NCBI RefSeq assembly: GCF_000738435.1
Contig: NZ_CP003984.1
Span: forward strand, 2,418,001-2,482,000
Direction of reading: 5' to 3'
DNA length: 64,000 nucleotides
DNA from: Planktomarina temperata RCA23
GTDB lineage: Bacteria; Pseudomonadota; Alphaproteobacteria; Rhodobacterales; Rhodobacteraceae
Shown here one piece after another: positions 1-64,000 of the stretch. Below the pieces are notes generated by a model. The model did no database searches. It had not been told where the DNA came from and saw only the letters and a program-made list of their open reading frames with translations. The position numbers and the translations under genes were made by a program. Each line of letters opens with the position of its first letter. Within the stretch, counting starts at the first letter, position 1.

Positions 1-75
1 CAACAGCGGCGCAATCCAAATAACAGCCAGAAGGATCGCGCCGAAGCTGTCCATGAATTTGGTGAAGCTCTTCAT
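1..75 (-). CDS. ABC sugar permease, UgpE-like (N-terminal fragment at window edge)
   Basis: Only the first 25 codons are inside the window. They read as a short charged start followed by the beginning of a hydrophobic membrane segment, as in the second inner-membrane permease of carbohydrate ABC transporters. The start codon overlaps the stop of the upstream permease gene in an ATGA arrangement, so the two are translationally coupled. Function is assigned from operon position (permease-permease-binding protein-ATPase order); the fragment alone would not prove it. Confidence 0.7.
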   Translation of the reverse strand, partial: MKSFTKFMDSFGAILLAVIWIAPLL

Positions 76-965
76 TGGTAGTGTGTCCTTCTGTCGAGGT
101 ACAAGAACTGTACCGCAGCCACGACGCCCAGCACTGCAATAACAAGGACCGTAATGGCCGCCGCATGTGGCGCGTCAAAGAATGCGAATGCCATTTCCCA
201 GATGTAATAGAGGATCAGCTTGCTGGCGTCCGACGGCCCGCCCTTGGTCAGGATGAACAGGTGGTCGATCAGCTTGACCGAGTTGATCATCGCGTTGACG
301 GCAATAAACAGCGTTGTCGGCATCAGCAGCGGCAACACGATGCGGCGCGTATAGGTCCAGCGGCTGGTGCCCTCGATGTCTGCCGCTTCCTTGAGATCCA
401 CAGGAATTGTTTGCAATGCCGCGAGATAGAAAATCATGAAAAACCCAGCTTCTTTCCAGATTGTCACGATGATGATCGCCCATAGCGCAGTTTCAGGCTG
501 CCCCAGCCAGTTGACCGACGGCAGGCCAAACAGGCTGCCAATTTGATCCAATACGCCCAGACCTGGCGTGTAGAAAAACAGCCAAAGGTTGGCAGCGGCA
601 ATCATCGGCAAGACGGTTGGTGTGAAATAGGCGGTACGCACAAACCCCCGCGCTGAGATCTTGGAGTTGGCCCAAAGCGCCATTGAAAGCGCAATGAAAA
701 TCGAAACTGGGATCGTGACGCCCGCGTAAAACAGGTTATTTTTCGCCACCAGCCAAAATGTGGGGTCCGCAAAAAGATCGGCATAGTTTTCTGTGCCAAC
801 AAACTCACTGGGGTTGCGGCGGGTATGCCGCGAAAACAAGGACGACCAGAGGGTCGCGATAGACGGGTAAAAGGCAAAAACCGTGAGCAACACCGCTGCG
901 GGCGACAGAAGCAACCAGCCATATATGGCTTGCCTGCGACGTTCGAGATTGGCGTGAGCGGACAT
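72..965 (-). CDS. ABC sugar permease, UgpA-like
   Basis: This 297-residue protein is an inner-membrane permease of the MalF/UgpA type. It has about six hydrophobic segments and, near residues 190-215, the EAA-type cytoplasmic loop (EAADIEGTSRWTYTRRIVLP) that docks on the ATPase. It lies downstream of the binding-protein gene and overlaps the next permease by four bases. Together with the ATPase at 2.4-3.4 kb it would import a carbohydrate or polyol phosphate. The substrate cannot be read from the permease; similarity of the neighbouring binding protein to UgpB suggests glycerol-3-phosphate or a related compound. Confidence 0.9.
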   Translation of the reverse strand: MSAHANLERRRQAIYGWLLLSPAAVLLTVFAFYPSIATLWSSLFSRHTRRNPSEFVGTENYADLFADPTFWLVAKNNLFYAGVTIPVSIFIALSMALWANSKISARGFVRTAYFTPTVLPMIAAANLWLFFYTPGLGVLDQIGSLFGLPSVNWLGQPETALWAIIIVTIWKEAGFFMIFYLAALQTIPVDLKEAADIEGTSRWTYTRRIVLPLLMPTTLFIAVNAMINSVKLIDHLFILTKGGPSDASKLILYYIWEMAFAFFDAPHAAAITVLVIAVLGVVAAVQFLYLDRRTHYQ

Positions 966-1049
966 AGCGCGTCTCCGATGTTCAGATTTGGCATGTAAGA
1001 AGTTGGTAGGGCCGATGCGATGTGCACCAGCCCCGCCGGGGATTTTTAG

Positions 1050-2318
1050 TTATTGATAGGCAGCCAACAGGCGCTCGGCTGCAGCCTGGGCTTCGCCCAA
1101 AGCCTCAGCAGCCGTTTTCGATCCGGTCAGCGCCGATTGAATGGCGTTGTTCAGACCGTCGCGCACGCGGGCAGTCTCAAACGTCGAAAACTCAGCAACG
1201 GCGTTTTCAAGCTGGTTGCGCGCGACAAGTGCCGGTGGAAAATCAGCGACATAGGCTTTCAGCGCTTCGGTTTCGTAGGCCGCAGGTGAAACACCCATGT
1301 AACCTGTGCCGATTGACCAGGCGGCTGCCTGCTCGGGCGATGTCATGAACTGCATCAGTTTCAGGGCCGCGGCGCGTTCCTCATCTGTTGTGTCCTTGAA
1401 CATGTAGAAGTTGCCACCACCGGTCGGCGAACCAAGACGAACATTGCCCGGCAGCTCGGCAACACCGAAATCAAAGCTGGCGTTGTTTTTCACGGTTGTC
1501 AGATTGCCGGTGGAGTGCCACATCATCGCGGTCTGACCTTCAAGGAACGCCTGGCGCAATGTGCCCCATTCAACAGTGCCGTCAGGCATGATGCCGTGCT
1601 CGCCAGACAGGGACTGCCAGAACTCAAGTGTCTCAATAACGGTTTCGTCATCGAAATATGTGGTCAGGCCATCTTTTGACATCACCTCTTTGCCGTTCTG
1701 GATCGCCAGTGCCTGGAACATCCAATAGGGATAGCCAGTTGATGGGATCATCAAACCATAGGTGTCATCGTTGGTCAGGGCCTTGCCCATTGCAATCATT
1801 TCGTCCCAAGTTTTTGGCGGGGCTTCAGGGTCGAGGCCAGCCGCACGGAACATGTCCTTGTTATAATATGCAACAATCGTTGACCGTTGGAACGGAATGC
1901 CCCAAGTCTTACCTTCGATAGTGCCATTTGCCATCAGCGCTGGGTAAAAACTTCCCAGCCACGCTTTGTCAGCGTCCGATGTTGCGACATCATCGAATGG
2001 CAAAATAAGATCCTGTTCGATCAGGTCGTAGGCATCAATGGAAAACATCACTGCAAGCTGCGCAGGCTCACCCGAAGCCAGCGCTGACAATGCCCGCACG
2101 CGGGTGTCATCATAGTTGCCTGAATAAATTGCGTTTACGCTGATATCGGGGTTGGCGGTTTCGAAATCAGCAACAATTCCGTCGACCACTTCAGTCAATG
2201 CCCCACCCACAGCAATCGGGTAGTACATCGTCAGTTCCGTTTCGGCCATCGCCGGCACGGCAAGGCCAGTTGCCATTGCAGTGGCCAGCCCCAGTCCTTT
2301 TGTTGAAAATAGTTCCAT
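1050..2318 (-). CDS. ABC transporter substrate-binding protein, UgpB-like
   Basis: This is a periplasmic extracellular solute-binding protein of about 422 residues (family 1, UgpB-like). I place the start at 2318, where a good AAGGAG ribosome site precedes the ATG and the product begins with a signal peptide ending near AMAE; the open frame runs 21 codons further upstream without signal-like sequence. The mature start (TELTMYYPIAVGG) and the YSGNYDD segment are typical of UgpB-type proteins that bind glycerol phosphates. It is encoded between the ATPase and permease genes, so it is expressed with them and delivers the ligand to the permease pair. Confidence 0.88.
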   Translation of the reverse strand: MELFSTKGLGLATAMATGLAVPAMAETELTMYYPIAVGGALTEVVDGIVADFETANPDISVNAIYSGNYDDTRVRALSALASGEPAQLAVMFSIDAYDLIEQDLILPFDDVATSDADKAWLGSFYPALMANGTIEGKTWGIPFQRSTIVAYYNKDMFRAAGLDPEAPPKTWDEMIAMGKALTNDDTYGLMIPSTGYPYWMFQALAIQNGKEVMSKDGLTTYFDDETVIETLEFWQSLSGEHGIMPDGTVEWGTLRQAFLEGQTAMMWHSTGNLTTVKNNASFDFGVAELPGNVRLGSPTGGGNFYMFKDTTDEERAAALKLMQFMTSPEQAAAWSIGTGYMGVSPAAYETEALKAYVADFPPALVARNQLENAVAEFSTFETARVRDGLNNAIQSALTGSKTAAEALGEAQAAAERLLAAYQ

Positions 2319-2381
2319 GTCTTTCTCCTTTGGTTTTTTAGTGGTTCTTAATCTTGGTCTTACTTTTTGACTGCGCGGCAA

Positions 2382-3401
2382 TTATCGCACCAGCCGGTGG
2401 CCTGCAGCGTCAAAGACGTGCAGGTGTTCGTCGCGGAAATTGATGTTGATCTCACTGCCTTCAGCCACCATTGATAGACCGGGCTTGAGCACGCACAGTC
2501 CCCTGGAACCCTCATGATCCAGTCCAATCAAAGTCTCCGCTCCCAGGAATTCGCTTTCATTTACAATGCAGCTCATCCGGCCTTCGCCCTTGGGAACAAT
2601 TTGGATATTCTCGGCTCTTATCCCGATGGTTTTATCCTCACCAAACCCGCCCAAAACAGACGACTCAATCAATGCCATCGGCGGCGCACCAACGAATTCG
2701 GCCACGAAGGTATTGTTGGGGTTACTGTAAAGGTCGTTGGGCGTACCAACCTGCTGAATGTGACCGTCTTTCATCAAGACAACTATGTCGGCCATGCTCA
2801 TCGCTTCGGTCTGGTCGTGGGTGACGTAGATTACGGTAATGCCGAGATCACGCTGTAGTTTCTTGATGTCCTTGCGCACCGAGTTGCGCAGCTTTGCATC
2901 GAGATTCGACAGCGGCTCATCCATCAAACAAAGACGCTGGCCCGCAACGATAGCGCGGGCAAGCGCGACCCGCTGGCGTTGTCCACCAGAAAGCTCCCCC
3001 GGCTTGCGATTTTCATAACCAAGCAATCCTGTGATTTCCAAAGCACGGTGCAGCTTTTCCTGGCGCTCTTGTTTTGGAACCCGCCGCACCTTGAGCCCAA
3101 ATACGACGTTTTCAGCCACCGACAGATGCGGAAACAACGCATATGATTGAAATACCATTGACAGGTTGCGGTCCGACGCGGCGCTAGTTGTCACGTCCTT
3201 GCCATCGATCAGGATCGCACCCTCGTCAGCCAATTCCAGCCCTGCAAGCAGGCGCAATGTCGTGGATTTACCGCAACCTGATGGACCAAGAAGTGCCGTA
3301 AAGCTGCCCTCGGGAATATCCAATGATATTCCTTCGACTCCAAGCTGACCATTCCAGCGTTTGGCGATATCTTTGAGCACTACCATGGGCGCTGTCGTCA
3401 T
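2382..3401 (-). CDS. ABC transporter ATP-binding protein, UgpC/MalK-like
   Basis: This 339-residue cytoplasmic ATPase has a Walker A motif GPSGCGKST at residues 39-47, the signature LSGGQRQR near 137, a Walker B LMDEP near 158 and a switch histidine in THDQTEA. The C-terminal third is the TOBE-like regulatory domain of MalK/UgpC proteins. Its start overlaps the stop of the DeoR-type gene by four bases, so regulator and transporter form one operon. It energises import by the two permeases at the left edge of the window. Confidence 0.92.
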   Translation of the reverse strand: MTTAPMVVLKDIAKRWNGQLGVEGISLDIPEGSFTALLGPSGCGKSTTLRLLAGLELADEGAILIDGKDVTTSAASDRNLSMVFQSYALFPHLSVAENVVFGLKVRRVPKQERQEKLHRALEITGLLGYENRKPGELSGGQRQRVALARAIVAGQRLCLMDEPLSNLDAKLRNSVRKDIKKLQRDLGITVIYVTHDQTEAMSMADIVVLMKDGHIQQVGTPNDLYSNPNNTFVAEFVGAPPMALIESSVLGGFGEDKTIGIRAENIQIVPKGEGRMSCIVNESEFLGAETLIGLDHEGSRGLCVLKPGLSMVAEGSEININFRDEHLHVFDAAGHRLVR

Positions 3402-4177
3402 TTCACTTCTCCTTCGGCTATCACCAGCCTGTTTTCGATTGGATCAAGCAGCTTGGTGAACGCAGGCCCTGGGCGCCGATCCATTATGATTGTATCAATC
3501 TCTGAAATATTGCCGCTAAGGGCCGGGGCCTGGCGCCCAAACTTTGACTGATCGACAACCAAGAGAGATTTCAGCGCGTTAGCACGAATTTTCTCACGCA
3601 CTCGAGCTTCCGCAGAGTGGAACTCCAAAAGACTGCCGTCCAGGTCAACGCCAGCCACACCAAAAACAGCAAATTCGGCCCTGTAGCGCCCAAAAAACTC
3701 TAGGACATCACTCCCTAGAATATCGCGGTCCGGCAGACGCAACTCTCCTTCGGGAATAATTATGCGATTTGAAAGCTCATCGCTCAGCGCCATTGCCACA
3801 TTAAGGTTGTTGGTAATTACGGTCAGGTTTTTCCGGCGGCGCAAGGCGTTGGCCACACTCAGCGGCGTAGATCCAATAGAGAAAAACAAGGTCGTGCCAT
3901 CGGGGATCAGGCGCGCGGCTGCTTCGCCAATCGCCTGCTTTCCCAGCGGGTTTGTATCGGTGCGCTGGTCAAAAGGTGTGTTCAGGAATTCTTTGCTGAG
4001 CTCTATCCGGCCATGCAGACGGTGCAACATGTCGCCTTCGCACAACACATCAACATCGCGGCGGATTGTTTGCATGGACACGTTGAGTTGCTCGGCAAGC
4101 GAACCCACGGTCGCGGCCCCCTGCTCAAGCACAAGAGCCGAGATCGCTTCGCGTCTTTTTTGTTTTTTAAGCGACAT
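3398..4177 (-). CDS. DeoR/GlpR-family transcriptional repressor
   Basis: The 259-residue product has an N-terminal DeoR helix-turn-helix (LKKQKRREAI, then VGSLAEQLNVSMQTIRRDV around residues 25-45) and a C-terminal sugar-phosphate sensor domain (LFFSIGSTPLSVANALRR, then ITNNLNVA). I prefer the start at 4177: the 27 codons upstream in the same frame are not DeoR-like. The gene is first in the operon that continues into the ABC transporter. Family knowledge says such repressors respond to a phosphorylated sugar or polyol, so the imported substrate or its product is the likely inducer. Palindromes upstream are candidate operators. Confidence 0.9.
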   Translation of the reverse strand: MSLKKQKRREAISALVLEQGAATVGSLAEQLNVSMQTIRRDVDVLCEGDMLHRLHGRIELSKEFLNTPFDQRTDTNPLGKQAIGEAAARLIPDGTTLFFSIGSTPLSVANALRRRKNLTVITNNLNVAMALSDELSNRIIIPEGELRLPDRDILGSDVLEFFGRYRAEFAVFGVAGVDLDGSLLEFHSAEARVREKIRANALKSLLVVDQSKFGRQAPALSGNISEIDTIIMDRRPGPAFTKLLDPIENRLVIAEGEVK

Positions 4178-4598
4178 AGCAGTCCCCAGCAGAATCCACT
4201 CCGTGACGCTAAACACACAAAAGCCACAAAGCAACATTTTTTCTGAGTGACCAACCATTTGTTACACAAATTTCTACGCTATTAGCGTACAATTCCGCAT
4301 TATATAGGATTTTAGGTCGTTTCCACATAAATTTATGTACTTTTGTGGTTTTAAAATTGTATTTTTAGTCTATGGTGCAGCCTGGATGTGGCTTGCGCTC
4401 AAAGCAGGAGGGCGCAGGGCTCACACAGTCCAAACCATATCCGAACGGTCTCAGAAGGCTCGATCTCGTTCCTTCTGTAGTGTCACCGCCCAAACAATCA
4501 GGATCAATGCTGACTCACTGTTAGCATCCAGCCTTCAACTTGACAGAGACGCAGCTGCGAAACCATGTCACAACCAAAAGAAATGAGACTTACGACCT
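4178..4598. promoter_or_regulatory. Divergent regulatory region between DeoR operon and HAD gene
   Basis: No convincing gene lies here. Two perfect palindromes stand out: TACGCTATTAGCGTA at 4275-4289 and ACATAAATTTATGT at 4325-4338, 35 bp apart, in an AT-rich stretch. Both are close enough to the DeoR-type gene to serve as operators for autoregulation and for the divergent HAD gene. This is inference from position and symmetry. The remaining 250 bases before the HAD start hold nothing I recognise. Confidence 0.45.
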
Positions 4599-5399
4599 AT
4601 GCGTACCCTATCCGAGTTTCCCGCCGACACTGCCGCCAAAGTTACCACGGTCTTTGCTGATATCGACGACACGCTGACCACCGACGGGCGCTTGCCTGCG
4701 GTAGCTTACCGTGCCTTGGAAGATCTTTTCAATGCCGGGTTTCACGTCGCCCCAATCACCGGACGTCCAGCAGGTTGGTGTGACTTGATCGCGAGGCTTT
4801 GGCCGGTCCACGGCGTCGTCGGTGAAAACGGTGCATTCTATTTCGCCTATGACGCCAAAACACGTAAAATGCGCAGAGAGTATTTCGCCGATGCGGCCGA
4901 GCGGGCAAGAAATTCTGCCCGCCTTGCAAAAATTGAAGCCCGGGTTTTGGCCGAGGTGCCAGGCTGTGCGATTTCCGCCGACCAACCTTACCGCGAGGCC
5001 GATCTTGCGGTGGATTTCAGCGAAGACGTGACCCCGCTAGACGCGGCAGCGGTGACCCGGATCCGAGATATATTCGAGGAAGAGGGTGCGATAGCCAAGA
5101 TTTCGTCAATCCATGTGAACGGCTGGTATGGTGATTATGACAAGCTGTCGATGTCGAGCCGTTTTGCCAAGGAGGTGCTGGGATTTGACCTTGAAGCGGA
5201 AAAATCCCGCATTGTTTTTTGCGGCGACAGCCCAAATGATGCGCCAATGTTCAGCTATTTTCCAAATTCCTGCGGCGTCGCAAATGTCGCCGATTTTGTT
5301 GATCAGATCACATGCAAGCCTGCGTGGATCACAGCAAAAAAAGGCGGCGAAGGATTTGTTGAACTGGCCCAAAAGCTTTTAACTTCCCAAGAGGACTGA
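4599..5399 (+). CDS. HAD-superfamily phosphatase (IIB type)
   Basis: This 266-residue soluble protein carries all HAD motifs. Motif I is FADIDDTLT (nucleophile and acid-base aspartates near residues 21 and 23), motif II lies in the ITGRP region, and motif IV is FCGDSPNDAPMF near residue 210. The cap insertion places it in subclass IIB, which includes sugar and glycerate phosphatases. It is transcribed away from the DeoR/ABC operon, so it may dephosphorylate the imported phosphorylated compound. That role is inference. No strong ribosome site precedes the start. Confidence 0.82.
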   Translation: MRTLSEFPADTAAKVTTVFADIDDTLTTDGRLPAVAYRALEDLFNAGFHVAPITGRPAGWCDLIARLWPVHGVVGENGAFYFAYDAKTRKMRREYFADAAERARNSARLAKIEARVLAEVPGCAISADQPYREADLAVDFSEDVTPLDAAAVTRIRDIFEEEGAIAKISSIHVNGWYGDYDKLSMSSRFAKEVLGFDLEAEKSRIVFCGDSPNDAPMFSYFPNSCGVANVADFVDQITCKPAWITAKKGGEGFVELAQKLLTSQED

Positions 5400-5495
5400 C
5401 GCCGCTGCGCCAACTATAGCAATTCGGATGAGCAGCCTTTGGAAAATGGACAAACCCTTGCGCAGACTGGGGGCTTGGCACCAATGCGTGCTCGT

Positions 5496-5929
5496 AGTGC
5501 TGTCAGACGAATGAGAACTCGCATCAGATTGCTAGCGCAGCCTGGATCTATGCGCTTAATAATTGGCGCCACTCAGTAAGAGCCGCGGTTCGATTGGGGC
5601 TGTCAGACTAATGAGAACCCGCATCGGATTGCTGGCGCAGCTTTAATCTATGCGCTCAATAGTTGGCGCCACTCAGCAAGAGCAGCGGTTCGATTGAGCT
5701 TGAAATTGTCTCGTGAGTAGAAGTGGCGCTCCTGTACCCCCCTCACAGCCAACCTAATCCCAAACGCAGCCTGTGTAGCGTTCTTAGCAGACAAGAGTGG
5801 CCTCGGCGGGCAAAAAGCATTATAGCCAGACGGATAATCTCTGGGCTTGTTTTAAAGTAGCGCAATGGGGTGCATTCACGCACGCGATAAACTCGCCCGC
5901 CCACTTCAACCAAGTTTAATATGACAAAG
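5496..5929. mobile_element. Tandem IS6-type left ends and a short IS6-derived element (MITE-like)
   Basis: Bases 5496-5596 match the left end of the IS6-family element seen intact at 23955-24771 (CTGTCAGACGAATGAGAAC onwards). A second left end starts at about 5597. After about 135 bp its IS sequence gives way to a roughly 65-bp foreign core (to about 5800). From about 5819 it resumes with a diverged IS right end (ATAATCTCTGGGCTTGTTTTAAAG) and ends near TTTAATATGACA at 5929. No transposase remains. The core recurs at 8.13 and 9.8 kb, which points to a non-autonomous derivative and not a simple deletion. Confidence 0.75.
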
Positions 5930-5989
5930 CCAACGCATATCGTAAAAAGTTACATTGACATAATTGTTATTGCGCCGCCTTGTGACACT

Positions 5990-6865
5990 ATGGAACGCAA
6001 AACACAGATGGACAGGTTTGGTGCAGTTGCACTTACGCTTTTTGCACTAAACCTAGCCTTCAATCAGGTTGTAATCAAAGTCACAGCTGGAGGATTTGAA
6101 CCTATTTTTGGAGCTGGTGTGCGGTCCCTTGGTGGCATGTTGGTTTTGTTGCTTTGGATGTCTTGGCGTGATGTTGGGATTGCATTGCCAAGAGCTGCAG
6201 TTCTTGGTGCAACAATTTCGGGACTTTTGTTCGCGTTTGAATTCATGTGCCTATTTACTGCCTTAGATTTGACTACTGTGTCGCGGACCTCGATCATCTT
6301 TTATTCTATGCCAGTTTGGCTGGCACTATTGGCTCATAAGCTTCTGCCGGGTGAACGCCTGTCAGGTTTGAGGGTAATTGGGCTTATTTTGGCGATGCTG
6401 GGTGTGATCTTGGCAGTACTTGATCGTAGCTCGGGTGAGGTTTCGTTATTTGGGGATCTTCTAGCACTAGGTGCCGCTCTAAGTTGGGCTGGAATAGCAC
6501 TATGCGTTCGGTTAACTCCATTTTCTGAAGTACCTGCGGAGCAGCAGTTGATTTGGCAATTGATCGTTTCCGCACCATTGTTATTGTTAGCTGCAACAAT
6601 CTTTGGCGGGTATGCGCGTGAAATTGAGCTTATTCATATAGCCGGTATGTTGTTCCAGATTTTTGCGGTTGCTAGCTTTGGGTTTTTGATTTGGTTTGCC
6701 TTGATGAAAATTTATCCTGCATCATCTGTTGCATCATTCAGCTTTTTATCTCCTGTATTTGCTGTGATTTTGGGATGGTTAATTTTGGATGAGAAAATAG
6801 GCGTACAAATTTGGTTGGCTCTTGGATTGGTTGCCAGTGGGATATTTTTGATCAACCGGCGTTAG
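5990..6865 (+). CDS. DMT-superfamily (EamA) transporter
   Basis: The product (about 291 residues from this start) is an inner-membrane protein with ten predicted hydrophobic segments in two EamA repeats, the usual layout of drug/metabolite exporters. The open frame begins at 5921, but its first codons lie in the IS-derived right end and look unlike a DMT start, so I use the ATG at 5990; 6008 is also possible. No Shine-Dalgarno is visible. A TTGACA box lies at 5955-5960, so the message may be almost leaderless. Substrate is unknown. It stands alone between mobile remnants. Confidence 0.85.
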   Translation: MERKTQMDRFGAVALTLFALNLAFNQVVIKVTAGGFEPIFGAGVRSLGGMLVLLLWMSWRDVGIALPRAAVLGATISGLLFAFEFMCLFTALDLTTVSRTSIIFYSMPVWLALLAHKLLPGERLSGLRVIGLILAMLGVILAVLDRSSGEVSLFGDLLALGAALSWAGIALCVRLTPFSEVPAEQQLIWQLIVSAPLLLLAATIFGGYAREIELIHIAGMLFQIFAVASFGFLIWFALMKIYPASSVASFSFLSPVFAVILGWLILDEKIGVQIWLALGLVASGIFLINRR

Positions 6866-6986
6866 GAGCAAAAACGCATGACCACCTAGTCGGGTACTGC
6901 GGCGTAATTGGTGCTGAATTTGAGCAAAAATGCAAAACTCTTACTGTAAGGTTTGAGAAAAATATAATGCCTGGGAGAAAAATTAA

Positions 6987-8117
6987 ATGCGTACGGTTAT
7001 TCTGATATTGTTTATAAGTTTTGCCTCAAATACTTGGGCCAATAATGTTGTTACTGGAAGCGCAGGTAGCAGGTTGTTACGGGAAGTTGTCTCTGAATTT
7101 GACAGTCCTTGGGCGATGTCTTTTATTAATAGCGATAGCCTACTTGTCACTACAAAAACTGGAAAACTTTGGCTCGTAAATGCGAATGGTGAACATTCTT
7201 TAGTATCTGGAGTTCCAAAGGTTTTTGCAGGTGGTCAAGGGGGATTAGGAGATGTCGTTCTTCATCCAAATTACGAAAAAAATAACCTAGTTTATATTTC
7301 TTACATCGATTCAGACGATGCAGGGAGAACACGATATGCGTCCGTAATACGAGGCACATTAAAAAACTCGGACAAACCAAAGCTAAAAAATATTGAAACG
7401 ATTTGGAAGCAAACACCCGCTCAACCAGGGAAAGGACATTTTTCCCACAGAATTGCATTTGGCCTCGACGGAACGCAACATGCCGGAAAAATTTTCATCA
7501 CATCTGGCGACCGGCAAGCGCAAGCCCCCGCACAACGATGGGACATGGCATTAGGAAAGATTATCCGCCTTAACGAGGATGGCACCATACCTGTAGACAA
7601 CCCATTTCAGGACAAAGGTGACCTCGCAAAAACCTTTTGGACAGTCGGCCATAGGAATGCCCTTGGAGTTGCATTTGCCAAAAATGGTCAGCTGTGGGCG
7701 CACGAAATGGGTCCCAGGCATGGAGACGAGCTAAATCTGATCCTTGCCGGTGAAAATTACGGATGGCCACTAGTGTCAGAAGGCAATCATTACAGTGGAG
7801 CAAGAATTCCCATTCATCAAACGAGAACAGAATTCATGGCGCCAAAACTTTATTGGGTGCCTACGATGGCTCCATCAGGATTATTTTTTTACGAAGGGGA
7901 CGAGTTTTATGAATGGAATGGAAATGCATTTATTGGAGGATTAAAAAGCAAGGCACTGGTCCGAATAGGCTTTGTTGATGGAGAGCCTTTTGAAGCTGAA
8001 CGCTTCAGTTGGGCTAAAAGGGTCAGAGATGTAGAAATGGATCATGACGGGGCCATTTGGGTAATAGAAGATGGCCCGAACGGCAGATTAATAAAATTCA
8101 CAAAACCAACAGAATAA
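6987..8117 (+). CDS. PQQ-dependent aldose sugar dehydrogenase (sorbosone dehydrogenase family), secreted
   Basis: This 376-residue protein starts with a signal peptide (RTVILILFISFASNTWA) and then shows the six-bladed beta-propeller repeats of the GSDH/Yli family: FDSPWAMSFI near residue 40, GGQGGLGDVVLHPNY near 85, HRIAFGLDG near 150, GHRNALGVAF near 220 and HGDELNL near 245. Such enzymes oxidise aldoses in the periplasm with PQQ. The gene is visibly more AT-rich than the operons on either side and sits next to mobile remnants, which hints at recent transfer. No PQQ synthesis genes are in the window. Confidence 0.85.
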   Translation: MRTVILILFISFASNTWANNVVTGSAGSRLLREVVSEFDSPWAMSFINSDSLLVTTKTGKLWLVNANGEHSLVSGVPKVFAGGQGGLGDVVLHPNYEKNNLVYISYIDSDDAGRTRYASVIRGTLKNSDKPKLKNIETIWKQTPAQPGKGHFSHRIAFGLDGTQHAGKIFITSGDRQAQAPAQRWDMALGKIIRLNEDGTIPVDNPFQDKGDLAKTFWTVGHRNALGVAFAKNGQLWAHEMGPRHGDELNLILAGENYGWPLVSEGNHYSGARIPIHQTRTEFMAPKLYWVPTMAPSGLFFYEGDEFYEWNGNAFIGGLKSKALVRIGFVDGEPFEAERFSWAKRVRDVEMDHDGAIWVIEDGPNGRLIKFTKPTE

Positions 8118-8130
8118 GTTTGTGCAGCGT

Positions 8131-8210
8131 TGAGGTGGCGCTCCTGTACCCCCTCACAGTCAACCTAACTCCACACTCAGCCCTTGTTGTGCCTTAAGCG
8201 GACCAGAGTG
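8131..8210. repeat. Copy of the 80-bp core found in IS6-derived MITEs
   Basis: This stretch (GTGGCGCTCCTGTACCCC onwards, ending at GACCAGAGTG) aligns with 5722-5800 and more weakly with 9808-9878. At the other two sites the same sequence is embedded between IS6 left and right ends. Here only the core and about 12 bp of the left end remain. Confidence 0.65.
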
Positions 8211-8306
8211 ACTAAAATTTATAACTTTGATGCAGTCAGTAGTTTAAAGATGAGTTTTCATATACACGTCTCAGTCAACGGTTATTAAATTTGTTAGGGG
8301 ATGGTT

Positions 8307-9080
8307 ATGCATCAAAAGCAATCATTTTATTTTAGTTTACGCACCTTATTTTTAACCATCGCAATGGCAGCATTGGCGTCTTCAACAACAGCTAGTGAGC
8401 TGAAGGTAGATGTTGTGTCGGTAGGTGTTGGTGAACAGGCTGAAAATGGAATGCAAATTAGCGTGCATTATGAAGGTCGACTGAACGATGGCACCGTGTT
8501 TGATAGTTCTCAACCACGCGGCGCACCGTTCAGCTTTGTCCTCGGCACTGGGCAGGTAATCAAAGGTTGGGAAACTGGGATTTTGGGAATGCGAGTAGGA
8601 GAAAAGCGAATTCTGACTATTCCACCAGAACTGGCATATGGTGTGAAAGGAGCAGGGTCCGCGATACCGCCGAACGCGACCTTAGTGTTCGAGGTTGAAA
8701 TGGTTGCAATGGCCTGGCCTCCCAAATTGGAGGCTGCCTCGAATGAGGATTTGGAAACGGCTTTGCAAAATGAAACTCTAGTGATTGACATCAGGCGCCC
8801 AGAAGAGTGGCGGGCCACAGGCATAATTGAAGGAGCAGAGTTAGTGACTGCCTTTACCAAATCTGGGAGGCTCCATCCAGAATTTCAACAAAAATTTTCA
8901 TCTCTGGCCACTAATCTTAACACCCCAATAATGCTTTATTGCAGAACCGGCAATCGCACCACCAGCCTAGGCAACGCCCTGCTTAAGCAATTGGGTTTCA
9001 CAAATGTTGGCCACCTGGAGTCAGGTATCGTGGGTTGGCAAAAAGACAACCGACCTACGGTTGCGTATCAACCTGAATAA
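8307..9080 (+). CDS. Secreted FKBP-type peptidyl-prolyl isomerase fused to a rhodanese domain
   Basis: The protein (about 257 residues) has three parts. A signal peptide ends near TTASE. A complete FKBP domain spans roughly residues 35-130, with VHYEGRLNDGTVFDSS, VIKGWETGILGM, and PPELAYG followed by IPPNATLVFEVE. A rhodanese domain fills residues 140-255 and includes the active loop YCRTGNRT, with the catalytic cysteine. It would act in the periplasm, coupling prolyl isomerisation with sulfur or persulfide chemistry. The start at 8307 has AGGGG six bases upstream; the ATG at 8301 overlaps that site and is less likely. It is followed 36 bp later by the NnrU-like gene. Confidence 0.87.
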   Translation: MHQKQSFYFSLRTLFLTIAMAALASSTTASELKVDVVSVGVGEQAENGMQISVHYEGRLNDGTVFDSSQPRGAPFSFVLGTGQVIKGWETGILGMRVGEKRILTIPPELAYGVKGAGSAIPPNATLVFEVEMVAMAWPPKLEAASNEDLETALQNETLVIDIRRPEEWRATGIIEGAELVTAFTKSGRLHPEFQQKFSSLATNLNTPIMLYCRTGNRTTSLGNALLKQLGFTNVGHLESGIVGWQKDNRPTVAYQPE

Positions 9081-9116
9081 GTAATATTTGGACATCTAAA
9101 GGCGGATAGAAACATC

Positions 9117-9665
9117 ATGATTTTATTGCTAGTTGGAATTCTCTTATGGAGCCTGTCACATGGGTTTAAACGTATAGCTCCGGCTCACCGAAAAGCCCTT
9201 GGGAACCGCGGCAAAATCTTAACAACTGCGGGCATTTTGCTCGGCCTAATTTTAATGATAATCGGCTACCAGCAGGCAGAATTAATTTTGATTTGGTCTC
9301 CACCGAAATTTTTAAGACATTTAAACAACTTTCTTATGCTCCTATCCGTAGCCAGTTTCGCTGCTGCACACAGCAAAAGCAGATTTCGACGGTTGCTGCG
9401 TCATCCTATGCTTACCTCCGTTAAAATTTGGGCAATCGCACATCTACTTGTGAACGGCGACTTAGCGTCGATTCTCTTGTTTGGCAGCATGTTGCTCTGG
9501 GCAGTGTGGACGGTTGTACAGTTGAATCGAGCAGAGAATTGGCAACGACCAGAGCCAGGCAACCCTAAAAGAGACTGGCTTTTTGTAGTCATTACATTGG
9601 CCGTCTTCACGGTCATTTCTGGCATCCACGTTTGGCTTGGAGTGTCTCCGTTTGGATCTTATTAG
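9117..9665 (+). CDS. NnrU-family membrane protein
   Basis: This 182-residue integral membrane protein has about five hydrophobic helices and the NnrU signature around HLLVNGDLASILLFG near residue 105-120. NnrU-family proteins are linked to nitrogen oxide metabolism and carotenoid-isomerase-like activity in other alphaproteobacteria; the biochemical role is not settled. It follows the FKBP-rhodanese gene closely and may share its transcript. Confidence 0.8.
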   Translation: MILLLVGILLWSLSHGFKRIAPAHRKALGNRGKILTTAGILLGLILMIIGYQQAELILIWSPPKFLRHLNNFLMLLSVASFAAAHSKSRFRRLLRHPMLTSVKIWAIAHLLVNGDLASILLFGSMLLWAVWTVVQLNRAENWQRPEPGNPKRDWLFVVITLAVFTVISGIHVWLGVSPFGSY

Positions 9666-9680
9666 TAAAAACCATAAAAA

Positions 9681-10122
9681 GATGCTGTCAGACAAATGAG
9701 AACTCACATCGGATTGCTAGTGTAGCCTGAATCTACGCACCCAATAATTGGCGCCGCTCAGCGAGCGCAGTGGCACGGTTTGTCTTGAAATTGATGCGTG
9801 AATAGAGATGGCGCTCATCTAGGGCTGTACAGTCAACCTAACCCCACACCCAGACTGTGTTGCGCCTTGAGCGAACCATACACCCCCAACAGGAAAACAG
9901 CTGCGTAACCGCGCGCCAAAACAAACATGTTTGCATCCACGCGCAGGCGTGCGGGCGCGTGACGCAAATAGCGGGTATGGTCAACCAAAGGGGGGACAGC
10001 ATCATCGCCAACCGGATGATCTCAGGGCTCGTTTTAAAGTAACTAAATTGAGAGCTTTTTGTCATACGGAGAGCTTAAGAAACCGCCACGTACGGCTCAA
10101 GCTCGTTTTATCTGACAGTGCC
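9681..10122 (-). mobile_element. IS6-derived degenerate element with foreign core
   Basis: The left end (CTGTCAGACAAATGAGAACT) and right end (GCTCGTTTTATCTGACAGTGCC) match the intact IS6 copies. The right end still encodes the first 20 or so transposase residues on the minus strand (MTKSSQFSYFKTSPEIIRLA). The transposase body is replaced by the core shared with 5.7 and 8.1 kb plus about 100 bp of GC-rich sequence. It cannot move by itself but keeps both termini. Confidence 0.75.
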
Positions 10123-10268
10123 GCTCTAATTTGTCTTACAGCACCCAATAACCCTCTTTTGATGATTACTAGCACATTTTTGTGCGACATTTAGAGATGG
10201 ACTGCAATTTCTGAAATTGTAGAAATATCAATCTCCATTATGAAACACCCCCCTATAATAAATTTCTG

Positions 10269-10394
10269 TTACTGGAAAGCATACGTGCACTCCGCGTACC
10301 CGCAGGGCGGTCGTGCCAGAAGGACCCGCTCATTTAGCTTTTTAAAGTTTCTAAACCGTTGCGGCAAAGCAAAAAAGAGGGTAAAGAGCGGCAT
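10269..10394 (-). CDS. Possible 41-residue protein, unknown
   Basis: A short frame starts with an ATG preceded by TAGGAG five bases upstream, a strong ribosome site. The product (MPLFTLFFALPQRF at its N-terminus) is basic with a hydrophobic start and resembles nothing I know. It lies just downstream, on the same strand, of the 75-bp sequence that also precedes a terminase small-subunit gene at 48.06 kb, so it may be a remnant of a phage leader region. Real translation is uncertain. Confidence 0.25.
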   Translation of the reverse strand: MPLFTLFFALPQRFRNFKKLNERVLLARPPCGYAECTYAFQ

Positions 10395-10474
10395 GAAAAC
10401 TCCTAAATATTGCCGCCTCGCGCGCCAGCGCGCGTGAGCAACAGTCTCGAACCTAAAATTGAATTGATACAAAG

Positions 10475-10549
10475 TTTCCGTAAACGCAGACAACACGCGT
10501 TACACACGCCGGTTCAGAAATCACCACTTAGAGATTTGACCCGCCCCTA
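10475..10549 (-). repeat. Phage leader-like sequence shared with 48075-48150
   Basis: Read on the minus strand, this segment runs from GGGGCGGGTC through AACCGGCG to GCGTTTACGGAAA, and matches in order and spacing the segment directly upstream of the terminase small-subunit gene at 48.06 kb. It is probably a conserved non-coding site of a phage family, for example a packaging site or leader. No terminase small-subunit gene follows it here. Confidence 0.5.
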
Positions 10550-10720
10550 CCCGAATACACGAATCTCTTTAGGACTGCGACTTTAGGGAATTTGATTGTA
10601 CAGGTAATTCTCAGAATGCATTGTGTCGCTAGTGCGATTTCAAAAGTGTAACGTCAAGCGTAACGTGATAAAGCGTTTTTATATATTAATTAATTTTATC
10701 AGTTTGATAGTGTCTTAATA

Positions 10721-10776
10721 TGGTGCCCCCACACGGACTCGAACCGCGGACCTACTGATTACAAATCAGTTGCCCA
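10721..10776 (-). tRNA. 3' part of tRNA-Thr(TGT), probable attachment-site remnant
   Basis: On the minus strand this reads as the end of the D arm, a perfect anticodon arm (stem ACTGA/TCAGT, loop TTTGTAA, anticodon TGT), variable loop AGGTC, a T arm with loop TTCGAGT, the acceptor 3' strand TGGGGGC, and A plus CCA. The 5' acceptor strand and most of the D arm are missing: the next bases (higher coordinates) do not pair with GGGGGC. Such 3' fragments are what integration into a tRNA gene leaves at one end of an element. By orientation the element would extend to the right of it. No intact partner copy is visible in the window. Confidence 0.65.
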
Positions 10777-10869
10777 TAAAAACTCACACCACAGTTCAAA
10801 TTGAATCCGATTTGCCAATAAGAGCAATCAAGCTATTTCAACTAATAATTCAATCAGTCTGAGATATAC

Positions 10870-11508
10870 ATGAAAGCCAATTTGAACTTCAATCGCCGCC
10901 AATGGCTCGCTGCTACTTTTGGATTTTTGGCCACCTCAATAGCCAGCCCCATACTCGCACAGACAAGAATTCGCCGCATCCGGACCCAATATATCGCAGC
11001 GCTTGGAGCCGAGGGTGCTACTTCAGGAACAGGCGCGGAAACTTGGGGACTTTGGAAAGAAGATCCTGGTCCAATTGGCGTATGGCTTAGGCTCTATCAG
11101 ACACTCCAAAAGGCGGGCAATTTGGCCCCTGCTGGCTGGAGGTTTGACATTGATGATTGGTGGCTAGATGAGAACGGCCTGATCATGAAGGCTCCAGAAT
11201 TTCCAATCCCTGCTGGGCAGTATTTTGTAACAAATGGTGAGGAACACTTCTCTTTACTCACCATCGAGGATCCCGATGCAGAAGGGAAACAATCTTGGTC
11301 ACTGTCTGACGATAAAACACTTGCTAATGTGACCCATGGGCCCTGTAGATCAGCGCGCTACACGCCAGAGGGTGAAAGCGGCACATGTTCGCCAGAATAC
11401 GCAGACCGTTCTGCATTCCCATTAAAGCCGGGGGAATCACCCCCATTAGTCAGCGGATGCACTCGCAAAAATTATGCAGTTCTGATTGTGATAGGCATTC
11501 CAGTTTAA
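10870..11508 (+). CDS. Conserved secreted protein of unknown function, possible Tat substrate
   Basis: This 212-residue protein begins with a signal peptide that has paired arginines (NRRQWLAATFGFLATS) and an AxA-type cleavage region near SPILAQ. The mature part carries conserved-looking segments: GTGAETWGLWKEDPGP, GWRFDIDDWWLDENGL and THGPCRSARYTP. I recognise the general type as a conserved hypothetical of Rhodobacteraceae but know no function. Cysteines near the C-terminus might pair. It sits alone between the tRNA fragment and the methyltransferase gene, so it may be cargo of the element. Confidence 0.65.
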   Translation: MKANLNFNRRQWLAATFGFLATSIASPILAQTRIRRIRTQYIAALGAEGATSGTGAETWGLWKEDPGPIGVWLRLYQTLQKAGNLAPAGWRFDIDDWWLDENGLIMKAPEFPIPAGQYFVTNGEEHFSLLTIEDPDAEGKQSWSLSDDKTLANVTHGPCRSARYTPEGESGTCSPEYADRSAFPLKPGESPPLVSGCTRKNYAVLIVIGIPV

Positions 11509-11683
11509 GTGATGTTACTATAATTAACGTTTATGATAAATATATCAACAAGTTGCAAAATTTCTTAGGTTTCTACCAGTTAACAGTAATGATATGATTG
11601 AAGCATGAAAACTGGCCGAACAATTCAGTTTGGCTGGTTATTGGCTTCAATATTGAAGCCCTAAATCAACGGAAGGAGTTGGC

Positions 11684-12973
11684 ATGTTGCTGACCACTTG
11701 TTCGTTGGGTCTTGGGGAGCTTCGTTCGTCAAACTCAACACCTCGCAAACACTCTCAACGCCAAATTAAAAAGGCAAAGGACCTCTTTGCAAAACAAAGC
11801 ATCGTTGTTCCTATTATTGTAGACGAATACCATCACATAATTGATGGGCACCTTAGGTTCATGGTGGCGCGTGAACTTGGTATCGAAAACCTCAACGCAG
11901 TTGTTGTCTCTGAGGCGTCAACTGCCGAGATCATCGAACTGGAATTAGCCCTCAACCGCCTCGGAGAAGACAGCAACTGGGATGAGGCGCGCTTAAAGGA
12001 AAAGCTAGAGCAGCTCTTAGAGTTCGATGTTGATCTGCGCTTCACAGGGTTTGAACAAGCTGAGATTGATAAATTACTTCACTTTGAAATTATTGATGAG
12101 GCAGAACAAGATTGGGGCAACACGGCTCCCGTAACAAGGCCTGGCGATATCTGGCGCGTTGGCGACCACATCATTGCCTGCGTGGACGCATTATCGCCAG
12201 AAGCGGCTTTAAGCGAACTTGATGATCTGCCCTTGGCCAAAGTGTGCGTAACAGACCCTCCATACAATGTGCCCACGAAAGGCCACATCAGAACCAGTCA
12301 TGATCATCAAGAATTTGCCATGGCTGCTGGCGAAATGTCAGACGCAGAGTTCGAGGAATTTCTAAACGCATTTCTTAGATCAGCTCTCAACCTTACAACA
12401 GACAAGGCGCTTTTCTATGTCTGTATGGACTGGCGCCATATCAACCATTTGAACGCAGCGGCAAAGACGCAGCAACTGACGCCCCAGAACTTGTGTGTTT
12501 GGGCCAAGACAAATGCAGGGATGGGATCCTTTTACCGTTCACAGCATGAATTGGTTGCTGTCTACAGCCGAGCCAAAACCTTCCAAAATAATATCAACCT
12601 TGGGGCGAGTGGCCGATACCGGACAAATATTTGGCACTATGATGGCGTAACCAGTTTTGGCCCCACTCGGACCGAAGATTTAATAGATCACCCCACTGTG
12701 AAACCCACGAAGCTGATTGCCGACATTCTTTTAGATTGTACCTCGATCGGTGATTGGGTGTTGGATCCGTTTTTAGGAAGCGGCACCAGTTGCCTCGCTG
12801 CAGAGCAGGTCAATCGACGCTGTCTTGGACTTGAGTTGGAACCTAAATTTGTCGATGTCGCTCTCAAGCGGCTTAAAGAAAGATGCAGCCTAGACGCAGT
12901 TCATGTTCAGACGGGTAAAAGCTATGCTGACATTAGCCGTGAACGTCTTACAAAGAGTGAGGACGCAGCATGA
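11684..12973 (+). CDS. ParB-like nuclease domain fused to a beta-class DNA methyltransferase
   Basis: The 429-residue product has an N-terminal ParB/Srx-like domain (residues about 15-130; IDGHLRFMVARELG near 53-66) and a C-terminal amino-methyltransferase. The catalytic motif DPPY is at 191-194 and precedes the S-adenosylmethionine motif DPFLGSGTS near 365, the beta-class order used by N6-adenine and N4-cytosine enzymes. An AAGGAG site supports this start. The stop overlaps the next gene (ATGA). Such fusions are common in phages and phage-like elements; it probably marks element DNA, and no cognate nuclease gene is adjacent. Confidence 0.88.
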   Translation: MLLTTCSLGLGELRSSNSTPRKHSQRQIKKAKDLFAKQSIVVPIIVDEYHHIIDGHLRFMVARELGIENLNAVVVSEASTAEIIELELALNRLGEDSNWDEARLKEKLEQLLEFDVDLRFTGFEQAEIDKLLHFEIIDEAEQDWGNTAPVTRPGDIWRVGDHIIACVDALSPEAALSELDDLPLAKVCVTDPPYNVPTKGHIRTSHDHQEFAMAAGEMSDAEFEEFLNAFLRSALNLTTDKALFYVCMDWRHINHLNAAAKTQQLTPQNLCVWAKTNAGMGSFYRSQHELVAVYSRAKTFQNNINLGASGRYRTNIWHYDGVTSFGPTRTEDLIDHPTVKPTKLIADILLDCTSIGDWVLDPFLGSGTSCLAAEQVNRRCLGLELEPKFVDVALKRLKERCSLDAVHVQTGKSYADISRERLTKSEDAA

Positions 12974-13335
12974 CTCATAGAAACCCTCCAAAAAAATATC
13001 AGTTCAAAAAAGGCCAGTCCGGCAATCCCAAAGGCCGCCCACGCAAAAAATTGCAAGCCGGCACAACTCTCGCCGATGACCTAAGGCGCGAGCTGAGTGA
13101 AGAAATTATGGTCAAGAAAAATGGAGAGACCAAGCGCGTTACCAAGCAAAGCGCTTTAATATCTTCAATAGCAACCTCGGCAATAAATGGCGGCAGTAGC
13201 CAGCAACGCCTCCTTGTCCAAATTCTAAGCATGTCTGGCATGGACAAAGACAACGCCATCGACGCTGAAGAGCTCCAGAGACATGACGAAGCGCTTTTGT
13301 TGGAATTGCAGAAACTTGGTCTCAAGATTGATTAG
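12970..13335 (+). CDS. DUF5681 protein, probable terminase partner
   Basis: This 121-residue basic protein shows the DUF5681 hallmark near its start: FKKGQSGNPKGRPRKK at residues 14-29. The rest is predicted helical and ends in an acidic/leucine-rich tail. It overlaps the methyltransferase stop by four bases and is followed 7 bp later by the terminase gene. Its size and position fit a small-terminase-like DNA-binding role, but that is inference from context. Confidence 0.8.
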   Translation: MTHRNPPKKYQFKKGQSGNPKGRPRKKLQAGTTLADDLRRELSEEIMVKKNGETKRVTKQSALISSIATSAINGGSSQQRLLVQILSMSGMDKDNAIDAEELQRHDEALLLELQKLGLKID

Positions 13336-13342
13336 GCCGATC

Positions 13343-14776
13343 ATGACACATAACATAAGCCAGAGAACTTCAGAGGCCCTTCTTCGGCGGTCGCCCAGCC
13401 TGTTCTTCACGCATTTATTTCCAAAGATCGATACCGTTCGCAACTTTGAGTGCCCGTGGTACCTTCATGCCATAAGCAAATACTTGCTTGAGATGTACTA
13501 CGGCACTTGTCCTCGCTTGATCCTTAACGCTCCACCACGCTCGTTGAAAACCTCTTTGGCAAACACCTATTTTATACCTTGGCTTCTCGGAAAGGATCCA
13601 TCCACAAAAGTGATGGTTGTCACCTACGGCGACGACCTTTCTTCAACACTCGCAAAAGCCACGAAGAAAGTGTTTCTGCATCCAGCCTATAAGAAAATCT
13701 TTCCCCATACCGTTTTAGAAAATGACAATATGCAAGCCACTCGGCTGCGCACATCAAAAGGCGGCCATGTTATCTTCACCTCCCTACATGGAGTGATGAC
13801 CGGCCTTGGTGCAGATTGGATTATCCTCGATGACCCCCTACAGGTGGCCCATATGCGGTCTGAGACCCGCCTGGATGACGTCATCCGAGTATTTAAGCAA
13901 AGTGTCAGCACGCGTCTCAACAATCCAAAGAATGGTAAGATACTTCTCATACAGCAACGCATCAGCCCAAATGATTTGTGCGGCGCATTAACTGATACGC
14001 CCATGCATCCTTGGAAAATTTTATGCCTGCCAGCCCGCTTTGATGAGCCAGCCCAATTTGATTTAGGGCTATTTGGAAAGAAAGATGTTGAAACAGGGGA
14101 TCTTCTAACACCTGCGCGAATGCCAGAGGCTTTTCTCAATGAGAAAAAAGCTGAGATGGGCGATGCAGCCTATTATGCGCAGTATTTACAAAAGCCTCTT
14201 CATGAGAGCGACTGTCCGATTGATTTTAAGAAAATTAAGCACATCAGTAGGGAGGAGTTTGATGAAATCAGTCTTGCACCCACAATTTATCAAAGCTGGG
14301 ATACGGCGCTCTCGGACAAACCATCCGCCGATTATTCTGCAGTAACAACTTGGGCAAAGTTTGAGGATGGCCGTTATGTATTGCTTGATGCAGCGCGCTA
14401 CCGCGTCACGAGCGAAAAACTTCAAAGCAAAATCGTGCAGCAAGCACGGGCGCATTCCGCACGATTTGTTTGCATTGAAAAGGCAAATCATGCGGCTGAT
14501 CTTATTCGAATGGTCGCACCTGAGATGCCGGATGGGTGCATTGTGAGATCCGTACCAACAGGTGGAACCTCTAAAATGCAGCGGCTGGAGGCACAGCTGC
14601 ATAAGATCAACACTGGCAAAGTGTTCTTCTTAAGTGACGAGCCGAACCTTGAGCTTGTTAACAATGAGCTGCGGCAATTCCCGAATGGACGCTACGATGA
14701 CCTGGTCGATAGCTTCTCACAGGCGCTTGCTCAAATGGGGACTGGAAGCGGCGTACCATTTTGGCGCATTAGCTGA
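13343..14776 (+). CDS. Phage terminase large subunit
   Basis: This 477-residue packaging motor protein has an ATPase P-loop variant APPRSLKTS at about 63-71, Walker B WIILDDP at 159-165, and a C-terminal RNase H-like nuclease with YQSWDTALSDK (acidic residue D320) and a late VDSFSQAL aspartate near 462. All main parts are present, so it is likely active. I prefer the ATG at 13343, just after the DUF5681 stop; the frame extends 20 codons upstream into that gene. There is no portal, protease or capsid gene beside it, which is unusual. Confidence 0.9.
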   Translation: MTHNISQRTSEALLRRSPSLFFTHLFPKIDTVRNFECPWYLHAISKYLLEMYYGTCPRLILNAPPRSLKTSLANTYFIPWLLGKDPSTKVMVVTYGDDLSSTLAKATKKVFLHPAYKKIFPHTVLENDNMQATRLRTSKGGHVIFTSLHGVMTGLGADWIILDDPLQVAHMRSETRLDDVIRVFKQSVSTRLNNPKNGKILLIQQRISPNDLCGALTDTPMHPWKILCLPARFDEPAQFDLGLFGKKDVETGDLLTPARMPEAFLNEKKAEMGDAAYYAQYLQKPLHESDCPIDFKKIKHISREEFDEISLAPTIYQSWDTALSDKPSADYSAVTTWAKFEDGRYVLLDAARYRVTSEKLQSKIVQQARAHSARFVCIEKANHAADLIRMVAPEMPDGCIVRSVPTGGTSKMQRLEAQLHKINTGKVFFLSDEPNLELVNNELRQFPNGRYDDLVDSFSQALAQMGTGSGVPFWRIS

Positions 14777-14890
14777 GACGGATAAATCTGAAACTTTGGA
14801 CTGGACTACGCCCCAACCGTAAGCCTGTATGCTCCTAAGCTCGAATACCATCGGGCTTTGCTCAGTGACAATGATCACAAGGAGCAAAAT

Positions 14891-15286
14891 TTGGACCCCT
14901 CATTTGAAACTTTAAAAACCGCAAGCCGCGCTGATCTCATTGATGCATGGCGCGAGGCTATCGGCAGGCCGGCACCAAAACACATTAGTCGATCACTTTT
15001 GATCACCGTTCTTTCTTTTGAGCAGCAGGCAAAACAATATGGGAGGTCAAACCAAAGGTTCCGTCAAGCCTTGGAGCGGCAAGTTAGCGGCAAAGCCTCC
15101 AAGCCCAAGCTGCAATCAGGAACGCGGTTTGTACGCGAGCATCATGGCAAGACCCATGTTGTCGACGTAGACGCGTCGGGAGCCTTTATCTGGCGGGGCA
15201 AGCCCTTTGCATCCCTATCTCAGGTCGCCAAGCAAATATGCGGCTATCACTGCTCAGGACACAAATTCTTCGGGGTAACAAAATGA
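14891..15286 (+). CDS. DUF2924 protein
   Basis: This protein of about 131 residues matches the DUF2924 pattern: ADLIDAWREAIGRPAP near the start, ISRSLLITVLSFEQQAKQYG, then GTRFVREHHGKTHVVDV and WRGKPFASLSQVAKQICG, with a likely DNA-binding end. I chose the TTG at 14891 because AAGGAG lies six bases before it; the frame also allows a TTG at 14858. The stop overlaps the recombinase start (ATGA). DUF2924 genes usually accompany serine recombinases, so it is probably an accessory or directionality factor (inference). Confidence 0.8.
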   Translation: MDPSFETLKTASRADLIDAWREAIGRPAPKHISRSLLITVLSFEQQAKQYGRSNQRFRQALERQVSGKASKPKLQSGTRFVREHHGKTHVVDVDASGAFIWRGKPFASLSQVAKQICGYHCSGHKFFGVTK

Positions 15287-16899
15287 GTGCAGCCCATCAT
15301 CAAAAAACCCGTGCAGCTATCTATACGCGAAAATCTAGGGAAGAAGGTCTCGAGCAGGAGTTCAATTCTTTAGACGCCCAACATGAGGCCTGCGCGGCCT
15401 ACATTACCAGCCAACGACATGAGGGCTGGAAACAATTAAAGGGCCGCTTCGATGACGGAGGGGTATCAGGAGGAACTATGGATCGCCCTGCCCTCACGCG
15501 CCTTTTGGCGGATGTAGATCAAGGCCTGGTTGATATGATCGTTGTCTATAAGATCGACCGATTGACGCGCTCCTTGAGCGACTTTGCCAAATTAATTGAC
15601 CGGCTGGAGGCGAAGGGCTGCTCTTTTGTGTCCGTGACACAATCTTTTAATACGTCGACATCCATGGGGCGCCTAACACTGAATGTGCTTCTATCATTTG
15701 CTCAATTTGAGCGTGAAGTCACAGCCGATCGCATTCGCGATAAAATTGCGGCCTCAAAAAAGAAGGGTATGTGGATGGGCGGCCGGGTGCCCTGGGGATA
15801 CGCCATTCATCCCGATCCAAAGGTTCAATCCTTAGAGATACATCTCGAGCATGCCAAAGATATCCAACGGATATATGATCTATACGAGGAACTTGGATGC
15901 TTAGCGCAGGTTAAAAGCCAAATTGATAGCCTATGGCCAGAGCGCAATTATAGCCGTGGCCGTATCTATAAAATCTTAACCAACCCAATCTATATTGGTA
16001 AGATCCGCCACAAGACCGACATCTATGAAGGCCTTCATTCCGCCATCATCGATGTGGCGCAATTTAACCGGGTTCAAGAACAGCTCAAACTCAAATCAGC
16101 CATCAAACGTGGGACCCACCCTACGCGAGGATTGTCCGCCTGCTTGATCGGAAAAATCTACGACGAGACTGGAGATCGCCTTACGCCCTCCAACACAAAG
16201 CGCAAGGGCCGTGTACATCGATATTACTACTCCAATCGCCTAACAATTAAAGGTGCTGATCCAACAGGCTGGCGCATCAAAGCTGAGACCCTTGAGACAG
16301 CTTTATCTTCGATGGTGAAATCCAATCTTATGCAGGCCTTCCAGGCCACTGATATAGAAGATGGCCTCACAGCTCATGAGCTTACCCAATACATAACTTG
16401 TATAGAAACACTGAAGTCCCAAGCAGCATTAAAGCTCATCTCTCGCGTAGATTTAACCAAAGGCAATATAACGATCGCCATTAATCAAAAGGAGCTTGAG
16501 AAGCTTCTCCAATGCTCTTCAAACCTAATAGAGGCAGAGCGATTAACATTTAACGAACCCATTACATTCCAACGCAGGCAAAATGGTACAAAGCTTTTCT
16601 GGGCCCAATATGAAACAGGCCCGAGACTGCATCTCATCAAGGCCCTTCACGATGCTCACACCTGGCTTGATCTGCTAAAATCCGGCAAACAAATTACCGA
16701 CATTACTCAAGCCACAGGACTTCTCGACGGGACTATTTGGAAGCGTGTTCGGCTCGCATGTCTGTCGCCAAAAGTTCAAAAGGCCATCCTTAACGGAACA
16801 TTAAATCCAGAGTTCACCATTCGCTATTTGCAAAGCAAGCGTGTGCCTGCAACCTGGGTTGAGCAAGACAAGCTCTTAATCAGCAAAGTTCCCTGTTAA
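15283..16899 (+). CDS. Large serine recombinase
   Basis: This 538-residue protein has the resolvase catalytic domain first (YTRKSREEG, nucleophile serine at about residue 18; KIDRLTRSLSDF near 92; FAQFEREVTADRIRDK near 150) and then the recombinase domain with GGRVPWGYAIHP and ILTNPIYIGKIRHKTDIYEG. The zinc-ribbon region near LSACLIGKIYDETG has few cysteines, so it is modified. The start at 15283 overlaps the DUF2924 stop and follows GGGGTAAC. The stop codon lies inside the first of several TTCCCTGTTAAT repeats, which suggests that the gene end is part of the recombination or end region. Confidence 0.9.
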   Translation: MSAAHHQKTRAAIYTRKSREEGLEQEFNSLDAQHEACAAYITSQRHEGWKQLKGRFDDGGVSGGTMDRPALTRLLADVDQGLVDMIVVYKIDRLTRSLSDFAKLIDRLEAKGCSFVSVTQSFNTSTSMGRLTLNVLLSFAQFEREVTADRIRDKIAASKKKGMWMGGRVPWGYAIHPDPKVQSLEIHLEHAKDIQRIYDLYEELGCLAQVKSQIDSLWPERNYSRGRIYKILTNPIYIGKIRHKTDIYEGLHSAIIDVAQFNRVQEQLKLKSAIKRGTHPTRGLSACLIGKIYDETGDRLTPSNTKRKGRVHRYYYSNRLTIKGADPTGWRIKAETLETALSSMVKSNLMQAFQATDIEDGLTAHELTQYITCIETLKSQAALKLISRVDLTKGNITIAINQKELEKLLQCSSNLIEAERLTFNEPITFQRRQNGTKLFWAQYETGPRLHLIKALHDAHTWLDLLKSGKQITDITQATGLLDGTIWKRVRLACLSPKVQKAILNGTLNPEFTIRYLQSKRVPATWVEQDKLLISKVPC

Positions 16900-17045
16900 T
16901 GCCTATTTGATTCCCTGTTAATTTTGCCCAGCGCGCTTCTAAACACCAATAATTTATGGCTATTACAGCGTTTTTAGACATTTCCAGAACCCAAAAAAAA
17001 GAAAGTTCCCTGTTAATTTCCCTGTTAATTGCAAAAAACAGGGAA
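16889..17045. repeat. Cluster of TTCCCTGTTAAT repeats at the end of the serine recombinase gene
   Basis: The 12-mer TTCCCTGTTAAT occurs at 16889-16900, 16911-16922, 17006-17017 and 17018-17029; the last two are directly adjacent. A partial inverted copy, AACAGGGAA, is at 17037-17045. The first copy contains the recombinase stop codon. Repeats of this kind next to a recombinase gene may be binding sites, an attachment site or an end of the element. Confidence 0.8.
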
Positions 17046-17360
17046 ACTCGTGCTGCCGAAATATTGCCTCTGAGGAATAGGTTGAAACGGGGTAATTCTT
17101 GCGCGAGAGAAAATCCTCAGATCAAAAATCTGAAAATAACAGCCTGAAAACACGGGTATAAAAACCGGTTATATGAAGCTGTTGGATGTGAGAGAAATCA
17201 GTGGCGGACCGAGGAGCCGCCATAATACTATCCGCATTTGTCGAAATTCGTCGCATCAAAACTATACTATCAGCAACTTACACGAATACCATGTTTTTAT
17301 CTGTTGCAACTCGTCTGACCTAATGTGATTATTTATGGCGGGTAGGTAGAGGGATAAAAG
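17046..17360. other. Junction between two mobile elements, no gene seen
   Basis: This stretch separates the serine-recombinase module from the tyrosine-integrase element. I see no coding frame with credible features. It contains a small inverted repeat (GGCGGACC...GGAGCCGCC near 17204-17221) and AT-rich sequence before the integrase. A left attachment site of the integrase element is expected here, but I could not find a direct repeat of it on the right side. Confidence 0.4.
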
Positions 17361-18626
17361 ATGCCAAAGAAGGTTGCGGAACTGTCTGCCAAGGAAGTGC
17401 GGGACCTAAAATACTCAGGTCGTGGGTTGAATATAACCTATTCCGTAGGTGGTGTTGCCGGCCTCTTGGTGCAGATCACATCGACAGGCGCACGCTCTTG
17501 GGTGTTGCGTACAATGATAGGAAGCAAGCGCCGCGAAATTGGCCTTGGCGGATTTCCTGACGTTTCTCTTTCTCAAGCCCGCGAGCGAGCACGTGAGGCC
17601 AAAGAAGCTATCCGCCAAGGCATTGACCCAATAGAGCAAAGACGCGCAGCACGGGCTGCGCTAAAAGCAGAACAAGCGCGCGGCTTGACCTTTGCAAAAG
17701 CTATGGAGGCGTATCTTGAAATCAAACTGACAGAGTTTGGCAACAGCAGACACCGCAAGCAATGGCGTGCCAGTCTGGATGCCTACGCCGTGCCAACCCT
17801 TGGCCCAATGTTGGTCAGTGAAATATCGGTCCATGAAATTGCCCGTGCTTTAGAGCCTATCTGGACCACGAAAACAGAAACAGCGTCCCGCTTGCGTGGT
17901 CGCATTGAGTCCGTAATGGCGTGGGCAACAGTGCAAGGTCACAGAGAAGGTGACAACCCTGCCCGTTGGCGGGGCAACCTCGACGCGATCCTGCCCAAGC
18001 CATCGAAGGTTGCCAAGGTTACACACCATCCCGCGCTTGCTCTTGCTGACATATCGTCATGGTTTGCCGATCTACGCAAACGCGACGGGATGGCGACGCA
18101 AGCGCTTGAATTCCTGACAATGACCGCAGCACGATCTGGGGAGGTGCGCGGCGCGACATGGGCCGAGATCGACATCAAGGCGGCTTTGTGGACAATTCCA
18201 GCAGATCGAATGAAAGCCAGCAAAGAACACCGCGTGCCACTCACAGCTGATGCAGTAGAATTGCTGAAGGCATTACCCAGAATGACAGGCAGCGAATTCG
18301 TTTTTCCTGCAGCACGTGGCGGGCAGTTGTCGGATATGAGCCTAAGCGCGTGCATGAACCGCATACACAAGGCCAAACCCGATCGATACTTAGACTCACG
18401 ATCTGGACGCCCAGCGGTGCCACATGGGATTCGCAGCGCGTTTCGAGATTGGGCATCAGAGCACACCGACTATCCCCGCGAAATGGCTGAAATCAGTCTA
18501 GCACACACTGTCGGAAGTGAAGTCGAAAGAGCCTATCGACGCGGTGATCAGATGGAAAAACGGCGTGCTATGATGGCCGATTGGGGCAAGTTTTTAAATA
18601 ACGGAATTGAGGGGCATAAGTCATGA
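17361..18626 (+). CDS. P4-type tyrosine integrase
   Basis: This 421-residue site-specific recombinase has the N-terminal DUF4102 arm-binding domain (MPKKVAELSAKEVRDL, then GGFPDVSLSQARERAREAK near 60-80) and the catalytic core with RSGEVRGATWAEI (first arginine near 258), HGIRSAFRDW (HxxR, near 354) and the terminal tyrosine in EVERAYRRGD near 391. All catalytic residues are present. P4-type integrases use tRNA or similar sites, usually next to the gene. The stop overlaps the following small gene by four bases. Confidence 0.92.
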   Translation: MPKKVAELSAKEVRDLKYSGRGLNITYSVGGVAGLLVQITSTGARSWVLRTMIGSKRREIGLGGFPDVSLSQARERAREAKEAIRQGIDPIEQRRAARAALKAEQARGLTFAKAMEAYLEIKLTEFGNSRHRKQWRASLDAYAVPTLGPMLVSEISVHEIARALEPIWTTKTETASRLRGRIESVMAWATVQGHREGDNPARWRGNLDAILPKPSKVAKVTHHPALALADISSWFADLRKRDGMATQALEFLTMTAARSGEVRGATWAEIDIKAALWTIPADRMKASKEHRVPLTADAVELLKALPRMTGSEFVFPAARGGQLSDMSLSACMNRIHKAKPDRYLDSRSGRPAVPHGIRSAFRDWASEHTDYPREMAEISLAHTVGSEVERAYRRGDQMEKRRAMMADWGKFLNNGIEGHKS

Positions 18627-19081
18627 AAGCCAAAACAAGGCTTGCCAGCAAAGCCAAGCCAGTAGCGGTTAAAATGGCAGTAGAATGTGAAAAACTGGCC
18701 CAAGAGGCAGGCGAAAAATATCGACTTGCGTTAACAAATGAGGACAAGTTCGCAGCACTGGAGGCGCAAAGTAGCTACAATCAACTGGCCGCCGACTGGC
18801 GTGCAACAGCACTTAGGGCCGAAGAATTAAGCCCGCAAAAATTTACGGGGCGCAACAATGGACCAAACGCGCAAACCCTTAAACGGGTTCAATTCATAAA
18901 TGAAGTTTCAAGCGCGATTGGACCTGCAAGCCATGAAGCAATCGCATCCGAGGCAGCGGGTAAAAACTATGCAAAGAAAGCAAAGGCGTTATGGTCCGGA
19001 AAATCAATAGATCGCGAATCTAAGATACTGAACTTCATGAGGAATAACGCAAAAAATCTAAGTCTAACTTTCAAAGACTAG
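18623..19081 (+). CDS. Unknown 152-residue protein of the integrase element
   Basis: The product is basic and predicted mostly helical, with an N-terminal Lys/Ala-rich stretch, a central KYRLALTNEDKFAALEAQ segment and a possible coiled coil. I recognise no domain. It overlaps the integrase stop by four bases (ATGA), so it is co-translated with it and may act with the recombinase, but this is context only. Confidence 0.6.
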   Translation: MKAKTRLASKAKPVAVKMAVECEKLAQEAGEKYRLALTNEDKFAALEAQSSYNQLAADWRATALRAEELSPQKFTGRNNGPNAQTLKRVQFINEVSSAIGPASHEAIASEAAGKNYAKKAKALWSGKSIDRESKILNFMRNNAKNLSLTFKD

Positions 19082-19152
19082 ACCCCTTGGGGTGTTCTTT
19101 TTCGTCGGAATTTAGCTTCATTAATCTGCATCACTTTAAACAAAAAGGATGC

Positions 19153-19380
19153 ATGACAATGCAAACAACGCTGACCCCCACACCCAAAAATAGAAGACAG
19201 GCTTTTCTTTCTGATCGACAGGTGGCTGAACGCTATAGCGTATCGCGGCAAACCCCATGGGGCTGGTTGAAAAAGGGCGTTGATTTCCCACAACCTATAA
19301 GTCTTTCACGAGGATGCACCCGCTGGCGGTTGGCAGACCTTGAAGCGTGGGAAAACGCACAGCACTCCACTCACAAGTAA
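19153..19380 (+). CDS. AlpA-family small transcriptional regulator/excisionase
   Basis: This protein of about 75 residues has the AlpA-type winged helix: FLSDRQVAERYSVSRQTPWGWLKKGVDFPQP followed by RWRLADLEAWE. Such proteins control integrase expression and excision in P4-like elements. The frame opens at 19087, but an AAAAGGA site points to the ATGs at 19153 or 19159. It lies in the usual place between integrase and replication genes. Confidence 0.82.
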   Translation: MTMQTTLTPTPKNRRQAFLSDRQVAERYSVSRQTPWGWLKKGVDFPQPISLSRGCTRWRLADLEAWENAQHSTHK

Positions 19381-19481
19381 TATCTCGCCCGAAACGGTGA
19401 CGGACGGGTCACACAAGGTGCTGGCCAGTATCTGTGCATACGCCGTGCATTCCTAGGGCAAAACCCCCAGAGGCAAAATCT

Positions 19482-19922
19482 ATGAAGATTGAGCAACATA
19501 TTGAAATTGGTAAGCCAACCGGTGAACCTATCGTACTCAAGGTGCTAGGAGATGACGAACTTAGCACAACCAACTCACCGATCGGACTTGAGCAATCAAC
19601 TTATGCCAGCCCAATTGCGGCACAGCATAAGCCCTCCTCCCGCAGAGAGAGAGACGACCACTACGCAGACGTTGTTATCCATCTTAGCTCACGTTGGCGG
19701 ATCATCGTCTGCAAAGATGGCATCCAGTGGATACTGCAGCAGCGTTCAGTAGCACTCCCGAACACAGGGACGTGGAGCGGTAAAAGCTACTCGACAACAC
19801 GAAGCGGGCTGATGGCAGCCTGTTCGGACCGAGAACTGCTCTTAGACCCATCTGAGGGTCAGGCGCTCGACGCTCTGCCCTCCACTTTTCGCGAATTCAT
19901 CACTGAGCGCCCCCGCTCATAA
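19482..19922 (+). CDS. Unknown protein of the integrase element
   Basis: The product from this start is about 146 residues (MKIEQHIEIGKPTGEP at the N-terminus). A central part HYADVVIHLSSRWRIIVCKDGIQWILQQR looks like a small beta-rich domain seen in element-borne proteins of unknown role. I chose 19482, preceded by AGAGG; the frame opens 16 codons earlier. It lies between the AlpA-like and primase-like genes. Confidence 0.6.
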   Translation: MKIEQHIEIGKPTGEPIVLKVLGDDELSTTNSPIGLEQSTYASPIAAQHKPSSRRERDDHYADVVIHLSSRWRIIVCKDGIQWILQQRSVALPNTGTWSGKSYSTTRSGLMAACSDRELLLDPSEGQALDALPSTFREFITERPRS

Positions 19923-20035
19923 ACAAACCGCGCACTCGAAAGCACGCGGTTTGCTGAATGTAGGTATAACTTGGGGAAGTAACCTACGTTCACGATAGCA
20001 TGTTTCTTGGTGCGCCTCAATTGAAAGGCTCTCCC

Positions 20036-21085
20036 ATGGACAGCACAATTAAGCTACTTCGTATCAATGGATCCCGCGACACACGCAGTTCCGTTGGTAC
20101 AGACTATAACACCGTCACCTTCCATGACATCGCTGCAATGGCTGACTGTCCTCTCGCAGTGGCTAAACTTGACGCGCCCGCGTTTGTGGCATCGAGCTAT
20201 GTCAGCTCCGACGCACGCTCACATGAAGTGCAGCGGCGGCACGGACAGTTCCACGCCTTTGTCGTTGATGTGGATGAGAACGGACCAACACTGGAGGCTG
20301 CAGATGCGGCCTTAACGGCCATCCTTAGCGACTGCGCCCGTATTATCTACTCCACAAGCAGCGCGTCAGCTGAGGCTCCTAAATGGCGTGCCATCGTGCC
20401 TTTCCTCACACCTATAAGCGGTATGCAGTATGAGCAGCTGCAACGCGCCTTGTTCGAGCTTCTACAGGCACATGGGATCGCTTGTGACAGCGCCATGCAG
20501 GGAGCCGCTCAGATGGCTTTCTTGCCCAATGTGCCGCCAGACAAGCGCGGTGAGGATGGTGCGCCAAAATATTATGAATATTTAGTGTGCCAAGCGGACA
20601 GTCTCTCGCATCCACCTAAATGCCTTTTGGACATGGCAGAGCAAATTGCGGAACGAGATATCGAGGCGCAGGCAATTGCGGCTGCAGTTGCGAAAGACAG
20701 AGCGCAACAAAGGCGGAAGCATCGTAAACACTCAGGGATGCTATCACCCATTGAGCAGTTCAATGCAGACCATGACCTAGCACAGGTGCTGTTAGAATGC
20801 GGCTGGGAGCCACGAGGACGTGCCTGCTACGCGTCGCCCTATTCTCAAAGCAAAGGGCCATCAGTCTATGTTTACGACCAGCGCGCAGTAAGTTTCACCA
20901 GTAGTGATGCAGGTCAGCTCGGCAAAGAGACATCTAATGGCTGGACGACCTATGACGCTTGGGATGTCTTTGTGGCGCGCGTACACGGCGGCAGCGAGCG
21001 GGCTGCTCTGGAGAATTACTGCGAAGTGTCCGGCTACAACCAAGTCAAACTGCATACCATTGTTAAAAAGTGGGGGCAGTCGTGA
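20036..21085 (+). CDS. Primase-like (archaeo-eukaryotic primase/RepB fold) protein
   Basis: This protein of about 349 residues has an N-terminal domain resembling element-encoded primases: HAFVVDVDENGP near residue 83 supplies an acidic D-x-D pair, followed by ARIIYSTSSASAEAPKWRAIVPF and an MAFLPN segment. The C-terminal part resembles helical regions of replication proteins. I place the start at 20036 (MDSTIKLL), since the 12 codons before it look non-coding. It is followed by the VapE-like helicase in a TGATG overlap, so the pair forms a primase-helicase system acting on the element's own DNA. Confidence 0.7.
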   Translation: MDSTIKLLRINGSRDTRSSVGTDYNTVTFHDIAAMADCPLAVAKLDAPAFVASSYVSSDARSHEVQRRHGQFHAFVVDVDENGPTLEAADAALTAILSDCARIIYSTSSASAEAPKWRAIVPFLTPISGMQYEQLQRALFELLQAHGIACDSAMQGAAQMAFLPNVPPDKRGEDGAPKYYEYLVCQADSLSHPPKCLLDMAEQIAERDIEAQAIAAAVAKDRAQQRRKHRKHSGMLSPIEQFNADHDLAQVLLECGWEPRGRACYASPYSQSKGPSVYVYDQRAVSFTSSDAGQLGKETSNGWTTYDAWDVFVARVHGGSERAALENYCEVSGYNQVKLHTIVKKWGQS

Positions 21086-22413
21086 TGGAACCGAATAAAC
21101 TTCAACACACCGCAGTCGATACATCGAAAAAACCTGTTGAGTTCGGCGATGGTCGTGTGGCGCCTAACCTCGAACATTTGGCGCTCGACGTTTCTAAAGA
21201 TGGTATAGCTAAATCTCTCAGTAATATGGTCACGATACTGGACGGATTGAGTTGTTGGACTGGAGTGTTTGCTTTCGACGAGCTTGCAGAACAGATTATG
21301 GTCCTCCGCCCCCTACCCAACAGCCGCGGCAATCCGAACTTCCACAATCCTCGGCCATTGCGAGATGAAGATATCAGCACCGTCAAGATTTGGCTGAACC
21401 GTCGCCTAAAATGGGAGACAGTGAATAAAACTGAAGTATTCGATGCCATTCAGCTAGCAGCTCGTGAACGTATTATCTCACCCATCCGTCATTATATTGA
21501 GGGGCTGCCCCCCATGGAGGTGGACGAGGCACATGATTTTCTTACCGAGGTGTTGAACACGCACTTCAGCCTACGCCGATACGGCGAGCATCCAGATGCA
21601 ATACGATATTCGGAACTGGTATTTCGAAAATGGTTAATCTCAGCTGTTGCACGCGCACTGCGGCCTGCCTGTAAGGCTGACCACGTGTTGATCCTTGAGG
21701 GCGCACAGGGCGCAGGTAAGTCCACAGCTATTCGTATTCTGTGCGGTGACGCATACTTTGGAGACAGCCTACCAAAGCTCGATAGCAAAGATGCGGCTGA
21801 TTATGTGCGCGGAAAGTGGATAATTGAGCTGGCAGAATTGTCATCCGTATCGAAGACGGAGGTCGAGCATGTGAAGGCTTTTATCACCCGCACCGAGGAA
21901 AAGTTCAGACCAGCCTATGGGCGTAACGAAATCGCCTACCAGCGCCGCTGCGTGTTTATTGGAACCACAAACCGCACGGACTACCTGCGTGATGAGACAG
22001 GCAACCGCCGGTTCTGGCCTATTAAACTTGAGACGGTTGATGTGGCCACCATAGAGAAGGACCGAGATAGGATTTGGGCAGCGGCCAAGGCGCTCTATGA
22101 TGCTGGCGAGCAATGGTGGCTGACAGATGCCGAGGCGCTGCTGGCAGAGGCACAGCAAGAACGGCGCACAGCAGTCGACCCTCTTTATGATGAGGTGGCA
22201 GAATGGCTCAGTTCAACCAAAAAGATGGAAACCTGCATGCGAGAAATTATGCAACAGGTAGCCTTTGTCGATGAAGCGACGTCAGCCGCCGCTATGACAC
22301 CACTTATGCAGCACCGTATCCGAGGTGCGCTTAATGCGGCAGGCTTTGAAAGCACAGGACGGAAGTTCAGCGCCGGCGACTACAAGGGCATGACGAAGTT
22401 CGCGCTTGTGTAG
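21085..22413 (+). CDS. VapE-like P-loop NTPase (virulence-associated E family)
   Basis: The 442-residue protein has a P-loop GAQGAGKST at 206-214, Walker B WIIELAEL near 240 and an arginine-rich QRRCVFIGTTNRTDYL followed by DETGNRRFWPI, all typical of VapE/primase-C-terminal helicases found in phages, satellites and integrative elements. It overlaps the preceding gene (TGATG). With that protein it probably initiates replication at the inverted repeats just downstream. Confidence 0.88.
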   Translation: MEPNKLQHTAVDTSKKPVEFGDGRVAPNLEHLALDVSKDGIAKSLSNMVTILDGLSCWTGVFAFDELAEQIMVLRPLPNSRGNPNFHNPRPLRDEDISTVKIWLNRRLKWETVNKTEVFDAIQLAARERIISPIRHYIEGLPPMEVDEAHDFLTEVLNTHFSLRRYGEHPDAIRYSELVFRKWLISAVARALRPACKADHVLILEGAQGAGKSTAIRILCGDAYFGDSLPKLDSKDAADYVRGKWIIELAELSSVSKTEVEHVKAFITRTEEKFRPAYGRNEIAYQRRCVFIGTTNRTDYLRDETGNRRFWPIKLETVDVATIEKDRDRIWAAAKALYDAGEQWWLTDAEALLAEAQQERRTAVDPLYDEVAEWLSSTKKMETCMREIMQQVAFVDEATSAAAMTPLMQHRIRGALNAAGFESTGRKFSAGDYKGMTKFALV

Positions 22414-22953
22414 CGCAAGGCGCGATAGCCCCCACACGGCGAAAAAAGAGGGGAGCGTAGCGGTGGAGCAAGCCTCCGCTGCGCGCTTTCCGCCCCTATT
22501 AGAGGGGAGCGGTGGAGCGAGTGGAGCAAATATACCGAAACAAATACAACATATATAACCTTTTGTTTTACAATGTATATTCAGGTATAATTGGGAAACG
22601 ATGTTTTACACCGCGGTGGCGTTGCGTAAGTTACATGGAATTTGCTCCACTCGCTCCACCGCTCTACTTTGGCGCCCAGCCGTCTGCATACTTTTCTCAC
22701 AGGCTGATCCAAGATCTCGCGGCTTCCTCTTTCCTGCTCCGGCCTACATCGAAAAATCTTCAGGAATGCCAAGCTTCACCTCAAATTGTGTCGAGGTCTT
22801 ATTTGCGAATGGAGTGACGCCTCACGGCAGGCGACAAATGTCCATTTAAGTAAACCGTGTATAGAGTGGTCGCTTTTGAGCGTGAGGATCCAGAGGTAGA
22901 TAGATATCCAATTATAAAGCAATGCAAAATTTCTGAGTGGAAGGAAATCCAAT
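22414..22953. other. Candidate replication origin: perfect 25-bp inverted repeat with AT-rich spacer
   Basis: No gene is seen in these 540 bases. Two perfect inverted copies of a 25-bp sequence lie at 22507-22531 (GAGCGGTGGAGCGAGTGGAG onwards) and 22640-22664. They enclose 108 bp that are strongly AT-rich (ACATATATAACC, GTATATTCAGG). A shorter copy, AGCGGTGGAGC, is at 22459-22469. The position directly after a primase-helicase pair resembles P4-type origins. The stretch 22665-22953 leads to tupA and holds nothing else I can name. Confidence 0.6.
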
Positions 22954-23754
22954 ATGTTTAAAGTATTAATTGTTATTCTGTCGCTTGCGCTGACCAGCGG
23001 CACAGCAATTGCGGACGCGATGAAGCTGGCCGTGACCACTTCATTCGAAAACTCCGGTCTGGCTGACGTGCTACTCCCTCAAATTAAAACTGATCTTGAT
23101 ATTGACGTTCAGCTTTTGGTCGTGGGTACCGGGCAAGCGATACGTTTAGGTGAAGCAGGGGATGTCGATGCTATATTGGTGCATTCGAAAAACGCGGAAG
23201 AAGCCTTTGTTGAAGCAGGTCACGGAAAATATCGGCGAGAGATCATGTATAACGATTTTGTGTTGATTGGCCCAGTGGGTGATCCAGCAGGTATTTCTGA
23301 CGACTCAACGGCGGTTAAAGCCATGCAGAACATTGCCCGGACAGAAGCCTTGTTTGTAAGCCGAGGTGATGACAGCGGCACTCACAAGGCTGAACTTGCC
23401 ATTTGGCGCAGTGCAGATTTAGACCCTGCGAATTTTGGAGAATGGTATAACTCCGTAGGTGCAGGAATGGGCGCTGCCCTCAACACTGCAGCCGGGCTTG
23501 ATGCATACATCCTAGCTGACCGAGCCAGCTGGTTAAAGTTTGGTAACAAGTCTGGATTAGGTTTGCTTTATTCGGGCGATCCGGCACTGTTCAACCAATA
23601 CGCATATTTGCCAGTCAACCCAGCAAAGTACTCTCATGTCCGCAATGATCTAGCAGTGCAGCTTGAGGACTGGCTTGTCAGCGATAGAGCGAAGGATTTG
23701 ATCGATGGATATATGATCAATGGTGAAACATTGTTTGTGTTCAACGCAGAATAA
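22954..23754 (+). CDS. tupA: Tungstate ABC transporter substrate-binding protein
   Basis: This 266-residue periplasmic protein has a signal peptide (ending near TAIADA) and the TupA signature: AVTTSFENSGLADVLLPQ near residues 26-43, VVGTGQAIRLGEAGDVDAILVHS near 56-80, then SRGDDSGTHKAE near 145. TupA proteins bind tungstate with very high affinity and select against molybdate. GGAAGG precedes the start. Its permease and ATPase partners are not adjacent but at 33448-34152 and 32738-33439 on the other strand, so the operon has been split. Confidence 0.92.
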   Translation: MFKVLIVILSLALTSGTAIADAMKLAVTTSFENSGLADVLLPQIKTDLDIDVQLLVVGTGQAIRLGEAGDVDAILVHSKNAEEAFVEAGHGKYRREIMYNDFVLIGPVGDPAGISDDSTAVKAMQNIARTEALFVSRGDDSGTHKAELAIWRSADLDPANFGEWYNSVGAGMGAALNTAAGLDAYILADRASWLKFGNKSGLGLLYSGDPALFNQYAYLPVNPAKYSHVRNDLAVQLEDWLVSDRAKDLIDGYMINGETLFVFNAE

Positions 23755-23795
23755 CTTCGTGTATATTTAGAGTGTACGCTGGCGGCGGTGGAGTG

Positions 23796-23930
23796 ATGCG
23801 CCGCTCAGACATTGATGGCCGAGGTTATAAAGAAGCATCTATAGCACTGGTAAGCGACCCAAAATTTTTGCAAGCACATATCGAAAATGAACATCCTTTT
23901 GGTATATGCAGCACCAAAATTGCAGCATAA
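23796..23930 (+). CDS. Possible 44-residue protein or gene fragment
   Basis: A short frame encodes MRRSDIDGRGYKEA at its start and ends with FGICSTKIAA. The segment SDPKFLQAHIENEHPFG looks like natural protein, so this may be the end of a gene truncated when the adjacent IS6 element arrived. I do not recognise it. No good ribosome site is seen. Confidence 0.25.
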   Translation: MRRSDIDGRGYKEASIALVSDPKFLQAHIENEHPFGICSTKIAA

Positions 23931-23954
23931 CTTCCTCCGTGAAATGGTTCCAAC

Positions 23955-24771
23955 GGTGCTGTCAGACTAATGAGAACTCGCATCGGATTGCTGGCGCAGC
24001 TTTAATCTATGCGCTCAATAGTTGGCGCCACTCAGCAAGAGCGGCGGTTCGATTGATCTTGAAATTGTCTCGTGAGTAGAAGTGGCGCTCCTGATTGAAA
24101 TGGTTGTGGACTGAAGAGTGGACGGCAGCGAACTTTTGCAAACATCGCATCTGTCGAAAGCGGAGCATAGCGCGTTCTCGTCGTCGAAACGGCAAGTGGG
24201 AATTCTCAGCCCGATTATTTACCCAGCGACCCGTTTCCTGCCGATCCGCATTGCCAACAACTTTCATTGCAGCGCCATAGGAACGTAGTTTGTCCGTCAC
24301 AACTACTTCTGGCCCGCCGTAGCGCTTCATTGCTTTTCTGAGAAATTTCAAAGCCGCTTTGCGGTCTCGGCGCTTGGTTACATAACTTTCCAGCACCTCA
24401 CCTTCGTGATCAACGGCGCGCCAGAGATAATGTGTCTCTCCATTTATCTTTACGAAGACCTCGTCCAAGTGCCATTGCCAGTTCGAATAAGATCGCATCC
24501 TACTGACCCGGTTTCTTCGTATCTCAGCAGCAAACATCGGACCAAATCTATTCCACCAAAACCGAACTGTTTCGTGGCTGACCTCAATGCCTCGTTCGTG
24601 CAGAAGATCTTCCACGTTACGGAGTGAGAGCGGAAAACGAACATACAGCATCACAGCCAAGCGGATGATCTCAGGGCTCGTTTTAAAGTACCTGAACGGG
24701 GAGTGTTTTGTCATACGGAGAGGCTACGAGACCACCCTGCACGTCTCAAGCTCGTTTTGTCTGACAGTGCC
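23955..24771 (-). mobile_element. Intact IS6-family insertion sequence, copy 1 (817 bp)
   Basis: The element is bounded by inverted ends GGTGCTGTCAGAC and GGCACTGTCAGAC (the latter read from the right). It holds one full transposase gene on the minus strand. It has the same length as the copy at 48298-49114. The 8 bp on each side (GTTCCAAC and CTAAAAAA) are not a target duplication, so the copy has probably taken part in a deletion, inversion or cointegrate event. Confidence 0.88.
24007..24714 (-). CDS. IS6-family transposase
   Basis: The 235-residue DDE transposase has the N-terminal helix-turn-helix (EIIRLAVMLYVRFPLSLRNV) and catalytic residues in HLDEVFVKI (D), VVTDKLRSY (D) and NRAENSHLPFRRRER (E). 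It looks full length and intact. It differs from the copy at 48.35-49.06 kb by only a few residues, which indicates recent activity in this genome. Confidence 0.93.
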   Translation of the reverse strand: MTKHSPFRYFKTSPEIIRLAVMLYVRFPLSLRNVEDLLHERGIEVSHETVRFWWNRFGPMFAAEIRRNRVSRMRSYSNWQWHLDEVFVKINGETHYLWRAVDHEGEVLESYVTKRRDRKAALKFLRKAMKRYGGPEVVVTDKLRSYGAAMKVVGNADRQETGRWVNNRAENSHLPFRRRERAMLRFRQMRCLQKFAAVHSSVHNHFNQERHFYSRDNFKINRTAALAEWRQLLSA

Positions 24772-24916
24772 CTAAAAAATGCTGTCCATCTTCGCTATAA
24801 GCAAACATCATAGTTTCTCCCCAGACTCTTGAGGTTCTACGAAGCTTCAGATTCGCACAAAGGTTTTACTTAAGTCTCTTTTGGAGAGTCACTAGTTTGC
24901 AACACAGAATAACTGA

Positions 24917-25098
24917 GGTGCTGTCAGGAAAATAAAACTCGCATAAAGTTACTGTTCCACTCTGGATCTGTACAGGCAATAGTAGGCTTCACTCAGCTAC
25001 AGAGGCGACACGATTTATCTAAAAGGCGAGTACTTTGTCATTTACGGACACTACAAACCCACACTGGCCACTTCAACCGAGTTTGATCTGACAATACC
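24917..25098. mobile_element. Highly degenerate, internally deleted IS6 remnant
   Basis: A diverged left end (GGTGCTGTCAGGAAAATAAA) and a diverged right end (TTCAACCGAGTTTGATCTGAC, then AATACC) are only about 180 bp apart. The right end resembles that at 5905-5929 more than those of the intact copies, so this is an older subfamily. The bases 24772-24916 between the intact IS and this remnant show no gene. Confidence 0.6.
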
Positions 25099-25157
25099 AC
25101 TTGCCCGCCTCAAGCAAGGCTGCAAACGACCCAATGACGGGGCAAAAGCGCCCTAGG

Positions 25158-26420
25158 TTATAGGCCGTAGCTTCCAAGAGGAATGTAACGCACAAGATCC
25201 CCTTTATTGATCTGTTGTGCTTCTTCAGTCAATTCAACAAGGCCATCAGCCCAACTCAGTCCGCTAATACGACCCGATCCCTCAGAACCAAAGACGTCAA
25301 CCTGTCCATCACATATGCGAGCACGCAAATACTCGCGCCGCCCCTCGTTTTTCGATTTGGTGAAATTTGCGGGCACATCATAGCCGACAGGAGCCACCCA
25401 TCCCGCGCCAGCCAATTGGGCCATTGCTGGGCTTGCGAATACCAAAATACACACCATTGCTGCCACAGGGTTACCAGGCAGACCAAATACGGGTGTATTG
25501 TTCCAAAGACCCAAGGCCAAAGGACGTCCTGGTTTGATCGCGATCCGCCACATTTGCATTGCGCCAACCTCTGTCAATAGTGACGAAACATGATCCTCAT
25601 CCCCTGCTGACGCACCACCACTGGTAATAACAACGTCAGCCTTGCGAGCCGCATCGTCCAAAACGCGGCTTAAGGCGGCACGATCGTCGGCGCAGCGCCC
25701 CATGTCCACAGGCACGTGGCCCATTGCAGTGATCATCGATAACAGCATCGGACGGTTCGCATCAAAAATCTGATCTTGCTTAGCTGTTTCACCCGCTTCA
25801 ACCAGCTCATCACCTGTTGAGACAACAGCCACGCGCAAACGCACACGTACATCAACTTGATCTACCCCAGTCGCGGCTAATATAGCCATATCTGCGGCAG
25901 TCACGCGAAGACCCGCCTTTAAGATGACATCACCCTTATGAACATCTTCACCAGCGCGGCGGGTATTGGCACCCGCTTTAATTGGGCCGTTGAAAGCAAT
26001 CTGGCCATCAGCAACCGTCACATCTTCTTGAAGAACCACAGTGTCCACGCCAGTTGGCAATGCCGCACCGGTTAATATACGAACGGCCTGCCCCACTGGA
26101 ACAACACTGGTCAATCGCGGGCCCGCAGCAGCGCGTTCATCTGATAGCAGCAAGACATGTGGACCCTCTGGACGACCTCCAGCAAACCCATATCCATCCA
26201 CAGCAGTGTTAGGCAAAGGTGGGTTAGCACGTGGCGCAACCACGTCATCTGCCAAGACCCGCCCCATTGCCCGAGATACATGAACGGTTTCGCTCCCCGT
26301 TACAGGCGTCAAGCGTTCACGCAGCAGCGCCAATGCTTCATCAACAGGTGTCCAATGAACACCAGCAGGCAATGCAAAACAGTCGTTACGCAGTGGTGGG
26401 GGCGTGATTAGGCCACTCAT
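25158..26420 (-). CDS. moeA: Molybdopterin molybdotransferase
   Basis: This 420-residue cytoplasmic enzyme inserts the metal into adenylated molybdopterin. Visible family features are PNTAVDGYGFAG near residue 66, ILTGAALPTGVDTVV near 113, STGDELVEAG near 205, TSGGASAGDEDHV near 265 and KPGRPLALGLW near 297, then FGLPGNPVA. The length is normal. It is last in a minus-strand operon (moaA, moaD, moaE, fdhD, mobA fragment, mobB, moeA) and its start overlaps the mobB stop by four bases. With tungstate transport genes nearby, the metal handled may be tungsten. Confidence 0.93.
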   Translation of the reverse strand: MSGLITPPPLRNDCFALPAGVHWTPVDEALALLRERLTPVTGSETVHVSRAMGRVLADDVVAPRANPPLPNTAVDGYGFAGGRPEGPHVLLLSDERAAAGPRLTSVVPVGQAVRILTGAALPTGVDTVVLQEDVTVADGQIAFNGPIKAGANTRRAGEDVHKGDVILKAGLRVTAADMAILAATGVDQVDVRVRLRVAVVSTGDELVEAGETAKQDQIFDANRPMLLSMITAMGHVPVDMGRCADDRAALSRVLDDAARKADVVITSGGASAGDEDHVSSLLTEVGAMQMWRIAIKPGRPLALGLWNNTPVFGLPGNPVAAMVCILVFASPAMAQLAGAGWVAPVGYDVPANFTKSKNEGRREYLRARICDGQVDVFGSEGSGRISGLSWADGLVELTEEAQQINKGDLVRYIPLGSYGL

Positions 26421-26914
26421 TTAATTAGCCCCACCTCACTCAGAATAAAATCGGCAACCGCGACAGTATCGTCCAGATCAAACACAGGACGATCAAGTGG
26501 CATCGGTGTGTTAGATGCAACAGCGCGAATAGTCAGATCCCCCGTCGCGATTAAAGGGTTGTTTGTCTGAGCGCGAAACGCCTCGATCTTTGAATGCCCA
26601 TCGCGTTTATACCCCTCGATCAGAACCAAGTCGACAGGTGCCAGCTTGCCCAACAACTCATTCAGTGTTGGTTCATCATCGGCACGCATCTCGTGCATCA
26701 ATGCAAACCGGTTGCGCGAGGCTAACAAAACTTCACGGGCACCGGCGATTCGGTGGCGGTAGCTGTCCTTGCCCTCCTGATCCACATCAAAAGTATGGTG
26801 GGCATGTTTAACAGTTGAAACGCTGAAACCGTATCCAGAGATTTCTGTAACTAGCCGTTCCATCAATCCAGTTTTACCCGCATTCTTCCAACCTACCACG
26901 CCATAAACTTTCAT
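26417..26914 (-). CDS. mobB: Molybdopterin-guanine dinucleotide biosynthesis protein B
   Basis: This 165-residue GTP-binding protein starts with the MobB P-loop region KVYGVVGWKNAGKTGLMERLV (the usual GxxxxGKT, residues about 6-15), followed by STVKHAHHTFDVDQEGKDS and ALMHEMR, then VLIEGYKRDGHSKIE. It assists guanylylation of the pterin cofactor. It overlaps moeA on one side and the mobA remnant on the other by four bases each. Confidence 0.93.
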   Translation of the reverse strand: MKVYGVVGWKNAGKTGLMERLVTEISGYGFSVSTVKHAHHTFDVDQEGKDSYRHRIAGAREVLLASRNRFALMHEMRADDEPTLNELLGKLAPVDLVLIEGYKRDGHSKIEAFRAQTNNPLIATGDLTIRAVASNTPMPLDRPVFDLDDTVAVADFILSEVGLIK

Positions 26915-27231
26915 ATCATCGCCTTTGCCTGTGCCAAATCTTCGGGTATTTTTACGTTAAAGAACGGATCTACCTGATCAATAGGGAACATGGCCAACCG
27001 CCCATCATGACTGTCGGTCCATTGCACAACTTTACGCACACCACCCAATCGGGCCGCGCGCAAATATTCACACAAAGAGACGGGCCAAAGTCCAAAAGTG
27101 GGAGGGCGAGAGGTGCCACGTGTAGGATCAGGTGTCGCTGCTATAACCAAAGGCTGCGTCATCCCTTCATCCTCGAGGTCTAGCCGTGTGGCCAATCTCC
27201 CTGCCGGAACGACGCCCAATGAACCGCTCAT
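26911..27231 (-). pseudogene. mobA: mobA with a large internal or N-terminal deletion
   Basis: The 106-residue frame matches the C-terminal half of molybdenum cofactor guanylyltransferase: AATPDPTRGTSRPPTFGLWPV, VVQWTDSHDG, and DPFFNVKIPEDLAQA at the end. A normal MobA is about 200 residues and starts with LAGGxxxRMGGxDK, the GTP-binding loop. Here the start reads LGVVPAGRLATRLDL, so the loop is absent or ruined and about 90 residues are missing. Overlaps with fdhD and mobB are intact, so the deletion kept the reading frame. It is unlikely to be an active guanylyltransferase. Confidence 0.75.
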
Positions 27232-28118
27232 GTCTTGCCGCCTTTACGCCCAGACTTGCGTGGTTCATCTTTAACGACGCTTGGATCAGCGTCCCAAATA
27301 AGGCGTTCCTTACCACTTAAACACACGAAACGTTGCCCACGCATCCGCCCAATCAAGGTCAGCCCAACTTGCTGCGCAATCTCGACACCCCAAGCGGTAA
27401 ATCCCGAACGCGACGCCAGAACAGTTATGCCCATGATCGCCGTTTTAATCACCATTTCTGAAGTTAAACGCCCTGTAGTATAAAGGATCTTGTCTTCAGC
27501 ACTTATGCCTTCTTGCAGCATCCAACCCGCAATCTTGTCGACCGCATTGTGACGGCCAACGTCTTCCATATAAACCAAGGGACGATCTTCCTGACACAAG
27601 ACAGTTCCGTGAATGGCACCCACTTCAAGATACAGGCTAGACGTTCGGTTGATCTTGGCCGCCAAAGAATAGAGCCACGAAGTACGAACACTGGTTTGCG
27701 CCAGTTCAAGTCCCTCAAGACCTTCCATCATATCGCCAAATACAGTCCCGACAGCGCACCCACTGGTACGGGTTTTCTTTGCTAGCTTTTCTTCGTGATT
27801 GGTCACTGTTTGTGTGCGCACGACGACAGTTTCCAGTTCGTCGTCATAATCAATGCCAGTGACAACATCATCGTCAGCCAACATTCCTTGGTTTTTCAAA
27901 AAACCTAAAGCCAGATATTCAGGGTAATCCCCAATAGTCATAGCGGTTACAATTTCTTGGCGATTTAGGAAGATCGTCAACGGCCGCTCTTCTACAACGG
28001 ACAAAGTCGTTTCCGCACCAGTATGGTCTGTCCCAACAACGCGGCGGGTCAGTCCAACCTTTGCCGGATCAGGCGCGACCAAGTACTCACCCATGTTATC
28101 TGATCTTGCCAATTGCAT
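27228..28118 (-). CDS. fdhD: Formate dehydrogenase sulfurtransferase
   Basis: FdhD passes sulfur from a cysteine desulfurase to the pterin cofactor of formate dehydrogenase. The 296-residue product shows EERPLTIFLNRQEIVTAMTIG, YPEYLALGFLKNQG, the active-site region RTSGCAVGT, DVGRHNAVDKI and RLTSEMVIKTA. The frame continues to 28280, but those 54 codons begin with remains of an IS6 transposase (VEDI...SHETVR-like), so I use the ATG at 28118, preceded by AAAAGG/TAGGG. It heads the fdhD-mobA-mobB-moeA group and serves the formate dehydrogenase at 34-41 kb. Confidence 0.9.
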   Translation of the reverse strand: MQLARSDNMGEYLVAPDPAKVGLTRRVVGTDHTGAETTLSVVEERPLTIFLNRQEIVTAMTIGDYPEYLALGFLKNQGMLADDDVVTGIDYDDELETVVVRTQTVTNHEEKLAKKTRTSGCAVGTVFGDMMEGLEGLELAQTSVRTSWLYSLAAKINRTSSLYLEVGAIHGTVLCQEDRPLVYMEDVGRHNAVDKIAGWMLQEGISAEDKILYTTGRLTSEMVIKTAIMGITVLASRSGFTAWGVEIAQQVGLTLIGRMRGQRFVCLSGKERLIWDADPSVVKDEPRKSGRKGGKT

Positions 28119-28224
28119 CCCTACCTTTTGAAAATTAGTCGTTTGAGGATAATCTAAGAGCTCCACATGACATACACCGCCACAAAATCCGTCTACTGTA
28201 TGGGCGTTCGCGACAGGGCACCAA

Positions 28225-28300
28225 GACCGTACCGTTTCGTGGCAAATATGGGTTCCACTTTCACAAATGATGTCTTCCACCCAGAGAATCCATAAGTAAC
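28225..28300 (-). mobile_element. IS6 transposase fragment upstream of fdhD
   Basis: On the minus strand this encodes VEDIICESGTHICHETVRSW, which aligns with VEDLLHERGIEVSHETVRFW of the intact transposase. It is in frame with fdhD and has replaced the original upstream region of that gene. Confidence 0.7.
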
Positions 28301-28737
28301 GTATCTAAAACTTCACTACTAGTTAAATGATTTTGACAAAATTCTTGAAGTATTTAAATAGGTTTTGTGTAGCCCTTCATAAAATTCCGAGACCAACCAA
28401 TCCGACGTCCAGTTAGCATAATAATCCCTAATTAATGGTACAGCAGTCTAATAAATTGTTTATTGCGTAAGTCTGCAAAAGCCTGTTTTAACTCTATGCA
28501 TGTTTTCAATAAAATCAGTCTATCTCGTAATAATGGTTTTTAACTTTTTAACCCAGCGGTTCATGATCCCGTTCCTTTGCCTTTTCTTACCAAAAATCAA
28601 AGAAAGCTACGAAATGCGCTAACTTTGGAAGTTGTCAAATTTGGTGGATGACACAAAACTACGCGCAGCGCTTCCATCGAAAGAAGCCATCCTGCTCACA
28701 GAGCGTCTAAAGAGGTGTTGGTTCTGTAAACCCAAGC
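28301..28737. other. AT-rich intergenic region, no gene recognised
   Basis: The stretch between the IS fragment and moaE is AT-rich with no good frame. Near 28636-28715 a short open stretch on the plus strand (LVDDTKLRAALPSKEAILLT) has the look of decayed coding sequence of unknown origin. Promoter elements for fdhD may lie here, but I cannot point to one. Confidence 0.35.
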
Positions 28738-29181
28738 TCACCAGCGGGTTAGTGCGTCCTCATCATCTGCCTTTGACGCAACCCAGTGTTCGCCAGTGTC
28801 AGCGATCTCACGCTTCCAAAAAGGGGCGCGGGATTTGAGGTGGTCCATAAGGTATTCAGCTGCTTCAAACGCATCTTTGCGATGCTTAGATGCGGTGGCC
28901 ACCATCATAATCAACTCACCCGGTGCAAGACGTCCATGGCGATGAATGATAAGAGCGTCGCCAAGCGCCCAGCGATCAATCGCGGTTTGCGCAATCTCTG
29001 TCAGGGCGGCTTCGGTCATGCCGGCGTAATGTTCGATTTCCATCGCCCTTAACGGATCATAAGGAAGGTCACGTACGATACCAGTGAAGGTCACAATCGC
29101 ACCCATTTCTTTGTGACCAGCCGCAAAGGTTGTCGTTTCAGCACCAAGATCGAAGGGCTGTTCTTGAACAACAATGCGCAT
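28738..29181 (-). CDS. moaE: Molybdopterin synthase catalytic subunit
   Basis: The 147-residue large subunit of molybdopterin synthase shows GAIVTFTGIVRD near residue 28, MEIEHYAGMTE near 47, IIHRHGRLAPGE near 78, VATASKHRKDAFEAAEYLMD near 94 and the C-terminal KSRAPFWKRE with its catalytic lysine. It lies 3 bp downstream of moaD, its partner, on the same transcript. It transfers two sulfurs from MoaD to precursor Z. Confidence 0.95.
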   Translation of the reverse strand: MRIVVQEQPFDLGAETTTFAAGHKEMGAIVTFTGIVRDLPYDPLRAMEIEHYAGMTEAALTEIAQTAIDRWALGDALIIHRHGRLAPGELIMMVATASKHRKDAFEAAEYLMDHLKSRAPFWKREIADTGEHWVASKADDEDALTRW

Positions 29182-29184
29182 GGC

Positions 29185-29430
29185 TTAGCCGCCTGTCATG
29201 GGTGGGAAGAATGCAACCTCACGCACACCCTCAAGCGGCGCATCAAAGTCAACCAGTTCTTGGTCTACTGCGACACGAAGGGCGGTAAGGTCAGAAAACG
29301 CCAAGTCATAACGTTCTTCGCGCAAACGCAACTCACCCACTAAATCTAACACTGTTGCAGCAGATGTTTCAACTTGTTCGCGCGGGATGCCAATACGTTC
29401 ACGTACCCACGCAAAGTACAAAAGGTCCAT
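29185..29430 (-). CDS. moaD: Molybdopterin synthase sulfur carrier subunit
   Basis: This 81-residue ubiquitin-like protein ends in the required diglycine (FFPPMTGG), which becomes thiocarboxylated, and begins MDLLYFAWVRERIG as in other MoaD proteins. VAFFPPMTGG at the end is the standard MoaE-binding tail. It directly precedes moaE. moaC is not found nearby. Confidence 0.95.
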   Translation of the reverse strand: MDLLYFAWVRERIGIPREQVETSAATVLDLVGELRLREERYDLAFSDLTALRVAVDQELVDFDAPLEGVREVAFFPPMTGG

Positions 29431-29673
29431 TACTTCTCGTCCTTAAGATACGGGACCACTTTACGGGAATGGTCGTTTCCAGTGATCGCGGTCAGTTAGG
29501 TTGCAAGACGGATGGCTGACAGTATGTCAGGTATTGTCCAATTCACACCACTACGGTTAACGTCCTTATGGCTTTGGTAAAAGGGGAGCATCACCACATT
29601 GCTATCTATTTCGTGTTAATTACGAATATCAGCTCGGGAGCTATTGTCGAGACTAGTGTTTAAAGATTGTTAT

Positions 29674-30290
29674 TCATGCGGCGATCTGGTTAGGTTTGGT
29701 GGCTTCAATTCCATCTTTGAACATGACGCTTGTGATGACTTTGGCAATGTAGTCAAATTTTAGCCAGTTTTGCTCGGCGTATATGCCCAGCTTGAACATC
29801 ATGTGCAGCATGCCATCGCATGACAGACAGCCCTTCGAGCGCTTGGTCCTGAGCCGGATCGTTGCAAAGGCGGATTTTATCGGATTGCTAGTGCGGATGC
29901 TTTGCCTATGCTGGGCCAGAAAATCGAAGAATGCCATGAGTTCTGTGCGGTCTTTTTGTGGGCATAACGCCGCATTGGGGTATTTTGACTCATACGTTTC
30001 GATGAACAGATTGAACGCCTTCTCCGCGTCCACCTTGGTCTCGGATTGCCAGATATTGTGAATCGCGTCTTTGGCCTTTGGCTGAGATAGCTTCGGCGAG
30101 CAGTTGAGTACGTTCATCGTTTTTTGTTGCCTGCACCGCTGCCGATGGGTCTCAGGATACACTTCATCCACTGCTGCTCAGAACCCCATGGTACCGTCCC
30201 CAATGGCCAGCTTTAGGGCATTCATTCCTTATTCGTTTCCATTGTGGTGGATCACCTTCGGTTGGGCTGCTGTCACGCAACAACAAAACA
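29674..30290 (-). pseudogene. IS256-family transposase remnant
   Basis: The minus-strand frame 29674-30171 encodes the C-terminal third of an IS256-type transposase: ALCPQKDRTELMAFFDFLAQH, then SNPIKSAFATIRLRTKRSKG and CDGMLHMMFKLG, then VITSVMFKDGIE. Upstream, across a stop codon, LAIGDGTMGF-AAVDEVYPET continues the same protein, so the gene is broken by a nonsense codon and lacks its N-terminal half. No terminal repeats were identified. Confidence 0.8.
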
Positions 30291-30765
30291 ACCAGACGCG
30301 CCGCAAACCTGCAAACCGCAAAATTATTAGATACAGTCATTACTGCCAGCTTGGCTGAAAGTAATCGTGTAGCTTTTGGGGAATATCCTAAAACGCGCGG
30401 GAGCATCTGTTGGAATCACTATGAGCGGTGAAACTACCAAGTCTGCGGCTGATATCTTCGGAGTTCACAATATGCTGAGATTCTCTGTCAGTTGGTATAA
30501 AATCACAGTAACTCGTGGAATATTTGGTGGCGGCGTATTTATCGGCTTGCCCCATTTATCACGTTTTGGGATTATAAAGCGGACTGCCAGTACTTGCCTG
30601 TTTAGATAGCCTGTTTAAAGACCTCTAGATGATCTACGAAGCCATCAGGAAGTTTTCCAGTATTAACATATCAGTCTGTTTACGTTCAAAATGTATGTTT
30701 TTTTCCAGAGAAGGTAACCGGTTCGCTAAGGCAGAGTTTTATTTCGCCCACAAACTACCCTCAAA
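30291..30765. other. Intergenic debris between IS256 remnant and moaA
   Basis: There is no convincing gene. Short frames on both strands have no recognisable features. The segment is probably decayed sequence left by transposon activity, placed at the 3' side of moaA. No terminator hairpin with a T-run was seen after moaA. Confidence 0.35.
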
Positions 30766-31773
30766 TCACCCGCCAGTGTGGCTCATGTGTCTTGGCATTT
30801 GGCCGTCGAGTTGTTGGCGCGAGTAATCAAAATCATGCCCCTTTGGCTTCATCGCGATTGAGGCGCGGATGGCGTCCTCTAGTGGGCCGTTGTCATATGG
30901 ATGGGCGCGCAACGGGGCGCGCAGGTCTGCCATGTCTTCTTGGCCCAAGCACAGATAGATTTCGCCGGTACAGGTCAGGCGCACGCGGTTACAGCTTTCG
31001 CAGAAATTGTGGCTAAGTGGGGTGATGAACCCGATTTTCTGCCCTGTTTCTTCCAGTCGCACGTAACGCGCAGGGCCACCTGTGCGTTCGGCCAGTTCTG
31101 TAACGGTGTAATGTTCGCTGTATTTGGCCTGAACATCCTTGAGTGACCAATATTGGCTTAGGCGATCCTCGTTGCCGATGTCACCCATTGGCATAACTTC
31201 GATCCATGTTAGGTCCATGCCCATTTCTGCACACCACTGGGTGATATGTTGCAGTTCAGGTTCGTTAAAGCCTTTTAGGGCCACCGCATTGATCTTGACC
31301 TTTAGCCCAGCCTTGAGTGCTGCATCGACGCCGCGCCGCACTTGGGGGAGGCGGCCCCAGCGGGTGATGTCTGCGAATTTCTTCTCGTCCAGTGTATCGA
31401 GTGAGATGTTCACGCGGCGCACACCTGCAGCGAACAGATCGTCTGCGTGTTTCTCAAGCTGGCTGCCATTGGTGGTCAGCGTCAGTTCCTTGAGCGTTCC
31501 AGATACAAGGTGGCGGGTCATACTGTCAAAGAAGGTCATGATCCCTTTGCGCACCAAAGGTTCACCACCCGTAATACGCAGTTTTTCAACACCCAGACCG
31601 ATAAAGGTTGAACACATGCGGTCCAATTCTTCTAACGTTAGCAGTTCCTTTTTGGGCAGGAACGTCATGTTTTCAGACATGCAGTAGACACAGCGAAAAT
31701 CGCAACGATCCGTCACGGAAACGCGCAGGTAATTGATGGCGCGTGCGAAGGGGTCAACAAGAGGTGCATTCAT
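30766..31773 (-). CDS. moaA: GTP 3',8-cyclase
   Basis: This 335-residue radical SAM enzyme begins molybdopterin synthesis from GTP. The N-terminal cluster motif CDFRCVYC gives C24, C28 and C31, followed by the GGEPL motif near 78. The second cluster binds at [18 protein letters not shown] near residue 255-275. The C-terminus lacks the final GG of many MoaA proteins but ends [10 protein letters not shown], which does preserve it. I use the ATG at 31773; the upstream part of the frame is not MoaA-like. An IS6 remnant sits 140 bp upstream and has probably replaced its original promoter. Confidence 0.93.
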
Positions 31774-31911
31774 AGGTCTATAGGTAGGGATGCGCCTAGT
31801 GCAGGGCAAGAGGAAAAGGGCGATTGAAGCCGATGCGCATGCAAGCTTAGATAGGAATATGAAACAAATTATCACGATGACCGTTATCGGGGCCAGTTTG
31901 GCCAGTTGTGC

Positions 31912-32712
31912 GGTATTATCAGACAAATTTGACGTAACGTTAGTTGATACCTAATTTTTATGAATAACAACACAAAAACCATTTAAGCACTTCAAGACTT
32001 TGCCCAAAATCATCCGATTGGCAGTAATGTAGTACATACGTTATGCGTTGATCTTTCACCAAGTGTAAGACATCTTGCATGAACGTGGAATAGATATCTG
32101 TCACGAAACAGTTTGTTTTTGGGTATATCAGTTTGGGTCAAAGTTCGCGCAAGAAATCCGTAAGAATAGAGCAGGGCGACATTCAAACTGGTAATGGCAC
32201 CTGAATGAAGTTTTTGTGAAAATAAATGGAAAAACATTTTTACTTGTGGCGCGCTGTTGATCACAAAGGCGAAGTTCTTGAATGCCTTGTTACAAAGCGA
32301 CGAAACAAGGCCGCAGCAAAGAAATTTCTCAAAAATAATTCGAAAACACGGATCACCCAAGATTATCACGACAGACAAGCTGGCGTCTTATGGCGCGGCT
32401 TTTCGTAGGATTGGAATTGCTGACACACAGGTTTGCAGCGGCCGGGCAAATAAATCAGTGTGAAAATTTGCACATGCCATTTCGACGACGAGAAAGGGCG
32501 ATGCAGCGTTTCAAGACGGTTGCGGCACTTCAGAAATTTGTTCGTTATCACAGTCTAATATACAATCACTTCAATTATGAAAGACACCCAGAAAGCACAC
32601 AGACTTATAAGCGAAAACGCAGTGACGCTTTCATTGAGTGGTTTCAAATCTGCACTTTATAAATTTGTATGATCGTGGTGCTTTGAGCACCTGTTAGGCT
32701 TTGTCTGACAAC
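31912..32712 (+). mobile_element. Degenerate full-length IS6-family element (801 bp)
   Basis: The left end reads GGTATTATCAGACAAATTTG and the right end, read backwards, GGTGTTGTCAGACAAAGCC. The transposase is on the plus strand and decayed by stops and frameshifts. Its orientation is opposite to the copy at 23955, so recombination between the two would invert the molybdenum cofactor operon between them. Confidence 0.8.
31975..32661 (+). pseudogene. IS6-family transposase pseudogene
   Basis: Recognisable pieces appear in order: HFKTLPKIIRLA near 31990, HERGIDICHETVCFW near 32090, HLNEVFVKINGK near 32200, LWRAVDHKGEVLE at 32240-32280 and, in another frame, ENLHMPFRRRERAMQRFK at 32460-32510 with YNHFNYERH near the end. 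Several in-frame stops and at least one frameshift make it inactive. It is more diverged than the two intact copies. Confidence 0.8.
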
Positions 32713-32737
32713 ACCAGAAGAATAGCCATAAGAAGGA

Positions 32738-33439
32738 TTATTCTACGATATCTCCATTTAAAAAGGCAGACGCACCGACAGAACCGGGCGCGTCAAAAAA
32801 CGCAGTGGCAGAGGCTTGTTCCTCAATCTGCCCCTTATTTAAGAAGACCACATGATCCGCCAGACGCCGGGCCTGTCCAAGATCATGCGTGGTCATGATA
32901 ATTTGAGCACCTGCCTGGACCGCTTCTCGCAAAATCTCTTCAATCTCACGAATGGAACTCCCATCCAGATTTGCGCAGGGCTCATCAAGAAACAATGTAT
33001 TTGGGCGGCGGATCAAGGCCCGTGCCAGAGCCAGCTTTTGCTGTTCACCTCCCGATAAGCTCAGGGCTGGAAAATAAAGTGCCGCGCTCAAACCAATTCG
33101 AACTGCCCATTTAGTCACTCTTGCGGAAATATCCGCCTTATCCAAGCCAAGTAACTGCAACGGATAGGCGAGATTAGCTCTCACCGAGCGTCGCAGCATA
33201 ATGGGGCTCTGAAATACATAGGCTTGACCGTCACGGGCAGTTTGCGAAGGAACGGACCAGGACATCCAACCGCTCGAGGTCCGCTCAACTCCATGTAATA
33301 CTTTGAGCAAAGTGGTTTTGCCTGCGCCGTTTGGTCCAAGAACCATTGTAAATCCTGCATTCGGCAAGTCCAATGTTATTGGCCCCAGAACAATTTTACC
33401 GCGGCGTCTTACTACCACGTCTTGCAGGGATACTGACAT
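32738..33439 (-). CDS. tupC: Tungstate ABC transporter ATP-binding protein
   Basis: This 233-residue ATPase has Walker A GPNGAGKTT near residue 34-42, LSLSGGEQQKLALARAL near 130, Walker B TLFLDEPCANLD near 152 and the switch histidine in MTTHDLGQARRL. I use the ATG at 33439, eight bases after the tupB stop; the upstream extension of the frame overlaps tupB and is not ABC-like. It pairs with TupB for tungstate import. Assignment to tungstate rests on TupB/TupA similarity. Confidence 0.88.
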   Translation of the reverse strand: MSVSLQDVVVRRRGKIVLGPITLDLPNAGFTMVLGPNGAGKTTLLKVLHGVERTSSGWMSWSVPSQTARDGQAYVFQSPIMLRRSVRANLAYPLQLLGLDKADISARVTKWAVRIGLSAALYFPALSLSGGEQQKLALARALIRRPNTLFLDEPCANLDGSSIREIEEILREAVQAGAQIIMTTHDLGQARRLADHVVFLNKGQIEEQASATAFFDAPGSVGASAFLNGDIVE

Positions 33440-33447
33440 ATCTTGTT

Positions 33448-34152
33448 TCACCAGCGGCCCTCGCTTTCGGTGCGCGACAGGGCATGTATTGTCAAATTCA
33501 CTAAGAGGCTCAGAGTTATAAGTATAAAGCCCAGCCCCAATGCCAGCGCAAAATCGCCCTTGCCGGTTTCCAAGGCAATCGCCGTTGTCAAAACACGGGT
33601 CACTTGATCGATATTCCCCCCCACAATCATAATTGCCCCCACCTCTCCAATGGCGCGACCAAATCCAGCTAAGGCCGCGGTCAGCAATGTGTGACGACCA
33701 TCCCAAATGAGAGCGCCGACCCTTTGCCGCTTGGTGGTGTTAAGAGAAATCAGAAGATCATGATATTCAAACCAAAGTTCACGCATAGCTTGATGTGTAA
33801 TTGATGCAATCAATGGGCTGATTATGATGACCTGAGCAATAATCATAGCAGTTGGCGTGAACAGCAGGCCCATAACACCAAAAGGACCAGAGCGCGACAA
33901 CAGCATATAGACAATCAATCCCACAACAACTGGTGGCAGCCCCATCAAAGCATTAAGCACCGATATGGTAAAGCGACGGTAACTAAAGCGGTGAATGGCC
34001 AACCATGTGCCAAGAGGCAGTGCAAGCGTTGAAGCGATGACCAAGGCGGTTAAGCTGACTTTCAAAGATCTTACGGTGATATCGATCAGATCTTCATCTA
34101 AGGACCAAATAAGCCGGAATGCCTCCGCTATGCCAGCCCATATTTCAATCAT
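33448..34152 (-). CDS. tupB: Tungstate ABC transporter permease
   Basis: This 234-residue inner-membrane protein has five or six hydrophobic segments. MIEIWAGIAEAFRLIWSLD at its start and the loop GRAIGEVGAIMIVGGNIDQVTRVLTTAI near 175-205 are characteristic of the TupB/CysU-like tungstate permeases. It lies between a 42-residue membrane peptide gene and tupC, close to formate dehydrogenase genes, which suggests tungsten is supplied to that enzyme. Confidence 0.9.
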   Translation of the reverse strand: MIEIWAGIAEAFRLIWSLDEDLIDITVRSLKVSLTALVIASTLALPLGTWLAIHRFSYRRFTISVLNALMGLPPVVVGLIVYMLLSRSGPFGVMGLLFTPTAMIIAQVIIISPLIASITHQAMRELWFEYHDLLISLNTTKRQRVGALIWDGRHTLLTAALAGFGRAIGEVGAIMIVGGNIDQVTRVLTTAIALETGKGDFALALGLGFILITLSLLVNLTIHALSRTESEGRW

Positions 34153-34182
34153 GTTAAAGTTGTCCCAGTGATTATACTAAGT

Positions 34183-34311
34183 TTAGGGATCGAGCCGAAC
34201 AGCGGAACTGGAAGTGCGTTCTTGACTGGAGAATCCAGCCTGACTTAAAAAAAGGTTTGCCCCGATCGCAATAGCCAGTATCGCAAAAAATGCAGCGAAC
34301 ATCGATTTCAT
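34183..34311 (-). CDS. 42-residue single-span membrane peptide
   Basis: The product starts MKSMFAAFFAILAIAIGANL, one hydrophobic helix, and ends with a polar tail QAGFSSQERTSSSAVRLDP. GGAGAG lies just before the ATG at 34311, a strong ribosome site. It sits between the fdh gamma gene and tupB on the same strand. I suspect a conserved accessory peptide of this locus, but I know no function. Confidence 0.6.
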   Translation of the reverse strand: MKSMFAAFFAILAIAIGANLFLSQAGFSSQERTSSSAVRLDP

Positions 34312-34394
34312 TTTTCTCTCCTTACGTGGATATCTGACACGTAGATAGTCTTGCTCAACACAAAACCTGCACCTCAAGTGACCGCGGGATCCAA

Positions 34395-35771
34395 TTATGT
34401 ATCATTTGCTGGTTTCTTCGGCTTCGCTGCCGTCGTTTTATTCGCTGTGGTTTTGGTCGGAGCAGACTTGGCTGATTTTGGGTCAGTGGCCTTTTTATGT
34501 TTCACCTCTGACGACCTCGCAGATTTCATTATAGTGGATTTCTTAGAGATCTTAGCAGAGGCGTTCGGTGCCGTCGGCTTTTTCGCTGCAGCTGCAGTTG
34601 CATTCGGCACTTGCGGACCCAAAACCTCTTCAACCCATAAAGAATGATGCTCCCGGGCCCATTGCTCCTCTACCTCGCCAGAACCCATAGCGTCATAGGC
34701 GCCTTCCATACCAAGCGAGCCAATGTAAATATGCGCCAGAATAATCGCCATCAGCACAAAGCTGACGATCGAATGCCAAAGTTGCGAATATTGCATTTCC
34801 TCATGCGGAGCCAAAACCTCTCGCAGCTCGCCAAAGCCCAAATAGGCGCCAAGGCCAGTGGCATTTACCTTAACAAAAGTGGCAGCAAACATCTCAAATT
34901 GGAACGGAAACAACAACGACACTCCGGACACCGAAATAGAACTGCCCAAAACAATCACAGACCAAAAAATCAGTTTTTGACCGGCATTGAATTTTTTCGC
35001 GGGTGGATGCCCTCGCGAAAAGATACCACCACCTTTTACGAGCCAGTTTATATCCGAACGATGGGGGATATTGTCGACTACCCAAAAAACAAAAATTAAG
35101 ACAAGAGCGATTATGAAAGCCCAGGAAACATTGTTGTGAATCCATTTTGAGCCAATTGCTAAAACTGAAAATGCCTCATGTCCAAACGCTGGAATGAGAA
35201 ACTTCCGTCCCATGAGGGTAATCAAACCCGTCGCACCCAGCAGCAAGAAAGATCCTGCCAACAGCCAATGAGCAAATCGTTCCGCCGCTTTAAACCTTAT
35301 TATCTTATTGCCTGTTTTTTTCCCATCAATTTTGATGCGACCTCTGATTAAATAGAATAGTCCCAAAAGGCCAATCATCCAAAGTAAAAGACCGCCACCA
35401 TATTTAATCAATGGGCCTGACCGTAGGTTAAGCCATCTCATGCCGCCGTCTTGGATCAGAACCTCTGCAGCCGGTCCTGAATTGGAGGCCGTAATATCAG
35501 CGAGGCCAAAGCGTAGAGCACGCCAGAGTTCCGGGTCAGAATTTCCACCTAAAGTGCCCAATTGTTTTGAAATTTCCGCAGCACTGGCAGCGTCCCCAGT
35601 GGCTTCACTGCGAAAGCTATTGTCCACTTCTTCACCACGTTGCCGCGCCATAATATCTTCAAGCGTCTGAGCGCCGCCCGTTGAATTTCTGTCAGGGGCT
35701 TCTGTGCTTTGCGCAAACGCCAACGATACAAATGATAGGTTGAAAATTAGAGCAATCAGTATACGCGTCAT
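34395..35771 (-). CDS. Formate dehydrogenase gamma subunit (cytochrome b556) with Lys/Ala-rich tail
   Basis: This 458-residue membrane subunit begins with a signal peptide (FNLSFVSLAFAQS), followed by a periplasmic stretch and about five membrane helices from residue 122 to 355. Histidines that may bind haem b appear in RFAHWLLAG, GHEAFSVLAIG, WIHNNVSW and ILAHIYIG. It takes electrons from the iron-sulfur subunit and reduces quinone. Residues from about 385 to the end are a low-complexity Lys/Ala/Thr/Ser tail not found in the usual family length. It is downstream of fdhB with a strong stem-loop between them. Confidence 0.88.
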   Translation of the reverse strand: MTRILIALIFNLSFVSLAFAQSTEAPDRNSTGGAQTLEDIMARQRGEEVDNSFRSEATGDAASAAEISKQLGTLGGNSDPELWRALRFGLADITASNSGPAAEVLIQDGGMRWLNLRSGPLIKYGGGLLLWMIGLLGLFYLIRGRIKIDGKKTGNKIIRFKAAERFAHWLLAGSFLLLGATGLITLMGRKFLIPAFGHEAFSVLAIGSKWIHNNVSWAFIIALVLIFVFWVVDNIPHRSDINWLVKGGGIFSRGHPPAKKFNAGQKLIFWSVIVLGSSISVSGVSLLFPFQFEMFAATFVKVNATGLGAYLGFGELREVLAPHEEMQYSQLWHSIVSFVLMAIILAHIYIGSLGMEGAYDAMGSGEVEEQWAREHHSLWVEEVLGPQVPNATAAAAKKPTAPNASAKISKKSTIMKSARSSEVKHKKATDPKSAKSAPTKTTANKTTAAKPKKPANDT

Positions 35772-35798
35772 GGCGGATCCCCAAAAGTTTTAGGTCAA

Positions 35799-35826
35799 AG
35801 GGGCGATCCATATTTGGATCGCCCCT
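35799..35826 (-). promoter_or_regulatory. Perfect 12-bp stem-loop between fdhB and gamma-subunit gene
   Basis: AGGGGCGATCCA and its exact reverse complement flank a four-base loop (TATT). There is no run of T after it on the minus strand, so it is not a standard terminator. It may stabilise the upstream message or reduce downstream expression. Confidence 0.7.
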
Positions 35827-35853
35827 CCATTTCAGGATGTCAAAAATTGCGGA

Positions 35854-36447
35854 TCATCCGCCTTTTTGGCTATAGGCTGTACCCCAGCCCCAAGCGCCAG
35901 ATCCAAAGCCACGGGACACAACCCGCTCGCGATAAATGCCCGACACAACATCACCGTCTCCAGCCAACAGCGCCTTGGTGGCACACATCTCGGCACAGAT
36001 TGGCAATTTGCCTTCTGCTATCCGGTTGCGGCCATACTTTGCAAACTCAGCTGTTGAATGGTTTTCCTCTGGACCACCGGCACAGAAGGTACATTTGTCC
36101 ATCTTGCCGCGGGAGCCAAAGTTGCCCGCCTGTGGAAACTGTGGTGCACCGAAGGGGCATGCATAAAAGCAATACCCACAACCAATGCACAGATCCTTAG
36201 AGTGTAGGACCATCCCTTCGTCGTTCTGATAGAAACAATCCGTAGGGCAGACAGCCATACAAGGCGCATCCGAACAGTGCATACAGGCTACCGAAATTGA
36301 TCTCTCGCCCGGCGAGCCATCATTGATAGTGACGACTTTCCGGCGATTGATCCCCCAAGGTACTTCATGCTCATTTTTACAGGCAGTCACGCAAGCGTTG
36401 CATTCAATGCAGCGTTCCGCGTCGACGAGAAATTTTGCTCTTGCCAT
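35854..36447 (-). CDS. Formate dehydrogenase beta subunit, four-cluster ferredoxin
   Basis: This 197-residue protein carries four sets of cysteines for 4Fe-4S clusters: CIECNACVTACK at residues 13-24, CMHCSDAPCMAVCP near 56-69, CIGCGYCFYACP near 87-98, and later CTFC and CAEMC groups. It lacks the C-terminal membrane anchor of E. coli FdnH/FdoH and fits the shorter Fdh3B type. It carries electrons from the catalytic subunit to the cytochrome b. It follows the alpha gene by 13 bp. Confidence 0.93.
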   Translation of the reverse strand: MARAKFLVDAERCIECNACVTACKNEHEVPWGINRRKVVTINDGSPGERSISVACMHCSDAPCMAVCPTDCFYQNDEGMVLHSKDLCIGCGYCFYACPFGAPQFPQAGNFGSRGKMDKCTFCAGGPEENHSTAEFAKYGRNRIAEGKLPICAEMCATKALLAGDGDVVSGIYRERVVSRGFGSGAWGWGTAYSQKGG

Positions 36448-36460
36448 TTCTCAGGTCTCC

Positions 36461-39355
36461 TTATGCTGTCCAGATTTTGCAGAGAGTGGCTTTTGTCTCC
36501 TGCATCTGGGTCACTGAATCATAGCCATAGGTTTGCGCGGTGTTTGAGCTTTCCCCTAAAACGAAGGGGTCTGCGCCATCAGGATATTTATCCCTCAGAT
36601 CCACACCTTCCAAATGACCGCCAAAGTGGAATGGCATAAAGGCAACGCCTTCACCCACCCGTTCAGTTACCATGGCCATCACTTTGACCTTGGCGCCCTC
36701 AGGACCTTCCACCCAAACTTGCGCACCGTCACGCACACCAAGATTATTTGCATCTCGCGTGTTTATTTCGACGAACATATCTTGCTGTAACTCCGCAAGC
36801 CATGGGTTCGAACGCGATTCATCTGCGCCGCCCTCATATTCCACCAAACGACCTGATGTTAGTATCATGGGATACTCTTTGGAGAAATCTTGCTTCTGGA
36901 TTGAAGCATACATTGTCGGAAGGCGATAGAACTTGCGATCCTCATATGTTGGATAATCTTCAACCAAATCTCTGCGGTTGGTATAAAGTGGTTCACGATG
37001 AACGGGAACGGGATCTGGGAATGTCCAGACCACGGCCCGTGCTTTTGCGTTTCCAAATGGGGCGCATTCATGAGCAATGGCTACCCGCTGGATCCCACCG
37101 GAAAGGTCGGTTTTCCAGTTGGTCTTTGGTCCAGCAATCCCATCAATAACAGCCCGCTCCTGTGCGGTCAGTTCACTGTCCCACCCAAGGTCCATCAACA
37201 TCTGCATTGTAAATTCAGGGTATCCATCTTTGATATCCGAATCTTTGCTGTAGACGCCTTCAGCCAACATGTTGTCCCCATCACGCTCCACGCCAAAGCG
37301 GGCGCGGAAGGTCAAGCCGCCCTCAGACACGCGTTTAGACATGTCGTAAAGGTTTGGAGTTCCCGGATGGTTCATTTCTGCAGAACCCCAAGATGGCCAT
37401 GGAAGACCGTAGTAATCTCCATCGGCTGGGCCACCAACTGCTTGCAGCGTTGTGCGATCAAAGGTGTGTTGGTTGGCCATGTGCATCTTAATGCGTTCCG
37501 GACTTTGGCCGGTATAACCAATTGTCCACATACCTCGGTTAAACTCTCGCGTAACCGATTCAATATTTGGCGTTTCAGGATCTTCCATTTCGATATTTCT
37601 AAAGAAACGATCCGCCCAACCAAATTTATTCAAAAATTTGGCCATGATGACGTGATCAGGCAAGCTTTCGAATAGTGGATCAACCACTTTTTCTCGCCAC
37701 TGGAATGATCTGTTGGACGCAGTCACTGAACCACGCGTTTCAAACTGGGTACAGGCTGGCAGCAAGTAAACGCCATCTGTCCGGTCGTGCAAAATTGCAG
37801 AAACAGTTGGATATGGATCCACGACGACGAGCATATCGAGCTGCTCCATCGCAGTTTTCATTTCCTTCAGTCGCGTTTGTGAGTTAGGAGCGTGCCCCCA
37901 AAGAACCATGGCGCGCACCTTATCGGGATTGTCCATGTTGTCAGGATCTTCTAACACGCCATCAATCCAACGCGATACTGGAATACCAGTTAAGTTTTGG
38001 AGAGATTTCTCTTTGCCTTGAGCGTCTTTGGTCACATCAAACTGCCCCTTAAGCCAGTCTGCGTCTTCCTCCCAAACACGGGCCCAATGGGCCCAAGCGC
38101 CTGCGGACAGACCGTAGTATCCTGGAAGTGTATGACTAAGCACACCCAAATCAGTCGCGCCTTGAACATTACAATGACCGCGGAAGATGTTTGTACCACC
38201 GCCAGTTGTTCCCATATTGCCAAGAGCCAATTGCAAGATGCAATAGGCACGGGTGTTGTTGTTACCATTGGTGTGTTGTGTTCCGCCCATGCACCAAATC
38301 ACGGTACCAGGCCGGTTGTTGGCCAAAGTGCGCGCAACTCGATGCAACTGTTCACCAGGTGCACCAGTTACACGTTCAACCTCTTCCGGGGTCCATTTTT
38401 TGACCTCTTCTTGAATTTGGTCCATGCCCCAAACACGGGTACGGATGAACTCTTTGTCTTCCCAACCGTTTTCGAAGATATGCCACAGTATACCCCATAC
38501 TAGCGCCACATCAGAGCCGGGACGGAAGCGTACATACTCATCCGCATGAGCAGCGGTGCGTGTAAACCGCGGATCACAGACGATCACCGGCGCATTATTC
38601 TGCTCTTTGGCCTTCAAAAGGTGTAGTAGGGAGACCGGATGCGCCTCAGCTGGATTGCCCCCGATGATGAATATTGCTTTTGAATTATGGATGTCATTAT
38701 AGCTGTTGGTCATGGCGCCGTAGCCCCATGTATTTGCAACACCTGCAACCGTTGTTGAGTGACAAATACGGGCTTGGTGGTCGACGTTATTCGTTCCCCA
38801 ATAAGCCGCAAATTTGCGGAACATATAAGCTTGCTCATTGCTGTGTTTTGCAGATCCAAGCCAATAAACAGAATCTGGCCCGCTCTCCTTGCGAATCTTC
38901 ATCATGCCATCGCCGATTTCATCAATCGCCTGGTCCCAGCTGATGCGCTTCCATTCACCACCCTCTTTTTTCATAGGGTATTTCAAACGACGTTCCCCAT
39001 GAGCGTGCTCGCGTACCGCGGCACCTTTGGCGCAATGGGCGCCCAGGTTAAATGGGCTGTCCCATCCAGGTTCTTGACCTGTCCACACACCATTGCTCAC
39101 CTCAGCAATCACCGTGCAGCCCACCGAGCAGTGTGTGCACACTGATTTGATCGTCTGGACCGCACCGTCCACAGCTGAAGCAGCTGAAGCCTGCGTCACA
39201 GCGCCACCTGTTGCGGAAATAGCCGCAAGGCCACCAATCGCCAAACCACTCCCACGCAGGAACGCGCGTCGGTCTACAGATTTCTGTGCAACATCTGACA
39301 GGATACCAGTCCGTTGGGAGCGTCTCGCAACCCCGTTGGTCTTTTTCCTTAACAT
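36461..39355 (-). CDS. Formate dehydrogenase alpha (catalytic) subunit
   Basis: This 964-residue enzyme oxidises formate to CO2 with a bis-MGD metal centre. A Tat signal (DRRAFLRGSGLAIGG, residues 28-42) sends it to the periplasm. C73, C76, C80 and C108 bind one 4Fe-4S cluster. The metal ligand is C198 in QARICHSTTVAG, where E. coli enzymes use selenocysteine. The bound metal may be tungsten, judging from tup genes in the same locus; sequence alone cannot decide. The gene heads an alpha-beta-gamma cluster and is preceded by its Tat peptide, chaperone and DUF genes. Confidence 0.95.
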   Translation of the reverse strand: MLRKKTNGVARRSQRTGILSDVAQKSVDRRAFLRGSGLAIGGLAAISATGGAVTQASAASAVDGAVQTIKSVCTHCSVGCTVIAEVSNGVWTGQEPGWDSPFNLGAHCAKGAAVREHAHGERRLKYPMKKEGGEWKRISWDQAIDEIGDGMMKIRKESGPDSVYWLGSAKHSNEQAYMFRKFAAYWGTNNVDHQARICHSTTVAGVANTWGYGAMTNSYNDIHNSKAIFIIGGNPAEAHPVSLLHLLKAKEQNNAPVIVCDPRFTRTAAHADEYVRFRPGSDVALVWGILWHIFENGWEDKEFIRTRVWGMDQIQEEVKKWTPEEVERVTGAPGEQLHRVARTLANNRPGTVIWCMGGTQHTNGNNNTRAYCILQLALGNMGTTGGGTNIFRGHCNVQGATDLGVLSHTLPGYYGLSAGAWAHWARVWEEDADWLKGQFDVTKDAQGKEKSLQNLTGIPVSRWIDGVLEDPDNMDNPDKVRAMVLWGHAPNSQTRLKEMKTAMEQLDMLVVVDPYPTVSAILHDRTDGVYLLPACTQFETRGSVTASNRSFQWREKVVDPLFESLPDHVIMAKFLNKFGWADRFFRNIEMEDPETPNIESVTREFNRGMWTIGYTGQSPERIKMHMANQHTFDRTTLQAVGGPADGDYYGLPWPSWGSAEMNHPGTPNLYDMSKRVSEGGLTFRARFGVERDGDNMLAEGVYSKDSDIKDGYPEFTMQMLMDLGWDSELTAQERAVIDGIAGPKTNWKTDLSGGIQRVAIAHECAPFGNAKARAVVWTFPDPVPVHREPLYTNRRDLVEDYPTYEDRKFYRLPTMYASIQKQDFSKEYPMILTSGRLVEYEGGADESRSNPWLAELQQDMFVEINTRDANNLGVRDGAQVWVEGPEGAKVKVMAMVTERVGEGVAFMPFHFGGHLEGVDLRDKYPDGADPFVLGESSNTAQTYGYDSVTQMQETKATLCKIWTA

Positions 39356-39471
39356 TTTCTTCCTCCCTTGCTTGCGCGAGCTTTGCCCGTGCTTGCTTGG
39401 CTAATTTGATCTCAAACAGTCGGGCGTCACGCTACCAGTCGCTTGAGGTTTCGGTCTTGCTGGGCAGCGCT

Positions 39472-39663
39472 TTAGAAGCGGGCGCTGTCCAGGTAAGCGC
39501 GGGTGTGCGCCGTATCTTGCATCTCATTGGATGAAAGGTCTGCAGGGCTGGCAGCCACGGCAGATGTGCCAGAAGCAACCGCGACAAAAGCTGCCGGAGC
39601 CGCTGTGCCCACAATCTTCAGAAAGTCTCGGCGCGTTGCGCCATCTTCAGAGGTTTTGCTCAT
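39472..39663 (-). CDS. Small Tat-targeted formate dehydrogenase-region protein
   Basis: The 63-residue peptide consists of a Tat signal (ATRRDFLKIVGTAAPAAFVA) and a short mature part with RAYLDSARF at its end. Peptides of this kind (the formate dehydrogenase region TAT target family) are found beside fdh genes in many proteobacteria; their role is not known. It precedes the alpha-subunit gene on the same strand. Confidence 0.9.
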   Translation of the reverse strand: MSKTSEDGATRRDFLKIVGTAAPAAFVAVASGTSAVAASPADLSSNEMQDTAHTRAYLDSARF

Positions 39664-39717
39664 TGGGATGTCTCCCTCCTGTTGCGTGGCGAACGTGTCG
39701 CCAGGTTATTGCGGCGC

Positions 39718-40323
39718 CTATGCCGCAGTCATTCTGAACGCTTCGCGCTCAATGTCGATAAAGGCTCGACCCACACTACCGACAGAGGCATAAAGGATCG
39801 AATTTTTTGCCGCTTCCAAATCAGTAAAGAAATGCCCGGCCCAGGGCGCAATATGCTTGTTGAAAAACTGCCTTTGGTCAGCGAGCTCAGCCGGTATTCC
39901 AAACCGACCAACGATCATCCCCCCCATCATCTCCATCAAAGAGGCGATATTGTCCTCAGGTTCATAAACACTGGGTGCCCTAACCATGCCGCGCAACGCC
40001 ATGTCAGAACGCAGTGTGGCCAGTGGTTTTTCATGTAGAAAACCTGTCAAATAATAACTGGCATAGGGCAGCAACTCTCCACGCCCCAAACCGATGAACA
40101 ACGCATTGAACTCACTCTCAACTTTCTTAGGATTGGTCACCCGCGCCACACGCGACAGGCTGCTGATTGCTTTGCCCAAATCACTGTCATCGCCCGATAG
40201 ACCTATACATTGATCGAGCAAAAGCTGATCCGGCGGCGCAGATAAGATCAAACCAATGAAATTGTAGAGATCCGCGCGCAAGCGATCTTCGGACCCAATC
40301 GTTATGTCTTGAGCAGGATTCAC
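39718..40323 (-). CDS. TorD/DmsD-family chaperone for formate dehydrogenase
   Basis: This all-helical cytoplasmic protein of about 201 residues has the family features LYNFIGLILSAPPD near residue 17 and EFNALFIGLGRGELLPYASYYLTGFLHEKPLA near 72. EPEDNIASLMEMMGGM corresponds to the conserved EPxDH-type motif. Such proteins protect the Tat signal and help cofactor insertion. I set the start at the GTG at 40323, preceded by AAGGAGA and overlapping the DUF3306 stop (GTGA). Confidence 0.87.
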   Translation of the reverse strand: MNPAQDITIGSEDRLRADLYNFIGLILSAPPDQLLLDQCIGLSGDDSDLGKAISSLSRVARVTNPKKVESEFNALFIGLGRGELLPYASYYLTGFLHEKPLATLRSDMALRGMVRAPSVYEPEDNIASLMEMMGGMIVGRFGIPAELADQRQFFNKHIAPWAGHFFTDLEAAKNSILYASVGSVGRAFIDIEREAFRMTAA

Positions 40324-40949
40324 GCTGCACTCTCCTTGGCTATAAATTTCATACGGCGCGGCATCGGCGAGGCGCATTCAACCTGTAACTCATCCGGCTC
40401 ATCTCCTGTTTGAGAAGTTTGAAAGGCTAATGCGTCTTCTTCAGCTTGCCGCTCAAGATTAATCGGCGTTTCGGCCTCCGCCTCAGATTCAAGTTTGTCC
40501 TCACCTAGCTCCGCTTCTACGATGGTTGGGTTTAGGCGCTCTTCCTCCTGCCGAACCATCTCTTGCACATGCTTTAACATGCCTTTGCCCACTTGATAGG
40601 CCGTTTGGATATTTTCTACCGCCAGGGCAGCATCTGTGAAGTCCTCGCCATAATCGACAAGATTATCCACATTCGCCAAGACCGGGTTCGAGCGCCAAAG
40701 CGTCCGCAAGGCCCTACGGCGCAAACGATCTGGCACAGATTTAGACATAAAGCCCGAAAAGTCATCGCCCATTGCCATCTCATCAGGATTGGGCAGCTCT
40801 AGTTTCTCCAGTAAAGCCTCATCAGAAAGTTCATCCAACTCGGCGTGTTCCTCAGACAATTTTCTAGCCTCGACAGCCGCCAGATCGGCCTGAGCCTCTA
40901 ATTCAACCTTCGCCTTACGACGGGCCCAAAAGTCTTGCTGACCACTCAA
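40320..40949 (-). CDS. DUF3306 protein of the formate dehydrogenase locus
   Basis: The 209-residue soluble protein has the DUF3306 start (FWARRKAKV) and the SVPDRLRRRALRTLWRSNPVLANVDNLVDYGEDFTD region at about residues 68-104. The C-terminal half is acidic with long Glu-rich stretches. DUF3306 genes occur almost only beside fdh genes; the function is unknown. Start and stop overlap the neighbouring genes by four bases, so it is tightly co-expressed with DUF3305 and the chaperone. Confidence 0.88.
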   Translation of the reverse strand: MSGQQDFWARRKAKVELEAQADLAAVEARKLSEEHAELDELSDEALLEKLELPNPDEMAMGDDFSGFMSKSVPDRLRRRALRTLWRSNPVLANVDNLVDYGEDFTDAALAVENIQTAYQVGKGMLKHVQEMVRQEEERLNPTIVEAELGEDKLESEAEAETPINLERQAEEDALAFQTSQTGDEPDELQVECASPMPRRMKFIAKESAA

Positions 40950-41506
40950 TGGACTGTCTGCTTTGCAGTTGGTGCACGGTAGACATCCGAGATTTGCCGA
41001 ATCCGAGAATCACCAATGCCGTTTTGATCCAAATCCACCCGCGCCTTGTCACGCCGGCGCTTAACAAACACCTGATCTTCGTGATGCGCTTCGACATAAT
41101 CACGAACCCAGGCGACCAAACCTTCAGGCATGGGCACTTTTTCGACCAACTCTTCGCCCGTATCCGCATAATCTTGCGCTTCAAATGGCGAAGCCGTAGC
41201 CATAACCACATCTAATGGATCCACATCATCGCTGTCACGCATTACAACATAAATCGCCGGATTTTTGGTTGAAAGACCCTGCAAATAGGCCTCGGTATCG
41301 GTGCGGAACAATTCCAAAGAGACCGTTGCCGCGTGATATTCCACTGCATCGCCATCGCGGCGCAATTCTTTCCAATGAGCGGGACCCGCTCCTGGCAAAA
41401 CCGCAACAGCCTTCCAAACATAGTCAACCCAGCGCGTTACGCCGGGCACCCTGCGTACCACTATTCCCAACGCCATGGATATCGATTTTTGAGCCGCTTG
41501 AGTCAA
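40946..41506 (-). CDS. DUF3305 protein of the formate dehydrogenase locus
   Basis: This 186-residue protein has the DUF3305 features: GIVVRRVPGVTRWVDYVWKAVAVLPGAG near the start, LELFRTDTEAYLQGL and PAIYVVMRD in the middle and KVPMPEGLVAWVRDYVEAHH later. It is first gene of the minus-strand fdh operon. The function is not known; constant linkage to fdh suggests assembly or regulation. Confidence 0.88.
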   Translation of the reverse strand: MTQAAQKSISMALGIVVRRVPGVTRWVDYVWKAVAVLPGAGPAHWKELRRDGDAVEYHAATVSLELFRTDTEAYLQGLSTKNPAIYVVMRDSDDVDPLDVVMATASPFEAQDYADTGEELVEKVPMPEGLVAWVRDYVEAHHEDQVFVKRRRDKARVDLDQNGIGDSRIRQISDVYRAPTAKQTVH

Positions 41507-41830
41507 ACTACCTCCATAATCGTGGTTACGATTACAAACACTATGTCTGAGGTTTCGAATTTATACAAAGAAATTAAATAATTATTGTGAAAATCTCCTA
41601 AATTTCTACGATGCAGCCATTTAGGAGCTTACAATTATTGCATTTAACTACTTATTATTATTTACAAAAAAAACAGTATTTCACGAACATTAAGGATCGT
41701 AAAAAAAACACTGCACATGCACCATGGAGGTTGCAACAGCCTTTCTACAAAATATGCGGTTTACGAACCGTCAAAAGCACGATTAACATCATGAAGGCTT
41801 TTTAGTTTGGCCGCCTCTGGGGAGAACCAA
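41507..41830. promoter_or_regulatory. Divergent promoter region of the formate dehydrogenase locus
   Basis: The AT-rich region between DUF3305 and the ferredoxin gene must hold promoters in both directions. A perfect 9-bp inverted repeat, CTCCTAAAT (41595-41603) and ATTTAGGAG (41619-41627), with a 15-base spacer, is a candidate regulator site. No regulator gene is present in the cluster. No other gene is seen here. Confidence 0.5.
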
Positions 41831-43798
41831 TTGACTAAAACCTTAATTTTATGCGACTGTCTAGGATCTCAATCAATCGATGTAGACGCCATTTCCAAGG
41901 CAACTGGGCTTGCTTGTTCTCGTGTTCATAACAACCTTTGCGGTGATGAAATCAATCTCGCAGCAAAAGGCATCGAAGCAGGTGAGGCCCTCATCGCCTG
42001 CCAACAAGAGCGCCAGAAATTCGAAGAGTTGTCCGAAGAATTGCAGGCCGACCTGCCCGCCTTTGTTGATATCCGAGACCGCGCAGGTTGGGGCGAAGGC
42101 AATGTCACCCCCAAGATGGCCGCCCTCGCAGCAGAAGCTACTTTGCCAGCCCTTACCAGGCAAATGGGCGGTTCAATTGACATTCTGTCTGAAGGCACCT
42201 GCCTGTTAATTGCCGGTCCAAAAGGACATGAAGCCGTTCTGCAAGCCGCCGCCGATCTCTGCGATGTTTTGGCCGTTACCGTCTTGCTGCCACAAGGCGG
42301 GGAAATTCCCACAGATCGGCGCTTCGATTGCGTTGTTGGGCAGCTGCAGCATGCCTCCGGCGCTCTCGGGGGGTTTTCCCTTCAGATCGATGCGCTGCAA
42401 GAAGTTCGGCTAGGGGGACGCGGTGCTTTTGAACTGACAGATCCCCTGGATGGCGCGGCTTCGCATTGTGACATCATTATAGATTTTCGTGGTCCACCTG
42501 CACTGTTCCCTGCACCCGAAAAACGCGATGGATACCTGCGTGCAGATGCCCGGCACGTCCCTTCAGTTGCGAAAGCGGTTTTGACAGCCTCGAAGATGAT
42601 AGGCACTTTTGAAAAACCGCTCTATGTCCGCCTTGAAGAAAGCCTTTGCGCCCACAGCCGCGCAGAAAAACCAGCCTGTTCGAATTGTTTGAACGTCTGC
42701 CCAACTGGAGCGATTCTCTCAGCAGGAGAGCATGTGACCATTGATCCAATGATCTGTGCCGGCTGCGGTTCCTGTGCCGCAGTTTGCCCTTCTGGCGCGA
42801 TTAGCTACGATGCTCCATCGATTGATATTTTATTTCGCCGCATAAATACCTTGGCCGAAATTTTTAGCAAAGCAGGCGGAGAAAATCCACGTCTGTTGGT
42901 CCATGATGGCGACGCGGGCGCCGAAATGATCTCATTGGCGGCGCGCTTTGGTCGTGGCCTCCCAGGCTCTGTCGTTCCCCTCGAAGTTAACGGCCTGGCC
43001 GGATTCGGCCATGCGGAAATTCTGGCCGCACTGGCCTGTGGTTTTGCCGAGGTCAATATTTTGACCTTTCCAACCTCCGAAACCGACGTGATTGATGAGC
43101 AAATAAATTTGGCAAAAGCTCTAGGTGGTTTAGATACAGTGCATAGGCTGCAACCTACGGACCCAGAAGCTTTATGCGACATGTTGTATTCCGGGACGGC
43201 AGTCGAAATAGCCTGCGCTCCGATTTTGCCAATCGGTTCTCGGCGGCAAGTGGCACGTTTAGCTGCTAAAGCTCTTCAGCCAGAGGCAAATGTGCTCAAC
43301 CTACCGATCGGGGCGCCCTATGGGGCAGTCCTAATTGACACAGAAGCCTGTAGCCTCTGCCTGGCCTGCGTCTCCCTTTGCCCCTCTGGTGCCTTGGGAG
43401 ACAATGAAGATCTGCCACAACTACGGTTTCAAGAAGACGCCTGTCTGCAATGCGGCCTCTGCAGCAATATTTGTCCAGAGAAGGCCATTTCTTTGAAACC
43501 GCAGATGGATCTCACAGATCAAGCCTTTACACAAAAAGTTTTGCATGAAGAAGAACCCTTCGCCTGCATCGAATGCGGATCACTTTTTGGCGTGAAATCT
43601 ACGGTTGAGAAGATCACTGAGAAACTAGCGGGAAATCATGCGATGTTTGCAAATCCGGCCGCGTCAAAGATGATCCAAATGTGCGACAACTGCCGTATTC
43701 AGGCACAGTATCACTCAACAGACAATCCGTTCCAAGGTGACGCCCGCCCTCGGGTACGCACAACAGAAGATTATCTGTCAAAGCGCCGGGATCATTGA
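41831..43798 (+). CDS. Multi-cluster 4Fe-4S protein of the formate dehydrogenase locus
   Basis: This protein of about 655 residues carries two pairs of ferredoxin motifs: CSNCLNVCP and CAGCGSCAAVCP at about 283-319, and CSLCLACVSLCP and CLQCGLCSNICP at about 508-549. Extra CxxC pairs lie near the end (CIECGS, CDNC). The N-terminus KTLILCDCLGSQ resembles sequences in other fdh-linked ferredoxins. I use the TTG at 41831, with GGGGAG six bases upstream; the frame opens at 41807. It is likely a cytoplasmic electron carrier for formate dehydrogenase assembly or electron output; the exact partner is unknown. Confidence 0.82.
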   Translation: MTKTLILCDCLGSQSIDVDAISKATGLACSRVHNNLCGDEINLAAKGIEAGEALIACQQERQKFEELSEELQADLPAFVDIRDRAGWGEGNVTPKMAALAAEATLPALTRQMGGSIDILSEGTCLLIAGPKGHEAVLQAAADLCDVLAVTVLLPQGGEIPTDRRFDCVVGQLQHASGALGGFSLQIDALQEVRLGGRGAFELTDPLDGAASHCDIIIDFRGPPALFPAPEKRDGYLRADARHVPSVAKAVLTASKMIGTFEKPLYVRLEESLCAHSRAEKPACSNCLNVCPTGAILSAGEHVTIDPMICAGCGSCAAVCPSGAISYDAPSIDILFRRINTLAEIFSKAGGENPRLLVHDGDAGAEMISLAARFGRGLPGSVVPLEVNGLAGFGHAEILAALACGFAEVNILTFPTSETDVIDEQINLAKALGGLDTVHRLQPTDPEALCDMLYSGTAVEIACAPILPIGSRRQVARLAAKALQPEANVLNLPIGAPYGAVLIDTEACSLCLACVSLCPSGALGDNEDLPQLRFQEDACLQCGLCSNICPEKAISLKPQMDLTDQAFTQKVLHEEEPFACIECGSLFGVKSTVEKITEKLAGNHAMFANPAASKMIQMCDNCRIQAQYHSTDNPFQGDARPRVRTTEDYLSKRRDH

Positions 43799-44517
43799 GA
43801 TTGGATAGGCGATCCCAAATCAGCCGGCTGAATGGTCGCCACATAGGCCACAATGGCCGCAATTTCGTCCAAGGAGACCTCAATCGGTACGATTGGAGAG
43901 GGCAAATGAGCGGCAAAGGGATCGGTCACCTCAAACACTTGAGTGAACGCAGGGTGTGGATTGAGGAGATAGAATGCCTCGTATCGGCGACGCCAATCTT
44001 TAAAATTGCGCATGAGCGCAAACGAAGGGGTCGAGCCTATGGCCTTCATCCGATTGCTTTCATGAACAACATGGCAACGACCGCATTTTTCCAAACTAAC
44101 CCGCGCACCCAGAGCCGCGTCTCCAGTCAGCGGCTTAGGTTTCGCAACAGCTGCCGTCTCAATTTTCGCTTGAAACACCGCGATTCCATTTGGGGCAAAC
44201 TCCTCAATTGTGAGTTTGCCCGTATCCGACAAGAGCCAAATTTCAAACCGCTCAGCGGCGGGATGACCACCCGAAGCAAACCGCCACAATCTAGCGCCTT
44301 CGCGAAACACAGGCGTGCCTTCTGCCCCGAAGCGCGCCTGAGCGCCACCTTGCAAGAGATAGACTTTTGTGCCTGTTTTCAAAGAGAAACGAGGCAAAAG
44401 ATACCTCAGAAAGCCACTGTCTTTAAAGGCAGAGGGGGCTTGCAGGGTAAAGGATTTTTCTTGGGCCAAAACGGGTGCGGCAAACAGAGCCCAACATATC
44501 ACCAAAGCTTTAAACAT
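43792..44517 (-). CDS. Periplasmic cytochrome c with TupA-like N-terminal segment
   Basis: The product from the ATG at 44517 is 241 residues. A signal peptide ends near APVLAQ. Residues about 28-62 (APSAFKDSGFLRYLLPRF, then GTKVYLLQGGAQARFG) align with TupA at 22.95 kb (TTSFENSGLADVLLPQ, then VGTGQAIRLG). A class-I cytochrome domain follows with haem motif CGRCH at 145-149; methionines in SNRMKAIG and in FALMRN are possible axial ligands. The gene is convergent with the ferredoxin gene and overlaps it by 7 bp. It likely moves electrons in the periplasm and may sense or bind an oxyanion (inference). Confidence 0.8.
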   Translation of the reverse strand: MFKALVICWALFAAPVLAQEKSFTLQAPSAFKDSGFLRYLLPRFSLKTGTKVYLLQGGAQARFGAEGTPVFREGARLWRFASGGHPAAERFEIWLLSDTGKLTIEEFAPNGIAVFQAKIETAAVAKPKPLTGDAALGARVSLEKCGRCHVVHESNRMKAIGSTPSFALMRNFKDWRRRYEAFYLLNPHPAFTQVFEVTDPFAAHLPSPIVPIEVSLDEIAAIVAYVATIQPADLGSPIQSQ

Positions 44518-44612
44518 TTCACCTATTTCCCCAATTTGCCCCAACTTGCAATTCACCCTAGGGGCAGTAGGATTCAAACGTCAACATTTGCAGCAACTAA
44601 AAGGAACGTTCG

Positions 44613-44804
44613 ATGAGCGAAGAGTTAAATATGTCCATGCGAAAATTTCTCAAGCAAGTTGGAGTTACCTCACAGCAAGCGATTGAAGACGCATTGCGTG
44701 CGGTACCAAATACCGCCGGGAAAAGCTATTCTGCCAAAATGGTCCTCACCCTTGAGGGACTGGATTTCGAACATGTCGTCACCGGTAAAATTGAAAGTAA
44801 TTAA
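44613..44804 (+). CDS. DUF6494-family small protein
   Basis: The 63-residue product contains MSMRKFLKQVGVTSQQAIEDA and LTLEGLDFEHVVTGKIE, as in DUF6494 proteins found in fdh loci. AAGGAA precedes the start. The stop and the next start (Mrp family) are directly adjacent. Function is unknown. Confidence 0.82.
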   Translation: MSEELNMSMRKFLKQVGVTSQQAIEDALRAVPNTAGKSYSAKMVLTLEGLDFEHVVTGKIESN

Positions 44805-45860
44805 ATGTCAGTAACCCGCGAAGAGGTACTCGCTTGCCTCAAAACGATCCAAGCGCCCTCTGGCGTAGATCTGGTCGAAGCAGGATTGGTTCGCGCTCTT
44901 TCAGTAACCGGTGGCGCTGTCCGATTTGTAATGGAAGTGAGCTCCCCCGACCCCTTTGAACCGGCTAAGGCCGAAGCAGAAAGAAAACTTGCGGCCCTTG
45001 GTTGTGCGCCAGTATCCATCGTGATGACGGCTCACAGCAAACCTTCCGCCCCGCCTGACCTATCGCCCACCAGAAAGGCAGAGCCCGCAGGCCCAGAAAA
45101 AATTCCAGGCGTAGATCGCATTATTGCTGTGGCCTCCGGCAAAGGCGGCGTAGGAAAATCAACTGTTGCGGCCAATTTGGCCTGTGCTTTGGCCGCAGAA
45201 GGGCGTCGGGTTGGCATGCTTGATGCAGACGTCTATGGACCATCACAGCCCCGCATGCTTGGCGTGTCTGGCCGTCCGCAAAGCCCGGATGGCAAGATCA
45301 TTTTACCACTACGAAATTTTGGTGTGACGATGATGTCTATTGGACTAATGACCAATGAGGATCAAGCGGTGGTCTGGCGTGGTCCGATGCTCATGGGCGC
45401 CTTGCAACAAATGCTCACACAAGTACAATGGGGCGCGTTGGATGTAATGATTGTCGATTTGCCGCCTGGCACAGGCGACGTAAATATGACCCTTGCCCAG
45501 AAAGCCCATGTAGATGGGGCAATTATTGTGTCCACGCCGCAGGATGTTGCACTTATGGATGCACGAAAAGGCATTGATATGTTTAATCAATTGGGAACAC
45601 CTATCATTGGTATGATTGAAAATATGAGCACGCATATCTGCTCGCAATGTGGCCACGAAGAGCATGTCTTTGGACATGGTGGCGTTAGCGAGGAGGCCAA
45701 GAAATTGAACGTACCGCTACTAGCCGAAATTCCGCTTCATCTCGACATTCGTTTGGCTGCCGATGGTGGGGCACCGATTGTTGTCTCCAAACCCAATTCT
45801 ACTCAGGCACAAGCTTTCCGCAGCCTGGCAAAATCTTTGATTGAAAGCGGTCAGGCATGA
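44805..45860 (+). CDS. Mrp/NBP35-family iron-sulfur carrier ATPase
   Basis: This 351-residue protein has an N-terminal MIP18-like domain (residues 1-80) and a P-loop ATPase with the deviant Walker A GKGGVGKST near residue 110-118. LDADVYGPSQPRMLG follows near 140, then VDLPPGTGDVNMTL, and the CSQCGHEEHVFG pair of cysteines near 275 binds a 4Fe-4S cluster between two subunits. It delivers clusters to iron-sulfur proteins. It sits in the fdh accessory operon, so the formate dehydrogenase clusters are likely clients. Confidence 0.93.
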   Translation: MSVTREEVLACLKTIQAPSGVDLVEAGLVRALSVTGGAVRFVMEVSSPDPFEPAKAEAERKLAALGCAPVSIVMTAHSKPSAPPDLSPTRKAEPAGPEKIPGVDRIIAVASGKGGVGKSTVAANLACALAAEGRRVGMLDADVYGPSQPRMLGVSGRPQSPDGKIILPLRNFGVTMMSIGLMTNEDQAVVWRGPMLMGALQQMLTQVQWGALDVMIVDLPPGTGDVNMTLAQKAHVDGAIIVSTPQDVALMDARKGIDMFNQLGTPIIGMIENMSTHICSQCGHEEHVFGHGGVSEEAKKLNVPLLAEIPLHLDIRLAADGGAPIVVSKPNSTQAQAFRSLAKSLIESGQA

Positions 45861-46570
45861 CAGAAAATCAAAGACCAAGCTTTCCCCCACTCTTCAGCGG
45901 ACTGGCCATCAGCGGCCAGATTAATCCCTTTGAAAAGGCCCGCGCAGAGGCTACCCGTGGCTGTGATGCCGGGTTGGTAGTCTATAATTTGGCTGCTAAT
46001 TCGCTTGAAGCGGCGATTGTTTTCGCTCCAGATGTGACGCTCGAAGAGGCCATGGCCGTGCTGCCGCTTTGTGGTATTGGTTTTCAAAACGCCTTGGGCG
46101 CTCTGGCGCCACCTGAGGTGGCAGTTCAGCTCGAGTGGGCCGGCGGTTTGCGGATCAATGGAGCCCGCTGCGGCGCTTTACGGGTTGCAGCGTCTACCGT
46201 GGATACCGATGCGCTGCCCGATTGGATAGTAGTTGGATTGACCCTGCCCCTCTGGCCAGAAAGTGATGCACCGGGCGAAACACCAGACCATACTGCACTC
46301 TATGCTGAGGGCTGCGCAGAGGTTAACGCACTGGGTCTATTGGAGTCTTGGGTTAAACACACTTTGGTTGGCATCAACACCTGGAGCGAAGATGGGGTAA
46401 AATCTTTGCATTCTAATTGGCGCGGTCTGGCGCATGGCATTGGCGAAGACATAAAGATTCATGGACAGGCCGGCACTTTTCTTGGCGTAGACGAGAAATT
46501 CGGAATGCTGCTTCGATCTGAAGTGACTACCCAACTCATCCCATTAAGTTCCGTACTGGAGGGCAACTGA
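45857..46570 (+). CDS. Biotin/lipoate-ligase-like protein (DUF4444 type)
   Basis: This 237-residue protein resembles biotin/lipoate A/B ligase folds. WAGGLRINGARCGALRVAAS near 94-113 corresponds to the core region, and WSEDGVKSLHSNWRGLAHGIGED near 178-200 matches the DUF4444-type tail. Key lysine positions of true ligases are not clearly present. It overlaps the Mrp gene by four bases and precedes a DUF6505 gene. The role in the fdh locus is unknown; a cofactor-related function is possible. Confidence 0.75.
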   Translation: MTENQRPSFPPLFSGLAISGQINPFEKARAEATRGCDAGLVVYNLAANSLEAAIVFAPDVTLEEAMAVLPLCGIGFQNALGALAPPEVAVQLEWAGGLRINGARCGALRVAASTVDTDALPDWIVVGLTLPLWPESDAPGETPDHTALYAEGCAEVNALGLLESWVKHTLVGINTWSEDGVKSLHSNWRGLAHGIGEDIKIHGQAGTFLGVDEKFGMLLRSEVTTQLIPLSSVLEGN

Positions 46571-46571
46571 T

Positions 46572-47081
46572 ATGATGCTGGCGCGCGCAATACATTTTGA
46601 CGAAAGCGATATGAATGTCTTTCACTCGCCTGCGCGCACTGGTGAATGGTGTATCTCGGGCGGCTTTGAATTTTCCAATTGGACAGAAGCTGATTTGACT
46701 GGAAAGTCGCGGCAAGCCTTTTCCAACGGTTGGCTTGGTGTGGAGACCTTTGGCCGCGTAACATTTGTGGCTACAACCAAAATTGAACCATCAGAATACG
46801 CGTTTCTCAAGGACTCCTTAGCACGGCACTTTGTTCAAATCTATGGCGCCCCGTCCCTAGAGGAAGCAGGCCAAGTTGCAGAAGAAGAATTGGTGCATAT
46901 GACCGAGCTTTGCAACGACCACGACCCTAATACTTTGCTCACAGTGGTGCGCGAGTTGACAGGCTCCGGCGTGAAAGAGGGGTTTCGCATGATTGAATCG
47001 CAAGATGCGGGATTGAACCAATTTGCCATCCATGGCTCTTTAGATGACGATGGACCTGACGGTCATGGCCACAGCCACTAG
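46572..47081 (+). CDS. DUF6505-family protein
   Basis: The 169-residue product has FDESDMNVFHSPARTGEWCISGGFEF near its start and a His/Asp-rich C-terminus (DDDGPDGHGHSH) that could bind metal. Family members are known only from this type of fdh cluster. It is the last gene of the plus-strand accessory operon and starts right after the preceding stop. Function is unknown. Confidence 0.75.
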   Translation: MMLARAIHFDESDMNVFHSPARTGEWCISGGFEFSNWTEADLTGKSRQAFSNGWLGVETFGRVTFVATTKIEPSEYAFLKDSLARHFVQIYGAPSLEEAGQVAEEELVHMTELCNDHDPNTLLTVVRELTGSGVKEGFRMIESQDAGLNQFAIHGSLDDDGPDGHGHSH

Positions 47082-47105
47082 GTAAACATCCCTCGCCTTG
47101 ACTCA

Positions 47106-47140
47106 ATCAGACAAATAGAAACTTGTATTGGATTGTAGTA
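47106..47140 (-). mobile_element. Diverged IS6 left-end fragment
   Basis: TCAGACAAATAGAAACTTGT resembles the IS6 left end TCAGACTAATGAGAACTCGC. It marks the left border of the HD-domain gene fragment. Confidence 0.45.
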
Positions 47141-47583
47141 AAAGAGAGCCATAGCTGCAGCTCGACTGCATGACTTTGTAGAGGACAGCCCACCTACCTC
47201 TGTGGCTGAATTAGAGGCCCTTTTCGGCAAAGAAATAGCTAGCATTGTAGCTGAGCTTACCGACGACAAGTCTTTACCGAAGGCAGAGAGAAAGAAGCAA
47301 CAAATCTTGAATGCCTCCAAAAAAGAGTAACGAGGCCAGCTTGGTAAAACTCGCTGATACAACCTCAAACATCGGTGCTATTGCTAATTCGCCACCTGAC
47401 GGTTGGTCCTTGGAGCGACGCCTGGAATATATTGGTTGGGCCAACACGGTTGTAGGCCACTTACCGCTACTGCCCAAAGAGGGTTTAGCTGAGTTCTTGA
47501 GCCGCTGCGATCAAGCACGGTCCGTCAGGCTAAGAATGCTTCTCTTGGAGCACCCAGACACATCCATTTTCAGCATCGGTAGC
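47134..47583 (+). pseudogene. HD-domain (RelA/SpoT-like) phosphohydrolase fragment
   Basis: Two frames together read like the middle of a small HD-domain hydrolase: AARLHDFVEDSPPTSVAELEALFG and VAELTDDKSLPKAERKK in one, then SLVKLADTTSNIGAI and WSLERRLEYIGWANTVV in the next after a frameshift near 47311. The N-terminus with the first metal-binding histidine is missing and the C-terminus is cut by an IS6 end. It is not expected to be functional. Confidence 0.7.
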
Positions 47584-47688
47584 GGCGCTGTCAGACGAAT
47601 AAGAGCTCGCATCGGATTGCTAGTACAGCCTAAACCTATGCGCTCAATAGTTGGCGCCACTCAGCAAGAGCAGCGGTTCGATTGAGCT
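47584..47688 (-). mobile_element. IS6 left-end fragment
   Basis: This begins GGCGCTGTCAGACGAATAAG and matches the first ~105 bp of the intact IS6 copies. Its right side runs straight into the terminase small-subunit gene and supplies that frame's last codons (LLLLSGANY). Confidence 0.8.
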
Positions 47689-48057
47689 TGCTTGCTGATT
47701 GAGTGACATTGAGCGAATGACAGCAAGCTGCCTGCGCTCAACTGTGTCGATAATTGCAAGAAGCGGGTTTGGGATTGGTGTCCCTCGCTGGTTTTCAATG
47801 ATAACACCTTGTTCTTCGACCGATGCTTGGTGTTGTCTTATGTCCGCTTCCATTCTCACGACCTTGGCCAACAGAATAAGGTCCATATCGCGCCAATCCT
47901 CGCGTGCGCGTGCGCGCGTGAACTGGCCCCAAATTATCAACTCGTCATCGCTGCGTAACTCTACGCCCTGCGGTAAAGGGACGCTTTCAATTGCACCTTT
48001 AAAACCACCGAGCGCGGCGGTGACGCTGTTTTTATCGCTACGCTTTTTCTGGCTCAT
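47644..48057 (-). pseudogene. Phage terminase small subunit, 3' end replaced by IS6 sequence
   Basis: The 137-residue frame starts SQKKRSDKNSVTAALGGFKG and has WGQFTRARAREDWRDMDLILLAKVVRMEADIRQ around residues 43-75, as in P27-type terminase small subunits. PNPLLAIIDTVERRQLAVIRSM follows. From about residue 123 it reads into IS6 left-end sequence. Only the tail is lost, so the DNA-binding part may still fold. GGAGAA precedes the start. There is no large terminase next to it. Confidence 0.7.
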
Positions 48058-48074
48058 ATTTTTTTCTCCGGGTT

Positions 48075-48150
48075 TTTCCGTAAACGCGCAAAAAGTCAGT
48101 TACGAGCGCCGGTGCGCCGAAAGGTCAGCAAGGGATTAGACCCGCCCCCC
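48075..48150 (-). repeat. Phage leader-like sequence shared with 10475-10549
   Basis: This segment lies immediately upstream of the terminase small-subunit start. It shares GGGCGGGTC, GCCGGC-type and GCGTTTACGGAAA blocks in the same order with the segment at 10.5 kb. A packaging or leader function is plausible. The 140 bases between it and the next IS6 copy are AT-rich without a gene. Confidence 0.5.
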
Positions 48151-48297
48151 ACTTTCATGCATTAAGCTATGAAACAATTCCGGTAGTTGATTTGTAACAC
48201 TGAATAAGCAAGCGTTGGGTTGGCGGGTATACTGGCGGGCTAGAAATTAAACCTTAATAAAATAACTGAAAAACAAAAGCTTGTAAAAATTCATGGC

Positions 48298-49114
48298 GGT
48301 GCTGTCAGACGAATGAGAACTCACATCAGATTGCAGGCGCAGCCTGAACCTATGCGCTCAATAGTTGGCGCCACTCAGTAAGAGCGGCGGATCGATTGAT
48401 CTTGAAATTGTCTCGTGAGTAGAAGTGGCGTTCCTGATTGAAATGGTTGTGGACTGAAGAGTGGACTGCAGCGAACTTCTGCAGACATCGCATTTGTCGA
48501 AAGCGGAGCATAGCGCGTTCTCGTCGTCGAAACGGCAAGTGGGAATTCTCCGCCCTATTGTTACACCAGCGGCCCGTTTCCTGCCGATCCGCGTTGCCAA
48601 CAACTTTCATTGCAGCGCCGTAGGAACGTAGTTTGTCCGTCACAACTACTTCTGGCCCGCCGTAGCGCTTCATTACTTTTCTGAGAAATTTCAATGCCGC
48701 TTTGCGGTCTCGGCGCTTGGTAACATAACTTTCCAGCACCTCACCTTCGTGATCAACGGCTCGCCAGAGATAATGTGTCTCTCCATTTATCTTTACGAAG
48801 ACCTCGTCCAAGTGCCATTGCCAGTTCGAATAAGATCGCATCCGACTGACCCGGTTTCTTCGTATCTCAGCAGCAAACATCGGACCAAATCTATTCCACC
48901 AAAACCGAACTGTTTCGTGGCTGATCTCAATGCCTCGTTCGTGCAGAAGATCTTCCACGTTACGGAGTGAGAGCGGAAAACGAACGTAAAGCATCACAGC
49001 CAAGCGGATGATCTCAGGGCTCGTTTTAAAATACCTGAATGGGGAGTGTTTTGTCATACGGAGAGGCTACGAGACCACCCTGCCCGTCTCAAGCTCGTTT
49101 TGTCTGACAGTACC
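48298..49114 (-). mobile_element. Intact IS6-family insertion sequence, copy 2 (817 bp)
   Basis: Ends are GGTGCTGTCAGAC and, from the right, GGTACTGTCAGAC. It has the same length and nearly the same sequence as copy 1. The neighbouring 8 bp (TTCATGGC and CTCTTTAA) are not a duplication. On its right it abuts a truncated primase gene, so it probably made a deletion in a prophage. Confidence 0.88.
48350..49057 (-). CDS. IS6-family transposase
   Basis: This 235-residue transposase is intact and near-identical to the one at 24007-24714. Differences are few, for example I for V before SHETVRF, V for A in the RKVMKRYGG segment and C for V in WCNNRAENSH. The catalytic D, D and E are present. Confidence 0.93.
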   Translation of the reverse strand: MTKHSPFRYFKTSPEIIRLAVMLYVRFPLSLRNVEDLLHERGIEISHETVRFWWNRFGPMFAAEIRRNRVSRMRSYSNWQWHLDEVFVKINGETHYLWRAVDHEGEVLESYVTKRRDRKAALKFLRKVMKRYGGPEVVVTDKLRSYGAAMKVVGNADRQETGRWCNNRAENSHLPFRRRERAMLRFRQMRCLQKFAAVHSSVHNHFNQERHFYSRDNFKINRSAALTEWRQLLSA

Positions 49115-49988
49115 CTCTTTAATCTTACAGATGTATGGCGCTTCTATCTGTGGGGTTGGGACGCGGTTAAAAGAACCGAAAGCATTCATCCTTTATGGGC
49201 AATCTGCAGCGAATGGTAAATCCACCATTCAAGAGGTGCTGAGGCGTATACTTCCGCATGGTGTCATTTGTAGCATATCGCCAGGTGACATGGATAAAGA
49301 ACAGTATCTGGCCAAGTTAATCGGGGCGTCAGCAAATCTGTCTGATGAGTTATCAAACGCTGCAGCTATCTCATCGGACAAATTCAAAGCTGTAATTACG
49401 GGAGACCCTGTTACCGCAAAGATCATCTACAAAGAGCCAGTGGAGTTCAAACCCAGAGCTATGCATATTTTGTCGACTAATGTACTTCCAAGTTTTAAAG
49501 GCGGCATAGATGCGGGGATCGAGCGCCGATTGCTGGTAATACCGTTCAGTCGAACAATACGTGTTGAAGAGCGGATTTCAGACTTTGAGACAAAGTTAAT
49601 GAGAGAGCAGGGAGACATTTTGATTTCAGAGGCCATCCGCGAAGCGGCAATAGTGTTTAAAAACGGTCACTACTCGATGCCAGCCTCTTGCCAAGAGGCA
49701 ACCACGCAGTGGATGAAAGAAGCGGACACTGTGAGAAGCTGGTTAGAAGACGGTGGTTTAAAAAGAGCCGTACCAATACGCGTAGCAAAGCTTTTCAATG
49801 AAGTTTACATTTACTTCAGAAAAGACATGGATGAAGTTGGTATCAAATATATCCCTGGGTTGCCCAAATTTAACTCAAAAATAAGGGAATTCATCACCAA
49901 TGACCCGAGTTGGGAGGAGGTTCGACATTCAGACGGGAAGAAAATTCAAAGGTCTAATCTAGTGACTCGGATGACTGGAAATTCGTAG
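49115..49988 (+). pseudogene. Phage/plasmid primase (P4 family) C-terminal fragment
   Basis: The fragment of about 290 residues keeps the helicase part of a D5/P4-type primase: AFILYGQSAANGKSTIQEV (Walker A), ISPGDMDKEQYLAKLIGASANLSDEL, and PRAMHILSTNVLPSFKGG followed by GIERRLLVIPFSRTI. The N-terminal primase half is missing because the gene is cut at the IS6 right end; the frame is continuous into the IS only by chance. It belongs to the decayed prophage. Confidence 0.82.
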
Positions 49989-50236
49989 ACTTTTTAAACT
50001 TAGCATCACACTAGACAATTCAGATTATGAATGTTTGCAGAAAATCGAGTCACTACGATCACTAAATGAAATTGCGCCCCAATGAATTTGCGGCACCAAT
50101 ATTATAGGCCCATGGTCCAAAGACCACGGCCCATGCTTAATGGGTACCCCCTTGCGGCATCCCTGCTTGCCCCCAAGAAAGGCCGCAGTAACCCCCAAGG
50201 CAATTGGTCTAATGCCAATGGTCTACTATCATGGTC
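49989..50236. other. Non-coding prophage debris
   Basis: No gene is visible. The segment contains one of five GGTCC-type palindromic 12-mers (50114-50125) that continue through the next gene to 50784. Confidence 0.35.
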
Positions 50237-50784
50237 TCAGAGTTCCCAATCTTTGCGCCAGTCCTTGGACAGATGCCCGTGGTCCACGAACCAAGCCTCC
50301 AGCTCTTTCAGTTCGCCGCGCATCTGCCGCCCCTCCTCTGCAAAGCGCCGTGCTTCTGCGCGCTTCTCTTTCGTGAACTTGCCATGCTTGGTTCTAGCCT
50401 CTGTGAGTCGCGCCAGGCCGTCCTTGGTCCTCGGACCGGTACTCGCGCCTCCATGGAGCTTGCAGCGGCCCACAGGGAGTCTAGCGGGGCGCTGGCAAGG
50501 CGTGCCGCTGCGCGTTCGGGCCTCGCACCTCTGACCTTGCCAGTTTGGGCCGTAGAGCCATGGTTTGGGATTAGCTTTCATTGTGCTCAACTATCATCGG
50601 TTTATGGGGTTTTATTATACCCCATTTTTGATGGTGTGGCTAGGCGCGCGTGGCTTGGTCCACGGACCGCGGACCAAGCAAAACCGTCCAGCGCAAATTG
50701 AGCTCATGCAACACTGAAGGCGGAAACGTAGGGCGTGGCTCTTGATCCCCAGTCCACAGACCCAAGCAAGATGGTCCAGGAACC
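50114..50784. repeat. Five copies of GGTCC-NN-RRACC
   Basis: Copies are at 50114-50125 (GGTCCAAAGACC), 50281-50292 (GGTCCACGAACC), 50426-50437 (GGTCCTCGGACC), 50657-50668 (GGTCCACGGACC) and 50773-50784 (GGTCCAGGAACC). The fourth lies in a larger hairpin, GCTTGGTCC...GGACCAAGC, at 50653-50679. Confidence 0.6.
50237..50590 (-). CDS. HGGxSTGP-motif phage-associated protein
   Basis: This 117-residue basic protein has RCEARTRSGTPCQRPA near residue 21 and the motif CKLHGGASTGPRTKDGLARL near 43-62, typical of a small protein family carried by alphaproteobacterial prophages. Cysteines and a histidine could form a zinc site. The C-terminal half is a charged helix. The function is unknown; a DNA-packaging or regulatory role is only guessed from context. 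Confidence 0.75.
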   Translation of the reverse strand: MSTMKANPKPWLYGPNWQGQRCEARTRSGTPCQRPARLPVGRCKLHGGASTGPRTKDGLARLTEARTKHGKFTKEKRAEARRFAEEGRQMRGELKELEAWFVDHGHLSKDWRKDWEL

Positions 50785-50788
50785 CCGG

Positions 50789-50884
50789 GCCAGGTTTAAA
50801 GTAGCGAGATGCAGGGTGTTTTGTCATTGGCCGAGGTGACAAAGTCACCCTGCCTGTCTCAAGTGATTTCGTCTGACAAAGGCA
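50789..50884 (-). mobile_element. IS6 right-end fragment
   Basis: The minus strand encodes MTKHPASRYFKPGP, the first residues of an IS6 transposase, and the right terminus GTCTGACAAAGGCAC is recognisable. The rest of the element is missing. Bases 50885-50996 lead to the aldo/keto reductase gene and show no other feature. Confidence 0.75.
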
Positions 50885-50996
50885 CGTCGTATTCTTACAC
50901 ATTACAGTAAGGAAACTAAATCCAAACAGTGACACCAAGTCATAAAATATATAAATCAATGCCAATTACCTTTTTGCAAAAAAAAACGGAGTCACC

Positions 50997-52031
50997 ATGA
51001 GTTCAACAGCAGATAATCCCACAAAATACCCGCCGCGAACGGCACCGATTTCTTCCATTGAAATGCCCCAATTTGGATTTGGTTGCGCGCCACTTGGTGA
51101 CCTGTTTGTCGAAACTTCTGAAGCCGACACTCGGCTGGCTCTAGACACTGCATGGGATGCAGGCGTGCGGTATTATGATACAGCACCTTGGTATGGGCAC
51201 GGGCTGAGCGAGCACCGTTTGGGCGGATTGTTACGACAGCATTCACGGCAAGGTTACTACGTCTCAACTAAAGTTGGGCGCGTGTATCTTCCGGCGCCAC
51301 GCGGTGAAGACAAGCGCGTCCAATGGTGCGGTGGACAGAATTTCGAAGTCAAATATGACTACACCGCAGAGGGACTCGCAGTATCTTATACACAAAGCCA
51401 ATTGCGCCTTGGCCAAAGTTCGGTTGACGCGCTGATCATTCACGATCTGGACCAAGGATATCATGGCGATAAATTTGACAGATACTACCAACAGCTCAAA
51501 GATAGCGGGTTGGAGTATCTTCATAATTTGAAATCACGTGGAGAAATTTCGTCGGTCGGAATGGGTATCAACGCGTTGGGCGATTTCGAATTTTTTGCAG
51601 ATCGTATCGATTTGGATTTTTTCCTTGTTGCGATGCCCTACACACTTCTTGATCAAAATTCGCTAAATACGGCAATGAAGAGATGTATCGAGCGCGGGAT
51701 AAAAATTGTTGTTGGTTCACCGTTTGCCTCCGGATTGTTAACAAATCCAACAAATCCAGACGTGCGCTATAATTATGGCCCCGTCCCGGATTACATTCGC
51801 GCTCGAGCCATTGGGCTTCAGGATTGTTGCGCGGAATTCAACGTGCCGCTGATGGCCGCAGCGTTGCAATTCCCGCTCCTTCATCCAGCTGTCTATTCGA
51901 TTATTCCAGGTGCCCGAACAGCGCGTCAAATTACTGGAAATATGGAAAATTTCAATTTAAATATTCCCAGAGAGCTGTGGACAGAAATGAAGAACCGCGG
52001 TTTAATCGTTCCGGACGCACCCATCGGATAA
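50997..52031 (+). CDS. Aldo/keto reductase, L-fucose (aldose) dehydrogenase type
   Basis: This 344-residue NAD(P)-dependent enzyme has the AKR features: FGFGCAPLGDLF near residue 24, YYDTAPWYGHGLSEHRLG near 57-74 (catalytic D and Y), YVSTKVGR with the lysine near 88, and GARTARQITGN near 305 for cofactor binding. It resembles D-threo-aldose 1-dehydrogenases that oxidise L-fucose to its lactone. It points towards the sugar cluster on the opposite strand. An ACGGAG site precedes the start. Confidence 0.87.
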   Translation: MSSTADNPTKYPPRTAPISSIEMPQFGFGCAPLGDLFVETSEADTRLALDTAWDAGVRYYDTAPWYGHGLSEHRLGGLLRQHSRQGYYVSTKVGRVYLPAPRGEDKRVQWCGGQNFEVKYDYTAEGLAVSYTQSQLRLGQSSVDALIIHDLDQGYHGDKFDRYYQQLKDSGLEYLHNLKSRGEISSVGMGINALGDFEFFADRIDLDFFLVAMPYTLLDQNSLNTAMKRCIERGIKIVVGSPFASGLLTNPTNPDVRYNYGPVPDYIRARAIGLQDCCAEFNVPLMAAALQFPLLHPAVYSIIPGARTARQITGNMENFNLNIPRELWTEMKNRGLIVPDAPIG

Positions 52032-52057
52032 AAAAGGCCCAGCGTTAGGCCGGGCCT
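52030..52057 (-). terminator. Rho-independent terminator of the sugar operon
   Basis: On the minus strand AGGCCC and GGGCCT form a stem separated by 11 bases, followed by a run of six T. It lies 20 bases after the stop of the last minus-strand gene, and also just past the AKR stop on the other strand. Confidence 0.75.
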
Positions 52058-52077
52058 GAGTCGTCAGGGAGGTTAGT

Positions 52078-52845
52078 TTAATACATCAAGAACCCACCAC
52101 TTACATTGATCGTTGCACCTGTCATGTAAGCCGCATGATCACTTGCCAAAAACAAGGTTGCGCCTGTATGATCTCCGGGTTGCGCCAAGCGTTTGAGTGG
52201 AATGCCACCCACCATATTTTCGATTTGACCTCCGCTCATTCTATCTAGTCCAAGCATTGGTGTCTCCACCAAACCCGGCGCAACCGAATTTACGCGAATT
52301 CCATGGTCTGCCCAACTGCGTGCGAGACCACGGGTCATGGTTGTGATTGCACCTTTGCCTGCATTATAAACGACCGACCCGCCAAACCCACCTGACATCC
52401 AGCCTTGTGAGGAATAGTTGATGATCACACCACTCCGGCCGTCGTCAACCATCAATTTTGCAACAGCTTGACTGAGAAAAAACGGCACCTTTACGTTGAT
52501 GTCCATCTGGAAATCGAAATCAGATTCCGATACTTGAAACAAATCGTCCGCTCGTTTGATAACACCAGCAATGTTCACCAAAACGTCAATTTTGCCAAGT
52601 GTGCTATCGATTTTCTTAACAAGTGAGGGCAAGCGTGCGGTATCGGTCAGATCGACGCCGAAACCAGCGTGTTGCGGCCCTAGTTCCTGGGCGAATTCAT
52701 CGCATTGGGCTTGATCAATGTCGACCACAGCCACTTTAGAACCAGCTTCTGAAAAACCTTTGGCAACGGCGCCGCCTATGGCGCCGGTAGCGCCTGTCAA
52801 TAGAACGGTTTTGCCCTCTAAGCCAAAACTGAGATTATCACTCAT
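52078..52845 (-). CDS. Short-chain dehydrogenase, probable 2-keto-3-deoxy-sugar-acid dehydrogenase
   Basis: The 255-residue SDR has the cofactor loop TGATGAIGGAVA near residue 17, NIAGVIK near 90, serine in INYSSQG near 143, and YNAGK at about 160-164. It ends TINVSGGFLMY. In L-fucose clusters an SDR in this position oxidises 2-keto-3-deoxy-fuconate to the 2,4-diketo acid used by the neighbouring FAH-family hydrolase. It is the last gene of the operon before the terminator. Confidence 0.82.
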   Translation of the reverse strand: MSDNLSFGLEGKTVLLTGATGAIGGAVAKGFSEAGSKVAVVDIDQAQCDEFAQELGPQHAGFGVDLTDTARLPSLVKKIDSTLGKIDVLVNIAGVIKRADDLFQVSESDFDFQMDINVKVPFFLSQAVAKLMVDDGRSGVIINYSSQGWMSGGFGGSVVYNAGKGAITTMTRGLARSWADHGIRVNSVAPGLVETPMLGLDRMSGGQIENMVGGIPLKRLAQPGDHTGATLFLASDHAAYMTGATINVSGGFLMY

Positions 52846-52854
52846 TTTTGTCTC

Positions 52855-53994
52855 CTATTTGTCCATACGCGCGGACGCGACAAGGTCTTCGTTAATTTCA
52901 ATCCCAAGACCCGGCCCCGTGGGCATCGGAACATACCCCTTCTCATGCCAGATAGGCTTGTCTACCAGGTCTTTTTGCGCCGGGCCATAAACTGGCTGAA
53001 GTTCAAGCATTGTACACGCCGGATTGGACCAACTTAGCGCCTGGCTTGCAGCCCCGACTATGGCCGTCGAGAAGTTATGAGCATTCGCCTGACGGCGGGA
53101 TTGAGCACATATTTCCGCCGCCTTGGCGAACCCAGTGATTCCGGCGACCCGCCCGGGATCAAGCCCGATCACGTCAACCGTTCCAGTGTCAACGATCCGC
53201 TTTACGCCCCGTGCATTCCATTCACGTTCACCGTAGGCAATACGTATACCGGTCGCCGCACGAAGTGCTGCGTATCCTTCAGGGTCATCGTGCCCCAAAG
53301 GTTCTTCAAGCCAGTGAACACCATAATCTTCAAAGACACGCGCACGGCGAATGGCAGTTGGAACATCCCAGAAATTCTTGACGCCCAGATCAATCATCAG
53401 CATCTTGCTGGGCCCCATCGCCTCGGAAACTTGGCGGACAAAATCGACATCGCGATCATGGTCAAAGCCAAGATTAGCCTCTCCACGTTTCCCAAATCCA
53501 ACTTTCGCCCCATGCAAGCCCGTAGCGGTATGGATCGAAATTTCTTCAGCCATTTCCTCGATGGTTGCTTTGGTGCCATGTAAACTGGCGACTGCTGGCA
53601 TTTTTTCATGCATTGGTCCGCCCAAGAGGTCGAGCACGCTGACGCCAAGCATCTTGCCCTTGAGGTCCCAAAGCGCAATATCGATCCCCGAGATCGCGAT
53701 TGATACAAGACCAGCGCCAGTTCCATACCACCAGCTGTGATCGTGCAAGTCGTGCCAGATGCCAGCCGTATGCATAGCGTTTCGGCCAACAACAATCTCG
53801 GAAAGTCCTTCAACGATTTTGGCTGCGGCCAACGTTGCTTCAGGAAAATAGGAACAGCATTCGCCCCAGCCTACTTGACCATTTTCACCGGTGATTTTGA
53901 CCAGACAAACTGCACGAAACCGGTTGTGATCCGTTGGCTCTTGATAGGAGACCGGGATAGCTTCAACGCTTTTGATTTTATATGCTTTACTCAT
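52855..53994 (-). CDS. Enolase-superfamily sugar acid dehydratase (MR/MLE type)
   Basis: This protein of about 380 residues has the N-terminal capping domain and the barrel residues of mandelate-racemase-type dehydratases: GAKVGFGKRG near 160 (KxK-like), LMIDLGVKNFWD near 200 (first metal ligand), HWLEEPLGHDDPEG near 228, IAYGEREWN near 252 and DPGRVAGITG near 280. It would dehydrate L-fuconate or a related acid. I set the start at 53994 (MSKAYKIKSVEAIPV); the gene overlaps the FAH gene by 8 bp. Confidence 0.83.
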   Translation of the reverse strand: MSKAYKIKSVEAIPVSYQEPTDHNRFRAVCLVKITGENGQVGWGECCSYFPEATLAAAKIVEGLSEIVVGRNAMHTAGIWHDLHDHSWWYGTGAGLVSIAISGIDIALWDLKGKMLGVSVLDLLGGPMHEKMPAVASLHGTKATIEEMAEEISIHTATGLHGAKVGFGKRGEANLGFDHDRDVDFVRQVSEAMGPSKMLMIDLGVKNFWDVPTAIRRARVFEDYGVHWLEEPLGHDDPEGYAALRAATGIRIAYGEREWNARGVKRIVDTGTVDVIGLDPGRVAGITGFAKAAEICAQSRRQANAHNFSTAIVGAASQALSWSNPACTMLELQPVYGPAQKDLVDKPIWHEKGYVPMPTGPGLGIEINEDLVASARMDK

Positions 53995-54826
53995 CAGAAA
54001 CACAAAGCTGTTTTTGTTGACCCAAACCCTGGATCCCCAGTTCAACTTCGTCACCAGCTTTTAGATAACGCGGTGGTTTGAAACCGAGACCAACGCCCGG
54101 AGGTGTACCAGTAGAAATGATATCGCCAGGCTCAAGCGTCATGAAATTCGACAGGTAAGCAATAAGATGCGCTACTCCATAAACCATAGTCGTCGTTGAA
54201 CCATTTTGAACACGTTCGCCGTTAACTTCTAGCCACATTGAAAGGTTTTGGGGATCGCCAACTTCGTCTGGGGTTACCAACCACGGGCCGGTTTGGCCGA
54301 AGTTGTCACAGGACTTACCCTTGGTCCACTGTCCCTCACGTTCAGTTTGATAGGCACGCTCGGATACATCGTTAATTACGCAGTAGCCAGCGACGTGATC
54401 CAACGCATCTTCTTCAGTCACGTATTTTGCCGACTTGCCGATGACGACACCAAGCTCCACTTCCCAGTCCGTCTTTTCAGATCCACGCGGGATGACGATC
54501 GGATCGTTAGGCCCACATATTGCCGAAGTCGCCTTCATGAATAACACCGGTTCAGACGGAACATCCAGCCCGCTTTCCGCCGCATGATCTGCGTAGTTCA
54601 AACCGATGCACATGAATTTTCCTGTACGCGCCACACAAGCACCAATGCGCGGATCGCCCTCAACAATTGGCAAACTGTGGCTATCAAGATTTGCAAACCG
54701 GCCAAGATCGCTCAGCACATCACCGGCAATATCGCTGGTAATACCACTCAAGTCTCTAATGTTTCCTGCATCGTCAAGAATGCCGGGTTTTTCTGAGCCG
54801 CGCGGGCCATATCGGAGGAATTTCAT
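53987..54826 (-). CDS. Fumarylacetoacetate hydrolase-family protein, diketo-deoxy-sugar-acid hydrolase
   Basis: The 279-residue product has the FAH metal site EVELGVVIGKSAKYV near residue 124-138, followed by GYCVINDVSERAYQ and KSCDNFGQTGPWLVTPDE, and GDIISTGTPPGVG near 245. It is likely the enzyme that splits 2,4-diketo-3-deoxy-L-fuconate into pyruvate and L-lactate. It lies between the dehydratase and the 2-hydroxyacid dehydrogenase genes, with overlaps on both sides. Confidence 0.87.
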   Translation of the reverse strand: MKFLRYGPRGSEKPGILDDAGNIRDLSGITSDIAGDVLSDLGRFANLDSHSLPIVEGDPRIGACVARTGKFMCIGLNYADHAAESGLDVPSEPVLFMKATSAICGPNDPIVIPRGSEKTDWEVELGVVIGKSAKYVTEEDALDHVAGYCVINDVSERAYQTEREGQWTKGKSCDNFGQTGPWLVTPDEVGDPQNLSMWLEVNGERVQNGSTTTMVYGVAHLIAYLSNFMTLEPGDIISTGTPPGVGLGFKPPRYLKAGDEVELGIQGLGQQKQLCVSDE

Positions 54827-55812
54827 AATGCTTCCTGTATTTCTGTGGGTTTAGAACCCGGAATTGGGCGGCGCGCAGATTTGCCTGTCAGCGCACGTGT
54901 GATTTCATCTGCTACAAGGCTTTGGAGGCTTTCAACAGCAACATCCGAATACCATGCTGCATGGGGCGACATCGTAAGGTTCGGTGCAGATCTGAGAGGG
55001 GAGTCTGCTGCCAAGGGTTCTTGCAAAAATACATCAACTGACGCACCGGCAATCTCACCGTTGGTAAGCGCCGTCGCCAATGCGGTTTCATCAATCAGGT
55101 CACCACGCGCAGAATTAACCACGTAAGATGTCGATTTCATTTTCGCAAAGGCATCAGCATTCATCCGGCCAATAGTGTCTCGTGTTGCAGGAGCGTGCAA
55201 CGAGATGCAGTCTGACTCACAGATCAACTCTTCAAAAGATACACCTTTTACCTTCAGCGGATTGTTTTTCGCCTCATCAAACATGGGATCGGTGGCTAGA
55301 AACTGAAACCCAAATGGGGCGAGCCGCTCAGCTACGGCCTGCGCGATCCGGCCAAACCCGAAGAAACCAATCTTAGTGTTGCCAAATGCTTTCATCGGTT
55401 TGGCGATCTTGACTGCGGCCCAGTCACCAGCTCGAACAGATGTATCAAACGCTTCCAGTTTACGTAATTTGGCCAGGATCATCGCTGCGGTATGATCGGC
55501 CACTTCCGACGTACAATAATCAGGGACATAAACACCCTGAATATTTCGCTTGTTCATCGCGGCAACGTCAAGATTATTGTACCCCACGCCGTAGCGTATC
55601 ACGGTCGCATCCGGCGCGAGCCCTTCCACCGCTTCGGCATTTAGTTCTGCAAATTGCACTACGGCAACTTTTGCACCTTTTACAGCTGCCGCCACGTCTT
55701 CGGGTGTACGACAGTCGCAAAGCTCAAAGCTTGCCCCCAGCGCCTCTGCTACAGCACGTTCTCTTTCGACATCCGGGAAGGTTGCATCGGTTATGACAAC
55801 ATCTGCACTCAT
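54823..55812 (-). CDS. D-2-hydroxyacid dehydrogenase family (CtBP-like)
   Basis: The 329-residue NAD-dependent enzyme shows the Rossmann loop FFGFGRIAQAVAERL near 157, SARGDLIDETAL near 232 with the catalytic arginine, and the late HAAWYSD with the histidine near 292. Members act on 2-hydroxy acids. In this operon it may handle lactate or another product of the sugar acid pathway (inference). It overlaps its neighbours by four bases each. Confidence 0.83.
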   Translation of the reverse strand: MSADVVITDATFPDVERERAVAEALGASFELCDCRTPEDVAAAVKGAKVAVVQFAELNAEAVEGLAPDATVIRYGVGYNNLDVAAMNKRNIQGVYVPDYCTSEVADHTAAMILAKLRKLEAFDTSVRAGDWAAVKIAKPMKAFGNTKIGFFGFGRIAQAVAERLAPFGFQFLATDPMFDEAKNNPLKVKGVSFEELICESDCISLHAPATRDTIGRMNADAFAKMKSTSYVVNSARGDLIDETALATALTNGEIAGASVDVFLQEPLAADSPLRSAPNLTMSPHAAWYSDVAVESLQSLVADEITRALTGKSARRPIPGSKPTEIQEAL

Positions 55813-56558
55813 GCTGCAATCTCCAGACCAGCGCGCCGGCGAAAATCTTCATGACGTACGTCAATTTCACTGCCAACCAACTCATCGGCAGCCGAAGTAC
55901 AGAGCCAAGCAATTCCGTGTGCAGGCTCCCAGGCCGGCGCTAAGTCACTACGCTTGAGATCACTCACGGGATTGATACCGCTTTCGCGAATTGATCCCTG
56001 CATGCCAGTATCAACAACACCCGGGGCAAAGCCGAAAATACGTACGCCCTGTTCGCCATATTCTTTGTCTACGCACCGCGTTAACATCGCGACGCCTGCT
56101 TTGCTGGAGCAATAAGCACTCCATCCTTCCATCGGGTTATGCGCAGCACCAGAAGACAGGTTCACAATTGTGCCACCATTCTTGATCATATACGGCAGTG
56201 CCTGTTGGATTACATAAAATGCCGAAGTTAGATTGATCTCGACGTTTTTCGCCCAGTCGCCAATGTCCACATCCGTCATCCGCCCAATCGGGTTAATAAC
56301 ACCGGCGTTGTTGACCAGAATGTCAAATCCTACAGCCATAAGAGCCTTAACCGCAGGCTGATCCGTTGCGTCGCAAATAACACCACGCGCGGTAACTCCT
56401 TCGGGAAGTTCACCAAGCGCCTTGTCAATTGATGGTTGGTTGCGCGCTGTAAACGTCACCTCAGCACCAGCTTTTGCCAATGCCTCGACCGTCGCGAAAC
56501 CAATGCCGCGTGCACCTCCGGTGACAAGGGCTTTTTTGTTGTTAAGGTCTAGGCTCAT
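55809..56558 (-). CDS. Short-chain dehydrogenase
   Basis: This SDR of about 249 residues has TGGARGIGFATVEAL near 12, NNAGVIN near 84, the catalytic serine in VNLSSGA and YCSSK near 152. I use the ATG at 56558, preceded by GGAGCC, rather than 56573. It may be the sugar dehydrogenase of the pathway or act on a diastereomer. Its start overlaps the mutarotase stop. Confidence 0.83.
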   Translation of the reverse strand: MSLDLNNKKALVTGGARGIGFATVEALAKAGAEVTFTARNQPSIDKALGELPEGVTARGVICDATDQPAVKALMAVGFDILVNNAGVINPIGRMTDVDIGDWAKNVEINLTSAFYVIQQALPYMIKNGGTIVNLSSGAAHNPMEGWSAYCSSKAGVAMLTRCVDKEYGEQGVRIFGFAPGVVDTGMQGSIRESGINPVSDLKRSDLAPAWEPAHGIAWLCTSAADELVGSEIDVRHEDFRRRAGLEIAA

Positions 56559-56875
56559 TGGTCGAGGCTCCATTGTTTAGGTAAAAGGAAGGGGAATCCG
56601 GTGCTGGAATCAATATCGACTTCCATGATTGGAGCCATATATTCGCTCCATTTTGCGTTCACCGGATCGTCTTTGAGGAAATCTATCGTGGTTTGTAAAT
56701 TGTCCGTTTCGAAATAGCCAAACAAATCCAGCCCGTGGCGGAAAATATGATAAGACTTAAGTCCCGACGCACGAAGTGCTGCATCCATTTCTGGCCAGAG
56801 TTCATCATGGCGGTGCTTGTATTCTTCTTCATATCCAGGCCGTACTTTTAGAATCCATGCATAGCTGGACATCAT
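56555..56875 (-). CDS. L-rhamnose/L-fucose mutarotase family
   Basis: This 106-residue protein has the RhaM-type sequence: YAWILKVRPGYEEEYKHRHDELWPEM at the start with the active-site tyrosine and histidine, then GLKSYHIFRHGLDLFGYFE near 38-56 and KWSEYMAPIM. It interconverts anomers of a 6-deoxy sugar. The partner genes suggest L-fucose or L-rhamnose as substrate. Confidence 0.9.
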   Translation of the reverse strand: MMSSYAWILKVRPGYEEEYKHRHDELWPEMDAALRASGLKSYHIFRHGLDLFGYFETDNLQTTIDFLKDDPVNAKWSEYMAPIMEVDIDSSTGFPFLLPKQWSLDQ

Positions 56876-57636
56876 TCTTCCTCCTTCAGGTAATCGAGTA
56901 AAACTTCACCGGGAACGAGGGTAAATTCGGCAGCCCAGAAAAAGCCGTCCAGCATTTCGCGAACTGGAAGGCGGTGAACAGGCGCTTGCGCATTTGCGCG
57001 AAGTTCCGTGGTGCAGGGGCTACGCCAGCATTCGGTGACCTTTACATCAGACAGGCTTCTCGAGGTGAGCTGACGGATTGCTGGCGACCCATCAATATGA
57101 TCAACAGCTTTTAGATTTATGTTGGTTGCAAACGGAAAAACATCAGAAAGTTCAGATATATCAGCTTCTTGTTGCTTGTAAGGCATCGTGCCAGTAACGA
57201 CGTCAATTCCGTTTCGTTCAAGATTTCCAACAATCAGGTCGCCCCTGAAGTCGATCTTTGGGTTGCCAAGTTTCTTTGGTTGGCCGTGAATTTCCCGCCC
57301 ATGGGTGACACCAACATCTGACGAAAGAAACAGATATGGTGAGTAAGAACCAACTGCTTTACCCGGCAACTCGGCACCAAACATCACGTTCACTTCGTTG
57401 TAAGGCCCAACCCACGACGTGTCGTTCATCTGATAAAAATGGATCATCACTTCGTCACCCGTGGGGACAAGCGGTTCGGGCAGCAAAGCGCGCATCGCCT
57501 CAACATCAGTGCGATAGACCAATGTGAAAATCTTGATATCGCGAAACGTGAACGGAAAACTGGGTATCATCGGTGCATCAAGAGGGGTCGAGAACCCACC
57601 CTTTACAATGTCAGATCTTTTGTTTTTCCACGTCAT
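56872..57636 (-). CDS. Acetoacetate decarboxylase-family protein
   Basis: This 254-residue protein has the family pattern: LVYRTDVEAMRALLPEPLVP near residue 40, FGAELPGKAVGSYSPYLFLSSD near 88-109 and GREIHGQPKKLGNPKIDF near 117, which holds the active-site lysine region. In this operon decarboxylation of acetoacetate is not expected. Since I find no typical lactonase or aldonolactonase gene, it may act on a lactone or keto acid in the sugar pathway; this is speculation. Confidence 0.78.
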   Translation of the reverse strand: MTWKNKRSDIVKGGFSTPLDAPMIPSFPFTFRDIKIFTLVYRTDVEAMRALLPEPLVPTGDEVMIHFYQMNDTSWVGPYNEVNVMFGAELPGKAVGSYSPYLFLSSDVGVTHGREIHGQPKKLGNPKIDFRGDLIVGNLERNGIDVVTGTMPYKQQEADISELSDVFPFATNINLKAVDHIDGSPAIRQLTSRSLSDVKVTECWRSPCTTELRANAQAPVHRLPVREMLDGFFWAAEFTLVPGEVLLDYLKEEE

Positions 57637-58680
57637 CTAAATTGCCTCCGATTTTCCAGATCTGAAAGAACGGTACATGGCATCCAGAACTTCGATCGCG
57701 CGCATACCAACTACCCCGTTGGCTTCAATGGTTTTTGCGGTGCCCTGACACACTTCAGCAAGCCGATGGATCGGTTCGATGGCCATATATTCGCCAGCGT
57801 TCGGTGCCAGATCGAGGACGACGTCGTCCTCGTCAAATCGGCGCAATTCCATGCGCGACCGTTCCATATCGATAAGAAGCATGCCTTCCGATCCAAAGAC
57901 GCGAATATCAAGCTGGTAGGAGCAATGTTTGGGTACCAATGCACTCCCCGACAAACTCGCCTTAGCACCATTGGCAAAGGTCAAGATGGCTGCATCCAAC
58001 AAATCAACATTAGCCGCCGACTTGGTTTCGAGCGCGTAAACCTCAGAAGGCTCCAAATCAACAAGCCGGAACAACAGACCCAGAGCGTGGCTCAGCTGTC
58101 CCCAACCGTACCCCCCCGCTTTATCGGGATCAGCCCAAGTTGACTTGTTGGGCTGGAACATATGATCTGCAGCCTCGCTAAGGCCATCACCGCCAAACAG
58201 ATCAAAGGTGAAAGTCGCCATCTGACAGCTCACATGGCGTATCTCTCCAATGCGTCCATCAGCAATCAATTCAGATGCGGTTGTCGCGAAATCTTTGTAG
58301 TTCCATCCGTAAGGAATAAGGATTTCACGACCTTTTTCTTCCGCCAGTTTGACCAATGCGCGGGCGTCTTCGGCACTTGTTGCCATCGGCTTGTCGATCA
58401 GTACGTGACACCCGGCTTCAAGCGCATCACGCGCATGTTCAAAATGAAGGGTGTGCGGTGATGTGATAACCACTGCGTCCAGATCTTCGTTTTGCAACAT
58501 TTCGCGATGATCAGTATATCCGCGCGCAATATCGTATTTGGCGAGGATTTTATCCAACGCACCCTGATTGCGCCGGTTCACAGCTACAAAATCAACATCT
58601 AGGTTTTCCAAAAGCGCTGGAACGTAGGCTTCAACGCCCCACCAACCAGCGCCAATCATTGCTATTTTTGATTTAGGCAC
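57637..58680 (-). CDS. Gfo/Idh/MocA-family sugar dehydrogenase
   Basis: The product of about 347 residues has the Rossmann start MIGAGWWGVEAYVPAL, VVITSPHTLHFEHA near 65, and CHVLIDKPMATSAEDARAL near 85-103 with the conserved EKP-like lysine. I chose the GTG at 58680 because AAGGAGG lies six bases upstream; the frame extends to 58710 inside the regulator gene. It probably oxidises a sugar or inositol-type polyol. It follows the GntR gene with an 8-bp overlap. Confidence 0.87.
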   Translation of the reverse strand: MPKSKIAMIGAGWWGVEAYVPALLENLDVDFVAVNRRNQGALDKILAKYDIARGYTDHREMLQNEDLDAVVITSPHTLHFEHARDALEAGCHVLIDKPMATSAEDARALVKLAEEKGREILIPYGWNYKDFATTASELIADGRIGEIRHVSCQMATFTFDLFGGDGLSEAADHMFQPNKSTWADPDKAGGYGWGQLSHALGLLFRLVDLEPSEVYALETKSAANVDLLDAAILTFANGAKASLSGSALVPKHCSYQLDIRVFGSEGMLLIDMERSRMELRRFDEDDVVLDLAPNAGEYMAIEPIHRLAEVCQGTAKTIEANGVVGMRAIEVLDAMYRSFRSGKSEAI

Positions 58681-59416
58681 CTGTGGCCTCCTTAAGTGCG
58701 TTTCGGACATTAATCATATGCTGACGCATAGCTTTTTCAGCGGCTTGCGCATCGCGCGCGTGAAGTGCCGCCATAATAGCCTGGTGGTCGGCAATGGACT
58801 GACGACGAACCTGATTTTCTTTTTGTAGTACCCGGCGGCCCTGATCACCCAAGAATTGTAACATTTTACCAACACGCGACAAAAAAACGTTTCCAGACGC
58901 GTCCAGTAAAGTTTTGTGAAACTCCACGTCGGTGTCATGAAATGTATTTGCGTCATCTGGATCCGCCAGCTGAGCGTCTAGAAGTTCTTGTAAGTGAGTC
59001 AGATCCTCATTCGAAATTCGTGTGGCCACTATTGCTGCGATCATCGGCTCGTATTCTATCCGAGCGTCAAATAATTCAAACATATTCTGGGGGTTGAGAG
59101 AGACGAAAAAATCTAATGGATTCAAAAGTTCGCCCGCTTCAAGCGAGGTTACAAATACACCACCACCATGACGAATTTCTAGTACACCAAGAATCGAAAG
59201 TGCACGCAGTGCTTCACGCACAGTTGGACGACTCACATCGAGAATACCAGCTAGGTCGCGTTCAGACGGAAGTTTTTCACCAGCGATAAGCTGACCGTCT
59301 TTGATGAGGTCAAGAACGCGCTGGACCACAAGTTCCGAGACGGCTTTCTTGCGAACTATGGGCTGGTTAAGGGCCATTCCACCAACGGTTAGTGCGGATG
59401 TCGTCCGCTGTTTCAT
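58673..59416 (-). CDS. GntR/FadR-family transcriptional regulator
   Basis: This protein of about 247 residues has a winged helix ([43 protein letters not shown], residues about 40-82) and a FadR-type helical ligand domain with [18 protein letters not shown] near 140-157, where Asp and His would bind a metal and acid ligand. The start at 59416 overlaps the permease stop (ATGA). It likely controls this sugar operon, with a sugar acid as effector. Confidence 0.88.
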
Positions 59417-60408
59417 TCTACGGTTCCTTTTCCCAGTTTTCTCAACTTTTTGATCCACTCCTGTATATTTGGAACCATGACTGAAAGAATCAACAAAATA
59501 CCAAGGACCCCCGTCTGGATGTGCCCGGTGATATTGGCAAGCGCCATACCATTGCGAAGATTCAATACGATGAGAATTGCCAAAAGGGTGCCAACCATAG
59601 TGCCCCTGCCACCAAAAATCGACACGCCACCGAGTAACACGATTGTAATAATATCAAGCTCGAACCCAAGGGCCGCATCACCTCGTACAGCACCAAGACG
59701 CGCGGCAAACAAAAGGCCAGCAAGGGCGGAGATTAAACCCGAAAGTGTAAAAATGATTGCTTGAACCCCTCGTACATTGATGCCTGAATATTCAGCAACG
59801 TCACGGTTGGACCCGATGAAATACACTTGGCGTCCAAATACCGTGCGTTGCAGCACAATGTAGAAAAAGAAAACCAACACGAAAAACACGAGTATGGAAA
59901 GCGGTATAGGCCCCACTAGCGGCGCTTGCCCCAACTTGTCAAACCAATCAGGGAAGCCTGTGATCCCACGGTCTTCCACAAGGACGCGCGCAAAACCACG
60001 AAACGCAATCATCGTAGCTAGCGTGACAACCAGAGAAGGGATGCCAACCCAGGCAATCCAGAAAGCATTGAATGCGCCGAGAATGGCACCTGCGGCAAGC
60101 ACGATGACAACCGCACCACTTGCAGAAACTCCAGATTGAAACAACCAGCCAAAAAGGCATGCAGCGAAACCCATAATCGATGCAACTGAGAGGTCAATTT
60201 CGGCATTGATGATGACGAACGTCATGATGACTGCGACTATCACTTTTTCGATCGAAAGTTGAAACAGGTTGATCTGGTTGTTCAGCGTAAAGAAAAACGG
60301 TGAGTTGATGGTATTGCCAACGAAAAGCAGTACCAGCACCAAAAGCAAAAAACCTTCCCATGAATTCAACGCTTTTACGATGCGCGATGTGAAGTTTTCA
60401 GTGCTCAT
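59413..60408 (-). CDS. Sugar ABC transporter permease, RbsC/RhaP-like
   Basis: This 331-residue membrane protein has 8-10 hydrophobic segments, a [19 protein letters not shown] segment near 118 and [23 protein letters not shown] near 225-250, which is the family signature. It forms a heterodimer with the next permease. Confidence 0.92.
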
Positions 60409-61472
60409 GTGCTGCTCTCCTTTACTCGGCCAGATGCTAATTTTGTTTTCTCAGGTTCTTTGTCTGAGGGGTTAGGTTTTCGCCCTCCCAAAAGCCGGCG
60501 CGCCAATAGTGTGTCCATCGCCACTGCAAAAAGTATCAAAAGACCCAAGATCGCTTCACGCCAGAACTCTGACACTAATTCCCATCGAACAAGACTGGTA
60601 TCGATCAAATCAATCAGTGTGGCGCCAAGTAGCACGCCAATAATGCTTCCAGAGCCACCGAAAATGTTCACGCCACCGACGACCACGGCACCAACGGATT
60701 TCAGCTCAAGCCCTTGCCCAGCGACAACGGTGATGTTGCCAAACCGGGCGAGGAACATAAACCCAGCTAACCCGGCCAGCGCACCGGAAATTAAAAAGGC
60801 TTGCAGTACGGTGCGTTTAAGATTGATTCCAGAAAATTCCGCCGCATCAGGATTGGAACCCACAGCATAAAACTGTCGACCCGCACGAAATTTGGTCAGG
60901 AAAAAGTGCATGCTAAAGACTACAAACAAAGCGATCACCACCATCCAGCGCACTTTGAAGCCGCCAACGACAAACATATTCTGGCGGGCAAATTCAATGA
61001 GCCAAATAGGCAGCGAGCCAGTTGTAATTGAACTTCCATCCGAACTTTCCACAAGGATCGAGCGAAACAGTGCCAATGTGGCCAGTGTCACGATAATTGA
61101 CGGAAGATTTAACCGGCTGACCAGCAGTCCGTTTACGAGTCCAAAGCACGCGCCAATTCCCATTGCCAACAGAACGACAAAGACGGGCGCGAGGTCAGGA
61201 AAACTAGCCAAAATGCCGCCCAGGAAATAAGCCGTACACCCGACCACCGATCCTATTGAAAGATCGATATTTCGGGTCATAACTACCACTGCCTGACCAA
61301 CAGAAATCAACGCAATTATTGAAACCGACGTTGAGATTCGTACAAATAGTCTAGGTGTAAGATAATTTTGAATTTGCGATGAAAAAAACAGCGCAATGGC
61401 CACCAAAACGAGGAGTAATATCGCAACACGTTGCCCGTTTGGACCTAGTTTTTTTGAAATCGACGACAGCAT
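60405..61472 (-). CDS. Sugar ABC transporter permease, RbsC/RhaQ-like
   Basis: The 355-residue membrane protein has [18 protein letters not shown] near 70, [18 protein letters not shown] near 120 and [21 protein letters not shown] near 228-248. The C-terminal tail is cytoplasmic and charged. Overlaps with both neighbours are one to four bases. Same family as the preceding gene. Confidence 0.92.
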
Positions 61473-62983
61473 TACGCAAACTCCATCTGAACGCCAGCGC
61501 CGACGGCCAGATGCATTACGTTTCCTTCAGTGGCAATATCGCCGATAAATTCTCCGGCAATCCGACCTTCACGCATAACGATTATCCTGTCAGCTAAAGA
61601 AAGCACTTCTGGTAAGTCTGATGATATAATCATAATCGCCACGCCCTCAGCGGCAAGTTCATGCAAGATTTGATGTACCTCAGCTTTGGCCCCAATATCG
61701 ATGCCCCGCGTAGGCTCGTCCACTATAAGGAGACGCGGCGCGGTATTCAGCCATTTCGCCAACATTACCTTTTGCTGGTTTCCTCCAGAAAGGGCGCCAA
61801 CGGGAGAAACTAAATCCGCCGCCTTGATATTCAAGCGCATCCGAAATTCTATAGCGTCCCTGCTTTCTGCGTCGAAATCGATTAAACCAACTGAGTTGCT
61901 ATATTTATTCATCATTGGAAGCGTGATGTTGCTTGTGATTGATTCATCCATTGCGATCCCGAACTTGCGTCGGTCTTCAGAAACATAGGCAATACCAAGT
62001 TCCTGAGCATCTTTCGGCGAAGATATTTTCGCCACGACACCGTCGATAGAAACTTTTCCACTGTTCGCGGGATCAATCCCGAAAAGGGCAAGGGCGACAT
62101 CGGTGCGCCGCGCGCCAACAAGGCCGGAAAAACAAACGATTTCACCCTTCTCTACACTGAATGAGATATCTGAAAATACGCCATTCTTACTTAGCCCCTG
62201 AACCGTCAGCATGTCTTCGCCGGTAGCCGTAGATGGCTTGCGGGCAAAGCGACCTTCCATATCGCGCCCGACCATTTCCGTGACCAGGCTTTCATTTGTC
62301 ACGTCGTCAATCACTTTCGTCGAAATATGAGTACCGTCGCGCATTACTGTGACGCGATCGGCCAGTGCAAAAATTTCTTCGAGACGGTGGGAAATATAGA
62401 GCACAGCGACACCTTGTGAACTCAAGGATCGCGCGATACTAAAAAGGCGTTGCACTTCATTATCCGAAAGCGACGCGCTTGGCTCATCCATAATGAGAAC
62501 CCGCACATCAAGCGAAATCGCCCTTGCAATTTCAACTGTCTGCTGTTCGGCAAGTGTCAATGTGGAAGCCGGGCGACGCACATCGAGCGACACACCCAAT
62601 TTGGCGATCACCGCTTCAGCCTCTTCATACATGTCGTTCCAGAGAATGAACTGTGAGCGACTATGGTGATTAATGAAGATGTTTTCGGCAACATCAAGGT
62701 CTGGAAAAACCATAGGCTCTTGATAAATTGCCGTAATACCAATAACTTGCGCCTCCTGAGTGGTGCGTAAAATGCGGGCGCTACCGTCAACCCATATTTC
62801 ACCAGAGCTTGGTTGATGAATACCTGTCATCGCCTTGATCAAGGTCGACTTTCCGGCACCGTTTTCACCAACAAGCGCATGAATTTCACCCGGAAACATT
62901 TCAAATGACACATCACTCAGCGCAGCGGTTACTCCAAAATGTTTGCTGACATTCTTCATTTCCAGAATAGGCGCTACCATCAT
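61472..62983 (-). CDS. Sugar ABC transporter ATP-binding protein, RbsA/RhaT-like
   Basis: This 503-residue protein holds two ATPase domains. The first has GENGAGKST near 38-46, LTLAEQQTVEIARAI near 140 and LIMDEPSASL; the second has the degenerate loop GLVGARRTDVA near 288, LSGGNQQKVMLAKWL near 398 and LIVDEPTRGIDIGAK. It powers the two permeases. The start may be either of two adjacent ATG codons. Confidence 0.93.
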   Translation of the reverse strand: MMVAPILEMKNVSKHFGVTAALSDVSFEMFPGEIHALVGENGAGKSTLIKAMTGIHQPSSGEIWVDGSARILRTTQEAQVIGITAIYQEPMVFPDLDVAENIFINHHSRSQFILWNDMYEEAEAVIAKLGVSLDVRRPASTLTLAEQQTVEIARAISLDVRVLIMDEPSASLSDNEVQRLFSIARSLSSQGVAVLYISHRLEEIFALADRVTVMRDGTHISTKVIDDVTNESLVTEMVGRDMEGRFARKPSTATGEDMLTVQGLSKNGVFSDISFSVEKGEIVCFSGLVGARRTDVALALFGIDPANSGKVSIDGVVAKISSPKDAQELGIAYVSEDRRKFGIAMDESITSNITLPMMNKYSNSVGLIDFDAESRDAIEFRMRLNIKAADLVSPVGALSGGNQQKVMLAKWLNTAPRLLIVDEPTRGIDIGAKAEVHQILHELAAEGVAIMIISSDLPEVLSLADRIIVMREGRIAGEFIGDIATEGNVMHLAVGAGVQMEFA

Positions 62984-63055
62984 CTTTGCTCCGCCAATAT
63001 TGCGTTAAGACTAGCCCGCGCGAAGGCAGGCCAGTCACTTATTCGACACGCAAGC

Positions 63056-64000
63056 TTACTTCGCAGCAGCTTCGACGTTGTCTTTGTTATAAACTGTGAA
63101 TGGTCCCATTAGAACGCGTAATCCTGCGTCACGTGTTGGATCCTTCTCGATTGTATAGTCACCCATACGGCCTGCATTGAAGGTCTCACCAGCTTCGCCT
63201 TCGATCTGACCTGTGGCCAGCATGTAGCTGGTGTAGTAGGTCAGGTACCCAAGATCAACGAAGTCCCAGAGCGCGAATTCAGGCGCACAACCATTCATAG
63301 TGTAGGTAACCATTTCGGCTGGAACGCCAAGGCCAGAGACTTTGATTTGACCACAAAGATCCTCGTCCTGTATCGCTTTCGCGGACGCAACAATACCCAC
63401 AGAAGTAGGCGACATAATCAGACCCAGATTTGGGTACTTATCTGCCAACGCAAGTGCGCGGTTGTAGCTTACTTCGGATTGGTCATTACCGTAAACAATG
63501 TCGACATGTTTAAGGCCCGCATACTTAGGACCTTTCAACGCCTCTTCCATAGCCGCAATCCAAGCATTCTGGTTTGAAGCGTCTGGTGTTGCAGACAAGG
63601 TTGCAAACTCACCCTCACCGTCAAGAATGCTGTGGGCCATATCTGCCATAACCACGCCGATTTCACCAAAATCAACCTGTGCAATAAAAAGCGATTCCCC
63701 TTTCGCGGAAGGAATAGGCGAATCCCAAGTTACAACTTTGGTGCCAGCAGCTTGTGCAGCGACAGCTGATGGAACAATTTGCTCACCTGCGTTGTTGGAC
63801 AGCATAACTGCAGCCCTCTTTTGTGAGGCTGATGTTGTCATGATTTCGATTTGGCCTGCAACTGAGTTCTCAGGTGTTGGACCAGTATAAAGCAGATCAC
63901 CGGTATTACCGAGTTCTTCATGCGCTTCTTGCGCACCTTGATTTGCCTGATCAAAGGGCAAAATTCCAAGGAATTTTGGCAGAAGCACCATGTCGGCTTC
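63056..64000 (-). CDS. Sugar ABC transporter substrate-binding protein, RhaS-like (N-terminus beyond window)
   Basis: About 314 residues are inside the window; the start lies past base 64000. It is a type-I periplasmic sugar-binding protein: [41 protein letters not shown] and [21 protein letters not shown] are like RhaS of rhamnose transporters. It ends with a Val/Ala-rich tail (NVEAAAK). With the ATPase and two permeases downstream it forms a rhamnose/fucose-type import system. Confidence 0.9.

Follow-up and report, generated by a model that had tools for sequence, protein, structure and literature searches.

A mobile five-gene module with a terminase and a large serine recombinase in Planktomarina temperata, and its possible use of helper phage capsids

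PICIs and cfPICIs are integrated islands that use phage packaging and often carry defence cargo; besides terminase genes, cfPICIs encode capsid and replication genes and an integrase of the tyrosine type. Tycheposons have tyrosine recombinases and use tRNA genes as insertion sites. We know of no terminase large subunit (TerL) in PLE of Vibrio cholerae. PLE is described as a phage satellite that encodes a large serine recombinase (PMC6002521) and as replicating itself (PMC7145576), and tycheposons and VEIMEs are presented as chromosomal islands of marine bacteria and suspected satellites (PMC10803314). Known phage satellites are reported to replicate with their own replicases, and the Streptomyces satellites MulchRoom and MiniFlayer to lack key replication genes and to encode terminase subunits (PMC10690885). 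Wolbachia phage WO has a DUF2924-serine recombinase pair and, sr1WO excepted, is reported to carry a methylase/ParB gene (PMC9203015).

The module described here occupies positions 10721–17216 of a 64,000-nt stretch of the P. temperata RCA23 genome (the window), with its genes on the + strand. It resembles PICIs and cfPICIs in being integrated, and cfPICIs also in carrying a terminase, but differs from cfPICIs in having a serine recombinase and no recognised capsid gene or replicase. A large serine recombinase is common to PLE and the module, whereas the module has TerL and no recognised replicase. Insertion at tRNA genes is shared with tycheposons, although the module's recombinase is of the serine type; the module may overlap with some VEIMEs. 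Unlike the module, phage WO has the head and tail modules of a full phage; its recombinase is 31.7% identical to the window's. MulchRoom and MiniFlayer are described as also encoding portal and major capsid and infecting Streptomyces alongside helper phages (PMC10690885). Marine Charybdis elements were considered and set aside, as they are described as having no virus hallmark proteins and as including one clade that integrates in archaea (PMC12324425).

The distal end of the module is a 53-nt 3′ fragment of tRNA-Thr(TGT) (10721–10773, − strand) that starts with TGG, the CCA end, is identical in both copies of this genome and corresponds to intact tRNA-Thr genes in congeners; it is either part of the element or part of an old target. 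Next lies the gene for a 212-aa protein with an N-terminus judged by eye to be twin-arginine-like (10870–11508, +), which had no Pfam or NCBIfam match, is 82% identical in a congener, has a dN/dS of 0.05 between the own copies and is possibly cargo. The following gene encodes a ParB-N plus N6_N4 (CcrM-like adenine-type) DNA methyltransferase (11684–12973, +; PF01555, E = 2.4e-30; PHROG 498, E = 2.6e-96), whose ParB_N match is below Pfam's cut-off and is backed by PHROG ParB families, and whose match to the CcrM model (E = 3.4e-20) falls far below that model's cut-off. An ATGA overlap joins it to the gene for a DUF5681 protein (12970–13335, +; PF18932, E = 4.8e-21), which lies where a small terminase subunit would be encoded. 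TerL (13343–14776, +; PHROG 38, E = 2.4e-77; Terminase_6C just under its cut-off) starts 7 nt past the DUF5681 end, in a frame open from 13283. A DUF2924 protein with a RAMA-like C-terminal domain (14858–15286, +; PF11149, E = 1.2e-27) begins with TTG 81 nt after TerL and shares a second ATGA overlap with a large serine recombinase (15283–16899, +; PF00239, E = 1.5e-38; PF07508, E = 9.7e-9; PHROG 95 integrase, E = 2.8e-85). The recombinase-proximal border is a 15-nt 3′ end of tRNA-Arg(ACG) (17202–17216, −), and at the second copy the same 15 nt form the 3′ end of an intact tRNA-Arg. The earlier note had described five genes in tight order ending at 17045. All five are present on the + strand with two ATGA overlaps and a 7-nt gap, but the 81 nt between TerL and DUF2924 exceed the few bases it allowed, and the homologous unit reaches 17216 and includes the sixth conserved gene at 10870–11508.

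We found the methyltransferase, DUF5681, TerL, DUF2924 and recombinase genes together in 18 further loci of alphaproteobacteria (L016, L019, L023 and 15 of the 39 places from a class search, L168–L206), in 19 of 80 IMG/VR contigs, and in MT839917.1, a 5.4-kb human faecal phage record. By source and country that record likely stems from the virus-like-particle study PMC8361208, whose main text does not contain the accession. A 20th IMG/VR contig (L122), with the module at the contig start, lacks the methyltransferase only. The same complete genome holds a second copy 83.5 kb away, at about 94.8% DNA identity and in other surroundings, which together with the recurrence of the gene set in other genomes places the module beyond chance. 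The genes are also closely linked: the methyltransferase, DUF5681 and TerL trio lies on one strand in 59/59 loci having all three, and the recombinase starts at most 250 bp past the DUF2924 end on the same strand in 38/42 loci with both, so that the random, unlinked combinations envisaged by the earlier note do not describe these loci. Many assemblies in the comparison are drafts, and the stretches examined at L018, L020–L022, L168, L176 and L177 hold the trio without a recombinase. Between the own copies the module genes show dN/dS of 0.05–0.26, purifying selection that agrees with the proposal that the module is maintained; the decayed copies are single ones, such as L017 and L178 with a shortened TerL.

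The two own copies are each bounded by tRNA-Thr on one side and by tRNA-Arg on the opposite side, which implies a rearrangement in their history. One of the 19 congeners examined (G002) has the module, at an orthologous tRNA-Arg, and congener G014 has an empty site at this tRNA-Arg with a flank matching that of G002. This comparison of occupied and empty sites, which the earlier note had called for, places the insertion at the 3′ end of tRNA-Arg; a further congener, G011, has the right end of the module only. More broadly, a tRNA 3′ end faces the recombinase within 2.1 kb in 14 of 20 cases, compared with 3 of 286 control ORFs, a limit chosen after the distances were seen (12 of the 20 lie within 650 bp), and the six other recombinases face no tRNA. 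These abutments, the G014/G002 pair and the enzyme predicted from sequence supply the attachment site and recombinase expected of a phage satellite. One locus, L181, is a 6.3-kb element of the five genes alone whose far end carries a 22-nt T-arm repeat, and it gave the one clear result when far-end tRNA 3′ repeats were searched for in 13 tRNA-abutting loci, the others being at chance level. The far end in G002 resembles a decayed tRNA-Arg 3′ end. The TGG of the CCA end is plausible as the exact crossover, but given the far ends of G002 and L181 it may be at any point within the final ~30 nt of the tRNA. As for an excised circle, no exact terminal repeat was seen in 80 IMG/VR stretches or MT839917.1, those stretches that are part of a contig being uninformative. 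Given two copies at different sites, the occupied/empty pair, recurrence, tRNA abutment and purifying selection, the earlier suggestion of a self-contained mobile element is very probably correct, and movement of the module as a unit is well supported by these sequence comparisons.

The earlier note had seen no portal or capsid gene nearby, and this extends to the window's whole 3.29-Mb genome, where neither portal PF04860 nor capsid PF05065 was matched. In 30 genomes with the trio, portals of the PF04860 type occur at 16 places, each on another contig or over 500 kb from the module, and PF05065 at 12 places, none on the module's contig, which argues against the module always sitting within complete prophages. 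Neighbours (124, at 34 loci) matched 140 PHROGs, and the 25 that recur most include no virion family; virion HMMs built here had no match in 31 IMG/VR contigs or 38 loci with the trio, at low sensitivity (14 queries; the phage-like set itself matched in 0–3 sources). By PF04860, PF05065 and the frequent neighbour PHROGs, the module thus has no complete virion gene set, as in a phage satellite, and neither the TerL, portal and capsid combination of a cfPICI nor the portal and capsid beside TerL of a prophage. In phage controls a portal gene does follow TerL: this is so in four phage relatives of TerL, three of which also have an annotated protease and capsid. Whether capsid genes are ever adjacent, as the earlier note had asked, has a divided answer: no PF04860 or PF05065 match lies near the modules of the 30 genomes, but relatives having TerL only stand beside a portal (L194) and a major head gene (L196).

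TerL keeps an intact and conserved P-loop, Walker B motif and set of nuclease acids, in line with the first reading of the window, with K89 in 66/66 readable rows and D340, E399, D473 and D476 in 68/68. In a FastTree tree of TerL, 71 rows form one clade (support 97), including 9 TerL-only rows, some of them in prophage-like loci. A long branch from an unresolved fork separates the window's lineage (W, L003, L023, L024 and L088), and the tree does not show a single origin of all element TerLs. In Leptospira phage LE3 a gene overlapping TerL matches DUF5681, and the order is DUF5681, TerL, portal, a placement that favours the small-subunit role. Methyltransferase-DUF5681 pairs without an element-type TerL occur in 14/30 DUF5681 loci, suggesting that DUF5681 may serve the methyltransferase. 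Its fold had no PDB match, and a search of BFVD gave nothing at E ≤ 0.001, the high-ranking entries being phage DUF5681 proteins. The structural proteome of Salmonella phage STGO-35-1 is also reported to include a DUF5681 protein (PMC8954984), where a small terminase subunit is not expected; this report, the pairs without TerL and the missing fold match count against that role.

As the best explanation we propose that the module is a phage-derived, tRNA-targeting integrative element that uses its own terminase on a helper's capsids, perhaps gated by methylation, a reading to which we give an even chance as a whole. The serine recombinase and its DUF2924 partner would insert the element at tRNA 3′ ends and excise it; the insertion site and event come from the comparison above, and the recombinase's part and excision are presumed. 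With DUF5681 acting as its small subunit or loader, TerL would then cut and translocate element DNA and pump it into a procapsid made by a helper phage during infection, the procapsid being proposed as the target because the element has no recognised shell gene. This use of a helper's capsid is, taken by itself, about evenly balanced, and the earlier note's alternative, another DNA-processing step, is likewise hypothetical. Such a helper would in many cases need to arrive from elsewhere, since PF04860 portals are absent from 18 of the 30 genomes with the trio, among them the window's. No replicase was recognised among the window's genes or in the five genes of L181, which counts against this explanation given the own replicases reported for known satellites (PMC10690885), and so does the fact that no packaged element DNA was seen.

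The methyltransferase may mark the element's DNA, and the likely readers of the mark are DUF2924, through its RAMA-like domain, and perhaps DUF5681. Cutting of P1 pac depends on Dam, and by analogy insertion, excision or cutting of the element could depend on methylation; we regard such gating as a tentative and rather doubtful possibility. The best Foldseek match of DUF2924 is MPND bound to DNA (7ydw_A), with a probability of 0.99 but an E-value of 0.13, and Pfam RAMA is found in 3 of 17 members of the DUF2924 family, the window's own protein being without a match. DUF2924 thus resembles the RAMA fold, hence the link to adenine methylation; against this, the RAMA domain of MPND is reported to bind 6mA DNA no better (PMC9963953).

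Three other readings share much of this evidence. In one, the trio would work as an anti-phage unit or one akin to restriction-modification: the methyltransferase would mark self DNA, TerL would be a translocating nuclease acting on unmarked DNA, and the recombinase would only mobilise the unit. The ATGA-coupled operon of a methyltransferase and an ATPase-nuclease, the constant strand of the trio, its occurrence without a recombinase, including amid ordinary metabolic genes on a Sphingobium plasmid, the defence-like neighbours at some loci and the lack of recognised virion and replication genes would all suit such a unit. However, PADLOC had no match for DUF5681, TerL, DUF2924 or the recombinase, the five-gene set moves as one, the DUF5681-TerL order is that of a true phage (LE3), and phage WO also combines the DUF2924-recombinase pair with a methylase/ParB gene; we consider this reading unlikely. 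Slightly less probable still is a version in which the packaging motor is the nuclease of a mobile self/non-self system: the methyltransferase would mark, DUF5681 and the RAMA-type DUF2924 would read, TerL would cut or pump unmarked DNA, and the mark would time excision by the recombinase, with packaging secondary or absent.

Alternatively, a cut at the element could start packaging of neighbouring host DNA, in the manner of lateral transduction or a gene transfer agent. The fixed tRNA sites, own TerL and lack of a recognised replication gene are consistent with this, as is the report of the lineage as without prophages or complete GTAs (PMC10675870), by which any capsid must be foreign; yet the tiny element size fits self-packaging equally well, and we think this improbable. 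Prophage decay, leaving an integrase and terminase by chance, would be in keeping with the portal, protease and capsid genes of the phage TerL relatives, the prophage-like sub-lineage of the main TerL clade (L194, L196) and the single decayed copies (L017, L178 and G011), but the five genes recur together in IMG/VR contigs and in 18 loci outside this genome, they are under purifying selection, TerL keeps its catalytic residues, and the two copies and the occupied/empty pair indicate movement as a unit. Decay is therefore very improbable, and in its simple form is rejected for the window.

If an integrase and a terminase are nearly all that a satellite needs to travel, phages may mobilise many of the alphaproteobacterial islands at tRNA genes whose transfer route is unknown, and the five-gene signature finds such islands. 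The element with its own terminase would also make methylation gating of phage-type recombination and packaging testable, and offers candidate functions for DUF5681 and DUF2924. The window's lineage is reported as without plasmids and prophages, and there the element would be among few routes of gene movement (PMC10675870). Variable genes, some defence-like, would travel along; L170 and L187 have defence-like cargo inside the element. Past the recombinase, direct repeats of TTCCCTGTTAA with an inverted AACAGGGAA (17006–17045) are kept in the window, L003 and L023, and judged by sequence they are a possible regulatory, terminator or packaging site.

The chromosome is complete (3,288,122 bases, of which the window is bases 2418001-2482000), and a search with the terminase large subunit (TerL) found it in two places in this genome. 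Alignment of both places gave a homologous unit, at 10721-17216 in the window and 6261-12753 in the second copy (L003), made of two pieces, 94.6 and 94.8% identical, with a divergent stretch between them at 11493-11628; its ends are sharp and the flanks unrelated. Pfam and PHROGs bore out the five genes named in the earlier note, a ParB-N/N6_N4 methyltransferase, DUF5681, TerL, DUF2924 and a serine recombinase. Read directly, the junctions show ATGA joining methyltransferase to DUF5681 and DUF2924 to recombinase, and TerL starting 7 nt after DUF5681. The comparison of the two copies supports well that the whole unit has moved. A sixth gene lies within it at 10870-11508, and its 212-aa product matched no known family; the congener version of this protein is 82% identical, and the gene is under strong purifying selection. 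Between the two copies, dN/dS was 0.05 for the 212-aa gene, 0.09 for the methyltransferase, 0.26 for DUF5681, 0.24 for TerL and 0.15 for both DUF2924 and the recombinase. The element genes are evidently maintained. TerL motifs, which looked intact to the earlier note, are largely kept across element TerLs: K89 is kept in 66/66 readable rows, D183 and D184 in 67/67, and D340, E399, D473 and D476 are invariant in 68/68, with D472 variable (kept in 62/68). DPPY or DPPF is present in 48/49 long methyltransferases, and a serine motif, defined by a pattern of our own writing, in 33/37 long recombinases and absent in 4.

Within the genus, TerL was present in 2/20 genomes (own counted). The other bearer, G002 (74% complete), has its copy (L014, L023) at tRNA-Arg(ACG), adjoining the same histidine-kinase gene as at L003, and its element proteins share 69-82% identity with those of the window, except DUF5681, which aligns in two pieces at 54-58%. 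The left flank of the G002 element continues directly into tRNA-Arg in the congener G014, so the site is empty in G014 and occupied in G002. Measured from TGG to TGG, the element is 6470 bp long in G002 and 6478 and 6481 bp in the own genome. At the same tRNA-Arg, the congener G011 holds the right end only, from the recombinase C-terminus onward, adjoining IS-like sequence. Each own copy has 53 nt of tRNA-Thr at its beginning and tRNA-Arg sequence at its end, and ARAGORN found no whole tRNA in the window. To the left of L003 stands the flank that congeners have natively at tRNA-Thr (85.6% identical to G014 over 528 bp, counting the tRNA fragment). The own genome's intact tRNA-Thr, near base 428880, has a different flank. 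The window copy's left flank also precedes a tRNA-Thr fragment in the congener G019, where a tyrosine integrase-like reading comes next. The own copies were rearranged after insertion, which makes their ends unusable for locating the crossover; the G002/G014 pair does locate it, to within ~30 nt of the tRNA 3' end. The native tRNA-Thr flank (L003:5788-6260) is now joined to the tRNA-Arg copy, 2.08 Mb from the intact tRNA-Thr (G000:C1:428880), which suggests a large rearrangement via the element's ends.

For 20 recombinases, 700 bp or more of sequence past the 3' end was available, and 14 of them face a tRNA 3' end within 2.1 kb, a limit chosen after the distances were known, compared with 3/286 other open frames (at least 300 aa) of the same loci; for 12/20 the tRNA lies within 650 bp. 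The tRNAs faced are of Arg, Ser, Met, Ala and Val type. Two of the 14 cases (L003 and L023) are Planktomarina at the same tRNA, and the window copy, with a 15-nt tRNA-Arg fragment, was scored as a miss. At locus L181, a 22-nt T-arm repeat (2 mismatches) lies 6303 bp from its tRNA-Met and bounds a 6.3-kb element made of the five genes alone; a search for such repeats at 12 other loci gave none above chance.

We found relatives well beyond the genus. TerL was detected at E<=1e-60 in 9/394 genomes of the family sample, and profile A2 at E<=1e-80 in 34/385 genomes of the class sample, at 42 places (own genome counted in both). Of the 40 class-search places lying in other genomes, we fetched 39, and HMMs built up from the window's proteins were run against the open frames there. 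All five genes were found in 15/39 (the L179 recombinase being broken by a contig end), and 4 further places are at the end of a contig or on a short one (L171, L185, L188, L197). TerL, DUF2924 and the recombinase remain in L178, 10/39 have TerL only (L180, L190, L191, L194-L196, L201, L204-L206; L201 and L206 at contig ends), and the other 9/39 have the trio of methyltransferase, DUF5681 and TerL, the DUF2924-recombinase pair being absent from the stretch examined. Among loci found at genus and family level, L023, L016 and L019 carry all five genes, L018 and L020-L022 the trio alone, and L017 a shortened TerL alone. Three 0.9-Mb genomes of one genus bear the trio (L189, L192) or a TerL broken by a contig end (L201). 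Among the best 80 IMG/VR contigs, 19 have the full set of five genes, and in a further one (L122) just the methyltransferase is missing. On plasmids, 8/72,556 records match this TerL kind at E<=1e-40, the best being a Sphingobium megaplasmid with the trio surrounded by metabolic genes. Outside the class, MT839917.1 (human faecal, Mexico; 5365 bases) consists of recombinase, short DUF2924, methyltransferase, DUF5681 and TerL. Its likely source is the study in PMC8361208, the available text of which describes virus-like particles of Mexican children prepared with filtration and DNase and does not contain the accession. If this is the source, the element was in particles, a lead rather than proof because contamination is possible. 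A second such record, L232 (MT837927.1; human faecal, Mexico; 5961 bases), has the DUF2924-recombinase pair at 492-2596 without a terminase.

According to the earlier note, random unlinked combinations of these genes would point to simple prophage decay. Such combinations are not what was found, as the trio lies on one strand in 59/59 loci having all three genes, and the recombinase starts <=250 bp after the DUF2924 end on the same strand in 38/42 loci with both; what does vary between loci is how the trio is oriented with respect to the pair. A FastTree of 133 TerLs groups 71 rows in a single clade (support 97) with 37 five-gene-type, 23 trio, 2 TerL-recombinase and 9 TerL-only members; 6 of these 9 form a nested clade with prophage-like loci among them. 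The window's TerL group stands apart, its long branch arising at a fork that the tree leaves unresolved, so a single origin is not established: either assembly or exchange of the gene set took place several times, or the tree lacks the needed resolution. The note's other sign of decay was that homologous loci always sit within complete prophages, and capsid and portal genes were looked for beside the modules, none having been seen near that of the window. Among 30 trio genomes, portal PF04860 occurs in 12 (16 places, none of them on a module's contig at a distance of 500 kb or less) and capsid PF05065 in 8 (12 places, 0 on the module's contig); the window's genome has neither. These two families do not span all phage types, and draft assemblies may conceal neighbours. 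A PHROGs scan of 124 neighbour proteins of 34 trio loci (up to 3 downstream and 1 upstream each) gave no virion family among the 25 most frequent of 140 PHROGs matched (down to 2 members). In the same scan, portal, major head and scaffold families appeared with 2 members each among 69 neighbours of 13 TerL-only loci, partly from L194 and L196. In four true phage or phage-plasmid relatives a portal follows TerL, and three also have an annotated protease and capsid. The available part of PMC10675870 describes the lineage as lacking plasmids, prophages (one incomplete excepted) and complete GTAs. The element thus has no recognised shell genes. A review (PMC11389934, in the part available) holds that terminase genes suggest mobilisation by phages. 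Our literature search found no paper on satellites with a terminase and no capsid, and no description of the five-gene element in the titles, abstract openings and text passages that it covered, mostly from papers other than subscription ones and the original VEIME/tycheposon papers.

The functions of TerL and the recombinase seem self-evident from sequence. In Leptospira phage LE3, the gene overlapping the TerL start matches the DUF5681 HMM (1.6e-21) and a portal comes next, a position that would be that of a small terminase subunit. Other observations speak against that role. In the phylum sample DUF5681 was found at E<=1e-8 in 34/398 genomes; among the 30 loci listed, the ParB-methyltransferase adjoins it in 28, and an element-type TerL lies within about 1.5 kb in only 14. 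In thirteen loci (L238, L243, L246, L250, L251, L253-L256, L259, L261-L263) the methyltransferase is accompanied by a single DUF5681 gene or by two, such a TerL being absent within about 1.5 kb, and in L244 a different ORF at the TerL position resembles, by eye, another terminase family. A DUF5681 protein is listed in a virion proteome in the accessible part of PMC8954984. The TerL-free pairs and this listing suggest that DUF5681 may also work with the methyltransferase or in the particle. The RAMA domain is predicted to read 6mA. The AlphaFold model of DUF2924 (mean pLDDT 83, pTM 0.45) has as its best PDB match the MPND RAMA domain with DNA, at probability 0.99 but E 0.13 (2.3 A, 47 columns); for CcrM the probability was 0.60. 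Pfam RAMA matched 3/17 DUF2924 members (best 4.5e-4), the window's own being unmatched. The parts available of two papers equate RAMA partly with DUF2924 (PMC11342252) and report MPND binding to methylated DNA to be no better (PMC9963953). The methyltransferase resembles CcrM (3.4e-20, far under that model's cut-off). Together, a RAMA-like DUF2924 and a CcrM-like methyltransferase are suggestive of gating, in which element methylation would decide insertion, excision or cutting.

We scanned eight large neighbours, chosen by eye, against Pfam and found a family for seven. Two of these are encoded between TerL and DUF2924, which places them inside the element: an Eco57I-type methylase (L170) and an AAA_13 protein (L187). 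The others, located beyond this interval, are candidate cargo: a patatin, a TPR-kinase, a kinase-NERD protein, Dcm and an HsdR-like protein. In a PADLOC scan of the 124 neighbours, each of the 25 families listed (of 200) is a type of DNA methyltransferase and has 3 members, which does not support a general enrichment of defence genes. Adjoining the module in the window is a second mobile element (17361-23754) with likeness to P4- or PICI-type islands, carrying a tyrosine integrase (17361-18626), a primase-like protein (20000-21085; weak PHROG match) and a VapE-type helicase (21070-22413); it could supply replication. An IS, with an IS240/IS6-type DDE transposase in the copy at 24007, is present in three copies 94-96% identical (24007-24714, 48350-49057 and L004 4875-5695). 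A dispersed repeat of about 100-140 bp lies at 5497-5734, 9683-9813, 23954-24093, 47583-47690 and 48298-48436, partly at the edges of IS copies, and also occurs in L003, L004 and congeners.
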